From the NCBI GenBank assembly GCA_014904985.1, contig MU129022.1, positions 6,319 through 70,318 of the forward strand: a stretch of DNA of 64,000 nt, read 5' to 3'. Origin of the DNA: Hydnum rufescens UP504 (lineage: Eukaryota; Basidiomycota; Agaricomycetes; Cantharellales; Hydnaceae). Shown here piece by piece: positions 1 through 64,000 of this stretch. The notes under the pieces were generated by a model, which was not told the DNA's origin, did no database searches, and worked only from the letters and a program-made list of their open reading frames with translations. Both the position numbers and the translations under genes were made by a program. Positions within the stretch are counted from its first letter, which is position 1; each line of letters starts with the position of its first letter.

Positions 1-73
1 CAGGCACTATAAAAACCCAAAGGCTCATTGATATCTAACTACGGATTACATTTGCGTGGCCTGACCGGGTCTG
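1..73. mobile_element. Right terminus of a further PHI element (PHI-0), cut by the window start
   Basis: The first ~73 bases match the right terminus of PHI-1 (20,225-20,284): both contain GGCTCAT-ATATCTAACTA-TTACATTTG-GTGGC(C)TGAC in the same order with small differences. The same words occur in inverted orientation at 43,065-43,130. The body of this copy would lie to the left of the window, so its array and target duplication cannot be seen. It is the third terminus-bearing copy in 64 kb. Confidence 0.7.
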
Positions 74-1319
74 AAGTTGATTAAAGCAACATAAGTGCTC
101 CTCACAGTTGGATCGGATGCCAAGATCAGGAATGCATCCATTCAGATTGAGGCCTCCCAACAGGGGGGGGAGTGCTGAATCTGCGATGAAATCCCAAGTC
201 AATCTGCAGATCGGAATCCGCCAGTCTTCACATATACAAAGGGGCCCAGTAAGCCCATGGACATGACCAAGCAACCGAGCGGACAAAATTTTTTGGAGAC
301 TATCACTGGAGCCTTTCAAGCTGGGCTTCCCCACACTGAAGCACATGTGTAACTCACAGTACTCACAAGCCCTGCATAATACGGAAGCATGCTCTCAACT
401 GGGACTAAAAATTGACAAAGGACCCTCCATAGCTAGGACCCCACAAGCAGGCTGGGGTGGAGGGGTAAAACCCCCACGATGTCTCTATACCATAAAAAGA
501 GTAACTTTCCCCCATGTCCGTAGATTAGCTGCATCCAACATTTCCATACTGCTATATCTCAAGCCTAAGGGACTCGTAGGCTGCATCAGGGGCAAGCAAC
601 CCTATTCTGTATCAGTTACAGTAATTTAATTGCACTTTTTATATGTTTGAAGCCCTGATTCATGCATCCAGAATCCCTTGCCTGCTGGCCAAGATACTGT
701 GGCATCTGGATGGATCTGCCAGATTTTTGTTGGATTACCATCCTTGGATGGAGGCCCTGCCCAATGCGGGGTATCCAGATCTGAGCCCATCCAAGGATCT
801 GCAGATCCAATCTGCAGAGCATCCAACTCTGTCTGAGGGCCCTAAAGCAACAGATGGGTTCCCTAATGGACATGAGCTCGAAGACATGTCCATTGCAAAC
901 CTGCTTTGCTCAGCAAAGCTGGTTTTGACAAAACCTCACAGGAAGCAAGCAATATTTTGGTGCTATCCTCAATCACTCGATGGGACATAAACACGTATAT
1001 CAGCATGTTCCTCAAGCCAGACCAGTGAACACCACGAGATTTCTGAATGTTGACGCTCAGCATGGGGGGGACTTAAACATTCAGTCTTCTGCTCTCTGGC
1101 AATGCAGGTATAGACCTGTTTTTACAGATATCAGTGTTCCTCCTCATCTACTACCTACCATTTTGGTACCAAAGCCAAAGTACAGCTGCTTTAAAAGAGA
1201 CCATCGCAGAAGTTGTTTCACCTAAAGGGTCAAGTAGTGTTTTAGAACTTTACACTGAGCTGAGCACTGAGCTAGCTTCCTCATACCATTTCTAAGACCA
1301 TTGGCTGATTGATTTCAAA
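74..1319. other. Region with no recognisable gene
   Basis: Only short open frames (up to 115 codons) without family resemblance, splice structure or repeat structure that I could see. Confidence 0.5.
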
Positions 1320-1636
1320 CGTCAGGATCAGAATCTGACATTTTCCTTCCACCCATGACTTACCTGTCAGAGTATCATTGTTGTCCACCCATCTATCCAT
1401 ATGGCACCTACTTCTCCAAATGCTCTCACCACCCCTCTCCCTCCATTCAGTCAGGTTATTGTCTTGCCATTATTGGCCATGGCTCTTATTATTATTGTCC
1501 TTGTACTATTGGGCCTTGACCAGTGGGCTGTGGGCTGGGTAAGCAACCAGTGGCAGCATTGGCAGCCTTGTCAGCACCCCTTGTCCCCTTGCTCCCCACA
1601 TGAGTCAATACAGTGCCAATAAAGACTCCTCCTGCT
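1320..1636 (+). repeat. Dispersed repeat family C, copy 1 (5' part)
   Basis: This stretch is clearly related to 24,690-25,180 and 41,650-42,155 (both on the minus strand). The shared text includes CAGAGTATCATT, a frame starting M-(A/V)-P-T and rich in I, V and L that looks like one membrane segment, and a GACCAGTGGGCTRTGGGCTGGG block. The copy is interrupted at 1,637 by a MITE and resumes at 2,218 with CTCCTACTCTGCCCCC, matching the uninterrupted copy near 24,850. The membrane-like frame is short (73 codons) and its function is unknown. Confidence 0.75.
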
Positions 1637-2217
1637 TATGGTTGCTGAAGTTGGGTTACAAACCCTGGAAACCTGAGTTTGAACCTGAACCTGACCTGTG
1701 GTCAGGTTCAGGTTTTGCCCTCATGGGTGATCTCAGGTTTTGGGCCCCCCATGTTTTCAGGTTCAGGTCAGGTTCAGGTTTAACCCAGGTTCAAACCTGA
1801 AATCATGAGCCCCTTCAGACATGAGAAATATCTGAGCTGAACACTGATTTTAAACATAATCCAGAATGAGTCATCAATTCTGGCAAGTTCCAGAGTTATG
1901 TAAGCAGGTAGAAATAGGTTACTTTGAACTGAAGTTAACATAAAACCTCATGCAAGGTTTATATTGACTATACATAGTCTATATGGAACCTGCTTGCATA
2001 ACTCTGGAACTTGCCAGAATTGATGACTCATTCTGGATTATGTTAAAATCAGTGTTCAGCTCAGATATTTCTCATGTCTGAAGGGGCTCATGATTTCAGG
2101 TTTGAACCTGGGTTAAACCTGAACCTGAACCTAACCTAAGATAGGTTTTCTTCAGGTGAGGTTCAGGTTTTGCCAAATGGGGCAAAACCTGACCTGAACC
2201 TGACTTTGGCAACCATA
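1637..2217. mobile_element. hAT-like MITE with subterminal AGGTTCAGGTT repeats and 8-bp target duplication
   Basis: Termini are TATGGTTGC...GCAACCATA. Most of the 581-bp element is a long inverted repeat (about 1,660-1,925 against 1,985-2,200). Many copies of AGGTTCAGGTT/AACCTGAACCT lie near both ends, like the subterminal transposase-binding repeats of hAT elements. The flanks are CTCCTGCT (1,629-1,636) and CTCCTACT (2,218-2,225), an 8-bp target duplication with one mismatch. A second family member at 27,853-28,518 has a perfect 8-bp duplication. There is no coding capacity. The hAT label is inferred from the 8-bp duplication and subterminal repeats. Confidence 0.8.
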
Positions 2218-2645
2218 CTCCTACTCTGCCCCCATTCCCTGAATCCTCACCACCCATCCTGATCCCTGTAACTATAGTGATCAACATGCTATTGCACATG
2301 CCCCTGTGAAGCACCCTTAACCTCCTTCCTAATCTAGTTGCTGATGTAATTAGTGTAGTTGCAAGGATTGTAGCCATGGGCCTAGCTGTAAATAGATCTA
2401 TCTTTTGCCTGGACTTCTACATGATGTGTGAAACCATGACCTCTGCCCTATCTCAGTCTAGCCTCACATCTCAATGATGCAGCCACGATACTAATGTACA
2501 AACAGGTACAACCACAGCCGCTCCACAAGCCTGCTGTTATACAAAGGATCTGGGGTATGAGTCGCATACAAGCATGACTCATGCAGTAAAGTCCATCCCC
2601 CTAGCCTCTAATTGCTAACACTCCCTTCCTACCTCTAGACAGCTG
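2218..2645. other. End of family C copy 1, then no recognisable feature
   Basis: The first ~70 bases continue family C copy 1 after the MITE. The rest shows no gene or repeat I could identify. Confidence 0.45.
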
Positions 2646-3062
2646 TTGCACCCCTTTGGCCAATGGCTGCCCCTCCATCCTCCCATTCCCTTGTTCCCTT
2701 CCCTTGCTTCTCCCACGCTCGAGGCAAAGCCAGTGCCTAGCCTTGCACATGGTCTCCCTGTTCAAAGTGAGTGCTTAGAACAGCAGGATTTCCTTTCCCT
2801 TTCAGTTCACAGACAAGTTGACTCCATCTCGTCCAATGATGACTCTCACATATATTTGAAGTCAGATAGTGTGATATTACATTGGTTCCCTCTAGCTGAT
2901 GAGACAGTTGAACCCCTTATGCCACCTCAATCCACTACCTCTCTACCTGCCGCATATTCCTACAGCCCCCAGCCCTCCTCCAAGATGGAGCAGATGTGGG
3001 AAATTGCCCAGACCCAACCCACACAACAAAATACCCCACAGTATCCCATCCTCATATCATGA
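2646..3062 (+). CDS. Proline/serine-rich open frame, unrecognised
   Basis: A 138-codon open frame, rich in proline and serine, with no family I recognise. An overlapping frame runs at 2,899-3,150. It sits between repeats and may be a fragment of the same decayed gene as 3,207-3,986. Low confidence that it is translated. Confidence 0.2.
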   Translation: MHPFGQWLPLHPPIPLFPSLASPTLEAKPVPSLAHGLPVQSECLEQQDFLSLSVHRQVDSISSNDDSHIYLKSDSVILHWFPLADETVEPLMPPQSTTSLPAAYSYSPQPSSKMEQMWEIAQTQPTQQNTPQYPILIS

Positions 3063-3206
3063 GGATGTACTCTATCATGCAGCTATGCATGAATGCTTAG
3101 CAATTCCCCCCCATCTTCATTCCATAGGACACTACTGTGAGATCACTTGAAGACTCGATGAGCCAGTAGGCAAGTACATGGACCCTTCTCTGAAGCACCC
3201 ATAACA

Positions 3207-3986
3207 ATGTACCAATTTCTCATGGTATGGACCAAATTCACCCTGGCACAGTACAGTACATCGTACTTTCTATTCAAGGAGGATAGATGGGAGTGGTTTG
3301 TAGATAAAGAGCTGCTCATCATGATACAGACAGCATTAGAGAGGTTGCAGAATGTCATCTCAGATGTTATAGCTATAGTAGGGGAGGAGGAACACTGATT
3401 TGTAATAGATTGCAAAGGCAAATTAACAGAGCAGCTATGGACTTCATGGGAGCTCAAGGAGCTGATGATGGCCAATAAGCTGCTAAAGCTGAGGGTCAAG
3501 CTGGCCTTCGTTTGACTATATAAGCTGAAGAAGCTGCACATGGGAGAAGGCCTGTCCACTCCTATGGGCTCTGAGGATTCCCTTCCCCCTATGCCAGAAC
3601 TCAGAGAGTGTCTACATAAAGCCTGGCATGACAAGTGCCTTCCCACCAGAAGGGTCACCCATCGAGCTCTCACAGCAGGATGGGAGGCTATTGAGGCTGA
3701 TATTGATGGAACCAAACCTATCACCCACTCGACAAGGCATCCCTTTTCAGGGAACCAAGCCATGAAGTATGCTGATTATGACATCCAGCTTGAGGAAGCA
3801 CTGGACATGCAGCCCCTCCCCTGTGTAGACACAGAGCCCTATGGCTTAGGGATATTTGTGCCAGCCACAAATCTCAAGGAGTCTAAAGTGAGTGTGAGCC
3901 ATGAATCCACTCGCAGCCCTAGAGCAGGTCTTGGATTGGTTTTCAACCTGACAGCATGGCCCATGCCTCCTTCAGACCTTACATGA
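3207..3986 (+). pseudogene. Fragments of an unrecognised decayed gene
   Basis: Two plus-strand frames (3,207-3,398 and 3,540-3,986) read as ordinary protein and are joined by a stretch that is protein-like but carries a stop (TTCGTTTGAC near 3,508). The second contains a run of charged and aromatic residues around ALTAGWEAIEADIDG. No domain is recognised. The frame opposite (3,143-3,763, minus) is most likely a shadow. It is probably a remnant of a transposon-associated gene. Confidence 0.3.
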
Positions 3987-4099
3987 TCTGGGAGCTTGCT
4001 CACCTACTGAGCTGCATCCATAGATCTGGAGGCATCACCCACTAAGTGGCAGGAGATCCCCCTCTATGACTCCATGCCCCATGAATCCACCACTCCAAT

Positions 4100-4990
4100 G
4101 CTGAACCTGCTGTGGAAGATAAAAACATCCAGTATCAGAAAATGTGAAATCACACCACTCCCAGCCTTTGGATGATCACATGACCAATTATGAAATTAAT
4201 TACAGCTATGCATGGAAATCGAATTTGTTTTATAACTCCGTCAGTTTTGATTGGAGAGGTATGCCCATATGACTCCTGGAAAGCCACAATTCACACCTTT
4301 CGAACGGTACCAAACACAAGTCAAATGGACCAAAACTGCACTCTCCAGGCCAATTTTACTATCAAAATTTGGGATTTCCAGTAAAAAACAAATTTCTCTC
4401 TCAGTTCGCATCCAATCCCCTTGGAACAACTGTGCCTAGAAAGATATAAAAAATCCGCATCCAACGGTACCAAGAATGTGAAGAACAGATCAAAACTGAA
4501 CTCTACAGAATGATATTACTATCAGAATCAACACCCATCAGTAAAAAATGAATTTCTCTGTCAGTTCACATTGGTTCTGCTCAAACCACCGTGCCCAGAA
4601 AGCTGTTAAAAATACGCATTGAATGATACCAAGAACATCTATTACAGATGCAAATTGCTGTTTCTGCATTGAATCCCATCCCATGCACTTGTCCCCATTA
4701 TCAACCAGCAACAAAACACCTTAACCATTGGACTATGCCCAAATTAATCTCCAAAACCCAGAGATATCCCTTCATTTCACCTCCCAGAGTGCTCCACATG
4801 GTCAGTGACCTCATGCTCCAAGCATTCCACATGCTCAGCAAATTGGTGACATCACCCCTTCCAGGCTGGTCAGACACTTCCATTGATCTCAAAAGGCATG
4901 TCATTTTGATGTTTGTATAGGACCTAATAGGCCTGTGTTCTCTTTGATATCAAATATTGATCAAAAGGGGCCTTTATATTGAACAAGTGC
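4100..4990 (-). repeat. SINE-like repeat with tRNA-type head, copy 1
   Basis: Homologous, in inverted orientation, to 23,740-24,570. Read on the minus strand, a tRNA-like head at about 4,745-4,665 has an A-box-like TAGTCCAATGGTTAAGG and a B-box-like GGGATTCAA, spaced as in a pol III promoter. Downstream come about three degenerate copies of a ~130-bp module containing GGTACCATTCGATG-like and ACTGACAGAGAAATT-like words. Variants of this module also occur inside the solo LTRs at 28,602-29,813 and 45,297-46,663. The sequence before the head (4,760-4,990) is also shared by both copies. The exact ends were not determined. Confidence 0.65.
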
Positions 4991-5148
4991 AGTTTTGACA
5001 TAGTTTTGACATCAATTTGAGATCAAAGTACAGACTTGAGAATTATTCTGTTAGGCTTTATGCAAGTTTGGCCATCTGTCATTCATCCAATCAATCAAAA
5101 ACAATAAACCAACTAAAGAATTTATACATAGGAAAATGAATCATAATC

Positions 5149-8100
5149 CTAGGCTTCTTCTACACTAGCTTGATCCATAGCAACTATCAAACTGGCCTCC
5201 TGTGGCTCGAAGGACTCTTCCAACTCTCCACCCTCTGTATCATCAGAACTTGCATCAGAATCATAGTCTGCAGATGATCTCTCATTCCTTCGAGTAGTCA
5301 GGGGAGGCTGGAGATCTGATATGGCAGTAGCATCAAACTCCATTTCATGTTGAACCTGAGTCCAAACAGCATGGTGTTCTTGCAGTGGCAAAGGCCTGCA
5401 AATATTATCCCAAGAAGGAGCACCAGATGAGATAGGAACCTGGACCATGTCCTTTTCCAAGCTGTCATCCACTCATACAGCTGGTTTGCCTGGTGAAGTG
5501 CAAAATATGATACATCTTCATCTTCAGACCCCATGAATACCTCCATCACATGAGAATACTCCTCACAGAACCAAGTCTGAAGATTTGCATGCTCAGCCTT
5601 GCATCTCTCAAGCTCCTGGCAACAGTTGGCTATCTCTTGTGAGAGCTGGATACCCTCTTTGACTGAAGGGTCACCCAGCCATGGGGGCACAATCCCATCA
5701 GGAAAATCTGCGATATCACCTCTTGAATCCTCCCAAATATCCTGATCCACATCAAGTTGGTAGAGTCCCTCCATTGTGAGCATAGGAGGAACATATGCCC
5801 CCCATCCGAATACCTCCTTTCCCCCGAAGTGCCACCAGTTCCTTCAACTTTGCATTGTATTTCTTCACCGTGGCTTCAATTCCTCCAGACCGACTTTTGA
5901 CTGCTTTCTCAACATGGGCCTTGGTCTTTTGGTCCAATATGCGACTTGAATTTGCATGGTCCAAAGTTGCAAGCTCAAACTTCCTGGCTCTCAGCTTCCT
6001 GAGGAGCTGCTCCCAAAGCACACAAGGTTGAGCTGGACATTAACCCATTTATCCCTCTTGAGCCTGGCTTAATTCAGCAGCAGATGTCCAGTCAGATAAC
6101 CGTAGCTCATCAGTCTTCTTCTTGATGGTACCCTCCAAGCACTGGATAGCCTCCCTCAACAGCTGGACCTTCTCTTGCCACTCTGCCTGTACCAAGTTGC
6201 TTGCTGTTGACTCCCCTTCAACCAAATTTATCCCCTCTGCAATAGCATCCTTCAGATTCTCTTTCTGAGATTCAAGGGTTGCGGTCAGAGATATGATCCT
6301 TTCAATTGCCTGTGCACCTTTGGTCTGAGATTGGCGTGAAACTGGTCGGCTATGGTACTCTCGTTGAGCCTTAAACTGGTCCAGTAAATAACTGATAGAG
6401 CGATTCCCCAGCTTCATTTCAGCCTCCTCCATACGTCTTTGTGCCCGATCAAGTCGGTCCTGGAGCCACTTTCCCATTCCTACTCGCTTTACCCAATCAA
6501 TATGCTCCATCTGAAGGTCAAGAATGAAGAGACGTCGGTGATAACCTGTGACCCGCAGCCCAGGGATAAGTCAGCGAAGTTGGCTCCAAAATCGCTCACA
6601 TCCTTCACCATCTGAGAGACCCCAATGCTCTGATTTACGTGGATGGTACCAGAGCTGGCATGCCCACTGATGACCATATGCATGGAATATAGAAACCCCC
6701 CACTCAAAGCGAGGCAGCCATTCTGGCCTGAACTTCCACTTCTTCAAACTTTGATCCATCTGACAGCCAATATCATACAAGGCTCCAACCCTCCAACGAC
6801 CCGGTAAGTGGTTCAGAAGAGTCTCAAGGAGGGCAAAGACATAGAACTGCTTCTCGCCCGGAGTCCACATGCTTGCTACTGCAAGTGGCAAATCATGATG
6901 GCACAAGAGAGCCATGACCCCAGTGTCTTCAAAAAACTGTGTTGATGCCTTAACCCAATCTCCATCAGCTGCAATGAATGACTCCCTACATGCATCATAT
7001 GCTGAGTTCGGTGCATGGAGACCTGGTTCAACCTTATCAACCTCAGAGGGATCTCCATCAAAATCGTGAGTGTCTGCTTTCCGCTTCTGGCCAGCATGTG
7101 ATGATCTGGCAGGTCGCATCTCTGACATTCTCCTCTCCCACTGCTCAAGGTACCCCCTTGCTAAAACAATTGTCCCAGGGGCAATAATCGGAGGATCGTG
7201 ATTCCCGCTCTCCCCTTCATGTCCAGCTCGTCGATCTCTATCACTGGATCCGTTTGAGTTGGAAGTTTCCATCAATACAAACAATTGCCTGGACTCTGTA
7301 GGTTCCAATACAATTAGATTAGATATCACATCAATGCATCGATAATAGTCTAACTCACTGCATACTAGGAGATTCTGTATAGTTTCCTCCAAAACACAGT
7401 GGACATCGGGACCTCAAGTACGCACTGGGGCGCACTGAATCCACAGATGCAGGGGTGGCAGGAGCAGGACTGGTGGGAGCGGCATCGGGGTGAGGGACAA
7501 GCTTCGGTTGACTCTGAACATTGGGATATTTACGGTCATTCACCGGGGTCTTCTCATCCAACTCATTGTTCAAACACGTCTTATCACCTGCAATTATCTG
7601 GGTGATTTCCGCTCTCACCAAGCGAACAAGCACTTGATAGTATGCAAGTGCATTTGCAAAGCGTCGCCGAAATGAGTCTCCCGTGGCAAATTCATGCCCA
7701 CGAGCCCTGAGATATTCCACCACCGTGGCTGCCCATGCCCTTTCATTGGGTGCCATGTTGAGAAAAAGGGAGGCTACAAATTCCAACATGTCGAGACTGA
7801 CTGCCAAGCTAGGACAAAGAGGGGCGCAAGGAAAAAAGCCGCGCTCAATGAGCTGGATGCCAGCTGTGCGGCACAAGCAGACCTCTAGCACAATGTTCTC
7901 CAATCGCTCCATGGAAACGCAGAGCACCTTAAGGGAGCGAAGCTTCTTGCCACATGTGCACATAGCCGGATTGCCAGGGGTACTGCTAGCAGACTTGGAG
8001 AAACGTTCCCGCATGACTTTCATGAAAGGGTGTAGAAGGCTGGGAAGCACATCGTTGTTCCACCTATATGCCTGAGCATGTTTACGGCGTGCATGGCGAG

Positions 8101-8353
8101 ATCGCCTATCTTTCAGTATCTGTATTTTTGAGGGAGAAGCTTGAACACTCTCATATTGCAGAGCAAGGGGCTCCCAGCTGACATATTCGGATCGCATAAA
8201 AGGAGTATCTGGAGTAGCTGCTGACGACGATAAGTATTCGAGTGAAGGAGAGGGTGAGGTGAGAGATGCAGATGCATGTGGTGCAGGGAGAATTGAAGGT
8301 GTACTGGAGCCTCTCGGCTTTTTGGAGGGTCGTGGACAGCTCAGGCTGGTCAT
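5149..8353 (-). CDS. KDZ (Kyakuja-Dileera-Zisupton) family transposase with CxC cysteine cluster
   Basis: This multi-exon gene encodes a cut-and-paste transposase of the KDZ superfamily. In transcript order it shows a Ser/Pro-rich N-terminus, a cysteine-cluster region with CLCRTAGIQLIERGFFPC, and LRARGHEF typical of CxC domains. The KDZ catalytic region follows: VCIDGNFQLKR, YDIGCQ, FHAYGHQWACQ and SDGEGCERFWS. After that come HRRLFILDLQ and long coiled-coil helices ending in PPWLGDPSVKEGI. Exon blocks are about 8,353-7,400, 7,260-6,571, 6,510-6,049, 6,021-5,783, 5,783-5,473 and 5,472-5,149. I chose the ATG at 8,353 because the longer frame starts without ATG. A frame change near 7,235, just after the first catalytic Asp motif, is not explained by an obvious intron. 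The gene may therefore be slightly broken, or may hold an intron I misplace. A 151-bp minisatellite lies immediately upstream. Confidence 0.88.
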
Positions 8354-8439
8354 TTTGGGCTTTCTGTGCTTTCTGCTCTGAGCGTTTCTCTCTTCTCCTT
8401 TGTGCGGCAACGACGTGTCTGATCATTATGGCAACCTGC

Positions 8440-9510
8440 AGAGGTGGATGAGGCTGTATGACAAGTTCCGATGAGTGGCGGCTGCAGACAAAGCTGTGGC
8501 GTGACACTCAAGAACCTTCGAAGAGGGCGTGAGGCGCTGGATTAGACTGGGAAAAAAAAACAAAGACGATAGGGCGGAGCCGTGCGAGATACGTTCCCAG
8601 GGGAGTGTATGCTGGGTTCTGATGAGTGGCGACTGCAGACAAAGCTGCAGTGTGACACTCAAGAACCGTTGAAGAGGGCGCGAGGTGACCAGATTAGACT
8701 GGAAAAAAAATGACGATGATAGGGTCGGAGCTGTGCGAGATACATTCCCAGGGGACTGTATGCTGGGTTCTGATGAGTGGCGACTGCAGACAAAACTGCA
8801 GTGTGACACTCAAGAACCATTGAAGAGGGCACGAGGTGACCAGATTAGACCAGATTAGACTGGAAAAAAAACGAAGACGATAGGGCGGAGCCATGTGAGA
8901 TACGTTCCCAGGGGACTGTATGCTAGGTTCTGATGAGTGGCGACTGCAGACGAGCTGCAGTGTGACACTCAAGAACCTTTGAGGACGGCGAGGTGACCAG
9001 ATTAGACTGGAAAAGCAAACAAAGACGATAGGATGGAGCTGTGCGAGGTACGTTCCCAGGGGACTGTATGCTGGGTTCTGATGAGTGGTGACTGCAGACG
9101 AAGCTGCAGTGTGACACTCAAGAACCTTTGAGGACGGTGCGAGGTGACCAGATTAGACTGGAAAAAGAAACAAAGACGATAGGACGGAGCCGCGAGAGGT
9201 ACGTTCCCAGGGGACTGTATGCTGGGTTCTGATGAGTGGCAACTGCAGACAAAGCTGCAGTGTGACACTCAAGGACCTTTGAGGACAGCGTGAGGTGACC
9301 AGATTAGACTGGAAAAACAAACAAAGACGATAGGATGGAGTCGCAAGAGGTACGTTCCCAGGGGACTGTATGCTGGGTTCTGATGAGTGGCGACTGCAGA
9401 CGAAGCTGCAGTGTGACACTCAAGAACCTTCGAAGAGGATGTGCAGTAGCCGGATTAGACTGGGTTCTGTTGAGTGGTGACTGCAGGCGAAGCTGCGGTG
9501 TGACACTCAA
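8440..9510. repeat. Minisatellite, ~151-bp period, about 7 units
   Basis: Tandem units carry GGTTCTGATGAGTGG, GACTGCAGACRAAGCTGCAG, GTGTGACACTCAAGAACC, GACCAGATTAGACTGG and CGTTCCCAGGGGACTG in fixed order. The period is about 151 bp from 8,470 to 9,480, and the last unit is truncated. The array lies directly upstream of the KDZ gene, where its promoter or the element's subterminal region would be. Frames through it give repeated peptides, which follow from the repeat and are not evidence of a gene. Confidence 0.9.
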
Positions 9511-9534
9511 AGAAGTTAGTTAGACAGAAATTCT

Positions 9535-9690
9535 GCTTCCGGAGGGCCACTTCAGCTACACAAGAAACGTTTCTAGGAAATGCGTTTCTCAAATATAAAA
9601 ATGGGGAAACACTTTTAGGGTTACTTTGGCTGCACGAGAAACATTGGGAAATGTGTTTCCCATATAAAAATTGGGAGATGTTTTTAGTCA
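9535..9690. repeat. Two imperfect ~70-bp tandem copies
   Basis: CTACACAAGAAACGTTTCTAG...ATATAAAAATGGGGAA is followed by CTGCACGAGAAACATTGGG...ATATAAAAATTGGGAG. Both contain an ATATAAAAA word. The pair may form part of a promoter or of the KDZ element end; this is not established. Confidence 0.5.
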
Positions 9691-10151
9691 TTTCACCACT
9701 TTTATATTGAGACAAGACTCGGATGTTCAATCTTGAGGGCAAAATCAACTGACAATGGTCCCAAGTGCTCGATCTGACTGAATATCTTCGCATTCAGAAT
9801 AAGCTGCACTATTCTCCCTTTGTTGAAGCCACCATCAATCAAACATGTTGCTCACGCTCCCTTCTCCCCGGGTGCAAAGCCGCCATGATCACCTTCCAAT
9901 GGTCCACCCCCACAGATGGTATACCACCACTTTTGGCCCTGTCCCTCTGCAGCTAGCCACAATGATCGCGGCCTTGCTATGCTCAAATTCAAATCACGTT
10001 ATGGTTACGTACCGCTTCGGGAAGGCCATTATTCCTAAAGCTTACCTGAGTCCAAGTTCTATGGCCGTCATCATGGAGAATTATTCTAAGTATATCCTTC
10101 CAGTGCATTCTGACCTGAATTGAATCACTAATTTGCTTCATCCTCTTATAG
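9691..10151 (+). other. Upstream of the GRF gene; possible extra 5' exons
   Basis: Overlapping open frames (9,765-9,956 and 9,845-10,123) may hold 5' exons of the GRF gene, since a good 3' splice site (CACTAAT...CTTATAG) ends at 10,151. I could not join them in frame with confidence. Confidence 0.35.
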
Positions 10152-10860
10152 CCAACCTTGCCAAGCAGTCTGCTTCCGAGGTTCCAACTTTGCAAAAGGG
10201 GCTCATGGATCCAAATTTGTGCATGACTTGCACTCACAGCATGTCAGGCAGTCAGTTCAGGCATGTTGTGAATGCGAAACTCCTCTGCCATTGCACAGAT
10301 GTTGATATCGAGGGTATGGATGACGAATATTGTTCTCATAGAGGATCAGACTAATCGATCTATTTCTTAACCAGTGGGATACTTTGTTGCTAGGACTGCT
10401 CAGAATTTTGGCAAGGGATTTTATAGGTGTTCAAGGACTGATAAGGACAAATGCAATTTTTTTGGTGAGTGCCTGACTCTAGTTCTCACATATTTATGTT
10501 TCTTTGACATATTGTTATTATGACTTAGCGTGGTCTCGTGAGCCTGCCGTGATTTCGACTGCCACCACCAGCACAATGTCTATGGATGATAATACGACTC
10601 GCGATTCCACCACTCCCACTCACACTTCACACTATCATGACAGTCAACCTGTATCCACCAGTCCAGTCCGTCTGGGCCAATCCCATTCCTCTTCCTTAGT
10701 GTTAATGTCTCGTGAAGAAATGTGCACCAAAATATCACTTTTGACAACTCAACTCATGGAAAAGGAGGAGGAAATTAGAGTGGCAATGCGCTGGAAGGAA
10801 GAGGCAGAAGCCAAGCTGGAGGATATAAAGGATGTTCTTCAGTCAATTTTAGATCGTTGA
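10152..10860 (+). CDS. GRF-type zinc-finger protein with C-terminal coiled coil
   Basis: Three exons are visible: 10,152-10,313, 10,375-10,464 and 10,529-10,860. The introns are 61 nt (10,314-10,374) and 64 nt (10,465-10,528), with GT...AG ends and frame kept at both junctions. The joined frame gives LLCHC early on, then ARTAQNFGKGFYRCS and KCNFFAWS. This is the CxC...R.A.N.G..FY.C....C.FF.W pattern of GRF zinc fingers. It is followed by a Thr/Ser-rich linker and a charged coiled coil to the stop at 10,860. GRF fingers bind single-stranded or damaged nucleic acid in other proteins; here the partner is unknown. Small GRF-coiled-coil proteins of this kind often sit among transposons in mushroom genomes. 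The true start is uncertain. Confidence 0.75.
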
Positions 10861-11024
10861 CAATGTTAATAATCTTTCCAATTCATTTTTGAATTATCTA
10901 ACTTTGCAGCCTAACTAAGTAACATAGGCAATCAAGGAATGTACTATATACTCTTAACATGATTATACAGGTAATTCAAGTGAAATTAACTATGAAGTGT
11001 ATAAGGATTGTATTAGTATTAAAG

Positions 11025-12204
11025 TCAAAGAATGAAATAGCGACAAGGGGACAATCGGTGTGGGCAAATAGCATCAACCTGTTCTATTTCTTTGGAATTA
11101 CCACCACCCTCTGCCCAGATGAGCACCTTGGGTTCATCCTTATTTCTGAATGCAGGACTTCCTGGGGTATTGGCCATACCAACTTCGGTCGAACTCGAAC
11201 TCATGGAGGCATGAGGGACCGCACTCTCCAGAGAGCCTGCGGAGTTGGGATTGATATCGTCAGCCATTCGTATGTGCTTTGATGCTGATTCCTCGAGGGT
11301 TGAGGGGTCAACAGCCTTGCACTTTTCTGTTGTCACATTGACACTCATCCCTACAGTGGCGGGGGTGCATGACATCCAAGTTCTCCAGGCCAGGAAACAA
11401 TCAGGATCACGGGTCGCAGGTTGTGGGACTTTGTAAGAAATCCCCAGCAATGTTAACGTGTCACAAAGAGCACATTGATCGGCGGGGTCCCTTGCCACAG
11501 AGGTCAGGTTCTTTGCACTATTTCCTCTGCGGGTCATCGTCAAAAACCGTTTGATCTTGATGTCCTTCAGACGTTCAAATCCCCATGTTCTGAGCATCTG
11601 TTCTGATTCCAGAGAAACTTGGGATACATGTATTGGAATATCGTTGCCCTTGTGGAGTTGGGTCCAATACGGATGAATGCCGACGAACGATGAGATCGCT
11701 TGTTTTTGAGAGTCTTTGGTGACCTCAAGAACAATGGCTGATGACTGAGAGTTGAAGCAGATCGTCAGAACTCGGTATGAAGTGAACACCAAGGAAAGAT
11801 GAAAGGACGTACTCCCCCATGAGTCCAAATTGATGTCAATTGGATATCTGCCAAGATGCACCATATGACCAACATACTGAGACCGTTAGCAAATAAGCCT
11901 TCTTGACGGTCAATCCAATTATGGAGGCGGCAATGACTACTAGCATAAGGGATGCCAGTGGAAACGAACAGGCAGGTGAGGTCCGGTGTTGGTGTTGATG
12001 GCATATTGACCAAGAAAGGGTGCAGACCCACTTGCCACCTGATAGGGGTAGTGCAGAGCGCACAAGGCTCGCAGTTGACCTTACAAGTGGGTAATGGAAA
12101 TCTGAAGACAGGGTTGGTGCGGGTAGAACTCGCAGCGGACCTTCGAGACAGCCGATTCGCCCTGTTAATTGACCGAGAAGAGTGGCACAGAGCCCAAGGC
12201 TCAT
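11025..12204 (-). CDS. Unrecognised two-exon protein, ~371 aa
   Basis: Exon 1 (12,204-11,941) begins with ATG and ends in phase 0. The intron 11,940-11,877 is 64 nt with GTAGTC at the 5' end, GCTAACG as branch site and CTCAG at the 3' end. Exon 2 (11,876-11,025) continues the same frame to a stop. This splice choice identifies the frame containing SLGLCATLL as the real one in exon 1, rather than the overlapping cysteine-rich frame. The protein has a Ser-rich C-terminal half and a CALC motif; no family is recognised. It lies between the GRF gene and a decayed gene on the other strand. Confidence 0.5.
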
Positions 12205-12271
12205 GGCAGTCTTCCAGACTTAGAGTGCACAGGAAGCAAATTTCCACGCTCGACAAAATGGAACTATCAGT

Positions 12272-12405
12272 TGCTCACTCACAACCCACGACCCTCGCCA
12301 CAAATCGCAGCGAGCTCAGTGAGTTGTCTGAGCCTGATGCTCAGTCACAACCCGTGCCCCTCGCCACGGATCGCAGCGAGCCCAGTGGGTTGTCTGAGCC
12401 TCGCA
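12272..12405. repeat. Two ~65-bp tandem units
   Basis: The units contain CACAACCC, CCTCGCCAC, ATCGCAGCGAGC and AGTGGGTTGTCTGAGCCT, repeated once with about 10 differences. They lie in the region between the divergent genes at 12.2 and 12.5 kb. Confidence 0.8.
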
Positions 12406-15400
12406 TACAGTCAGACACAGATTCTCAACAAGAGTTGGGCCAGGAGATTGTTGCAGACCCTGCTCTTCGTAGCGGGCAATGTGGCTCCTCTGCTCTAGGG
12501 AATTGTGTGCCTTGGACTTGGGCTAAAAATGGCGATTTGGTGGCACCGTCATCGGACAGGATTTGGGCAGATTTATTTCGACACAGTGGATAGTTGGGAA
12601 AAGTACTCTCAAAATCGTGCATCCCAGACGGACCGTACGTTCCTTTTCTCCTCTTTTGCCCTTCCTTGTTGACTCACATTTGTGTCGCTAGTGAGGCCTT
12701 TGTTACGGATATACTACATCCAGAAGGAGTGGACTCTGGTGTTCTCAAATAGTCAGCGGCACTTCCAATTCTTGGGCTTCCCAACATCCCCCAATATGGG
12801 GCATGCCCCACATAACCAGGCATTGCTGCCAAAGCCAACTAAGTGGCCTCTTCGCCCTCGTGGAACTTTGGAACCCCATGACTACACTCTTTGGCCAAAT
12901 ATGCTCGATCCCTCGACCCCTTATCGTCCTTATATCTATCGCCTCAAGTCTGATCGCCTCCTTATGTCTCCGCAATGTGCTCAATGAATGATGGGATAAA
13001 AACCCCTCTGCCTTACTATAAAGAGCTATATCAGCGATTTTTGCAGATTCCTTCACCATTGCAAGGGACTGGGAAATAATTGCTGAGGCATGGAAGGTGC
13101 CAGGAATTCCCCCTCTCCCCACCAAGCCACATGGTCTAGAGAAGCAATACTCTGTGCAGCTCATTGAGGACTTCATTTGGGAAAATCCGGAACTCTCTCT
13201 TAATTTACTCGTGAATTATGCCTACAATAACAGAGGATTTGCCGAATACATCATGCACATTTGCTTCGACCATCTTGCACGTACATACAAATTAGAACTG
13301 CCGAGCTTTGGTGTGGATGACCGACGGGTTGGGGCTATATATCGCTTCCCCCTCGATCCTGATGTTGGATCCGTGGTGGACGATATGATTCGACAGAGGT
13401 GTACCAGTCTTTGGTGTTCAGGAGTATCCGTCCCGGGTTCGTCGTGATATTATTCCCAATCACACTCCTGAATCTCCCGAGGCATCAGCAGCTGCAGATG
13501 CAGAGTCTGCTGCTGTGATGAAGCAGTGGAAGGTGGATAGGCTCCAAGTTGAGGAGCGTGTGGTGCATGTCGAAATTCCTCTGATCCATGTCTCGCGCCC
13601 CAATCCATGGCATATAAGACCACATGAGGGATATCCTGGCGAATCCAGTTGTGATGACGAAGAACACTCCCTATCATACATTGCAAGCCGTATGTTTGGT
13701 GCCAATGATATGTGTGAAACACATGTGGCCATCTTGCACGACTTGCTTGGCCCTGGTCCATGGCCCTCTGCCCAGACATACGTGGTGCTGGGATTCCGTT
13801 GGGTGTATGAGTATGGGGAAAGGATCAAAGTCTATGATAACGAGGAGGATGATCCAACGTTCAGCACACCGAAACCTGCAGCAAGCAGTGGTGTGGATGA
13901 CAATGACAGAATGGACATCTTTGGGGTGATCATGGGGAACCCTTTCGACACAGAATTCGATGACACTTATGATGGCCATGATGAAGACGATGATTATTGG
14001 AGAGAACCATCCCCCTTGGATCCTGGTCAAGAGAATGCCGTGAAGGCCCTCATATCAGCTGCAGAAAATGGGGATGATAGTGCATGGCAGAGAATTGAAC
14101 TCGCGCTGAGAGGGGCTCATGGGAAGAAAAGGGGAAAGTCACATAATGGGAAACCCGCCCAGAGTGACTTTGAGACTGCACTCATGAGGCTATGGAGGTC
14201 ATCCACGAAAGAAGAGAGGCAACGCGAGAACGATGCAAGGCACCATGCAAAGCAGGCTTGACGTGCAAAGGATTATGCAGAGGCAGATCGAAGCAGAAAT
14301 GAGTTGGAAGCCGTAGAAAAGTCGAAAGCAGAGGAGCTTAGATGGGAAGCAGAAACACATGTACGTGAAGTCGAGCAGCGTGAATGTGAAGCCTCTCAAT
14401 CTCGCCAGAGTGCTCCTACTGTCTCATCTGTGCCTCCACCACCACCACCACCACCACCACCTATGCCCGCACCCCATCATCCCCCTGCCGCCTCTGGCTC
14501 TGCTCAGCACGCCCCTGCTGCCTCTACCACTGGCCCTGCCTTGCTACCTCCTCAACCCCCTGCACCTGCTCCTGGACTTCCTGATGTCAACACTCCATGC
14601 CCTGTGGCCCCTGTTCGGCATCCCCCCCCTGCCCTGGACTCTTCATATCGTCATTCTGCTGCCCGTCCCCTGAGCCTTGTCCTGTCCCCATGTCTCGAGA
14701 ACCCCCAAGAGCACCTCAGGGTATGCTTATTCCCCCGAGAGGCCACTGGGAGTCCCCAAGGGTCCAAGAACAGCAATGTGATTCTCTTGCACCATTGTGG
14801 GACAATCAGAGCCAACGAGATTGGGACAGAGCCACCGAACAGGCCAGATCGTCAAGGGGGCTGTCTGAGTCCCTTCGACATCCAGCTGGAAGGCAATCCT
14901 CTCTGTCTCCACAGAGACATATTCAGTTGAGGACACCACCACGTCAACAACACTCTCGGTCCCCACAACAATGCTCCTGGTCATGGACTCCACCAAGATG
15001 ACAGCACTCCCGATCTCCATGAAGACAATCCCTGTCACCAGGAGCTCATGGGCCGCGATCACTGCAAAGTTGAGGGTGTTCTCCTCACTCTTTGCCTCCC
15101 CCACCCAACTTGGGGTTGGAGTCTCGTTTGACTCCCTTAGTGGCAGGACCATCGTCTAGTGCGATGAAGCCTGGTAACAATGTATCATGGCCCCCACCCG
15201 AGTGCCTGAGAATGGCTCACTGGCCAGCATTGGATATTGAAGGGATTGATCACACAGAGGAGCCTATGGATTGGGTGCGGAGATATTCTGAGCATGGGGT
15301 CCTTGCAGCTCGCAGGCTGAGGCCCAATCAAAGGAAGGGGGCGCAATACCACATGTACCTCCTGTTCAAGGACATGGCTAAGCGCGATTCCTGTCTCCAG

Positions 15401-15777
15401 ATATTGGCAGGGTCTCTGGTCAACAACCAGGTGGAGTCTTTCCAGTACGAAAATGACCTGGTGAACTGCTTAGGAGTGACAGAAGTGCGGTACATGCAGG
15501 AGGCCTATGTCAATGCCCATTCTATGGCTGAGGTTAAGGAGCTTCTGGCCATTGGTCCAATCCCCTACTTGATACCCCTCGATGCCATCGATGAGATGCT
15601 GGATTACAAGCAGTTTCCGGCTCTGATAGATCCCTGCCCTGGTCCACAGCAAAGTCGCCCCATGACTTCTGTTGAATTTGACATGGAATGGCTAAGCAGG
15701 CGACTCTATAGTGCATGCCAGGGAAACCCAGCTTCTGTGACCGTTGGGATGCGATGTATGGAGATGCAGTTGATCGC

Positions 15778-15786
15778 GCATAAAAC
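15778..15786. repeat. Target-site duplication of PHI-1, left copy
   Basis: GCATAAAAC at 15,778-15,786 recurs exactly at 20,285-20,293. The flanking bases differ on both sides, so the duplication is 9 bp. Confidence 0.88.
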
Positions 15787-16010
15787 CAGCCTGGTCAGCC
15801 AATTATCAGTATCTAATTAGATACTTCAAAGGTTGCATTGATATGGTCTAACTAGATATCAGACCTGGGGGGCCCCCAGGGGCCCCTGCAATTCAATCAA
15901 GGGGCTGGTCAAGCAGCCCAGGGGCCCCTGGGGCCCCTAGCCATGGATTATTTATTTATTTATTATTATTATTATTATTACTACTACTATTATTATATAC
16001 AATGATAGGC
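15787..16010. repeat. PHI-1 left terminus (L end)
   Basis: The TIR is at 15,787-15,865. GC palindromes of the GGGGCCCCCAGGGGCCCC type are at 15,869-15,942, and a TTATTTATT/TATTATTATT microsatellite is at 15,950-16,000. Read outward (minus strand) the microsatellite supplies AATAAA-type words and could act as a poly(A) signal region. It is nearly the same as the right end of PHI-2 (49,030-49,263) in inverse orientation. Confidence 0.8.
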
Positions 16011-16029
16011 TCGCCCAGTGGGGCTCACC

Positions 16030-17700
16030 CATGCGCCCAAGAAGAACAGCCAGAGGCTGCTCTTCTTGCGCGATCACAGCCAAAGAAAAAACCTCACCTT
16101 CATGTGGGGGGGTTTGGCTTGGTTCCCCGGGTTTGGGGTCACGGGGTTCAGCTCGGCGGGTTTGGGGTCGTGGGGTGGGTCGCGGGGTTCGGCTCGCCAG
16201 ATCTTCGTTCGCCGGGTGTTCGTTTGGCGGGTTTGGGTCGGGGGTTCATGCGGATTCGAGTCCAAGATCTAGGGAAAAAAAAACAATATGTTAGACAATA
16301 AAGCTTCGCAAGAAGAGCAGCTTATGCTGCTCTTCTTGCACCACAGGATTAATAAAAAAAGCTCACCTTGTAGTACCACACCCGCCACCGTGGGTGTGGT
16401 ACTTTATATTCCCCGTGTATGGTCGGCCGGGTTTCAATATGTGGGGTCGTGGGGGTTCTCACATTGGTATTCGCTCGCGTGAAAGGTGAAGACCTAATAG
16501 AAAAAAAAAGTCAGTCAGTAAAGAAGTAAAGGCAGCACAAAAAGAGCAGCTTATGCTGCTCTTTTTGCGCCGCTGTATATATTGGGGGGGACTCACCTTA
16601 TATAGAACCACACCCGCTGTAGCGGGTGTGGTTCGTGCTGCCGTTCGCTGTGTGCGTTGTCGTCTGTCGTGGTCGTGCTGGTCGCATTTTTGCAGTTTTC
16701 TTTGTCGTGTTATATGGGAAGGGGGGGTGGGTCCTTTGGCATCTCCCTGGGCTCGCGTTCGGCGGGTTTTCACCTTCAGGACATAGAATAAAATATTATA
16801 TTAGTTAAATATTAAAACCAGTGCAAAAAGAGCAGCTTTCGCTGCTCTTTTTGCGCGGGTGTATGCACTGGGGGGACTCACCTTCTATAGAGAGCCGCAC
16901 TCCTGCCATAGTGGGTGTGCGGCTCATGTGGCCACTCGTTGGGCGCATTGTCGTCTGTTGTGGTCGCGTTGGTCACGTTTCGGTTCACGGGGTTTGGCTT
17001 GCGGGCCTTCGTTTGGCGGCCTTGGAGTCGTGGGGTTTGGCTCGGGTTTGGGGTCGCGGGGTTTGGCCCGGGTTTGGGGTCGCGGGTTTGACTCGGGTTT
17101 GAAGTCGCGGGGTTTGGCTTGCGAGCCTTCGTTCGGCGGCTTTGGAGTCGCGGGGTTTGGGGTCGTGGGGTTTGGCTCGGGTTTGAGGTTGGGGGTTCAC
17201 TGGGGTTCAAGTCCAAGATCTAAAGAAATAAGATGTTGTTAGTTGAAAATTAAAGCAGCACAAGAAGAGCAGCTTACACTGCTCTTCTTGCGCCATAAAC
17301 TTTAAATTTAAAACAAACTCATCTTGTAGTACCACACACCCGCCGCAGCGGGTGTGTGGTTCCTGGGGCCATATGTTGGGCGCGTTCTTGTCTGTTGTGT
17401 GCTCGTTTGACGCGTTGGCGTCTGTCGCATGCTCGTTTGACACGTTGGCATCTTTCGCATGCTCGTTTGACGCGTTGGCGTCTGTCGCATGCTCATTTGA
17501 CGCGTTGTCGTTTGGCGCGTTACCGTTTGCCGTATCGCCGTTTGGGCCCTTGTCATTTCGCGGGGTTTTGTCGGACACCATGATCTGGAAGAATAAATAA
17601 GCGGTTAGTAAAAGTATTCAAAGCAGCGCAAAAAGAGCAGCTTTCACTGCTCTTTTTGCGCCGTTGTATCTACTGATAAGGAAACTCACCTTGTGACCAC
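16030..17700 (-). repeat. PHI-1 left array: six hairpin-intron units transcribed leftward
   Basis: Intron hairpins (AGAAGAGCAGC or AAAAAGAGCAGC stems) lie at about 17,627-17,661, 17,260-17,292, 16,822-16,855, 16,537-16,570, 16,308-16,339 and 16,036-16,070. Each is preceded on the minus strand by a 5' splice site, usually AGGTGAGT. Each is followed by a branch site (ACTAACC, ACTAACA, ACTGAC, TCTAAC) and usually TTTAG, TTCCAG, ATTAG or CCCTAG. Exon hairpins (CACACCCGC-type) sit just upstream of the 5' sites near 17,700, 17,335, 16,905, 16,607 and 16,377. The 5' site near 17,325 is ATGAGT and one 3' site near 16,790 is mutated. Loop sequences of the intron hairpins on the sense strand are GAAA, GTAA, GAAA, ATAA, ATAA and CTCT. 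A 30-bp tandem repeat (CGTTTGACGCGTTGGCGTCT on plus) lies inside one exon at 17,402-17,520. Confidence 0.85.
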
Positions 17701-17769
17701 ACACCTGCGACGGCAGGTGTGTGGTCATTTGCTTGCCTTTCCAGGTGGGTGTTGTGGTAGTTGTAAGAA

Positions 17770-18130
17770 AGACACAGACTCAACGCCGGCAATTGCCGGC
17801 ATGCAAAGAGCGCCCAAGTGCCGGCACTACAAGCACAATACATATTAATAGGAAGTATCTAGGAAAAAATAAAGACTATATAGCAACTATTTTTGCAAAA
17901 AAAAAGAAAAGGATGATGATAATAAGCAAGAGCCCAATGTAGGCATGTCATGCCTACATTGGGCTCTTGCTTATTATCATCATCCTTTTCTTTTTTTTTG
18001 CAAAAATAGTTGCTATATAGTCTTTATTTTTTCCTAGATACTTCCTATGAATATGTATTGTGCTTGTAGTGCTGGCACTTGGGCGCTCTTTGCATGCCAG
18101 CAATTGCCAGAGTTGAGTTGCGTCTCTTAC
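17770..18130. repeat. PHI-1 core palindrome
   Basis: A perfect inverted repeat runs 17,851-17,947 against 17,949-18,045 about the single base 17,948 (AGGCATG-T-CATGCCT). The symmetry continues with a few mismatches to about 17,770 and 18,130, including GCAATTGCCGGCATGCAAAG on the left and its diverged mirror on the right. It contains TTTTTGCAAAAATAG and a TATATAG word on each side. It divides the two arrays, so it is either a shared leader or promoter region, or the centre of a very long hairpin. Confidence 0.93.
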
Positions 18131-18179
18131 CCACCAAACAGGCCACCACCTAGAAACGCAAGCCAATGACCACGCACCC

Positions 18180-19930
18180 ACAGCAGCAGGTGTGGTCATT
18201 CAAGGTAAGTTTTTCTTTTTACTGTAGTAGATACAATGGCGCAAAAAGAGCAGCGAAAGCTGCTCTTTTTGTGCTACTTTGAATTTCTTTACTGACCACC
18301 TTTTAATTAATTCTAGGTCATGGCATAGCATCAAATGAAACCCCCCCAAACGAGACCCGATTGGCCAGGGGCCCCAGCGGCAACATGCGAAACGAAACCG
18401 AGCCAAACGAAAACACGAGAGGTGGCCATGCACCGCCACAGTGGCCACGCGAACCGCACACCTGCTACGGCAGGTGTGTTGTTCTATATAAGATAAGTGC
18501 ACCCCCTACGGCGCAAAAAGAGCAGCAAATGCTGCTCTTTTTGCGCTGGCTTTAATTTTTTTTAACTAATACATCCTTTATTCTAGACTGCCAGAAATGA
18601 AGACCGGTGAAATGAGTCCCCCCCGAAACGATAACCCGCCCACAAAGCGAAGGCCACCAATGACGACACGCCAAACGAAGACACGAGACGATGCCACAAC
18701 CCGTATGAACCACACACCCGCTATGGGGGGTGTGTGGTTCTATAGAAGGTAAGTACCATTGGGTACCCGCAGCGGCGCAAAAAGAGCAGCACTGCTACTC
18801 TTTTTGCGCTGGTTTGAACTTTTAACTAACACATTTATTATTCTAGGTTATCGCCTGACATGAAGACTCGCCAAACGAACCCCCCCCCGCGTGGAAATGA
18901 CAACGCCCCCGCCAAACGAAAACCCCAAATACGACCGGCCAAGGAACACCCACCAGACCAACCACGGAACCCCCAGACGAACCACACCCACTTCGGTGGG
19001 TGTGTGGCAATCTCAAGGCGAGTACCCCCCCCCCCACCTTTATGTATGCCAAGGGAGCAGCATACGCTGCTCCTTTGGCGTAGCTTTCTTTTTCTTTTTT
19101 ACTAACGTATCATTTATTATCTTAGGTTGTCATCTGAACCCATAACCCCCACCGACTCCTAATCAAGACCCACGACCCCGCCGCGAGAATGGCAACCCAC
19201 CCGCGAAACGAAACCCGCGAGAACAGAAACCCGAGAAACGGACCACCCGCCCAAATAATGACGTACGCAAAACCCAACGCCCGACCGCAGTACAACCGAG
19301 TACCACACACCCACTTTGGTGACTACAAGGTATTTTTTTTTTGAATTTCTATACGTACAACGACGCAAAAGGAGCAGCGCAAGCTGCTCCTTTTGCGTGC
19401 CTTCGAATTTTTTTACTAACGTATACTATTATTGTAGGATCCAAACCGGAGCGCCTGAAACAACGACCCACCCCAACAGCAACCTGCCCATCCAAATGGC
19501 CCGCCCAATGGTGAAGGCCACGCCCCTGGTACCACACACCCGCTTGGGCAGGTGTGTGGTGCTACTAGTTATTTTTTTTTTGAATTTCTATATGTACAGC
19601 GACGCAAAAGGAGCAGCGCAAGCTGCTCCTTTTGCCTTCGAATTTTTTTACCAATGTATGCTATTATTGTAGGATCCAAGCCGGAGCGCCCAAAACGACG
19701 ACCCACCCCGACAGCAACCCGCCCGTCCAAATGACCCACTCAACGGTGAAGGCCACGCCCCCGGTACCACACACCCGCCCAAGCGGGTGTATGGTGCTAC
19801 TAGATAGGTTTTTTTTTTTTTTAAATTTCTATGGACGGTGCCACACACCCACCTAAGCGGGTGTGTGGTAAGTAGTTTTTTTTTCTTGGATTTCTACAGA
19901 CGGTACCACACCCCAGTGGGTGTGGTGAAT
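18180..19930 (+). repeat. PHI-1 right array: six hairpin-intron units transcribed rightward
   Basis: Predicted introns are 18,205-18,316 (GTAAGT...TTCTAG), one ending at 18,596 (5' site ATAAGT, mutated), 18,749-18,846 (GTAAGT...TTCTAG), 19,018-19,135 (GCGAGT...CTTAG, a GC-AG type), 19,330-19,437 (GTATTT...TGTAG) and one ending near 19,672 with its 5' site lost. Intron hairpins are at 18,240-18,273, 18,511-18,546, 18,775-18,809, 19,048-19,080, 19,362-19,399 and 19,601-19,635. Their stems change in pairs: AAAAAGAG with CTCTTTTT, AAGGGAG with CTCCTTT, AAAAGGAG with CTCCTTTT. Exons of ~150-195 nt are A/C-rich and T-poor. The last two exon hairpins (about 19,830-19,870 and 19,898-19,930) come in rapid succession without introns. 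Confidence 0.88.
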
Positions 19931-20284
19931 TTTTAAATAAATAAATAAATAATAAACAACTCAGTAAGAATGAAACACAGAACTGCTGAATGCAGTGATA
20001 ATAAATAAATAAGTAATTATAAATGGAACATATTATCCCTGATAAGCGCATATGCCCCACTGTGCAAGTCTGAGATTAGGTGACTGAATAAAATGCCAAA
20101 CCCAATATATTGAGGTTCTGTGGCCATTCTAAGTCCCACACAGGGGCCCCTGGGGGCCCCTGCCTGAATCACGGAAATCAGGTTAGCCAGCCCCAGGGGC
20201 CCCAGCATCAAAACCTCTAGTTAGACTATATAAATGCAAGGCTCATAATATCTAACTAGACCTACATTTGTGGCTGACTGTGCT
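19931..20284. repeat. PHI-1 right terminus (R end)
   Basis: It begins with AAATAAATAAATAAATAATAAAC, a run of AATAAA words that would end the rightward transcript. A ~200-bp stretch follows that contains GGAACATATTATCCCTGATAAGC and is shared (inverted) with 43,200-43,270. GC palindromes (CAGGGGCCCCTGGGGGCCCC) are at 20,141-20,215, and the TIR is at 20,216-20,284. The target duplication GCATAAAAC follows at 20,285-20,293. Confidence 0.8.
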
Positions 20285-20456
20285 GCATAAAACACCTGTC
20301 AAGGGTACCCCGCTCAGTTTCAACTTGAATATCTGGCCAACCGTTGGGGGCACAATGAACTCGGACATTCGCCAGATCGCGAGGTGGGCAATTGCTGATC
20401 TCAGCAGCAGCAGTGTTTCTTCAAATTTGGAGAGTTTTGCATGTACAAAAGTTTGA

Positions 20457-20915
20457 CTGGCATGGCGAATAATATTGGAACCAGAGCTGGATCGACCTCG
20501 GTATTTCAAGCCCACTGTGTAGTCCTCTTCCTCTTTGTTATCAACCTGTTTGTTGTCAATACCTTCATCACCTCCATCATCATCATCATCTTCATCATTG
20601 CCCCATTATCATCATCTTCATCTCCTTCCCCCCCTTGGCATTATGTTTTTCTCCTTCGTTTCTGATGTATGTATGGATTTATGTATGTATGTAATGATAC
20701 ATCTAGGATGAATATAGTCATCCACCCGCTCTACATTTTCCCACCCACCCTTAGAATAATTTCGAGTATGTAGTCGAACCGCTCTTGGCCCCCTGTGGGA
20801 GCCTACACGGTATGTAAATGAGAATTCCGACCAACACACTCTTCATTCAGACCTGGAGAAATTATGGCAATTGCTGATATCAATTCGTTCTCAGCGTCTT
20901 ATCTCTCGATACCAT
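20457..20915. other. No recognisable gene; short CATCAT-type simple repeat
   Basis: After the stop of the split gene there is a (TCATCA)n-like tract near 20,570-20,625 and ATGTATGT-type repeats near 20,670-20,690. Nothing else was seen. Confidence 0.45.
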
Positions 20916-21395
20916 GTCTGGAGTTTGACAGCGCGTCGCGCTCCAAACTCCAACCATACTACACTGTCTCTACATAAATCTTGTGGTCTGGAGTTTGACA
21001 GTGCCTTGCGCTCCCAACCCCGACCACACTACACTCGACTTCCTAGAATCTCTCTGTTGTGGTCTGGAGTTTGACAGTGCTTTGCACTCCCAACTCCGAC
21101 TGCTCCACTCCCAACTTTTTGACATATCTGTTGTGGTTGAGTTTGACAGTGCCTTGCACTCCCAACTCTGGCTGCACTCACTTCAACTTTTCCATGCATC
21201 CATTGTGGTCTGGAGTTTGACAGTGCTTTGCGCTCCCAACTCCGACTACCTAGTCTCAACTTTTCCACACATCCGTTGTGGCCTGGAGTTTGACAGTACA
21301 CTGCATTGTGCTCCCAACTCCAGCTGTGTTAATATCTGGCTTTCATCCAGCCATTGTGGTTTGGATTTGACACTGCACCTATTGCACTCCCCTGC
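20916..21395. repeat. Tandem repeat, seven units of ~70-77 bp
   Basis: The recurring core is GGTCTGGAGTTTGACAGTGC-(T)TTGCGCTCCCAACTCC. It starts near 20,916, 20,986, 21,062, 21,135, 21,208, 21,282 and 21,359. Each core has a small hairpin-forming GGAGTTTG...CAAACTCC or GGGAGTTGG-like mirror. The array ends 50 bp before the ATG of the next gene, so it occupies that gene's promoter region. Confidence 0.88.
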
Positions 21396-21441
21396 TGCTA
21401 AAATCCCAAGTTCCATAACAACATACTCCTTCACATTCACT

Positions 21442-23629
21442 ATGCCACCAAAAGCACGAAAAATGTATAAGAGAAATAAACAGGTGACAGTGCCAACTGC
21501 CAGCCCAGCCTTTTCTAAGGGTAAAATGGCGGAGTCTTCTATGGCCAGGCCTTCCACTAAGCCCAGAGCAACGGGGCCATCTGATGCACCCATGAAAAGT
21601 GTAGTTGGTGATCTAGTTCAACAGTCAGCAGCTCCTCGCATGAAATGGAGTGTTGAAATACCACCACGACAGTCAGATGCACCATTGTCGTCGGGGGCCC
21701 TCCACCCCCCAATCCAATCCATGGCGGATGTAAGTCCTGCTCACTCACCTGTCGACTCCGTTGCCAATTCCCCAGTCCACAATACTGTCAATTCTCCAGC
21801 CCTCTCTACAGGCAGTTCTCTGGCCCCTCGGAATTCCTTGGGCTCTCCTCACAGTTCCCCAGCTTCCCCTGGCAATTCTCCGTACCACTCTTCGCTCCAG
21901 TTGCATTTGCCCCACTTGCATTTGCCCTTGCCTTTTATTTTGACAAACCAGATTTTGATTTCCGCACTCCCACTCCCACTCCCACTCAAGACCATAGGGG
22001 TGATACTCCCCTGTTCCTTGATGATGGGGAAGGAAGTGAGGATGAGATTGACCATGGTCTTGAGAATGGTGGAGACCTTGATAGTGGCGACGAGTCCTGG
22101 CCAAATCTCTTGGAGGCCCCTTTACTGAGCAACAAATTGCTGAGATTAGGAGATAGTTGATGCTATGAATCAACAGCTAGAGCAAAAGGCCAAGGAATGG
22201 GAGCAACCTCTGGAGTCAGTGATGCGGATTGGCAACCTTGGCATCAATACCAGAGAACGACAAAGTGGAGGGAATCCGTGGAATGCATTTCATCACTCAT
22301 ATGAGAAGGATTCTGACCCGGATCAGCCTCATCATGAGTATGTGGAGAAGGTTATACAGCCTGCATACCGTTCGCTCATTCTTGAACATGGTGGTGAAGA
22401 CTCTGCTGAGTGGAAGAAGGCCAAAGAACTTGTGGAACAACACAATGCTTCAAAGGCTGCCCAGGCCGCTGCGATCACACTATCTCCTGCCGCTATGGGT
22501 AAAGTCATCAAGCAAACAACAAAACATTGGACCGATGATTTGAAATGGATGGCTACTATGAACATCCATGGGTTCTGCACATTGTTTAGTGGCATTCCTG
22601 ATGAGGCAGCATCCAAACACAATGCTGTGTTTACTGGGACACCGGCAATGAAAGCATGGCTGGATGAATCATTTCCCAAGGACAGCACGTTGCTGAAGAT
22701 GATTCATTCTCACATCCTAGTCTATCAGGGGGAGCAGCGGCTGCAAAGGGACATGAGGCGGAAGGTCCCAAAAACTATGCACATGATGCAGAAGGAGATT
22801 TCAGAAGAGCTCCAAAATCTTCTGAAGCCATTTGTTGGCCACATCCCTAGGGTGCCATGGGCAACTCTACCCAGATTCCTTGCCAACAATCATCTGAAGA
22901 TGGAGAATTGGGGTCACAATTGGGGATTTTCGAATCTAAATGTCACCTTGATGTTAACAGTGGTCCGAAATGGTAGGTTGGAAGAAACTTGTGGTGGGCA
23001 TTTTTTGAACCGGAAAGGATGATCGCAAGCAGTTTCGATCTTTACGTTTGCGGATAAAAACATGAAGATTGCCAGATGACACTGCTATTGTTGTGGATCA
23101 ATATAATGCAATACTTGTTACTGCTGGGCAAGCATACAAATCTGAGGGCTCAGGTGGACCAGAAAGTCATAATGGTGTGAATGGGGTGGGTTCTTCAGCC
23201 ACTGAAAATGCTCCCCCCCCAGAACCCAACAACCCACAGTCAAATTCAGTTGCCACGGGCTCATCTAGATCCTGAAAGCAAAGGTCTGATACGAGTGGGG
23301 AACCGGTGCAGAAGAAGAAACGGGTTCATGGTAGCAGGAAGAAGGGTGCTAGGGACATGATATCCAGCAAGTTCATAGTGGAGTCAGATGAAGAGCCTGA
23401 AGAGCAGGGGGCATCTATGTTTGATGCATCACTTGGTGGTATTTCTGGCAATGCCTCAGGACCCGACCCATTCGCTGTGCCAGTTAACTGGGAAAATGGG
23501 CTGAACACTGGAGTGTACAACCCTGTGGTGCCAAATGATGTCCCTCCTAGTGACTTTGATGCATTGCTTGCACAATATCCTGATTTGGGCCTTGGATTGA
23601 ATGTGTTTGCTGGATCCTCCTTATTTTGA
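21442..23629 (+). CDS. Unrecognised Agaricomycete-type gene, probably transposon-associated and partly broken
   Basis: ATG at 21,442 opens a basic start (MPPKARKMYKRNK) and a Ser/Pro-rich region to about 21,890. The protein then continues in another frame as an acidic block (FLDDGEGSEDEIDHG, near 22,010-22,060). A long helical domain follows at 22,165-23,022, with NPWNAFHHSY and WKKAKELVEQHN. A second basic and acidic tail with KKKRVHGSRKKGARD and SDEEPEE runs to the stop at 23,629. The changes of frame may be short introns or mutations; I could not place clean splice sites for all. The NPWNxF block resembles a family I remember as common in repeat-rich mushroom genomes, function unknown. Basic clusters suggest a nuclear protein. 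Confidence 0.5.
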
Positions 23630-23739
23630 GCTCTTTTGTCATCCTGTTGGATTCATGTCCTTGTCAATCTTGTAGTTTCTCGTCTCTTGAATAGATAATA
23701 GATGTACACTGATTAATTTAACTTGGAAGCTCATTGATA

Positions 23740-24570
23740 CATTGATCTATGTAGTCTAAGTCCCCATGTTGATATTATTTGAGATCAAAAGACCATGTCT
23801 GTCACCTGAGGTCATGGCATTGAAATTATTTGAGATCAAAGGATTTTGATGCCTCATAGGCAATTAATTTGATGCGGTTCGACATGTCTTTTGAGATCAG
23901 TCCAAGTGGCTGACCGAGGTGGAGTTCTTGGAGATTAATTTGTTTGTAGTCCAGTGGTTAAGATGTTTTGGTTGCTGATTGATAATGGAGGCAAGTGCAT
24001 AGGATGGGATTCAATTCAGAAACAACAGTTTGCATCCATAATAGACATTCTTGGTATCATTCAATGTAGATTTCTAACAGCTTTCTGGGTGCAGTGGTTC
24101 CAAGCAGATCAGATGCGAACTGACAGAGAAATTTGTAAAATACTAATGGGTGTTGATTCTGATAATAATATTGTTCTATAGAGCTCAGTTTTGATCTGTT
24201 CTTCATGCGCTTAGCACCATTGGATGCAGAGTTTTTATATCTTTCTAGGCGTGGTCATTTTGAGAGGATTGGATGTGAACTGACAGAGAAATTCATTTTT
24301 TACTGGAAATTCCGGATTTTGATAGTAATATTGGTTTGGAGAGTGCAGTTTTGGTCTGTTCAACTTGTGTTTGGTACCATTAGAAAGGTGTGAATCGTGG
24401 CTTTCCAAGAGTTATATGGGCGTATCTCTCCAATCAAAACTGGTGGAGTAATCGAATGAATTCTGTTTTCATGCATAGTTGTAATTAATTTTGTAATAGG
24501 TCACATGATCATTCCATAGGCTGGGATCAATAGATATTTGCATTTTCTGATACTGGATGTTTTTATCTTC
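23740..24570 (+). repeat. SINE-like repeat with tRNA-type head, copy 2
   Basis: A tRNA-like head at 23,944-24,018 has A box TAGTCCAGTGGTTAAGAT and B box GGGATTCAATTC, about 70 nt overall. It is followed by three diverged ~130-bp modules (GGTATCATTCAATG, AGCACCATTGGATG, GGTACCATTAGAAAG with ACTGACAGAGAAATT). The copy is inverted relative to 4,100-4,990. The ~200 bp before the head are also shared by the two copies, so the unit may be longer than a classical SINE. Confidence 0.65.
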
Positions 24571-24689
24571 CACACTGGAAGTAAAGGAAATGAAGGGGAA
24601 ATGAAACAGAGGTGGGGACAAATCAGAAACAGACTGGAACCAAAACCAGAATTAACTGGGAAACAGACAAACTCTGACATGCACACCTC

Positions 24690-25180
24690 CACATGGCTAT
24701 GCCCTAACTTCCTTATGCATCTCCCTTAGCATATATACTTCCAAGGCAGTGTACACCTGGGTACTCCAAAGGTGTCAAAGGAGTCGAAGGACCATAGTGA
24801 TGCTGAGGGAGTAGGGATTGGGACAGGTGGTGCAGGTTCAGGACTGGGGGCAGAGTAGGAGGAGGAAGAGGATTCTGTATTGGCAACTGCATGGACTCAC
24901 ACAGGGAATGAGGGAACAACAGGTCCTGACAAGGGCACCAATGCTGCTGCCAGTTGACTACCCAGCCCATAGCCCACTGGTCAAGGCCAATAGAACAAGG
25001 GGAATAATAATAAGAGAAATCCCAATAATGGCGAGGATGACAATAACCCCTTTACTGAATGGAGGGAGAGAGGAGACAAGAGCATTTGAAGGAGTAGGCA
25101 CCATATGATAGAGTTGATGAAGAATGATACTCTGGTGGGTAAGTCCACAGGTGGAAGCAAATGTCAATTTCATCCTGACA
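24690..25180 (-). repeat. Dispersed repeat family C, copy 2
   Basis: This is the uninterrupted copy that shows the join broken by the MITE in copy 1. On the minus strand it reads CAGAGTATCATTCTTCATCA, then a frame with one strongly hydrophobic stretch (VIVILAIIGISLIIIPLVLL), then a proline-rich segment ending near 24,720. A related short tract with ACAGACAAACTCTGACA occurs at 24,660-24,680 and again at 31,125-31,145. Confidence 0.75.
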
Positions 25181-25266
25181 CTTGCTAGCAAAGGTCCTGC
25201 AAGTGATATAACTGCTGGCTCCATGAATGCCACCCATCCTCTCATTGGCATGAAGAAAATAACCCT

Positions 25267-27289
25267 TTGGGGGCACACAAAAAGTCCAAGCCAGTGCCAC
25301 AGTCCACTGCCATTCCAGCCACACAAATTCTCCAGTCCCCTACCCAGGGCCTGGGTGCATCTGCATCTATCTTTGGCACTCCCACTGATCATCAAAAAAT
25401 CCAACAAAAACCATCACACCACTCAACTGTACACACCAACAACATGGCAAGTGCTGCTCTTCTATTGGTCTTCATGAGGGCACATGAGCCAGCAAGTGGA
25501 CATGATATCTACACAGAACTGGATGGCCCAGCACCTACCATAAATGAGCTAGATGACAGAGCCAACAATGATGACAACTTCATTCAGATGGTCCCTGCTG
25601 ATGGAGGTGGATATGAGACTGAAGACCAATCAAGTGAAATTTTCAAGGACAATCCAAATGGGTCAGGGCTGGATGTATCACTCGACACCATGGAGTATAC
25701 ACAGACTAATGGACAGTCAGTCCATGGACTTTGAGGGATAACACAGGAAGCCTATAATGGTGCCAAACAAAAAGGTGAGAATACCTACCAAAACTATGGT
25801 ATTCACTGACTAACTGTTGAGGGAAGCAATCTCCAATACCACAAAATTGAGGGCAATTTCCTCAGTGTGAAGACAAAGCAGAGCAAAGCCATAGTCCCTC
25901 TTGATGAAGGTACAAAGTCTGAAGATGAGGATGAAGATGTCTTCAGTCTCACAGTTGAGTGTCCCAATATAGATGGTGAAGTGAGTACCATTACCATGGA
26001 CTCAACCATCTCCTGGGATGCATTCCTGCCATGGGTTGCCAATGCTATGGGCCAGTCTGTCAAACATCTATCAATTCACTACTTGTTCTCTATGGATGAC
26101 AAAAAACAGCTGCCTCAGAGCCTCAAGAATAATGAGGACCTCAGGACTATGGTTCACATTCTCCACCAATTGCAGCCAAAGAAAGGCTCAAGACAATCTG
26201 CTAAGCCAGTTCATGTCCAACTTGAGGACAAAACCATATCAGTCAGGTGAAATGATCCAGAATCTCACAAATCTGGTACCAAAGCCCCTAAACCCACAGT
26301 AAGTTGACACCTTGTGTTTTGAGTACTGAGTGAGCTAAGGGGGATTTCAGCAGGCAGGATCAAAGCAGAAACATGCAAATTTGGAGACACCCACAGCTGA
26401 TAATGAAGATCTGCAAAGTACTCTGGCCACATCAATGCCAAATTTATTTGTTGGCTTTGCCAGCTGACCAATGGGATTGATAGGTGTTGCTTAATTCATC
26501 CAAACAGTGGGCAACATGTCAAATTTCCTTCTAAGGATCAAAATGAATGGGCAAATATGATTGTAAGTAGTGATGCTTGTGTGTTACCTGTATCTCTGTA
26601 TTGAAAATCTATAAGGATGATCCTAGCAATCCCACTACCATAGATTTGATTCCTGATTCCATAAAGGAAAGGATCTATGGCAATGACTTCATACCAAAGA
26701 AGTGTGGAAAGGCAGCTGCAGCATCAACTGGACAGGGGATGATGCAAATTCCAGGTTTTCCTTTGCCATTCATGAATGCAATGATGTTTGGGATGAATGG
26801 ATTTCCTCCATACTACCCTATGTATGTGCCTCTGCCAATGGCCCAGCCCCAGGCATACCAATACCCCAATCCCATGTCAGTCTATCCCCCTGGGCCCATA
26901 GCACAGCAATACCCTCTGACTGGTGAATTGCCTCCACCAAATGGCCCTCAGGCCCTGTCACAAAATCTATGAACAATTTTCAGCCCAGCTCCAATGTTGA
27001 TATTGATGGTATTGCCAACTTTCCATTCATCCATGACTGGCTACACTCCCTCAACTTGGACAAATGGGGTTCATGTGGTGAACAGTGGCAACAGTATGTA
27101 GAGTTCCTCACCCTGTCTGGTATTCACCAACTCAACCATCTTGTTGCTGGATCCTCAGCATCTCAACTTGCTGAGATGTGCCAGATGCTGAAGCCTTTGG
27201 CAGACCACCTCTATGGTTATGGTCAGATTGATTTAGAGAAGTGTCACAAAGAAGCACTCAAGGTGCACAAACAGGTGCATATTGTATAA
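25267..27289 (+). pseudogene. Transposon-associated multi-exon gene, degenerate
   Basis: In order: a Lys/Ser/Pro-rich start and acidic region (25,267-25,734); a domain with SWDAFLPWVANAMG (25,870-26,250); and a Cys/His segment with ICWLCQLTNGIDRCC and IHPNSGQHVKF (about 26,415-26,562). A clean 53-nt intron follows at 26,563-26,615 (GTAAGT...ATAAG, frame kept). Then come a Met/Pro-rich block (26,616-26,970) and a C-terminal SAM-like segment with FIHDWLHSLNLDKWG (26,990-27,289). Stops at 26,248 and 26,970 and a frame change at the last junction indicate decay. I recall this domain order as frequent in mushroom repeat regions; it has no assigned activity. Confidence 0.5.
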
Positions 27290-27852
27290 TTTTCCCTTCT
27301 AGCTCATTTCCAGTGGACTCAAAGTAATAAAAATTTTATTACAATCCATGCCCTGACCATGAGAACCATGCCTGTTCCTTCTCCACAGAGACAGTGTTTA
27401 TGGCTTGATGAAGTAGACCAATAAGGGTACCATCTGACTCAGCAATCTGAAATGTCTCTCCATTGCAACAAATCCATGCCTTAATTGCTGAGAAGCTCAG
27501 CTCAATTGGGTTATAATGAGGGGAATACTGTGGTAAGAACTCATAGCACATGCCTCTGTAGAGAATCCAAGGTTAGAATGTCTCATTTTTGCAAATTAAA
27601 ACACATATGCATCTGTAATTGCTTCAAGGATATGGGGATCCTTATGAATCCAACAGTTATCCATCATGATTACCAAGTTATGTGCAGGAAATGGCTGCAT
27701 TCATGTAAGAAGATCTTTAATGAAGGCCAAAAATGCCTTGGAGTTGAAGGCACCCTCCCAGATCTGAAGATACAACATGCCCTTGCTTGAGAGAGCAGGT
27801 AGAAGAGACCATCTGGATGGATACTAGAGGTCAGTGACCAAGCAGTCAGAAG

Positions 27853-28518
27853 TATGGTTACCACGGTCAGGTTCTGGTCAGGTTTTGCCCAATTTGGGCA
27901 AAACCTAAACCTACCCAGGTTCCAAAATCACCCACAAGGGCAAAACCTGAACCTGACCTGGGGTTCAGTCTCATTCAGGTCAGGTTCTGGTTTAAACCTG
28001 GTTTAAACCTGAAACCTGAGGTATGAGGGAAGCCTACATTTTCAGGGGGTACTACAGAATATCTATACCCTCTCCTCAAGTCTCTGCCTCTGCCACTCCC
28101 TTTACATCCTGCTGTAGATCCACATCTCCTTCCTAGCCCCCTTTCACTTCAATTTACTGCTCACACATCTTCTGGAGATGGTATTTAGTCACTACATTCT
28201 GTCATGTGACTTGTGGCCTGCACCAATTACCTCATTTGATGGCCAAGTCATGTGACTTCTGACTCCAGAACTATAGTCACATGTGTAAATTGCCAGATTT
28301 GGTGCCAGAATAGTGGATGGAATGGAACCTACACCCTACCTTTCAGGTTCAGGTTCAAACCTGGTTTCAGACCTGTTTTTGGATTCAGGGCAAGGGCAAA
28401 ACCTGAACCTGACCTGAAGAAAATGAAATGAAACCTGACCCCAATGGAACCTGACCTGGGTCAGGTTCAGGTTTAAACTCAGGTTCCACAGGTTTAAACC
28501 TGAACTGCAGCATCCATA
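27853..28518. mobile_element. hAT-like MITE with perfect 8-bp target duplication
   Basis: Same family as 1,637-2,217: termini TATGGTTACC...GGATGCTGCAGTT (inverted: GCATCCATA) and many AGGTTCAGGTT-type subterminal repeats. The duplication GTCAGAAG is at 27,845-27,852 and 28,519-28,526. The element is 666 bp, has no coding capacity, and is inserted in the Tc1/mariner-like transposase gene. Confidence 0.9.
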
Positions 28519-28601
28519 GTCAGAAGCTGGAGGATATTAATTTTTCTGCCAAATGAAAAAGGCACATTTCACAGCTTGTTGGCCAGAGAATGCCCACCCA
28601 T

Positions 28602-29813
28602 TGTAAGCAGGATGGTTGGGAACCAATCCAACTACTGTCCATGTCATTGAGGAGTAGACAAATGAAGGGAGCCATGGGGACAATTCAAATATCCAGGTCC
28701 AGGGAAATGAAGGTCTTTTTGGATAATAGAAAATCCCAATGAACAGTGGTTGCTCAAGGGAATAGATCAGTGTCACAAAATAAGATGTCAAGGCCACACC
28801 CTGAGGTTGTCCTCTTGACTATTCAGTCTTAATGCAGCTGTACACAGTCTTGACAAGTGGGAAATCTCCTCCAGACAGCAGCAATACTTCAGTGCCTCAG
28901 ACTGTGATAGGGGAAAAACCAAATATTTACATGCCCCCTCCCCTTTATATACATTCCAGACCACAATTCAAAATTTCAGAAGAAAAGCAGAGGTAAGGGA
29001 AGCATAATGAAAAATAAATGAAGCTAAAAGCTTCAAAACTGGTGGAGATATTCAAGAATCAAGTGAAAAAGAGCAAGAAACACTTTACAAGGCATTACTC
29101 CCTTGAAACTGGATAGATTCCCTTAAGAAAAAGTGGAATAGGTTTCCCTGAGTGCCCTTTGCATTGGAATTAAGGGGCCAGAACCAATTTGTCATTTGTG
29201 TTGGTGGAGCAAGGGGGGAGTCATGAGGAAGGGGTTGTCTTGTGAAAAATGGAGTTCTTATCCAATCACTTTACCCTTGGTACCATTTGATGTGCATTTT
29301 TAACAGTGTTCAGGGCATGGTACTCACGAATTAATCCAATAAGAATTGGTTTTGAAAATTGAGAAATACTCCTTCAGAGTATGAATCATGGAAAGATATT
29401 GGTACAGGGACTGCATTTTTAATCCGTTCATCATGTGTTTGGTACCATTCGATAGGTACAATTCATATATTTCTGGGTGCTGTCATTCTGAGTTGATCCA
29501 ATCAAAACTGACAGAGAGATTCAAAAAATACTCCTTGAGAGTGACATAACTCCTTGTTGGATCATGTGACAGGTCCACAGGTCCAGAATGAAGGCCAGGC
29601 ACAGTCCGCATCATTACATAATCACAATTCTTCACCCTTAAGGCAAAGGAATGATGTGGAATGATGGGTTTTGGATGTGTAGAATTTGGATTGTTTCTCC
29701 AATGAATGAACAGTTTAAAAATTGAGGACAGGATGGACATTCAGTCTGTTTGTTTGTTTGTAAAATTGGCCTTGGATGGGGTTTCTATGGTGTAGGGATT
29801 TATCCCTCCAACA
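28602..29813 (+). mobile_element. Solo LTR (1,212 bp) with 4-bp target duplication
   Basis: It starts TGTAAGCAGG and ends ATCCCTCCAACA, the canonical TG...CA of LTRs, flanked by CCAT at 28,598-28,601 and 29,814-29,817. The interior is homologous along most of its length to 45,297-46,663: shared AGGCTTCAAAACTG-like and GGTACCATT-type modules in the same order. No polymerase or second LTR adjoins it, so it is read as a solo LTR. It sits inside the transposase pseudogene, between the catalytic blocks FVDESAYD and GWAFSG. Confidence 0.8.
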
Positions 29814-30412
29814 CCATTTTCACAAAATGATGTCCATAGGTCATATGCACTTTCATCAACAAAGACAAGCTGCTCAGGATCATACATCTCCACCATCCTT
29901 TTGTGAAATTCTAGGTGAAGGTCTTTGTTGTGTTGGATTGCTGCTCATGTCATCTAAAATTCACATTAGGTTACAAATTGTCAATATTTCTATGTGGGCA
30001 TACCTTTTTTTTCCTCAGTCCACTTCCCTGCAATGCCCCCCATATTGTAGATAGGGACCCATGTGGAGCCCTGCAAGTACCTTCAACATCCATTTGCAGG
30101 TTGTTGAGATATGTATCTGGTGTGCATTCAAGGGTTCCACCCAGATACTAGACAATAACCTGTATTCAGCAGAACCCCAACAGTTCTGAGGAATATGGAG
30201 ACTCACATCTATGTTCCCTCACAAAAGAATGTGAGGCCACCCTTGTTTCTGAGTCCAAGGCAAGCTAACAGCACCTGTTCTTTTGAATGTGCTAATAATG
30301 TGTTGAATAGAGTGTATACTCATGCCAGTGAAGCATGATATTGTGCAGTGGGAGACATCTTTGTGCATATGAACTACAGCCCATTGTAGGTCTTCAGAGA
30401 ATTTTTTACCTC

Positions 30413-32259
30413 ACATGATCTGTGTACAGAGACAAGAGGGATCTAGTAAGATTGAATCTATGAGGTGTATAGTTCTCTGAACCAGATATTTGGATCAGAA
30501 TGCTGATCAGGTGCCCCCACACATCATATACTGCCAAAAGTGATCCATTTGTCCTGAAATTTTGTATGCAGAAGGGGGACATACATGGGAGGATCATATT
30601 AAAAAATGGTGGCTCTAGCTGGTCTGTGTGGTGAGTAATTGCTGGTGGCAAGAAAAAATCAGGTTGAACTCTAGAAGTGGAATTCAGTGCCTGTCCTTGT
30701 GTCTGCAGATAGCCACAAATAATACAAGCACAACAGACATATTCCCAATGCATTCTGGGCAATATTGCATGAGATATGCTTGTTTTGAGATCAGCATCAT
30801 TTCTGAACTTTATTTCACAATTTTCTGAAAGTGCCAACATTTTTGCAAACAGCTGTATACTCAGAGCTGTAGTCTTGAGTAGAAGCAGAAATCCTGAGAG
30901 ACCAAAGCTAAGGTCTCTGGAATTTACCCTAGGGCTACTTATACATGGTAAGGATATACTATGGGGGAGTGATCATTGAAGCCAGAGGTGGTTACAATGG
31001 AGACAGGAACAGGAACAGGAACAGGGGGTGGATGGAGGAGTGGAAGCAAACAGGAAGCATATGGAAATTTAAGAGACAGGAACAAGCCAGAAACAAACCA
31101 GAGGCAAACCAGAAATACCTGGATAAACAGACAAACTCTGACAGGCATGAATTATCACAGGAGCTTCCTGGAGTTTTGGCACATTGTCTTATGGCCAGGG
31201 CTGGGGATACCACCCCATACCATTAATTCTGCCCATCAGATCCTCCAACACAACATGAACTCAAAACATCACTGTAAGTGTGGAGTTGTTAGGGGTTGTT
31301 GGTATTGCAAGGAAGAGATTATGTAATCAATGTCAAGTATGAAGGAGTAGCCCCTAATATGATTGATGAGAGGGTTTGTGGCATGAGAATTATGTAAGGT
31401 CACAAAGGACAAGTATGTGAGAGAAGTGGTGCAAGAGGAACTGATATCTCAGAGAGACTTAATATGATGATGATGATGATCTAATCCATTATCATGCTTG
31501 AAGTGCATAAGCACTTATATGAGGAGAGTGATAAGAAGGACAATCATTGACATACTGCATATTCTTGATCTTCTGGGGATTGAGAATACAAGAGCATCTA
31601 CTCATATACTAGTAGATCAAGGAGAGATTGGTAATGGAATTATTAAGAAGGCTGAATAATGGTAAGTAGTCTGGGCAGCAAGGAGGAGAGGTCACATGAT
31701 GAGGTTATGAGTACAACTCATAACAGGAGTCATGAGTTAGATTAGCAAAAACAATGAAAATCATAACTTTCAGAATATATCTGGAAATATCCCCATAATT
31801 AGGCATACTATAGTAAACTCAGATACTGCTTGCCAATATTCAGATCAAATCTCATGAGGAAGGAAATACACATACCCAAATCAGGAATTTTCTGTTTTTG
31901 AGCATTGCTGGGGCATACAGAGCCTGGCACTGTAATAGGTACATATCTAAAGACATGGGCCCCAACTGTTATGTAGAAGCCCATCAAATAATTTTTCAAG
32001 CTGTCAACATGGGCTCACATAGAACTTGTTCATTTTGGCTCCCCCCCCCCTCCCCCTTTATTTTATTTATTAATTGAATTCAAATTATATTTATGTTTAT
32101 TTACATTGTCTCCATTTCTGTTGTGCATGTTAGAGGTTGGCCTCACACCTTTTTGATCTGCGCAATTGCCAGCATTGCATGCAGTGGAACTTGCCGGCTC
32201 TCAAATGAATGATTGTTACAATCCGATAATGCAACACTGATGAGCCAGAAACTCACTAC
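30413..32259. other. No recognisable gene; minor repeats
   Basis: The frame at 30,406-30,840 (minus) has no family. A GGAACA simple repeat lies at 31,004-31,025. A tract at 31,060-31,150 resembles 24,600-24,690 (AAACAGACAAACTCTGACA). A GATGATGATGATGATC tract is at 31,466-31,482 and a C-run at 32,040-32,056. The region is AT-rich from 31,330 to 32,000. Confidence 0.45.
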
Positions 32260-32394
32260 CACATCCCAGGGAGGCTGGGTATAGGAATAGGGTGAGTTTG
32301 TCTTTAATATGTGCATTTGAGCAAAGAGCAGCTGAGGCTGCTCTTTTTGCCTTCCTTTGAATTTTTCTAACCAGTCACTATTTCATGCTATAAG
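32260..32394 (+). repeat. Relic of a single PHI hairpin-intron unit
   Basis: It has a short remnant of the exon hairpin (CCCAGGGAGGCTGGG, 32,262-32,280), a 5' splice site GTGAGT at 32,292, an intron hairpin GCAAAGAGCAGC/GCTGCTCTTTTTGC (32,321-32,350), a branch CTAAC at 32,367 and ATAAG near 32,393. All parts are in the order and spacing of full PHI units, but no other unit or terminus adjoins. It is an orphan or the last trace of an old element. Confidence 0.75.
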
Positions 32395-33416
32395 CCACCA
32401 GAGAGCTCTCATTTGATCATGGTCACAGCCCCCCCTCTTTTTCTCTGGTCTTGGCCCAACATAGTGCAAAGGCAGCCCAGGCAGTGCTGGTCTAAAGGGG
32501 TTCTGGTAAGTGCTCTGCGCAATGGCGGGACTGATGACAATGGTTGTGAAAGCCAGAACAAGCCCCGGTCTGTAGTGCTCTACAAGTGCAACATCTAGCT
32601 TTACCTATTGCACTGCTCATAGTACATCTAGAAATACCATGATTACTCTGGAGCTCAGGCACACCTGACTTGGTGTAAATGGACTCCTGGGTGCCCTCCA
32701 TCCTTTCAGAGTACCTGTAGGGGTGTCACCTGTTTTTTTGTCCTCTTTTTTCCTCATTTCTAGCTACATATATATAATGCACCCACAAGGGAGCTAGAAG
32801 ATTGAATGAAAAATGAGCAAGTTCTGAGGGAGACTTGTTGAGGACATTGTTGACAGTGAGGACATGTGATAACTCAACACCAAATGTATTGACCCAGCGG
32901 CCAGCAACGCCGATGCCCCGCGGAAATATCCCCCTAGATATTGGAAAAATGGGTGCCTGGCCGGCTGGGTAGCCGTACTCAACTCCGACCTCGTCATTTC
33001 CGCGATTCGGAACCAAATCTGCATGTTGGAGCTGCTGGCAAGTTCCATTCTTTAGAGCCCCGATTACATCAGTATTGCGGTACCATTATCGAAGCGCTTG
33101 GTGAAGTGCTTTGCCAGTGATTTTTCTTTTCCACCTGTGTGCATAGCATATTCACCAGGCCGTACATGTCACCTTGGACCACGCTGACAAATGGCATATC
33201 CCGATTGTTTCAACTCATGGTCAGGTTGTTCTGAAACCGCATGTGAATCTTTGGCTTACGTTCTTAGTTAGATGGCTTCCTTTAAATGGTTGGCTTGGAG
33301 CAGCCAAGCTTCACCCGCTCTTGGAACAGTGTGTGTACTGAATCTACGTAAGCCCGCGGTGAAGCTAATGGGGTTTGCTGCGCAGTGCGCGTCTCGATTT
33401 TTTTGAATCACGACCA
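32395..33416. other. Intergenic; upstream of the APH-like gene
   Basis: No gene recognised. From about 33,050 the base composition becomes more even, as in the adjoining host-type genes. The promoter and any 5' exon of the APH-like gene should lie here. Confidence 0.4.
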
Positions 33417-34292
33417 ATGACCCGGGGCGGCGGAATATTGGAGAAATTTGCTGGCTTGCGCCATTGGTGGGGAGTCCCGAACACCCGGTATCACCTTTTG
33501 ATCAGGATGCGACCGTCTTTAGAGCGCCATCTGGATCCTTTTCGAACAGCTCTTTCAACACGATCGGGGACCTGGTACGCGGACGGTGTCCTGAAGATGA
33601 ATGATCACATCCTTGTCAAATTCGGTACTCACGTTCGAAAGACGGAAGCGTGTACCATGGAATACGTATCTCGGCACACAACGATTCCAGTCCCTCGGAT
33701 CATCGATGTCATTTCTCAAGTCAATTCGAATGGCTCGACAGTCGTTTATATTATGATGGAACACATCGACGCTACACGGCTTGATGTAGTCTGGCCTTCT
33801 TTATCTGCAGATGTGAGGACCGCCATTGCGCTGGAACTGAAGGGCTACATCGATCAACTTCGAATGTTGAAAGCTCCGTACCCTGGTCGCGTAGAGTCCG
33901 TAGATGGGACGGGCTGGCAAGATGAGCGCATCGAGAGCCGACCCAATAAGACTGCTTCTTGCACCATCCCTGAATTTCATCGATACATGGGGGTTCATCA
34001 GGCCCCAATTGACCCCTCAACGTACTCTCTTTTCATGTCGCGCTCTCAGTACCACCAATCCACATTCACCCACGGTGATCTGGGAATGCATAACATTCTT
34101 GTGCGCGATGGGAGAATTGCAGCTGTACTTGATTGGGAGTGGAGTGGTTGGCGACCCGAAGGATACGAGTATTCGCGCGCATATCTCAGCAATCTTACAT
34201 CTTTGGAGTGGTGGAGAACGCTGTCAGCAGTATTGGATATTTATGATGTGGAACTGAAAGTGTATACCGCTGTGGCAGCTTACTTTGGTTGA
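33417..34292 (+). CDS. APH-fold phosphotransferase family protein (291 aa)
   Basis: The C-terminal half carries the diagnostic catalytic segment FTHGDLGMHNILV (Brenner-like HxDxxxxN motif, about residues 215-230), followed by AAVLDWEWSGWRPEGYEY. That is the Asp of the metal-binding loop in the aminoglycoside/choline phosphotransferase fold. Upstream, DHILVKFG probably holds the ATP-binding Lys and TTIPVPRIIDV is the usual hinge region. The family phosphorylates small molecules or is catalytically uncertain in fungi; the substrate cannot be read here. The frame opens earlier without ATG; I chose the ATG at 33,417 and a 5' exon may be missing. It is one of the few host-like genes and is not interrupted. 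Confidence 0.85.
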   Translation: MTRGGGILEKFAGLRHWWGVPNTRYHLLIRMRPSLERHLDPFRTALSTRSGTWYADGVLKMNDHILVKFGTHVRKTEACTMEYVSRHTTIPVPRIIDVISQVNSNGSTVVYIMMEHIDATRLDVVWPSLSADVRTAIALELKGYIDQLRMLKAPYPGRVESVDGTGWQDERIESRPNKTASCTIPEFHRYMGVHQAPIDPSTYSLFMSRSQYHQSTFTHGDLGMHNILVRDGRIAAVLDWEWSGWRPEGYEYSRAYLSNLTSLEWWRTLSAVLDIYDVELKVYTAVAAYFG

Positions 34293-34608
34293 TGGACATG
34301 TATGCGAATCTAAATGGGCTAATTTTTGGCTAGAATCGAGTATCCCCAAATAAAATCTTGACCCCTCATCGGCTGCGTCCAGCTCCCTATCTACTATGCT
34401 GCAGAGCGAGATTTCTTGTCGACTTCAATTTCTTGTACCGCAAAGGGGGCACCTTTTTAATCTGCGAGCTGATGCGCCGCGATTGGCAATCATCGTCGTC
34501 TTTCTGGCATCCTCCCACAAAAAAGAACGAAGAGTCAGTGCAGCACAAACCTTATAGTTTTCCACCTCGAGCTTTAGGTACTAAGTCTGGTTGCAACAGA
34601 ACTCCTGC

Positions 34609-35249
34609 ATGGCCGAAGTCTCCAGCACTATGTGTGCAATTGGATTGTTCAATATTGCATCATTAACCACTGAATCCGAGCCAGAGTTTTCCACTCGACT
34701 GATGACTACGCCATTGGACTGCGATGAGATCCACATTCAAGGGGCGACGCAGTTCTTCATTAAGCGCCAGTCGTCCCCCGGCCAGAATCCGGAATGGGTA
34801 TTCCAATGCTCCAAACCCCGATCTCGCTCTTTCACACTGACTGCGATGACCCTGCTGGGTCCTCTTCCTCCTGCGTGGTCCTCTTCGAACATTGAAGAAC
34901 TTCTCGCCGAGGTACCTATTCCAGAACATCCAGGATCGATACACACAACCTCGCGAGCTTGGGTTCTTGCTGCTGTTCATGTCAGTACTGCTTTGCGCTG
35001 TCTGTACTAGTGAAATCCTGATGGAATAGACTATTTCAGGCACTAATCAGCAGTAAGGCCCTCAAGTTGGAGCATGACCCAGCTCTAATGTGGGCGTGTG
35101 CGTTCCGAGAAGCTTGCAGCCACGTACCTATCAACTACACCATACCAATCCCAGTTCTCCATGAAACTGATCAAATGGTGGATTTATCATACATTCAATT
35201 ACTCCAAGAGAATCTTCGGACTTCGTTCCCACCAGTCCCTCAGCAGTGA
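34609..35249 (+). CDS. Unrecognised two-exon protein (193 aa)
   Basis: Exon 1 (34,609-34,980) is exactly 124 codons from ATG. The intron 34,981-35,039 (59 nt) begins GTCAGT, contains ACTAGTGA or CCTGATG as candidate branch sites and ends TTTCAG. Exon 2 (35,040-35,249) continues the frame for 69 codons to the stop. The protein is mixed alpha/beta-looking with no signal peptide or membrane segment, and no family is recognised. The composition resembles the neighbouring APH-like gene more than the repeats, so it is probably a real host gene. Confidence 0.6.
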
Positions 35250-35534
35250 AATGGATGATAATACTGCTCATGTACGTAGTCTTCCCCATTCTCCAAACTG
35301 CTGGTCACCTAGACCACTCATTGTTTTCCAGTCGGCTAGATTTGGGTGCGCAGGTCCACCCATATAGTACCTTGAGTAAAATGCAGGTTCTGGAGCCAAT
35401 GAAAAACGTATCATCGTTCCCTCCCTCCTCCCCCATTTTGTACTATGACTCCCATGTATTTGCTTCATCTGATGCTGAAATACAGTTGTTTGTGTGGTAT
35501 TCCTATGCAGCAGTGCAGCATGAGGAGCACACTA

Positions 35535-35660
35535 CAAGACACCCCCAGCGATGCTGGGTGTGATAAGGTGGTTTTCTATTTACTGGTGCGCAAAAGGAGC
35601 GGGTCCCAGCCACTCCTTTGCCCATTTCCTAACGTATAACATCTCATCTCGAATTCGCAC
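35535..35660 (+). repeat. Second relic of a single PHI unit
   Basis: It has an exon-type hairpin ACACCCCCAGC/GCTGGGTGT (35,539-35,562), a decayed 5' site (AAGGTGG), a degenerate intron hairpin GCGCAAAAGGAG/CTCCTTTGC (35,588-35,622), a branch CTAAC (35,629) and then AACGTATAAC, as in full units (TAACGTAT). No flanking units. Confidence 0.7.
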
Positions 35661-36580
35661 CTTCCGCATCTCTTTCGTCCCGGGGTTGAGTTCTCCACAA
35701 CCGACGTCAACGCAATGAGGCCCGCAGTGGGACTATACCCGCCAACTGGTACCCCTCTGCCAGTCAGTCCACGGCCAATTAGCATTATGCTCACGTAACA
35801 TATAAATTTCGTTTTCACCTTAGCCATCTCAAATCGGTGGATCTCCCTCGCAGCTTCGTCTCTAACTTCAATGCCCCCGTCGATCCCTCCCACCCCTCCC
35901 AGAAATCTACCAGATGCCTCCCATCAAGGACTCCCTCAGTCGCCGGGCAATCAACATCCACCTCCCTCCATTTGGCAACTACAAATAGTGCACCCGGTTC
36001 GAAGAAAACTCCCGGATCAAACCAATACGAATCTGATCAGGAGAGGAATTGAGACCGACAGCACCTGGAATTTGCGCGGGAAGCTACAAATATGTACAGG
36101 GGCCCCATGCCACTAGACGAATTCTTGGAAAGCTATCTGAATGTGCTCTCTGCAGCCTGACATATGGGGATCACTGTTCGAAGATACTGTGGTGGTGGTG
36201 GAGCTCTTTCTTATATACCGCTTCGGGCTGCCTACAGGTAGCTATAAGGCACCTAGGGCAGTCCTTGTACATGGGTACATGGTTAAATATTCTTTGGTGT
36301 CTCCTCCTTTCTCATTATGTAGTCATTGGACTCGTAGTGTTTCCGTCCCCACTGCCTTTTCGGCGGCCTCTTCGGGGTCGCCCTATCGACTTGGTATCGA
36401 TTTCCGGGGGTAGTTTTTGGCATGGCATATATATTTACAGATGAATAAGGTGTGAGCATGGGAGTTTCGGTTGGTCTATGTTGTGCTTAGCTTTGTGAAT
36501 GCTGCCGTGGCCTCAACGAATTGGGCCAATCGTTCTATAGAGTCGTAGACGTAATCCTGATACATCACTTGTCTGTAATA
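35661..36580. other. Weak open frames only
   Basis: Open frames at 35,837-36,052 and 35,871-36,444 look partly protein-like (Pro/Ser-rich) but lack recognisable domains or clear splicing. They may be remnants of a host gene. Confidence 0.35.
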
Positions 36581-36903
36581 CTGTAGCCGTCTTAAGTCTA
36601 ACAAACCTGCGGCTGTGTGACGTGACACTCAAGCAAGTTAACACAACAATGGGGGGTCGGATTGGGCGTGACACCTAGTTAAGTAACAATATGTGACCCA
36701 GTGGGTCGGAAAGGACTGGGTCATTTCTACTCTGAATCTGGTGGAAATTCCCTCCCCCCCCGCTCCGCCCCACCCCCTGGTCATCATGTGACACCCCAAT
36801 ATTGTTAACAACAACCCCCCAAATGTGACGTTATTGTTAGCTTTGGTAACACTCGGAGCCTGGGTGTGACGTGACAGGTTTGTTAGACTTAAGACGGCTA
36901 CAG
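36581..36903. mobile_element. MITE of Tc1/mariner type (323 bp, TA duplication)
   Basis: It has 29-bp perfect terminal inverted repeats starting CTGTAGCCGTCTTAAGTC and is flanked by TA on both sides (36,579-36,580 and 36,904-36,905). Internal words such as GTGACGTGACA, GTGTGACAC and GTTAACAACAA recur in inverted pairs. There is no coding capacity. The TA target fits the mariner superfamily. Confidence 0.88.
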
Positions 36904-37049
36904 TACCCCGTAGTAGGGGATGTATCCCTCTCGGCTAGCTGTGATGTACCAACTCATTACATAATTACAATTATTCTATCGACAGCAGGTGGAATATCCA
37001 CTATATCCGGGTGCAGGGAATATACTGGATAATACAGGTACACGTACCT

Positions 37050-37760
37050 GTGCAAAGTTCCCCACATCATGGGGGCTTTGCATGCATATATAGCGTGCAG
37101 GTCTTCATTTCATCCTGGGACTCGGTCGGGCGAGATCTTGGGCGGTTGCGCACATCCGTATTATGCAGGGGGCTTCATGTTCTTGTCGGGCGGATTTTGG
37201 CGCCGGGGGGGGCAGCCTAGAATAACAAATAATACGTTACATTAGTAAAATCAAAGCGAGGTAGCACCAAAAGAGCAGCTGGTGCTGCTCTTTTGGTGCC
37301 GTGGTACAACTAGTAGTGAAGAACTTACGAGGTACCCACACCCGCCGCAGCAGGTGTGGTACCGTGCTTTGCCTGTCGTTGCGTCCGTTGCGGGCGTTCG
37401 GGAGCTGGCGTCTCGCGCACTTCAGTGGCGACACGTCGGTATTTCGCGCGGGCCTTTTTCGTGTTCTCGTCGGGTTGGTTTTCGCGTACAGGGATGGATC
37501 TAGAATAACGAATAACATGTTACTAAAAAAAACCATAGGCAGCACCAAAAGAGCAGCAGTTGCTGCTCTTTTGGTGCCATTGTACCTGCTTTGGTTGAGA
37601 ACTCACCTAATAGTGCCACACCCGCCGCAGCGGGTGTGGTGCTGTGTGTTTTATCTGTCGTTGCGTGGGGGCTGCGCATATATGCCGGGTCTTGCACGGA
37701 TTTCGGTCCGCGTTAATTTCCGGGTGGCCGTCGCGGGTTTTGTATCGTCGTTGTTCGGGT
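37050..37760 (-). repeat. PHI-M left array: two complete units, leftward
   Basis: Intron hairpins GCACCAAAAGAGCAGC/GCTGCTCTTTTGGTGC are at 37,542-37,577 and 37,264-37,299. On the minus strand the first intron has AGGTGAGT, a branch GTAAC and TTATTCTAG. The second runs from a GTAAGT site near 37,330 to TTATTCTAG near 37,213. Exon hairpins at 37,616-37,639 and 37,336-37,359 both close with a TGCG loop on the minus strand. A further, unlike hairpin (GCAAAGTTCCCC/GGGGGCTTTGC) lies at 37,051-37,083. Confidence 0.82.
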
Positions 37761-37769
37761 CGAAGGAAG

Positions 37770-38211
37770 CTCATATGGATAGATAATAAATACCTAGATA
37801 AAAAACAAGTACCAAATAATAAATATCTGTCTAATCCAAGGGAGGAAATGAGTGATAATCTGTGGGATTGTACTAAGGCACCATGTGCAAAGCAGAATTA
37901 GGCGACTTCCATGCATTATGATTGGCCCAAATTTGAGTATGTTCGTGTAATATATGTATATTGCATGGGCGATGACGCGAATTGGACGAATGGGCCAACT
38001 CGTGTCATCGCCCATGCAATTATACATATATTACACGAACATACTCAAATTTGGGCCAATCATAATGCATGGAAGTCGCCTAATTCTGCTTTGCACATGG
38101 TGCCTTAGTACAATCCCACAGATTATCACTCATTTCCTCCCTTGGATTAGACAGATATTTATTATTTGGTACTTGTTTTTTATCTAGGTATTTATTATCT
38201 ATCCATATGAG
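37770..38211. repeat. PHI-M core palindrome
   Basis: Arms 37,770-37,985 and 37,995-38,211 are nearly identical in inverse orientation (about 216 bp each, very few differences), with a ~9-base centre. Each arm has ATTGGCCC (inverted CCAAT box) about 30 nt from ATATATGTATAT on the same strand, pointing toward the centre. The sequence GATAATAAATACCTAGATAAAA and its mirror end the arms. It is clearly related to the PHI-2 core. Confidence 0.93.
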
Positions 38212-40575
38212 TTTTGTACTGCCCCTAATTAGGCGCTCCTTGGAGCCCGGAAACTCCCGGCGTTGAGTGTCAGGATCTTCAGATTTACTCAACGAGGCGC
38301 CCGAAGCAAGCACCACACACTCACCACACTGTGCCACACACCCGCCGGGGCGGGTGTGTGGCACTGTTAGGTGAGTTTTTTTCTTCATAGGGTGTACCAC
38401 GACGCCAAAAGAGCAGCCCAGGCTGCTCCTTTGGCGTTGGTTCTCTTATTTTTTTTTAACTAACATATTCATTATTCTAGATTTCCTCCCTCCGCGAACC
38501 CTCCATCTGAAGAATGCACCAACGAAGCCCGGGCGAAATACGGGCGCCCGCAGCCACGCCAGACCCCGATATTCGACTATCAATTGTCCGCCGCCGATAC
38601 GTGGCCTCAAATACGGTGCCACACACCCGCTTCGGCGGGTGTGTGGCAATATTAGCTGAGTTGTTTTCTATTACGGGGTGTACGACGACGCCAAAAGAGC
38701 AGCAGCAGCAGCTCTTTTGGCGTTGCTTGTGTTCTTTTTTTTACTAACACATTTGTTATTCTAGTTCCCTTCTCCCCCCGCGAAACCCCCGCCGAATTAT
38801 GCACAGACAAGGCCCAGGCGAAATACGGGGGCACGCGCAGCCACCCATGACCCCGAACCTTGCGTGTCCCCAACCCCTACAACAACGAATCAAGTACGGC
38901 GCCACACCCGCTTCGGCGGGTGTGTGGCAATATTGGGTAAGTCTTTTTCTTTATGGGGTATGCTACGACGCCAAAAGAGCAGCACCAGCTGCTCCTTTGG
39001 TGTTGCTTATGTTATTTTTTTTTACTGACGTATTACTTAGTCTAGTTGTTTCTCCCTCCGGGAAACTGACCCAAAGAACGCACAGACAACGCCCACCGCG
39101 AAATCCGGAGCGCACAGCCGCCCAAGACCTCAACTCTCGAGTATCCGCAACGTATACGAAGACAAAACAAATACGCCGCCACACACTCGCTTCGGCGGGT
39201 GTGGCAATATTAGGTGTGTTTGTTTTAAATTACGGGGTGTACCACGACGCCAAAAGAGCAGCCCCGGCTGCTCTTTTGGCGTTACCTTGGGTTTTTTTTT
39301 TCGTTACTGACGTATTATTATTCTAGGTGCCTCTATTGCTCGAGACGAATACGAACGCACGCAGCCACCCGGATCCCGAACTTACACGACAACGAACCAA
39401 ATACAGGACCACACCCGCTGCGGCGGGTGTGGTAATATTAGGTTAGTTTTCGACTATCGTATGTACTACGGCGCCAAAAGAGCAGCACTGGCGCTCTTTT
39501 GGCGCTGCTTTCTTTTTTTCTTTTTCTCTTGCTAATGTATTCGCTATTCTAGGTACCTTCTCCCTGCATCAAGCCCCGCCCGCAGCCACGCCAGACGAGG
39601 CCCGAGGTGTGATACCGGCGTACGCAGCCACCCGAAAGCCCAGCCCCCAAACGCCCCAACCGTCTACAACAACACATTAGATACGGCGCCACACCCGCTT
39701 CGGCGGGTGTGGTACTGTGAGGTGAGGTTTATTTATGTACGGGGTGTTCTACGGCGCCAAAAGAGCAGCATCAGCTACTCTTTTGGTGCCACCTGTGTCT
39801 TTTTTTTATATTACTAATGTACTCATTATTTTGGATCTCTTATCTCTGCGCGAAACTCGACCCGAAGCCAGCACGGACGACCCCCAAGGCGAAATACGTA
39901 CGTACCCAGCCCCCGAACACCCGCAACATACACAACAATACGGTACCACGCACCCGCTCCGGTGGGTTTGCGGTACCACTAGGTGAGTCTCCCTTTACGG
40001 GGTGTACGACGACGCCAAAAGAGCAGCACTAGCTGCTCTTTTGGCGTTGCTTGTGTTCTTTTTTTTTTGTTTTACTAATGTATTTGTCATTGTAGGCCCT
40101 TTCTCCCTCTGCGCGACCCCACCCAGAGAATGCACAAGGCCCGGGGCGAAATACGGGCGCGCAGCCGCCCAAGACCCGAACCCTCGACTATCCGCAAGGT
40201 ATACGACAACACCTTAAATACGGTGCCACACACCCGCTTCGGCGGGTGTGTGGCAATATTATGTGAGTTTTTTTTTCATTCGCAGTGTACGACGACGCCA
40301 AAAGAGCAGCCCCGGCTGCTCTTTTGGCGTTGCTTCTGTTATTTTTTTTTAAAACTAACCTACTCATCATTTAGGGTTTCGCCCTCCGCGAAACCCATCC
40401 GAAGAGTGCACTGACAAGACCCAGGCGAAATACGGGCGCACGCGCAGCCATGCAAGACCCCAACGCCCGACTATCCGCAACCAATACAACGACGCCTCAA
40501 ATACGGTGCCACACCCGCCGAAGCGGGTGTGTGGCAATATTAGGGGAGTTTTTTTATTATGCTGTGTACGACGCA
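38212..40575 (+). repeat. PHI-M right array: nine exon hairpins, eight introns
   Basis: Introns read as 38,371-38,480, 38,655-38,764 (5' site changed to CTGAGT), 38,937-39,045, 39,214-39,326, 39,442-39,552, 39,722-39,833 (3' site TTG), 39,983-40,095 and 40,263-40,374. They are 109-113 nt, very uniform. Branch sites are TAACTAAC, TACTAAC, TACTGAC, GCTAAT, TACTAAT or AACTAAC, 10-18 nt before TTCTAG, TGTAG or TTTAG. Intron hairpins CGCCAAAAGAGCAGC/GCTGCTCTTTTGGCG start near 38,401, 38,687, 38,967, 39,246, 39,470, 39,752, 40,011 and 40,293. Exon hairpins start near 38,334, 38,619, 38,902, 39,179, 39,409, 39,689, 39,946, 40,226 and 40,509. Seven of the nine close C-UNCG-G (five TTCG, one TGCG, one TCCG). 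Confidence 0.9.
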
Positions 40576-40746
40576 GACTCCTTCCCAGTCGTGTGGTGGC
40601 TTTCTTCGCGCTTGGTCTCCACCTATAGGAGTTAAGTCCTAAATCTGCAAATTTGGATCTGTGTTACCTAATGTATTATGAAATAATAATGGAAATTAAG
40701 TAAAACCTGATCATCTATGCAGAATAACAATGTGAGAAAGCCACCA

Positions 40747-40885
40747 TTAGTGTTGCCACGACTTGACTTGGCTCGACTTTGGGCGACTTCATGCGACTTC
40801 TGAAGGACTTGGCTTATCGCCGAAGCCAAGTTGAATTTAGGACTCAACTTAGACTTGGAGTCGACTCAAGCCACGACTCGAGGCT
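40747..40885. repeat. hAT-type subterminal repeat cluster
   Basis: A dense run of GACTTGGCTCGACTT-type words in both orientations follows AGTGTTGCCACGACTTG. It lies beside a hAT C-terminal fragment, as expected for the end of a hAT element. Confidence 0.6.
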
Positions 40886-40924
40886 TTGTATATACCTATG
40901 TACATAATCATAATCTGTCTACTC

Positions 40925-41290
40925 ATCGGTGATTAAATCCTCATGGTCCATAAGATGTTCCAACACCTCATCAATCTCCGTGGGTGCAGTGTTCAATATA
41001 TCTCAAAGCATGTTGCCCCCATTGTCCAGATCAACCATCATGTCAGCCATGGGAGTCTTCCAACCTTTTGTAAAGTTTAGTCACTCTGTCTTCAGCATAA
41101 ATTTGAGCATCTGGAGCCCCTCCATTATGTCAGGTTTGAGGTGACTGTGTCTTTTCATCATTGTTTTGGAACTTGAGGAGAAGACCCACTCAGATGGAAC
41201 CAAAGAGGCCTGGATTGGAAGGTAATCCATAGCCATTTGGAACCATGTCGGGAGCATGTACTCATGCTCCTATGGAAATAAGAAGTCAAC
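40925..41290 (-). pseudogene. hAT transposase C-terminal (dimerisation) fragment
   Basis: The minus strand from about 41,285 reads WFQMAMDYLPIQASLVPSE, VFSSSSKTMMKRHSHL and IMEGLQMLKFMLKTE, the conserved C-terminal dimerisation region of hAT transposases. It then runs through a stop into an acidic tail. The rest of the transposase is absent. Together with the cluster at 40,747-40,885 it marks the 3' end of a hAT element. Confidence 0.75.
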
Positions 41291-41649
41291 ATATGGCCAA
41301 ATGAGACTCGACTTATACAAACCTGCCAAAAGGTAAGTATAGGTTTCTGGGAGAGTGTCAGGGTGCACCACAAGTGTCAGGGCGACACTGCCGTCAAAGC
41401 CACAAACAGAAAGAGGAAAGAGATTAATTAACTACACGCTATTGCAGTGGGAATCCTGAGAGATTGAAACTGGCGATCCCCCAACTGTGAAGGGCTATAA
41501 ATACTATTTCCTGCACACAGCCTCCAGCCTTCCAGAGCCTTCCGCCATCTTCCATAACCTTCCGGATCCTCTTAGAATGCCGGCTCCACAGCCCATCAGT
41601 CAGCCTCCACAGCCACCATCACTAAGCCTCACTAAGCTGATGCAGCTGT
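41291..41649. other. No recognisable gene
   Basis: It holds CCAGCCTTCCAGAGCCTTCC-type short repeats near 41,520-41,580 and a proline-rich frame (41,487-41,780) without a family. Confidence 0.4.
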
Positions 41650-42155
41650 GTTACGAATCCTGTGCACACCTCCACATGGCTGTGCCCCAGCTTCCATATG
41701 TATCCCCCTTAGTGTATGTACTTCCAAGGCAGTGTACGCCTGGGTACTCCAAAGGTGTCCAAAGTGTCAAAGGACCGTAATGATGTGGATGGAGTATGGA
41801 TTGGGACAGGTGATGTGGATTCAGGGACTGGGGGTAGAGGAGGAGGAGGGGAGTCTGGATTGGCAACTCCATAGACTCATGTGGGGAGCGAGGGAATGAC
41901 AGGTGCTGACAAGGGCACCAATGCTACCACTGGTTGACTACCCAGCCATAGTGTGCTGGCCAAGGCCGATAGAACAAGGGCAATAGTAATAAGAGAAATG
42001 CCAATAATGGCAAGGATGACAATAACCCCGTAGTGAATGGAGGGAGAGAGGAGACAAGAGCATTTGAGAGTAGGCACCATATGATAGAGTCGATGAAGAA
42101 TGATACTCTGACAGGTAAGTCTTAGCAGAAGCAAATGTCAATTTGATCCTGACAA
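41650..42155 (-). repeat. Dispersed repeat family C, copy 3
   Basis: Aligns by eye to 24,690-25,180 throughout: CACACCTCCACATGGCTRTGCCC, CTTCCAAGGCAGTGTACRCCTGGGTACTCC, the hydrophobic frame, and CAGAGTATCATTCTTCATC. Same orientation as copy 2. Confidence 0.8.
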
Positions 42156-43054
42156 CAAGTGAACCATATAGGCCCTCATATTCTTGATCAATACTCAGTT
42201 CTCTGTATCAAAGTCATCATCTGCATCAATGAGACTGAGCTTGATACATGTGGAGTGGGAGAGCTCAGAGGCTGTGCCCACAACTGAGGGCCTTGTATTT
42301 GCTATGGTCCAATACTTTGTGAGCTGAATTAACCCAAAGTAGAACAGAACTAAGGGACACGGCAAAAAAGTGCGAAACTGACATTGTATATCATTCACTG
42401 CTTCTTCTATCCATTTTGGAGACCTGGTCGGAATAAAATACTATTTAATACTTGATTAAAGACGTGATAATTTTCATCGTTGGTGCATGGAGAAAAAGTA
42501 CTCACCCAATGCAATCACATAGGCAAGTCTTACTCTTCCATGGTATTTGTTTAGAATGCCATTCCCTCATAAATAGGTGCACTGTCTGGATCAAAATCAT
42601 GGTCTGCCTCCAATCTTTTTGAAGGGATGGAAGTGGGTATGTTCGCTGAGATCAGTATATGCCCACCTGTAAGGTGACTGAGTTGGGTATATTGGTGATC
42701 ATCTCAGCTGGGAGTTACAGGCATAAACTTACATCCAGAATGCTGTACACTTCTGAAAAGCATTAGTAAGTACTTGATTGGAGTTAAGTATTTGGTGCTA
42801 ATGGACATCACCTGTAGCCTTTGGAAAATTAGCAAAGATTATACGAATCTGTTTGAAGACTACTTTCATTGAAAAATGGTCTGAACTATCATGAGCTGAA
42901 TCACATTGCATCTCTACTTCCCAAAGTAATTCTACTTCAGGGACTTTGGGGTTAAAATCTCCCACAGCATTCCCTTTGTGTATGATCTCCATAAATGCAA
43001 CATGTCAGTCACAGATGACCAGATGGCATTGACAAGTGTATGGACTCAAGCCAT
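42156..43054. other. No recognisable gene; target region of PHI-2
   Basis: Only short frames. The duplicated 10 bp of PHI-2 lies at the right edge. Joining the two flanks did not give a reading frame I recognise. Confidence 0.4.
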
Positions 43055-43064
43055 AATGTCACCA
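43055..43064. repeat. Target-site duplication of PHI-2, left copy
   Basis: AATGTCACCA recurs at 49,264-49,273. Nine or ten bases depending on the exact element end. Confidence 0.85.
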
Positions 43065-43440
43065 AACCAGTCAGCCATAATTGTAATATCTAGTTAGGCC
43101 TTTTGCCTTGCTTTTATTTAGTCTAAGAGCAGGTTTTTAGGTGGGGCCCACTGGGTGATTTCATGGCATGAGACAAGGGGCCCCCTCACCTTAGACTGCC
43201 AGTGGGACTTAGAGATTCTCAGAGTTGCAGGACAGTGGGCCATATGGGCTTATTGGGGATAATGTGTTCCACTATATGGTACATACCTGGTCAGCAGGAG
43301 GTTGAGGTTGAGGTTGAGGTTGAGATTGAGCACAGGGAGAGGAGGGAGGAGCACTTGGTGGAGGGGCAGGTCACCAGATTCATTCACCAGTCATTGCATT
43401 ATTGACTTGTTTATTTATTTATTTAGAAATTCTATTAACA
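43065..43440. repeat. PHI-2 R-type terminus
   Basis: The TIR, with ATCTAGTTAGGCC and TTTATTTAGTCTAAGAGC, is at 43,065-43,137. GGGGCCC words are at 43,145-43,190, a GAGGTTGAGGTT tract at 43,300-43,325 and TTTATTTATTTATTTA at 43,410-43,425 (AATAAA words on the minus strand). Homologous in inverse to 19,931-20,284. Confidence 0.8.
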
Positions 43441-46400
43441 AAAAAAAAATACCACACCCATAGTGGGCATCCATAGGAATCAGAAAAAGAAACTACTTAG
43501 TAGCACCACACACCCACAGGCAGGTGTGTGGTACTGTCCATAGAAATCAAAAAAAAAAACCAAAAAGAACTACTCGGCGGGGGTGTGTACTGGTCTGCAG
43601 AAATAAAAATAAAAATAAAATAAAAAAGAACTATTTAGTAGCACACCCACTACGGCGGGTGTGGTACCGGGGGTGTGGCTTGGTGGTTCACCTTTGGGTG
43701 GGTCATCTCGTTTGCGGGTTTTGTTCCCAGATTTTGTTTGGGGCGTGGGTTGCTGTTCTCGTGTATTTGTTCAGCAGCATTGTGGGTCTTCATCGAGGGT
43801 TCAAAAGAATAGTGATAATAAGTAATAAGTTAGTAAAAAAAGAAAAACCCTGCAAAAGGAGCAGCACATGCTGCTCCTTTTGCGTGGTCATACTTATATA
43901 TGGGGAATACTAACCTTGAAAATTATCACACCTGCTGAAGCAGGTGTGGGGTTCATCCAGGACTTCTGTGGCCTCATTGTGTGTGGGTTTTGTTTATATG
44001 TTGTGGGAAATTGAGGGTCAGGGGATATGGGTGGCTGCATGGTCCTGTGTTTTGCCCTGGGCCTGATCTGTGCATTTGTCGGGTCAGATATCATGCAGTA
44101 AATGTACCTAGAATAATGATATGTTAGTAAAGAAAAAAAAACGAAGGCAATGCCAAAAGAGCAGCCGGGGCTGCTCTTTTGGTGTCACAGTACAGCACAT
44201 AATCAAAAAAAACTCACCTACTAGTACCACACACCCACTTTGGCAGGTGTATGGTACGCAATTTCATCGATTGTCGTTTTGGAGGGCAGGCACTAGTGGC
44301 TTGGGTGGCTGCGCATTGAATGTTGCACTGGGGGCTCATCCGTGTCTTCATCGGCTTGTTGGGTGGGTTTTCATGGAGGGAATGTACCTAGAAGAACAAA
44401 TGATAATACATTAGTAAAACAAAAAAGAAAGCAGAGGTGCCAAAAGAGCAGCTTCTGCTGCTCCTTTGGCACTGGTGGGATTAGACATACCTGATGTCAC
44501 CACACACCTGCTGAAGTGGGTGTGTGGCATATCTGATTTGTTGTCATATTATAGTTCTCGAGGCTTGGGGGTTGGGGTCTGATTGGCTGCGCACTCCGTA
44601 TTTCACTGTAGGCCTTCTCTGGCCATTCATCAGATGGGGTTTCATGGAGAGAGAGAGGAGCTAGAGTAAGGAGTACATTAGTAAAAAAAAAAAAGAATTC
44701 AAGCAACGCCAAAAGAGCAGCTGTTGCTGCTCTTTTGGCATTGTTGTACACCCCACAATAAAAAAGACTCACCTAATATTGCCACACACCCGCCAAAGCA
44801 GGTGTGTGGCACCGTATTTGTTTTGTAAGGTGTGGATAATCACGAGTCGGGGGTCTGGGTGGCTGTGTGCTGCTGTGTTTTGCCCTGGGCCTGATCTGTG
44901 CATTCGTCGGGTCGGGTATTGCACAGTGGAGGTACCTAGAATAACAATGCATTAGTAAACAAAAAAAAATCCAAGACAATGCCAAAAGAGCAGCTGGGGC
45001 TGCTCTTTTGGCATTGTGGTACACTGCATAGTGAGAAAACTCACATGATATTGCCACACACCTGCTGAAGTGGGTGTGTGGCACCATATTTGAGGCATCA
45101 TCATGTATTTTGTGGATAGTTGAGGGTGTTTGGGTCTTGGGTGGCTGTGTGCTCCTGTATTTTGCGGTGGGCATTGTCTGTGCATTGTTCGGGTCAGGTT
45201 TTGCAGAGGGAGAAAGCCTAGAACAATGAATACATTAGTTAAAATAAAATGACAGAAGCAACGCCAAGGGAGCAGCTGGGGCTGCTCTTTTGGTGTTGTA
45301 AGCAGGAATCTCCTAAGAGACTATGCCACAGTCCAAGATTGTTGAATCAAGGACGAAAGGAGAGGGCCACGGAGTCAATCCATAGGTTAAGGTCCGATTG
45401 AATGAAAGGCCTTGAGGTTGGGAATTTGTCTTGCTAGGGCAGGCTTGCTCTAACAATGAATGAATGGATGATTTGATTCAGAAATCACACTGATGGCTCT
45501 CCTCTTGAGGGCCTATCCAAAGTGTGAACAATACTAGATATGGTCTGGAAATCACCCTGGTGCCAACAGCTGTCCTTCAAGACTTTAGAGACTGAGGGTG
45601 AGGGGGAAATCAATCAAAATTCGCATCCCCTGCACTTAATATACATCTTGGAATAATGCCATGGTAACCGGCAGAAAGGTGGGGTTAAGGCAAAAATGAT
45701 GAAAAAGGGATTGAGTCAAAGGCTTCAAAACTGAAGGAGATATTCAATTAACAAGTCAGAATGGGGGAATATGGCTTAACCAAGGTATCCCTCCTCTCCT
45801 ACTGAACAGAATCCCTTGGGGAAAGGTGGAACTGGTTGCCCTAGACGTACCCTCCATAGGACATAGGGTGCCGGAACCATAATTGCCTTTAATAATCAGA
45901 AAAGCGGAGGTAAAAGTGAAATGAGACATGGGGAGACTAAATTGCAGAAAGCCGAGTTCTAATCCGCTCGTTTTTCCCTTGGTACCATTCGATGCGGATT
46001 TTCAGCGTCTTTCCAGGGGTGGTCGTTACTAACGAATCGGATCAAAACTGGTGGAGATATTCGCGAAATACTGAAGGATAGTGTGGAGCATGAAGTAAAA
46101 TCGACCTGGAGGGTGCAGTTCGCATCCGATAAACGCGTATGTAATACCGTTGGATAGGTATTGATCGTAGCTTCCTGGGCGCCATCTTGCCGAGTCGATC
46201 CAATCAAAACTGAGGGAGATATTTGCGAAATACTCCTTAAGAGTATGGGAATAGCCCCTATTTAACATGTGACTAATCCGCGAGTTGGATCCAAATGATT
46301 AGGCAATCTTGATTATATAATTGGGACTCATATATCCCCGCTGAGGCAATGAGCAATGCACAATGGATTGGGTACCAAACAAACAGGGCAAGTTGAATTG

Positions 46401-47346
46401 CCTGAGCCACAGTTGGCTGGGCTTGAAGTAACTACAATTTGAGGTAGTCTGTTGAAGACTTGGAGATGGACAAATAAATGTCTCATGTACAAGGTGGAGG
46501 AAAGAGAAATAAAGTGGGTCTTGGAGAATTGAAATCCACGTCGTATGGCAATCAAAGGAATGGTAGGTATTTGAAGGATTGGAATTGAATAATTTGGATT
46601 CGTTTGAGGAGGTAGTTGGGTCCTGAAGCAGAATATACATAGTAGGGTTTTATCCCTCCAACAGCGTCGTGGTACACCCCATAACAAAAAAAAAACACAC
46701 CTGATATTGCCACACACCTGCCGAAGTGGGTGTGTGGCACCATATTTGTTTCGTCCTTGTATATGTCGTGGAAAATCGAGGGTTGGGGGGTATGGGTGGC
46801 TGCGCGGTCCTGTGTCTTGTCCTGGACCTGGCCTGTGCATCGATTGGGTCGGATATTGTGCAGTGAATGTACCTAGGATAAGAATATGTTAGTAAAGGAA
46901 AAAAAAGCAAAGGCAATGCCAAAAAAGCAGCTGGGGCTGCTCTTTTGGCATTGTCATACACCCTGTAATGAAGAAAAACACACCTAATATTGCCACACAC
47001 CCGCTTCAGCAGGTGTGTGGCACTGTATTTGTTTCGTCATATGTTGTGGATATACGACCATTGGGGTCTTGAGTGGCTGTGCCTGCCACCGTATTTCGCC
47101 CAGGGTCCCATCGGTGCATTCTTCAGGTGGGGTTTCACAGAGTGAGAAGGGACCTAGAATAATGCAGATGTTAGTAAAAAATAATTCAAGCAATGCCAAA
47201 AGAGCAGCTAGTGCTGCTCTTTTGGCATTGCAGTACACCCCATAAACAGAAAACTCACCTAATAGTGCCACACACCCGCCTCGGCAGGTGTGTGGCACCA
47301 TTGTGCTTGCTTTGGGCTCGATGTTGAGTAGAATGTGAAGATCCTA
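43441..47346 (-). repeat. PHI-2 left array: eight units, leftward, interrupted by a solo LTR
   Basis: Intron hairpins lie at about 47,193-47,230, 46,914-46,954, then after the LTR 45,261-45,296, 44,976-45,016, 44,705-44,742, 44,438-44,472, 44,151-44,184 and 43,852-43,883. Exon hairpins (CCACACACCYGC-type) lie about 40-60 bp to their right near 47,266, 46,994, 46,712, 45,055, 44,783, 44,500, 44,228 and 43,925. On the minus strand each is followed by AGGTGAGT or a close variant. Introns end in TTATTCTAG or variants (TAGAATAA on plus at 43,... to 47,158). Beyond the last intron hairpin, four exon hairpins are packed at about 43,450, 43,503, 43,570 and 43,645 without introns, as at PHI-1's R end. 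Confidence 0.85.
45297..46663 (+). mobile_element. Solo LTR inside PHI-2 (1,367 bp)
   Basis: It begins TGTAAGCAGG and ends ATCCCTCCAACA, as does 28,602-29,813, and is homologous along its length. It is flanked by GTGT (45,293-45,296) and GCGT (46,664-46,667), a 4-bp duplication with one C/T difference. It contains two GGTACCATTCGATG-like modules and a TATATAATTGGG word near 46,313. The PHI-2 unit text resumes on the far side (GCGTCGTGGTACACCCC), so the insertion point within the unit is exact. Confidence 0.82.
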
Positions 47347-47974
47347 CTCAATGCCAGGACTTTCCGGGCTCGAAAGAGCACCCAATTAGGGGCAGTACCA
47401 ACTCATATGGATAGATAATAAATACCTAGATAAAAAATAGATAATAAATACTAAATATCTGTCTAAAACGGGTGGAGGAATAAATGATAGTCTGTTGGAT
47501 TGCACTCAGGCACCATGTGCAAAGAGGAATTGGGCGACTTCCATGCATTATAATTGGCCAAAATTTGAGTATCTTGGTGGGATGTATATACATTTTATGT
47601 TGATGAAACGAATTGGATGATCACACCAATTTTCAGTTTCTCGTGCCTTCAATTTCTTATTCAGGAAATTGAAGGCACGAGAAACTGAAAATTGGCACGA
47701 TCATCCAATTCATTTCATCAACATAAAATGTATATACATCCCACCAAGATACTCAAATTTTGGCCAATTATAATGCATGGAAGTCACCCAATTCCTCTTT
47801 GCACATGGTGCCTTAGTGCAATCCAACAGACTATCATTTATTCCTCCACCCGTTTTAGACAGATATTTAGTATTTATTATCTATTTTTTATCTAGGTATT
47901 TATTATCTATCCATATGAGTTGGTACTGCCCCTAATTGGGTGCTCTTTCGAGCCCGGAAAGTCCCGGCATTGAG
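47347..47974. repeat. PHI-2 core palindrome
   Basis: Arms 47,347-47,656 and 47,665-47,974 mirror each other over ~310 bp with few differences, around an 8-base loop. The inner part spells AATTGAAGGCACGAGAAACTG and its inverse. The outer part (CATATGGATAGATAATAAAT, GCACCATGTGCAAAG, GACTTCCATGCATTATAATTGG) is shared with PHI-M. Each arm holds an ATTGGCC box about 30 nt before a TATATAC word, directed toward the centre. Confidence 0.93.
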
Positions 47975-49030
47975 TTGTTTGTTTTGATGATTACCTAAGC
48001 TACCTCGTTCATATATAGGACAACCCACAGGGTCCCACAGAACTAGAACAGGACCACACACCCACCACAGTGGGTGCATGGTCCTATAGGTGAGTTCCCT
48101 CCTACTATATACAGCCATGCAAAAAGGGCAGCAAAAGCTGCCCTTTTTGCACTCCTTTAACATTTTAACTAACATACATATTATTTCCATTCTAGGTTTA
48201 AGGTTGTCACAAATAACAACAATACAAAACACCTGGAAATCAATGTGGGCTGAAATCCATCCAAGACCCCACATACATGTGCAGCCCCAAACCCACGTGA
48301 CAACAGATAAAACACAGCACCACACACCCGCTGCAGCGGGTGTGTGGTGCTATCTGGTGAGTTCCATCCCCCAATAGATACAGCTGTGCAAGAAGGGCAG
48401 CTGTTGCTGCCCTTTTGTGCTCTTTGACATTTGAAACTAACATACTATACATGCCAAAGGGCGACGTGCAAAATGGCAATGCATCAAATGAGCATGTGAC
48501 AGATGAGAACGCGCCCAGTGAGTGGCCCTGGGAACCACACCCACCACGGTGGGTGTGGCCTATATACAGTGAGCCCCCGCCCCCATGACCTTGCATATCA
48601 CAACCTGGCTGACAATACACAGGGTATATAAAGTACCACACACCCGCCACTGCGGGTGTGTGGTACTACAAGGTGAGTTTTTTTTTATTAATCCTGCAGT
48701 GCAAGAAGAGCAGCATAAGCTGCTCTTCTTGCAATGCTTTATTGTCTAACTAACGTATTGTTTTTTCCCTAGATCTTGGACTTGAATCCAAATGAACCCC
48801 TGATCCCAAACCTGCCGAATGAACACCCAGTGAATGAAGATCTGGTGAGCCGAACCCTGTGACCCACCCAATGACCCAAACCTGCTGAGCTGAACCCCGC
48901 GACCCCAAACCTGCCAAACCAAGCCAAACCCCCCCACATGAAGGTAAGATTTTTTTTCCTTTGGCTATGATCGCGCAAGAAGAGCAGCCTCTGGCTGTTC
49001 TTCTTGGGCACATGGGTGAGCCCCACTGGG
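47975..49030 (+). repeat. PHI-2 right array: four intron hairpins, rightward
   Basis: Intron hairpins: 48,118-48,150 (AAAAAGGGCAGC/GCTGCCCTTTTT), 48,387-48,420 (AGAAGGGCAGC/GCTGCCCTT), 48,700-48,733 (AGAAGAGCAGC/GCTGCTCTTCT) and 48,974-49,008. The first two stems differ from the usual AGAGCAGC by a paired A-to-G and T-to-C change. Clear introns are 48,090-48,195 (GTGAGT...TTCTAG) and 48,673-48,772 (GTGAGT...CCTAG). The 48,357 GTGAGT has lost its 3' TAG. Exon hairpins lie near 48,056, 48,320, 48,535 and 48,637. The exon at 48,773-48,943 is A/C-rich with CCAAACCTGCC-type repeats. Confidence 0.85.
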
Positions 49031-49263
49031 CAAGCCTATCATTGTATATAATAATAACATTAGTAATAATGATAATGATAATAATAATAATAAATAAATA
49101 ATCCATGGCTAGGGGCCCCAGGGGCCCCTGGGCTGCCTGAGGGGCTGCTTGGGGGCCCCTTGATTGTATTGCAGGGGCCCCCTGGTGTAAACATCTAGTT
49201 AGATATGATAAACGCAATGCTCATCATATCTGATATGATACAGAAAAGTGGCTGACCAGGCTG
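49031..49263. repeat. PHI-2 L-type terminus
   Basis: A TATATAATAATAA microsatellite with AATAAATAAAT lies at 49,035-49,105, GC clusters (GGGGCCCCAGGGGCCCC) at 49,112-49,188 and the TIR at 49,190-49,263. Nearly the inverse of 15,787-16,010. Confidence 0.82.
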
Positions 49264-49273
49264 AATGTCACCA

Positions 49274-49746
49274 TGAGGTGCAATCTTTAAGACTGACAGG
49301 ACATGCTGAACTACAATGTTAATTATGTGGGTGAAGCAGCTGGCACCTACCTTATTAGGGTGTAAATCACATAATGTGAATGATCCCACTCACCAAACCC
49401 TATTTTGCATGGATGAAAATGAGATCCCTTCTGCTTTCAGGACTCTTTTGAGCTCAGCCATAAATGTGTCATTGTTTGTGGCATTATTGAGTGTCCACCA
49501 TCCAATATACTGTCCTATTTTGACCATAGGTTCATGTCACACATCACACATCCCCTTGAACCTAACCTAGAGCCACTTTGTCACATGTCACAGGAGGGTC
49601 ACCAAACTAAGAAGTGTGGGGTGTCACACGAAAACTTTGCCCCAAAGAGGTAATTTCACCAATTATTGCATTTTTTTTGCTTGCTATGGCCAGTTTATAC
49701 TACTGGGGGCCTTGGTGATGAATTTACATGTGAAAAGGAAGAATTT
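49274..49746. other. No recognisable gene
   Basis: AT-balanced spacer with CACATGTCACA-type words that recur near 62,945 (TCACATGTCACAAAGG), possibly remnants of another dispersed repeat. Confidence 0.4.
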
Positions 49747-51780
49747 CTAGCCCCGACAGGCTCTCAACCACCATTCCACATCATTATAATGCGGATTGGG
49801 TTTCTTTATCCACTTCCCACAACTGCCTTCAAATGGCTCCACCTCTGGGACAGGCTTGTCCATAGCTGGATTGGGAATATTAATGTGCTGTGGCCTGTAG
49901 TCAAAGTTTTCGTCATCATCCCTTGTTTCATCTGTTATGGGTGTATCAGATCCAGAGACACCTGATAGAACCCTTTCTATGATAGTGTCAATACTGACAC
50001 TACTGTCATTGGGGACAGTCATGTTAAATAGCAGTTCTTCCATTATAATACCATGAGGGATCGGGAGTTTTTCATGCTGTGTCTTGTTCAGAGGAGCCCT
50101 GGTGGGTATAGATTGTGGCTGCGTAAGGGTGGCCCAGAGTACGCTGTCGGAAGTTGGGAGCTCTGCAAGAATCTGGTGGAGTGACTGAGACTCCAAACTG
50201 TTCTGTGAGAGATTGAACTCACCTGATACACATTTTTCAAATGCCTGTGATAGTGTGGGTGTCAGTGCATACCACTACATTGCTAGAATGAAAATATTAC
50301 TTTGAGGACAATTGCAGACTTGTTGACACATATATATGCATTCGCAAGCCACCACGGGTTATTATTGCACAGTGCCCCAAGCTTTGTGTCTAAGATGATA
50401 TCACCTGCTTCTGCCCCACTATCAAGCCGGTCGCATACTTCTTTAATTACATTGGCATGCTGAGATTTCTGGATAGATTGCTTGAGGATATGTTGAATTC
50501 CAACATTGCAAGGCTGGAAAATACCAGTACAGCCACCAGGAACATAGTCAAGAATGATGTATTGATGAGTTTCATGCAACCAGATTCGAAACTTGAGAGA
50601 GGTATGAACCGGCCAGACGTCGATCTGCCATATACATTCCTGGTTTGTCTTGAGTGAGAGAGACTGTTTTGTGGAGGTGAAATATGGGGCAAGGATTGTG
50701 ATAATGTACTGCTTCATAGTCTCAAGTGTTGACCAATATGTGTTGGTTTTTGAGACTTCAAATTGGAAACCAAGTTTGCACACTTTGATAAAACCATCAT
50801 TGGAGTCATTGGGTAGGCTCTTCACTGTCTTACCCCATATATGGCCTGGAAAGGAAGGAGCACACCACTTGCTGAAACTCCAATGTTCAATGTAAATGCT
50901 TGTTTTTCCTCCACTCCGATTGTTGGGACCTGGGCAGAGCCAGTCTCCACATATGTCATTGATGACCCTTGCTGATAGATGACCTGGGTCTGATCTGAAT
51001 TGACTCGAAGTGCAGCAGGTATGTTGTAGTTATGAATGGAGAGAGCTTGGTGCAGTGTCGAGGTGTAAATTTGTTGCTGTGCATTGGGGGGGAGCTTCTG
51101 GGCAGCTTGTGTAGATTGTTGTAAGCTCCACTTCATCTCACACTTGAGGAATTTACATACCCAAGAGTCACTAGCTCAGAAGCTACTCCCATCCTTTGCA
51201 AGGTAATTGAATAACTTGGGGTGGACATGGTGTATGTGAGCAACTACAATCCCATGAATTGTAGTGAGGAGGAGAGGAACCCTGGCCTCATGAAGACCTC
51301 CCAAGGTTTTTTTGATTGCAGTGACAACATTAGGATATGTGGTCTATAGAGACTATGAGTATTAGTCAAATCCCAAGTGTCTGATATAGGATGCTCTCAC
51401 CAGAATGCCTTTTCGTGTGCATTTGGTCTTGTGGCCAGCATTGTTCCCATGGGCAACTTTATCGAGTGTATCATTGCTCCATCTTGCATGAGTTCCAGAG
51501 CGATCAATAAACCATGAGACCACCTGTGGTGTCAGGTGTCCATAGAGTTGGGGACTATGGAGCTGGCATCCTTTGACGATCTCCAATGGCGACATCTGAG
51601 GACCAACCTTCTCACCCACTTTGGCGATAATCACCCAAAGAGATGGGTGGAACCAGTTTGTGCATTGGGCAATATTAGTCTCGTTGTGATGCTTTTGCCC
51701 CACTGTTTTTTTGATGCCAGGTTGATGGCTTACTTCTTTGAATTCTCATTTGGGGCATGAAATTTTGGGAATGGAGATGA
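49747..51780 (-). pseudogene. DDE_1-type (pogo-like) transposase, inactive
   Basis: Order on the minus strand: a helix-turn-helix region with SPLEIVKGCQLHSPQLYGHL and LTPQVVSWFIDR (51,650-51,500); a second binding segment with VPLLLTTIHGIVVAHI (about 51,290-51,220); and SDSWVCKFLKCEMKWSLQ (to 51,105). The DDE core follows: VNSDQTQVIYQQGSSMTYVE, QIDVWPVHTS and DYVPGGCTGIFQPCNVGIQ (50,480). A 55-nt intron at about 50,285-50,231 (GTAATA...ATCACAG) joins IVLK to AFEKCVSGEF, and an acidic tail runs to 49,747. Signs of death are an in-frame TGA before the ASDSWV segment (near 51,180) and frame changes. The third acidic position, normally Asp in QPxDVG, is Asn. Confidence 0.82.
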
Positions 51781-52318
51781 GACTCGGGAATTCTGATGAC
51801 ATCCCTGTAGTGATATCTTCCTTCTTCTAAGGATATCATGAGAACAAATATTGATTATCCATCATCCTGGACTCACTTCAGTCAGGGTCTTGATTCTAGT
51901 CTCATGAAGTGAGTGAAGGCCACTAGTGATCTTGGCTTCACGGATGCATCCTCAGTGGCTGTGTTGGCACCAAAGAGCATCTTCTCATTTGTGCACTCGA
52001 TCCTGAGCAGCTTTGTACCTGGAATGCTCCCCCAACTCTTCTAGCCATGCACTTTTCTCCTCAGCACCTTCATGAGACTGCTTATGAGATTGTTCCAAGC
52101 CCTCTTCTTGTGTGATTCACTTGAAAAAGTTAAACAATACACCAGCTGATGGATCAGCTCGAAGATTGAGTGTTTCTTTATTAGGAAGCTTGTGTTTTGG
52201 CAGGTTCTGGGGGGATGGTTTTGACATCACCAAGCTGGGGATGGGAGTGGTAACTTCTACCTCTTCATCTGAAATAGATATGGATAGGTGATGAGGGCCT
52301 GGGCGGTAGGATGTGTCA
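51781..52318. other. Spacer, possibly 5' part of an ORF hit by the LTR element
   Basis: A minus-strand frame ending at 52,117 (Ser/Pro-rich, with PSLVMSKPSPQNLPKHKLP) enters the LTR at 52,318. No family recognised. Confidence 0.35.
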
Positions 52319-52323
52319 GGTGT

Positions 52324-52793
52324 TGTTAATTTGGTAGTGTCCAAATTAAGGAGTGGGGAGGAACTGGGAGGTGGAGGAGGTTCCGGATCCAAGGGAATAG
52401 TCCAGTCTGTGGGACTAAGGCCTTCCATCTAGCCTGGCTGGCTAGAAGTTCTTGTAGGGTTGGGGGTTCTATACCCACAAGGGCAAAGTAAGATGGCTTA
52501 GTCATAGGATTGGGGTCACACAGTGTGTAGTGCGTGATCAACAAGTCTGGGACTCTGTGAGCCAGACAGTTGATGGCAGTAAAAGATAGATTGTCTGGGC
52601 ATTACCATGGCTCTTTCCATACAGGAAGTATGACTAAGAAAGCTATGTAAGAAGAGGGGCAATTCCTGGGGCAGCACCAAACTCCTCCATGAGGAGAAGC
52701 TTTCCACTGGTTTGGTCTTAGAAAGCTATAGTAAATCCATTTTAAAAGAGTGAAGTTGCCCTATGGCCTAAGGGACTCATAACACCACTAACA
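52324..52793 (-). repeat. LTR of the 9.2-kb element (3' LTR on the coding orientation)
   Basis: 470 bp, TGTTAATTTGG...CCACTAACA on plus. It differs from its partner at scattered sites, including a 3-bp GAG difference near 52,697 (GAGGAGAAGC against GAGAAGC). Confidence 0.88.
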
Positions 52794-55700
52794 CAGCCCC
52801 CCAGTCCCTTCGGTCATGAAGGGGTAATCTCTTGGAGGTGAATAATCACTCATCCACTCATAATGTGGTGCAGAGACCCCTGGTCTTGTATAATCGTGGA
52901 TGGAAATGGACACAGATTTTCATAGAATCTCGTAGGTTGAAACTTCCTCTCCTGTCAAGGAGTTCATTTGTCTCGATTCTTGACAGACTAGGCTGACTAT
53001 CAACGGTTCCATCATTTGACTTGTGAAACTGCAAGGATTTAACATCATTGGTGTTGGGTCTTGGACTGCTTAACAGCCTCATCTTGTAGCCTGATGAGGG
53101 TTTCTGTAGTGAGTCCAGGATCATAGGTCAGTCAGATCCCTTCAGTGGGCTTCCAACAACTCTGTATAGCTGGGCTTGCAGAGGCACTCATAGTCACCGT
53201 TCCTCGTAGATCCGATGAGTGAGTGTTTCTCCTCTACTAGCTCATTTTGCTTACACATTTGGGACCCATTGGTATGATCTGGGGCACCCTTTCTATGGGT
53301 TTTGATGCCCCCACAATGGCGGGGTCCTTTTCCCAGCAACAAGAAACTGTCTCTGCTATGAGGTTCTGTGACACGGTCCAGCAACCGGGGAGGCAGTCCT
53401 TCCGCATCTGATGTCCCTTTTGACCATGTGATCTCCTGTGTTTCTCTGTCGATGGTGATACTCAACAGGAGGGCTCCTTTCTTTTATCGACAACTACAGC
53501 AGCGGTACAGTGATGGGCTGGTATAAATTCTATGGTCATTCCAAGTTCCATAACTTTAAGCCAGTTAGGTAATCCATTTGGTCTGAAATGGTACACATCA
53601 TGGTGGGGGCCTTTTGCCTTGGTTGTCCTGGGCTTAGCTCCATTGTTCAGACATGGGGATGGGTCCACTCATGGATGGGATCTTCGACTAGAGGCCTTGT
53701 AACCAAAGTTTCCTTTCTTGGCAGTGCCGATGATCGTGGTAGGCTTGCAAGTTTGTGTGGAGTCCCCAATTGGCCTGTCCTTCCTGACTGTGATGATACT
53801 GGGTTGGGTCCTGTGCAACCGTGAAAGCTTGGCACTATCAGCCTTATATTGAAAGTAGCCTCACTGTGTCACTTCGTAGTCTGGAGAGGATTGCCACAGT
53901 ATGGATGGAATCTCAGTTCAAGTCCTTTGGCAGAGTCCTGACAATCTTTTAACACAGATCCAATAGAGTTCCAATGGCTGGAGACTATTGAGCATTGGTT
54001 CTAGTATATTTCTGAAAGATCTACTGAGGTTCCTGATGACGAGTACTCGCGACACCCCCATGACAGATTGCCACAACCCAGATTGGCATCCTGTGGGAGT
54101 TACATTGGTATCAGCCGTACTGCCAATATGGAGGCCAAGCTCGTGCTTGTCAAAGATATTAGTGGTCTCTTCTGGGGTGAGCTCATTTTTCTTATTTTCC
54201 TCAGTGGCAGGTATGTCGACATCACCTGGCTTGAGTTCCTGTGTGCTGTCATTCCATTTAATGGGTGAGTTCAAAACCTTGGTCCAGGCCCGCTGGCTAG
54301 ACATTTTTGGTTCATCCTCATGTCTTTGTGACATCCTGAGATCATTGAGATCGGACTGGTGACAACCCTGTGGCATCATTTCGCAGTCAGCTGCACCAAC
54401 TTCATTGCTTTGGTCTATGAGACTATGTTTGTTTATGGGTAGTTGTAGGAGAGACCGAGAGTCAGAGGTATGACATATCCCTAGCCTGCTAGGTGCGACT
54501 AAAGACTTTATACTGAAACATGTGGATCCTGATTGGTCAATGGAGACCATTACCATGGGGGTTGGGCAAGAGTTCAAGGTGACCTTTCATGTAACTACCA
54601 ATTCCGTGATAATGACTATGATCATCTTGGAATACCATTCAGCTTCTGTCCATGGTTCTTTAGCCTGGCAATGGAGGACTTTAAGTCCCGCATTTGTCAT
54701 AGTTTTGTGGGACGGATTGTAGCCCTGATGCCTAATCATGAGTGTGAAGTGCAAGATGGCAATTGAATCCATACCAGGGGGAATTACGAAGCCTGGTGGG
54801 ACGTGTCAGAATCCCCTTCTTATCTTGAGTTTCACCACAGCAAATCGGCCCGATAGCTGGTTTTGTTTGACCCCTTGCACGCCTCTGTAACACAGAAACC
54901 TTTGGTACTCGTCCTTTTTGACATAGTGGGAAAACTGTGCAAAGTTGTAAACTTTCATCCTTTGGTTGCTTGCTGGGTTGTTGCAGTGCCATGATGGGTA
55001 CTTGTTCCCCCCAACTGTGAAGATACTTGACTGGGTCTTGCATGACTGTGAGAGCTTGGTGCCATCGGTATTGGATTGGAGGTAGGTCCACGGCATCATC
55101 TCATAGTCCAAAGAGGACCACCACAGTAAGTTTTGGACCAGGGCATCATTATGTCTCTCATTTGTAGTTGAAACTGTCCAATAGAGGCATGACAGAATTT
55201 TAGTTCGGATCCCTTGATGGCGTTCTGACAATCCTCTAATACAGATCTGATCGAATACCAACAGTCGAAGGCTATTCGACATTGGTTCGGGCATATTTAT
55301 AGGAAGTTTATTGAGGTTCCTGATGACGAATATTGGCAGCAGCCTGGTGGCAAGCTATAGCAGCCAAGATTTGTATGTGATGGGCCAGCTTCAAATCGCC
55401 TGCCAGAACCAGTGGGTGACCTGTTCATTCATTCCATATCCTCGGTAACCGGTGAACTTTGTCCAGTCCTCAACATCGATATGAAGCATGCCACTCAAGA
55501 GGAGTTTGGGCTCGCACTCATCAAAGACTTTGGCAAGATGACATGAAATACAGTTCTCAATGACAGCTTCAACATATTCGTTCTTATTTTCCTCAGAGAC
55601 CGGTGTATCAGCACTACTTGGCTTGAGCTCGGTAGTAGCCATTCTGCTGAGATGATCTTTAGTGGTAATGAATGCTTTGGAGACGAGATCGGTAGTGTTG

Positions 55701-57424
55701 TTTTCCCAAACCCAGGTCATGCTGCGATAGGGGTCCTCATCGATACCCTCAAGGTTGAAGAGAGTAATCTTTCTCTTCGGACTCTTGTAGAAACTGACAT
55801 CAAGGCAGGTGTCCAAGAATTGTCAATGGAAGATAGCCAACCTGTGGTGTTTCCTAATGAGATTAGAGCAGGCTTCTGTGACAGCGTCCCATTCCTCTGG
55901 TAGGCAGCAGTTTCATGACAAGTATTTGTCTTTTCTAATAATGAGGATGTCCATGATCATGACTACATGCTCCACTCATGGAGGCACCAAGATTCCTCCA
56001 GTTGTAATAATGCTCTCAGTTGCGACAGGATGGTTGACTGTGGACCTTGCGGCAGACCTGAGCTTCGCAGACATGAATGAATCCAACAGGTCATTTGGAG
56101 AACAGGCTTGCCCCAAGTGCTCATTCTTTTCAGTCGTGACAATGTCCATGACTGCGACAGGATGTTCAGATCGCAAGGGTCTTTTGAGTCTTATGGACCT
56201 GAATGGGTTGATCATTCTGTGGATCATATGGGCTCTGACCAGTCCTGCTGCATCATATGGAAGCTGCAAGGCCTTGTCCATTTGTGGTTCCTGACGAGTA
56301 TTCACATAATGTGGGTTTCTATTGGAAGTCTCTTTGAATGCGCAGGCTATCCTGATCCCTGGGGTCACCCTTATACACACAGGGGCCTTTAATGTCTTAG
56401 GTAGCCCATTTCTTATGTCCATGAGCGGATTCAGTAACTTGTCCAGTCTGAAATGGTGTGGAAACATGGTGAATGCCTCCTTGAATGCCCTTTTGGGACA
56501 GTGATGAGGAGATTTTGATCTAGAGGTCCAGTCATATGCAGCCTCCATTCCCCCCAAACTTAGAGGACCAGCTTGGTTCACCCAAGTTTTGTGGACGACC
56601 CTCATTATAGCAGACTGATCGGATAGCTGGTTGTTATCAGCAGTCCCATTATTTTGACCCTTCAGTACTGTGGATCTTGGGATCTCGCTTGGCCCATTTC
56701 AGATATTCGTGGCCCCAAATGAGTCAAATGTCTTGTTTGGTTCAAGCTTGGGAATACTATCCTTCAATACCATACTAACCCCCATCTTATGGTCTGTTGT
56801 GGCTCTGAATAGCTCAGTTATGTTGTACGGAGGCACTGTGGACTTGTGCAATCATAGCAGCAGTCATGTAGTGTTGCTACCGTTGGTCCGTCAAAAAGTC
56901 TCCCAGGGTGTTGTTCTGAACTCGTGAACATCCATGGAGGTCTGTCCTCCAAACGAGTCTACCCTAATGGTTGCAGGTCCCCTTACAGCCAGTTCTACCC
57001 CTAGGCTTTGACCCAATCTGGTGATATGAGTGCCCATGTGTGTTAAGAATGAAACCCAGGGGTTCCTAGGGGTTGACTCAACACTACATCCACCATTCCT
57101 GACTATGGTTCAGTCAGTTGTTTTGCTGACTGTACCGGCCTTTACCAGTTTTGTTACATTGTGCAGATGCACTCTGGTCCTGTTTGACTGCTGGGGTCAT
57201 CATGTAGTGTTGTACTCTTCCATTTGGGGGCCACAGCCCCATAATAACCATCTATTGTTCTTAGTTGTAACAATGCTTAGTTGGTGATGACTCATATGTA
57301 AATTCAGGACCTCAATCTGAGCTTGTTGGCCAGAGTCCTTCAGCATATTCCCGTATGTTCGTAGGGGCTTGAAATTGTTTGGGATGGGCTCACTAAATTC
57401 AGACATGAAGGTGTCAAATGGCTC

Positions 57425-57958
57425 GTGTACACAACACAAGTTATGGTGCTCAATGATGATCTTGAGGGTGAGATCAGCAAGGTTGTTTTCCAAAATCCAG
57501 GTCGTGCCACAAAAGAGGTTTGGATCCGTACTCTTAAGGTTGGAGGGTGTTTTCCTTCTCTTTGGGGTTATCTTGTGGGAACTGGTGACACGGTGGGCAT
57601 CCAAGGATTGTCGTTGGAGGATGGCCAAACTAAGGCATCCTACACTGAATTTAAGGTGGCTTTCTTGAGTACTCACAAGGCCCAAGTACCGGAACCCATT
57701 TCATTGGACCATGTCCATTGGTGGAGGTGGCAGTGTTACCTGGTCACCATCTGCGACACTAACACTAGCAGGGTGCCTATCTCATGCGAATCTTATGGTT
57801 GTCTTCAACTTCATAGTAGGGACACGATTCAACAGTCCGTTGAGTTTCTGAATTCTGCTACAAGGTTCTTCCTGTTCAACTACAATGACACTCATGGTCC
57901 TGTCACCATTACAGGTTCATTTGAATTCTACGATTGGCTCAAGGTTGAAATGAAGTGA
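57425..57958 (+). CDS. Open frame inside the LTR element, repeated module, unrecognised
   Basis: A 178-codon plus-strand frame with EISKVVFQNPGRATKEVWI and LSLEDGQ. A related text occurs at 55,680-55,840 (GSVVFPNPGHA, LSMEDSQ), so the segment was duplicated within the element. It runs antisense to the LTR orientation inferred from PBS and PPT. No family is recognised. Confidence 0.25.
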   Translation: MYTTQVMVLNDDLEGEISKVVFQNPGRATKEVWIRTLKVGGCFPSLWGYLVGTGDTVGIQGLSLEDGQTKASYTEFKVAFLSTHKAQVPEPISLDHVHWWRWQCYLVTICDTNTSRVPISCESYGCLQLHSRDTIQQSVEFLNSATRFFLFNYNDTHGPVTITGSFEFYDWLKVEMK

Positions 57959-59065
57959 AGGTGCAGGGGTGTTCCCTCTGGGTCCTTTTCCTGGCTTGGG
58001 TTCAGTCTCATTGTCCTTTGTGAACATGACTCCCACAATCGGCTCCAAAGTCATATTGGCTCTGATGATTGGCCCTGTTGCTTCACAGGGGGGCATAAGT
58101 CTCCACAAGACTACATGGTAAGGGTTATTTATGATGGTACAGGGACAAGCAGATACATTCTCAGGGATCCCCTTCATGTCCTGCAGTTTTGGAAGGATTA
58201 CTGTGTCCGAGGGGCAGTGCCATCTGGTCCTTGTTGTCAGTTCGCTGGCCACAGACTCGGGTCGACCTGGACATCGGAACAGATCCCTTGTCAGCTTATT
58301 TGACGGACTCGATGATACATGTTCAAGATTCTTCATGTCTGTGTCTCTTCTTAAGGGTATCTGCTCTAGGGTACAAGGGGCAGGTTCTGCCCTTTGTTCT
58401 CGGATGAATTCGGGTGTGGAAACAGTATTCCCCTTGATATCATCCTCGGGTTTGTCTTTACATATGGGTTTTGGGTCCCAGACACTATGTGGGGACTTGA
58501 ACCCCGTATTTTGAATGGTTGACAGGTCTAGAACCTGAGGCATGTCCAATGGGGATAGGCTTGTCCACAAACACAAGTACATGATATCATTTCGTTCCAT
58601 TTGCAGGGGTGACTGTGTGACATCACTTCGTTCTGCTTGTAGGGGAGAGCTCTTCGGTAAGTGCTCATTTCCCTTGGTTACTACGATATCTGACAAGCTG
58701 CAATTGACAGGGGGAATTGGTGTTTTGGCCAGGGCTAGTAGTCCAGATCCTTCTAAAGCATTGCTATGAGGCTTTCCTGTTTGGATTGTTGAGGCTCCGA
58801 GCCTCTTACTGACAGTCTTATCATTTTGGAGGTCCAGTCCTGGGTCTCTCAGAGTCTGTAGCTTGGACACCCATAGGACCCGGGAGTCACCAGTCCCTTT
58901 TGCTTGCAGGCAGGGCATGCTCCTTTTAATCATAGCCATGTCTACAACAATAACCGAATGCTTAGGATGTGACGGTCTTTCAACTAGTCCGGGCTCTCCA
59001 AGTTTGGGTGGATTGAACAACCCATCCAGCTCGAACTCTAAAATGCCATTGTGGGGCACCTCCAT
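57917..59065 (-). CDS. Longest open frame inside the LTR element (382 codons), unrecognised
   Basis: An open frame rich in Pro, Ser, Thr and charged residues with no enzyme motif. The opposite strand also carries a long frame just below it (57,425-57,958), so neither can be called a gene with confidence. It may simply be non-coding interior sequence. Confidence 0.2.
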   Translation of the reverse strand: MEVPHNGILEFELDGLFNPPKLGEPGLVERPSHPKHSVIVVDMAMIKRSMPCLQAKGTGDSRVLWVSKLQTLRDPGLDLQNDKTVSKRLGASTIQTGKPHSNALEGSGLLALAKTPIPPVNCSLSDIVVTKGNEHLPKSSPLQAERSDVTQSPLQMERNDIMYLCLWTSLSPLDMPQVLDLSTIQNTGFKSPHSVWDPKPICKDKPEDDIKGNTVSTPEFIREQRAEPAPCTLEQIPLRRDTDMKNLEHVSSSPSNKLTRDLFRCPGRPESVASELTTRTRWHCPSDTVILPKLQDMKGIPENVSACPCTIINNPYHVVLWRLMPPCEATGPIIRANMTLEPIVGVMFTKDNETEPKPGKGPRGNTPAPSLHFNLEPIVEFK

Positions 59066-60665
59066 AGAGGGATCTGGCCAATACAGAGGCTGCCTAGTAT
59101 GGTCATATCTGGTTCATGGTGAAGTATTCCCAGACGTGACTTCAAGCCCTGTCAGTCCCTTAGATATCGCGCACGGGGGCCAGTCCCTAAGGTATTCCGG
59201 GTTCCTGACCATGGTGGGGATAGGGAGGTGCCCTGTTGTGAACTCTGATGTCGGATCCACAGTACCTTTGTATGCAGGAGTTTTGACACAGCTTAATGAC
59301 TGGAATGATACTTTGAAGCTAGAATCCATAGTCTCTACATCATGTTCATCGTCCTGAGCCCCAAATTCGAGGTTGGGTTTGGGGTTAAACCTCGCTACAT
59401 CCCTCTTCCATTCAGGTTTGAGAGGGTACCCCACTCGGGTGGAATTTACAGGAGACTCAAGTTTAACAGCTTGGTCATCGGGAGCTTCAACCTGCGACAG
59501 TTGCGAATATCTGAATGATCTGGAGTTTGGGGGTCCACTTCAAAGGAATGAATCTGTTTGTGGTTGCAGGTGTGTAGTAGCCACTCTCTGGTCGAATTCC
59601 CAAACTCGTTCATCTTCCGGTCTCATAGCAGGTCTCAAACACGATGAATAGGGTTCAGTCCTTAACTGGCGATGTCTGTCCAGACTCATTATGTTGTACA
59701 GAAGCCCCATAGTTTCGTTCAATCGTGGACCTTCAATCCGGTAACAAGCAACCTTGGGGGTATCTCAGGCGACAGACTCTATGCTAGATCCAAGTCTGGG
59801 TTTCCACCTAGATCCAATCTCATGGGCATCAGTATGGTCTTGGACTGCTGTATTCTGGGCATTTTCACAACCCAAAATCTGCAATGTACTCCATGGGGAC
59901 AGGCCTGGCTCAAGTTTCAGGACATGTTCCAGATATAGCTCAGGACAAGCATTCAGGGTTCAATGGGTTGTCCTGGGACCATTTGGAGACTGGATATGGC
60001 ATTGTTGGGCAATGAGTTTGAGATCAGAGAGGTCCCTACTTGTCCTAGTTCGGATCCCGGTCGCGACAGGAGGTTTGGACTGAGAGGATTCCTTAATTAG
60101 TTCGAACTTTGTAACTTCGCTGTAATTTAAAGGTTGAGGCGATGGGATTTGGGGTGAACTGTGACCCAGTTCATTCTCTCCGTCAAGAAGGCTCCTTCCT
60201 TGATTCGTACTGGATCCCTTTAGATGGGAGTCTAGTGCACCAGTGGCAACTTGAAGACAGTGGCTCGCGCGGGAAACAGCAAGTCATAGTAGATCCAAGG
60301 AGGGTAATCCGACTATGAGGTCAGATTGTTCAGGATTGGACACTTTAGGTTCATAACCTGTACCAGGGACAACTCCACAGAACAATGATGTCTCTTGTAG
60401 GATGACTTCGCACTGCCAGATTGCATGTGCCAATGTCGGGTCCAGCTTGTAGTGAATAGGCTCCATACAGAAGCCATGTACAACCCAATAGAGGAAGTCA
60501 GTTGAGTCCGCAACTAAGTTGTAGAGTAACCAGTTGAGCCAGGTGGAAATGATTTTCACAGCCCAGGATGGACTGTACTTGTTGCCTTGTTCGAGTGAGG
60601 TACAGATAGTCTCACATAATCGAGACAAGAGACAAACAGGCTCAAGCCTACAGGCTTCACACATT

Positions 60666-60865
60666 TTGTTAGGGGAGTAGCCACCCTTCTTGAGGTATCC
60701 ACCCTGTTTGAGAGGGGGCTAAGAGTTCCATCTACAAGTGGCTTGTGGGCTCATCTGGAAACAGAAGTTCCAGGAGACTGATCCTTGAAGGGTGGGAGAG
60801 CATATTTTTTAAGGGGAGTGGCCACCCTTCTTGAGGTATCCACCCTGCAAGGCAGGGGGTTAGGC
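60666..60865. repeat. Short direct repeat near the LTR-element 5' end
   Basis: GTGGCCACCCTTCTTGAGGT-type text occurs at about 60,666-60,725 and 60,806-60,865, a local duplication 140 bp apart in the leader region. Confidence 0.6.
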
Positions 60866-61053
60866 AGCCAATTCCCATAAGTGGTTGAGGACATTAGAGG
60901 TTGAGCTGTTGAGGGTCTAGAGACACTCTTGCCAATGTTTGAGTCATGAATATTTGCATCTGGGGGTGTGCAGAGGGAGGATGAGGGTGCCGAGTTCGAA
61001 CCATGGGCAGTCCTATAGGGACCTGCCAATGGAGTTCTTACACACTCCACCAG

Positions 61054-61521
61054 TGTTAATTTGGTAGTGTCCAAATTAAGGAGTGGGGAGGAACCAGGAG
61101 GTGGAGGAGGTTCCGGATCCAAGGGAATAGTCCAGTCTGTGGGACTAAGGCCCTTCCATCTAGCCTGGCTGGCTAGAAGTTCTTGTAGGGTTGGGGGTTC
61201 TATACCCACAAGGGCAAAGTAAGATGGCTTAGTCATAGGATTGGGGTCACACAGTGTGTAGTGCATGATCAACAAGTCTGGGACTCTGTGAGCCAGACAG
61301 TTGATGGTGGTAAAAGATAGATTATCCGGGCATTACCACGGCTCTTTCCATACAGGAAGTATGACTAAGAAAGCTATGTAAGAAGAGGGGCAATTCCTGG
61401 GGCAGCACCAAACTCCTCCATGAGAAGCTTTCCACTGGTTTGGTCTTAGAAAGCTATAGTAAATCCATTTTAAAAGAGTGAAGTTGCCCTATGGCCTAAG
61501 GGACTCATAACACCACCAACA
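61054..61521 (-). repeat. LTR of the 9.2-kb element (5' LTR on the coding orientation)
   Basis: 468 bp, ending CCACCAACA on plus. Adjacent on the inner side is CACACTCCACCAG, the inverse of the primer-binding-site candidate. Confidence 0.88.
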
Positions 61522-61686
61522 GGTGTATTGGGCATCACAACACCCCGGGAACTGAGCCAAACCTGAAAAATTGTGAGTCCATGCCACAGCGGATACTGTG
61601 AAAACCACAGAAAGACATACTGCTTCCAAGTGTTGATTTGCAGCTGTCAAAAACATCTCAGTGTGTACTCCAACTGTGGATCTCTC

Positions 61687-62778
61687 TCAAAGGAGAGGGA
61701 ATTCCTTGGGATAGAAGAAATGGTTAAGGGCATTTTGAGCGAAAACCCCACAGGAATATACATCATGCTGATGGCCACTAGGTAAGGCTGCTTGGTGCAG
61801 GGGGAGTATTTCTTGGCCTGCTGTTGAATTGGAATGTGAAATCCACCACTGAAGACTTTGTACAATGGTGTTGGTGCCCAGGGATCCAACACTCAATGAA
61901 TCCCCAATACTGATAGTACAATCAGCATGACTGCTGACAAAGGATACCCAATGGTTATCACCAACAAGAAAAGACCCAGCAAGGTGCACAAGTTTCTTGC
62001 CATCAAAATCCTTCCCAATTTGACGAAGGTGCTGATAATTACCATTAGTCTCAAATGTGATTGTCAAGGGAATATTGATAAGGCTTTCAATTGATAACAG
62101 AGATAGTATTTTTGCTTGTGTGCCATGAGACTTGAACATCTCATTGAGGATGTCATGATGCTGTTCCATATCTGTTGTGATAAGGCAGTTGAATGAAAGA
62201 TATCTGGAGAGTGTCCCCACCCCAGGTTGGGTGTCATGAAAGCCATTAATTTCACCACCCCATGGGAGAGCATCAAAGAGCAAGCATGCTGATGCCAGTA
62301 AACCCTGGTGTGCTGGCGACACAACCATTCCATCATGAAGCCACTCTAAAGCAGCCATCCAGAGAGTCTGTAGGTCAACAATCCATGCCCAAATCCTCCA
62401 AATTTCCACAATCTCAAGTGGAAGGAACCACCCATTGATGAGAACAGAGTGTGCACCAGAAGTGTCATGTGATGCAACAAAGCTGTTGATGATGGACCAA
62501 GATGGATGCAGCATATTCCAAAGAAATGTATCTGTGAGAGTTACACTTGGGTGATGTTTGCTGTACACTATGATGTGATGCCCCAATGCAGGAAATTGAA
62601 CCATATTGAACTTGATGAACTGAGTCACTGTCAAAGATTGAGGTGGGAAAAAGGACCCAACAAGATCCAGTGAGATGGCAGCATATGGAATTGGGCTTCT
62701 TATTGTTGCTGCAGAGAATTTGGCACCTTCAAAAGGTCCCATAGCATATGGTACTTGGTTTTTGCTGATGGGGTTCAC
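61687..62778 (-). CDS. Ulp1-like cysteine peptidase domain protein, partial
   Basis: The C-terminal ~130 residues hold the catalytic order of C48 (Ulp1/SENP) peptidases. His is in VGDNHWVSFVSS, Asp in CTISIGDSLS, and Cys in HQHDVYSCGVFAQNALNHFF, with the preceding Gln replaced by a QHD context. The frame starts without ATG at 62,778; a 3' splice site (TTGTGGTAG) just upstream suggests a missing 5' exon. The N-terminal part is a long conserved-looking domain with aromatic residues and no name I can give. Genomic Ulp1 proteins remove SUMO, but copies of this form in mushrooms usually travel with DNA transposons. Here no partner transposase is intact nearby. Confidence 0.75.
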   Translation of the reverse strand: MNPISKNQVPYAMGPFEGAKFSAATIRSPIPYAAISLDLVGSFFPPQSLTVTQFIKFNMVQFPALGHHIIVYSKHHPSVTLTDTFLWNMLHPSWSIINSFVASHDTSGAHSVLINGWFLPLEIVEIWRIWAWIVDLQTLWMAALEWLHDGMVVSPAHQGLLASACLLFDALPWGGEINGFHDTQPGVGTLSRYLSFNCLITTDMEQHHDILNEMFKSHGTQAKILSLLSIESLINIPLTITFETNGNYQHLRQIGKDFDGKKLVHLAGSFLVGDNHWVSFVSSHADCTISIGDSLSVGSLGTNTIVQSLQWWISHSNSTAGQEILPLHQAALPSGHQHDVYSCGVFAQNALNHFFYPKEFPLL

Positions 62779-63059
62779 TATTTTGCCTGTCTACCACAAA
62801 CTGAATGGCTGTTCCTGGCATGCTGGCACTGTTGACAGCATTTCACTGCTTTGAAATAGACAGGAGAACTAGTGATTGTGGTGCAACCACAGTGACCAAT
62901 ACCACATACTGAATCTGGATCTCAGATCGTATGAACTTGGGTGTCACATGTCACAAAGGCCTGTGAACTTAGGTCCACCTGGGCAGAAGCAAAAAAAAAA
63001 AGTCATGTGATTTTTGATCAAACCTACAGTCAAAATAGGACAGTAGTGAGGATATAGTT
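62779..63059. other. Spacer or 5' exon region of the Ulp1-like gene
   Basis: A cysteine- and histidine-containing minus-strand text (ATGCTGTCAACAGTGCCAGC) may encode a small zinc-binding 5' exon. Not proven. Confidence 0.3.
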
Positions 63060-63960
63060 ACCAAGGGCCAGAAAGGTTTGATTTCTCATGTACTTTGTTT
63101 ATGATATTCACCTGCTCAAGCATTTGCTTCATGGCAGCACATATGGATTTCCCATCATGACTCCCTGCAAGGTAATGGAAGGCTATGAGATCTGCACAAA
63201 GCATTAGAGAATTGTTGTCTCAGCATTGTATCCAGTGCACTGTTATTGCTAAGAATGGGTGGAGCTGGCTGTCTGACCATATGTCAGCTGTGAACAATAT
63301 TTTTCCAAGTGAGGCCTGAATCCACCAGTTACTGTAGATGAGTTGTGGATAACCACATGTGAATCTTACCACCATCTCCTTCTTCAGCTTGTCAAATTCT
63401 TCATGCCATAATTTGATAATGGTATTTCAGATTGTCATATGATGTGGTATATCTTTTTCAGCCAAGCTGTGTTAGAACAGGTGTGTCACTTTCATGGGTT
63501 GTAAGTGCATACCTGGTCATCCACTGCAATCCAGTGAACAAGACAGTTCAGAAATCCTTCAGAGGTAAATGCTTCTTTCATCAATGGTGGTTTGGCTTGG
63601 GATGTTTTCCCATGAAGAGACCTAATGCTGATAGTCCAGCCATTTGTATTACAAGCCTTAACATATTCATTGGGATGATACTTTTCTATGTGATTACAGA
63701 GTGTGGACATGCTTGAATTTTCATACTCCCAGGTGACCATCATCAGGCATTGTGCCATGGACTCATCATGGAGAGACCTGTCCAATAAGTAAATATTCTC
63801 TGAGCTCTCATATGAATGGATTAAAAAATTGGGCATACTTGCAAACCTTGCACCATGCTCCCCGGCAGCCAGGTATTAATTCATATCTCACAAAGAAAAA
63901 ATCTATATCTGCAGTCTTTGTGGTATGTCACTTTGGCCCCTTCATCAGGGCATGAAGTGT
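63060..63960 (-). pseudogene. hAT transposase N-terminal half, broken
   Basis: On the minus strand: a BED-like start with KTADIDFFF near the window edge, LCNHIEKYHPNEYVKACN, FLNCLVHWIAVDDQ (ending 63,510), an intron, and NWWIQASLGKILFTADIWSD (first catalytic Asp region). After a one-base frame change in CCACCC come FLAITVHWIQ and LMLCADLIAFHYLAGSHDGK and an AMKQMLEQVNI helix. The text stops near 63,060, before the second catalytic region. The 5' end lies close to or beyond 64,000. Confidence 0.78.
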
Positions 63961-64000
63961 AGGAGAGTTTCAAAGCATCTGAGGTGAAGAGGTCCCTCCA

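Follow-up and report, generated by a model that had tools for sequence, protein, structure and literature searches.

A foldback-like DNA transposon family of Hydnum rufescens with KDZ-type ends and outward arrays of predicted introns

Element 1, its limits and its arrays

The window analysed here is a stretch of 64,000 nucleotides from contig MU129022.1 of Hydnum rufescens UP504. It carries an element, hereafter element 1, in which two arrays head away from a core palindrome on opposite strands, with six intron hairpins on each side and exon hairpins in between, just as a preliminary description of this DNA had stated. The same description had bounded the element by a 9-bp target duplication. 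The repeat GCATAAAAC is indeed present on either side, but it is best read as a duplication of 8 bp, a length that fits seven of the eight elements checked (L047 gave none, and single elements are also readable as 9 or 10). We thus set the limits of element 1 at 15787–20285, with CAG..CTG ends; its termini are CAGCCTGGTCAGCCA. The features are listed below by their positions in the window.

15779–15786, no strand: left target-site duplication, CATAAAAC, 8 bp
15787–20285, no strand: whole element 1 (apparently non-autonomous, foldback-like, KDZ-type ends), ends CAG..CTG
15787–15856, plus: left terminal inverted repeat, starting CAGCCTGGTCAGCCAATT, 70 nt, 70% complementary to the right end
15951–15964, minus: two AATAAA words near the left end, resembling poly(A) signals
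16038–16097, minus: unit furthest out on the left; its donor at 16097 reads GTGAGG, its intron palindrome spans 16068–16038, branch-acceptor combination absent by the rule applied
16269–16366, minus: predicted intron; donor GTGAGC, palindrome 16339–16308, branch CTAAC, acceptor TAG
16494–16596, minus: predicted intron; donor GTGAGT, palindrome 16573–16532, branch CTGAC, acceptor TAG
16823–16881, minus: unit; donor GTGAGT, palindrome 16854–16823, branch-acceptor combination absent by the rule applied
17220–17322, minus: unit; palindrome 17293–17258, branch TTAAT, acceptor TAG, donor decayed to ATGAGT (17322–17317) as judged from its neighbours
17329–17360, minus: one of the exon palindromes, CCACACACCCGC..GCGGGTGTGTGG, serving as reference for a family with 12 listed members in element 1
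17585–17689, minus: predicted intron; donor GTGAGT, palindrome 17661–17626, branch CTAAC, acceptor CAG
17778–18118, no strand: core palindrome; arms 17778–17947 and 17949–18118, 170 nt, 97% complementary, 1 nt between
18205–18316, plus: predicted intron; donor GTAAGT, palindrome 18239–18274, branch CTGAC, acceptor TAG
18493–18586, plus: unit; palindrome 18511–18546, branch TTAAT, acceptor TAG, donor decayed to ATAAGT (18493–18498) as judged from its neighbours
18749–18846, plus: predicted intron; donor GTAAGT, palindrome 18775–18809, branch TTAAC, acceptor TAG
19018–19125, plus: predicted intron; donor GCGAGT, palindrome 19045–19082, branch CTAAC, acceptor TAG
19330–19437, plus: unit; weak donor GTATTT (19330), palindrome 19363–19398, branch CTAAC, acceptor TAG
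19604–19635, plus: sixth right-arm intron palindrome; intact donor absent, branch-acceptor combination absent by the rule applied
19936–20092, plus: five AATAAA words near the right end, resembling poly(A) signals
20216–20285, minus: right terminal inverted repeat, its inward reading starting CAGCACAGTCAGCCAC
20286–20293, no strand: right target-site duplication, CATAAAAC, 8 bp

As regards the foldback features, element 1 has long inverted arms with internal repeats, a strict terminal repeat of only about 70 nt at 70%, and a middle that consists of the palindromic core, with no transposase gene. The core lacks the central part that is kept in nine other aligned cores. No protein gene was found in element 1, where stop-free internal frames reach at most 149 aa, and none of the listed KDZ matches lies in it. 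The earlier statement that each unit combines all splice signals holds as an enrichment across the 29 elements described below; for element 1 it is an overstatement, as a full GTRAGT donor is present in only 5 of the 12 units, branch plus acceptor in 9, and donor, branch and acceptor together in 4. Element 1 is a partly decayed copy.

A dispersed family with KDZ-type ends

Element 1 is one member of a large family in the 63 Mb genome. The exact termini CAGCCTGGTCAGCCAMYT occur 117 times (control 0), a core search gave at least 47 matches (best 40 of 130 candidates scored), and palindromes with at most two mismatches number 5,338 of the intron type and 4,387 of the exon type, with 0 in the control. 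They are near-perfect at two scales, with exon and intron stems mostly of 12–20 bp and core arms of 170–327 bp. The 8-bp duplications, the common ends and the many dispersed copies support the original idea that the element is mobile. A comparison of the intron palindrome with a viral collection gave 0 matches. Two further members lie in the window:

37100–40576, no strand: element 2, outer limits placed by eye; core at 37986, spanning 37767–38214 (194-nt arms, 99%); two intron palindromes left and eight right; terminal repeats were looked for and none found
43063–49263, no strand: element 3; duplication AATGTCAC at 43055–43062 and 49264–49271; core 47346–47975; eight intron palindromes left and four right, with other DNA inside the left arm

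For family-wide counts 33 sources were read and 29 elements kept, the loci being the best-scoring matches to two queries and not a random sample. Left out were L014, L016, L022, L028 (core centre undetected), L049 (long N run) and L056 (irregular core); a palindrome around position 1947 of the window was also set aside, being unrelated; overlapping loci (such as L005, L006, L015, L024–L026, L029, L030, L032, L033 and L035) and L001–L004 were excluded from the counts. One of the 29, L007, has zero intron hairpins. The total is 219 intron hairpins, of which 212 have sufficient flank for the splice-signal count and 208 for the count by unit groups.

The ends of the family resemble those of KDZ (Kyakuja-Dileera-Zisupton) transposons. 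Two KDZ loci, on C31 and C19 (93.5% identity over 5,870 columns), both end at CAGCCTGGTCAGCCACTT, which is matched in 18 of 18 letters by the right end of element 3 and in 17 of 18 by the left end of element 1. In all, 15–18 terminal letters are identical to these loci, with one end located per locus; their left ends and duplications were looked for and not found. The 8-bp duplication is a second likeness, as Zisupton is described as making 8-bp duplications on insertion (PMC12730594). Because the termini match KDZ transposons of the same genome, the family is likely a non-autonomous, foldback-like one, for whose movement a KDZ transposase would act in trans. The KDZ domain has at least 154 matches in the genome (best 150 of 584 candidates scored). 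A candidate autonomous copy on C56, with a KDZ gene between two facing ends, was rejected, since these ends come from two separate elements.

As a difference from KDZ transposons, no transposase was found in element 1; moreover, of five KDZ loci checked for its palindromes, four showed none, and neither did the KDZ region of the window. This difference bears on the possibility, taken by analogy from Galileo, that the palindromes are transposase binding sites kept by selection for dyad symmetry. Galileo offers a precedent, for its tandem repeats are reported to contain sites for the THAP domain of the transposase (PMC3688188), and thousands of copies with perfect dyads would suit such a role. 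On the other hand, palindromes of the two kinds number 0 and 0 in each of the 5.8-kb KDZ stretches of C31 and C19, in L057, in L058 and at 4862–9500 of the window, which makes this idea improbable in our view, though these KDZ elements may not be the exact partner. A further KDZ locus, L059, has 5 and 4 palindromes in its outer part at 6.6–8.6 kb, and these probably belong to a neighbouring array.

Oriented splice signals in the arrays

Signals for splicing are strongly enriched beside the intron hairpins and point outward. A donor matching at least five of six letters, together with branch and acceptor, accompanies 181 of 212 intron palindromes in the sense direction, as compared with 26 in antisense and 21 in shuffled sequence; full donors give 123, 2 and 11.7, respectively. 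The relaxed donor by itself separates the three sets poorly, being present in 199 sense, 131 antisense and 103 shuffled cases. T content is 44–53% beside intron hairpins and 16% in the 100 nt upstream of exon hairpins. On these grounds the arrays are predicted to be spliced, so that this part of the preliminary description stands as a prediction from signals, while an intronless genomic copy, sought for one junction, was not found (78 rows, none spanning the joint; best 40 of 169 candidates scored).

The right arm of element 2 contains a public gene model (289 aa) with five introns. Its intron 39214–39326 is an exact match to a predicted one, and 39442–39552 has the predicted acceptor and a homologous ATATTAG/GT donor, where the prediction rule had chosen 39459. 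Two further introns of the model share one site each with the prediction, namely an acceptor (38764) and a donor (39722).

It might be argued that the family is purely a DNA-level repeat, in which duplication spread the palindromes and units, and the splice signals are left over from an ancestral gene whose transcription has ceased. The decay of signals in element 1 and the outcome of the intronless-copy search for one junction fit this view, and so do six young copies, in which variable sites outside CpG amount to 1/70 in donors, 1/55 in branches, 0/36 in acceptors and 25/1355 in linkers. Splice sites are thus not clearly slower than linkers and show no clear purifying selection outside CpG (three of these copies end early at the right, and of the 12 donors chosen in this set, three that read GTGTGT are probably inside exon hairpins). 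However, when one unit per similarity group is taken (57 groups; mean of 50 draws), signals are found in 44.6 in sense and in 3.3 in antisense. Such persistence implies that the lineage producing new copies kept its signals, and we hold the relic explanation to be unlikely.

Upkeep of the palindromes and the nature of the family

The preliminary description went further and suggested that the element may carry a system of spliced, structured non-coding RNA; on such a reading, the hairpins of exons and introns would be under selection for their RNA structure. The oriented splice signals and the position of hairpins on both sides of the donor would be in accord with this. Single intron stems show 72 G-U and 42 A-C pairs, an unexplained excess in the direction expected of RNA-level selection. 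Yet the consensus stems (inner 12 pairs, groups of at least three) contain 394 Watson-Crick pairs out of 402, with 2 G-U and 6 A-C; exon stems are unbiased (86 G-U, 83 A-C); loops are in some cases exactly inverted between orthologous copies; and Rfam gives 0 matches at gathering score within the window. By the G-U versus A-C test, RNA-level selection finds no support in exon stems or in the consensus stems, whether of exons or of introns. We therefore do not retain the structured-RNA claim, whose chance of being right we consider rather small.

Loop inversion at no more than one difference was seen in 6 of 40 exon groups and in 0 of 34 intron groups, one likely intron case with a 3-nt loop standing apart. 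Among orthologous exon pairs it was found in 27 of 322 (37 skipped), which is not above random exon pairs (14.9%), and thus the reading as inversion is based on the exact cases; hairpins with palindromic loops or loops other than 4 nt were skipped in this test. Core arms are, by medians over the 29 elements, 98.4% alike within an element and 83.3% between elements, which favours upkeep at the DNA level. Against this, 13 of the 29 have a core arm that some other element matches at least as closely as the element's own second arm does, and the best match of a core arm elsewhere has a median of 97.9%, as in young copies. The Watson-Crick consensus stems, the lack of a G-U excess in exons and the inverted loops together point to upkeep at the DNA level, probably by template switching. 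Arm homogenization and inversion of the spacer are both reported outcomes of this process (PMC8604942), which is also reported to create and maintain hairpins (PMC8794818). The palindromes would resemble known quasipalindrome products (PMC8604942) in both respects, and differ from them in that the events are inferred at many sites of one transposon family.

Two other explanations fare worse. The T-poor exons leave long open frames, the longest being 213 and 152 codons in two of the arms, where shuffling gave averages of 152 and 114 and maxima of 299 and 287, and the 289-aa model would have them encode a repetitive protein. Introners and introner-like elements are many similar spliceosomal introns with stem-loops, and thousands of similar intron-type hairpins could recall an invasion in which the mobile unit is the intron plus its hairpin. 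Here, in contrast, the repeat includes the exon, and the array moves in its entirety as a single element. At the loci read, introns sit in homologous exon-intron units inside arrays, and the one locus read out of four candidates for a solitary hairpin proved to be another array, which has a core-like palindrome. We find such an invasion very unlikely. Protein-coding exons, despite the public model, are rejected as barely credible because 7 of 39 indels in exon linkers have a length divisible by 3 and one element has exons whose lengths are out of phase, and protein searches with array sequence returned nothing but this contig's own model; the indels and the short frames of element 1 agree with the initial view that it has no protein gene.

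What is directly established is a multi-copy family whose members have 8-bp duplications and common termini, splice signals with a consistent orientation, and palindromes that are close to perfect. The most plausible explanation, and in our opinion a probable one, is a non-autonomous, foldback-like DNA transposon, likely moved by a KDZ transposase supplied in trans, whose palindromic core would act as a divergent promoter for the two outward exon-intron arrays, the transcripts being predicted to be spliced into non-coding RNA. Template switching during replication between inverted-repeat arms would re-equalise the arms and occasionally flip a loop, a mechanism more likely than selection for RNA pairing, and copies would decay after insertion, apparently mainly at CpG sites. 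The supply of transposase, the core promoter, transcription, splicing and the way of keeping the palindromes are all deduced from sequence.

A search of titles and abstract openings did not find this plan described. Still, the earlier remark that no known transposon has it goes too far, for foldback elements (FB, Tetris, Galileo-like) have much of it: Tetris is described as having inverted arms composed of internal repeats and 8–10 bp duplications, as lacking a conserved open frame, and as probably mobilised in trans (PMC4079207), and Galileo with similar foldback features (PMC3688188). In contrast to these, the centre of the present family is itself a near-perfect palindrome, its divergent units carry donor, branch and acceptor signals, and its ends match KDZ instead of the Mutator group (PMC4079207) or the P group (PMC3688188). 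The family thus joins a foldback plan with ends of the KDZ type.

Should the arrays be spliced, a transposon with no coding function would have multiplied a great many introns needed by no protein, and would offer a system in which to ask why introns are present in transposons and whether being spliced protects transposons from silencing. A more speculative and rather doubtful scenario is that the family has seeded the genome with about five thousand palindrome-bearing spliceosomal introns and makes two-way, multi-exon non-coding decoys from a palindromic promoter, efficient splicing protecting it from silencing triggered by poorly spliced transposon RNA while template switching keeps the palindromes perfect. 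With thousands of palindromes, DNA-level hairpin maintenance becomes separable from RNA-level selection, which bears on every claim of conserved RNA structure drawn from perfect stems.

Anatomy and genome-wide copies of the family

Element 1 is one copy of a large family, as indicated by whole-genome counts of its stems, palindromes and termini. In sequence analysis of the window this repeat has defined limits and a core, i.e. a central palindrome, from which two arrays of exon-intron units run outward. The preliminary description had proposed two such arrays of six, and indeed six intron-type palindromes (short hairpins inside predicted introns; exon-type ones lie inside predicted exons) are present on each side of the core, on opposite strands and reading outward. 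AATAAA words lie close to both ends.

Features in the window
15787-20285: element 1, core palindrome 17778-18118
37767-38214: core of element 2, whose ends were not found in the window analysis
43063-49263: element 3, both ends and target duplication present
45300-46660: other DNA lying between intron palindromes in element 3's left arm
36580-36910: short MITE-like inverted-repeat element adjoining element 2, ACTGTAGCCGTCTTAAGTCTAACAAACCTG at either end
31900-32400: decayed single exon-intron unit (GGTGAGT, intron palindrome 32325-32344, CTAAC) preceded by core-like sequence; probably what is left of a fourth element
4862-9500: KDZ (Kyakuja-Dileera-Zisupton) transposon region with a CxC1-like domain; KDZ domain in frame 6571-7413
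8465-9438: 151-bp tandem array inside the KDZ region, repeat unit containing CTGCAGACAAAGCTGCAG
23921, minus strand: further KDZ-like terminus, CACCTCGGTCAGCCACTTGGACTGATCTCAAAAG; a related pattern has 151 genome matches (up to 2 mismatches)
4172-4716 and 23967-24512: repeat copies in inverted orientation, 83-86% complementary
52421-52696 and 61152-61427: 276-nt direct repeat, 97% identity
50283-51029: open frame resembling the DDE superfamily; its PF03184 hit (E 0.00054) falls short of the curated cut-off

Hydnum rufescens UP504 is an ectomycorrhizal basidiomycete whose genome is reported in PMC7550596; the assembly comprises 63.2 Mb, and the contig holding the window 200,919 bases. One stem variant occurs genome-wide in 534 exact copies and the same pattern read backwards in none, while 5,338 intron-type and 4,387 exon-type palindromes were found with at most 2 mismatches (control 0 in both cases), together with 117 exact copies of one form of terminus (control 0). 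The core of one family copy (L056) is interrupted by numerous scattered insertions and deletions, which may reflect faulty assembly of the palindrome.

Protein-coding exons were ruled out by the lengths of exon-linker indels, which are multiples of 3 in 7/39 cases among six copies compared, and by exon lengths that are out of phase in one element; the earlier claim that no protein gene is present was thus upheld.

Mobility, KDZ-type ends and known systems

That the family is mobile, as had been proposed, is well supported by its many genome copies, common termini and terminal direct repeats, the latter present in seven of the eight elements examined (the exception is locus L047). The end repeats are real, but the duplication length of 9 bp first assigned to element 1 is better taken as 8 bp: individual elements would allow 8, 9 or 10 bp, and an 8-bp duplication with CA..TG ends is compatible with all seven. 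Zisupton, a KDZ group, is described as creating 8-bp duplications (PMC12730594).

Two loci with a KDZ domain, on contigs C31 and C19, are 93.5% identical over 5,870 columns and both terminate at CAGCCTGGTCAGCCACTT; their opposite ends and duplications were looked for and not found. The right end of element 3 has the same 18 letters, the left end of element 1 has 17 of them, and a similar end, CAGGCTGGTCAGACACTT, lies at 4862 in the window's KDZ region. From these matching ends we infer that a KDZ transposase probably moves the family's elements in trans. Element 1 is not classed as a KDZ transposon itself, because a transposase was not found within it.

Like foldback elements (PMC4079207; PMC3688188), the family described here carries internal repeats in its inverted arms and lacks a gene; it differs in its palindromic centre, the splice signals in its units and its KDZ-type ends. 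The suggestion that the plan was undescribed needs qualifying by this resemblance, although the full plan did not appear in any title or abstract opening in a literature search that covered a minority of subscription journals. The content is unusual and testable.

Splice signals and predicted transcripts

We scored 212 intron palindromes with sufficient flank, from 29 elements, for an upstream donor matching GTRAGT at 5 or more of 6 positions and, downstream, a branch site followed by an acceptor, using the antisense reading and dinucleotide shuffles as controls. All signals occurred together in 181 of 212 sense readings, as against 26 antisense and 21 shuffled. The relaxed donor alone discriminates poorly (199 sense, 131 antisense, 103 shuffled), whereas full GTRAGT donors number 123, 2 and 11.7, and branch plus acceptor 191, 49 and 43, respectively. 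With one unit drawn per similarity group (57 groups, mean of 50 draws), both signals were found in 44.6 sense versus 3.3 antisense cases. Median spacings are 29 nt from donor to hairpin, 18 from hairpin to branch and 21 from branch to acceptor; T content is 44-53% beside intron hairpins and 16% in the 100 nt preceding exon hairpins.

A public gene model of 289 residues ('hypothetical protein BS47DRAFT_96900'), itself a prediction and not RNA evidence, maps exactly onto the right arm of element 2. Among its five introns, 39214-39326 is identical to a predicted one, 39442-39552 combines the predicted acceptor with a donor in the homologous position, and of two others one agrees with a predicted acceptor and the other with a predicted donor. 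The arrays are thus predicted, from sequence, to be transcribed and spliced, with predicted junctions such as 18205/18316 and 18749/18846 in element 1 and 40263/40374 in element 2. When ten cores were aligned, a central part with AT-rich stretches was kept in nine, with GCCAAT there in eight, and was missing from element 1; it is compatible with a putative divergent promoter. The window's cores at 37986 and 47656 are examples that retain this centre. Our boldest idea is that the predicted transcripts may protect the element from splicing-coupled silencing, by analogy with what is reportedly known from Cryptococcus.

Upkeep of the hairpin stems

Stems kept at the RNA level should tolerate G-U, and not A-C, in the transcribed orientation. 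Exon stems contain 86 G-U and 83 A-C among 3,250 pairs, while intron stems, with 72 and 42 among 3,506, lean to the RNA level. Consensus stems (unit groups with at least 3 members, inner 12 pairs) are almost free of G-U: 174 Watson-Crick, 1 G-U and 2 A-C in 15 intron groups, and 220, 1 and 4 in 19 exon groups. Moreover, a six-copy alignment revealed orthologous loops inverted in two hairpins (CTGAAG versus CTTCAG, CCGAAG versus CTTCGG), and loop inversion with at most 1 difference was seen in 6/40 exon and 0/34 intron groups. Pairwise, inverted loops (27/322 orthologous exon pairs) show no excess over random pairs (14.9%), because the pool contains both orientations, and the argument is therefore carried by the exact cases. 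The structured-RNA reading put forward initially is not supported, although individual intron stems lean towards it.

Template switching between inverted repeats is described as leading to arm homogenization and spacer inversion (PMC8604942), and also as able to create and maintain hairpins (PMC8794818); it is the probable means of DNA-level upkeep here, where it would homogenize the arms and at times invert the loops. Between the two core arms of one element the median similarity is 98.4%, and between arms of different elements 83.3% (29 elements), although in 13 of the 29 some other element's core arm is as similar as, or more similar than, the element's own second arm. Copies appear to decay after insertion, since differences among young copies fall mostly at CpG sites: 228/1721 linker sites are variable overall and 25/1355 outside CpG, a pattern suggestive of CpG methylation.
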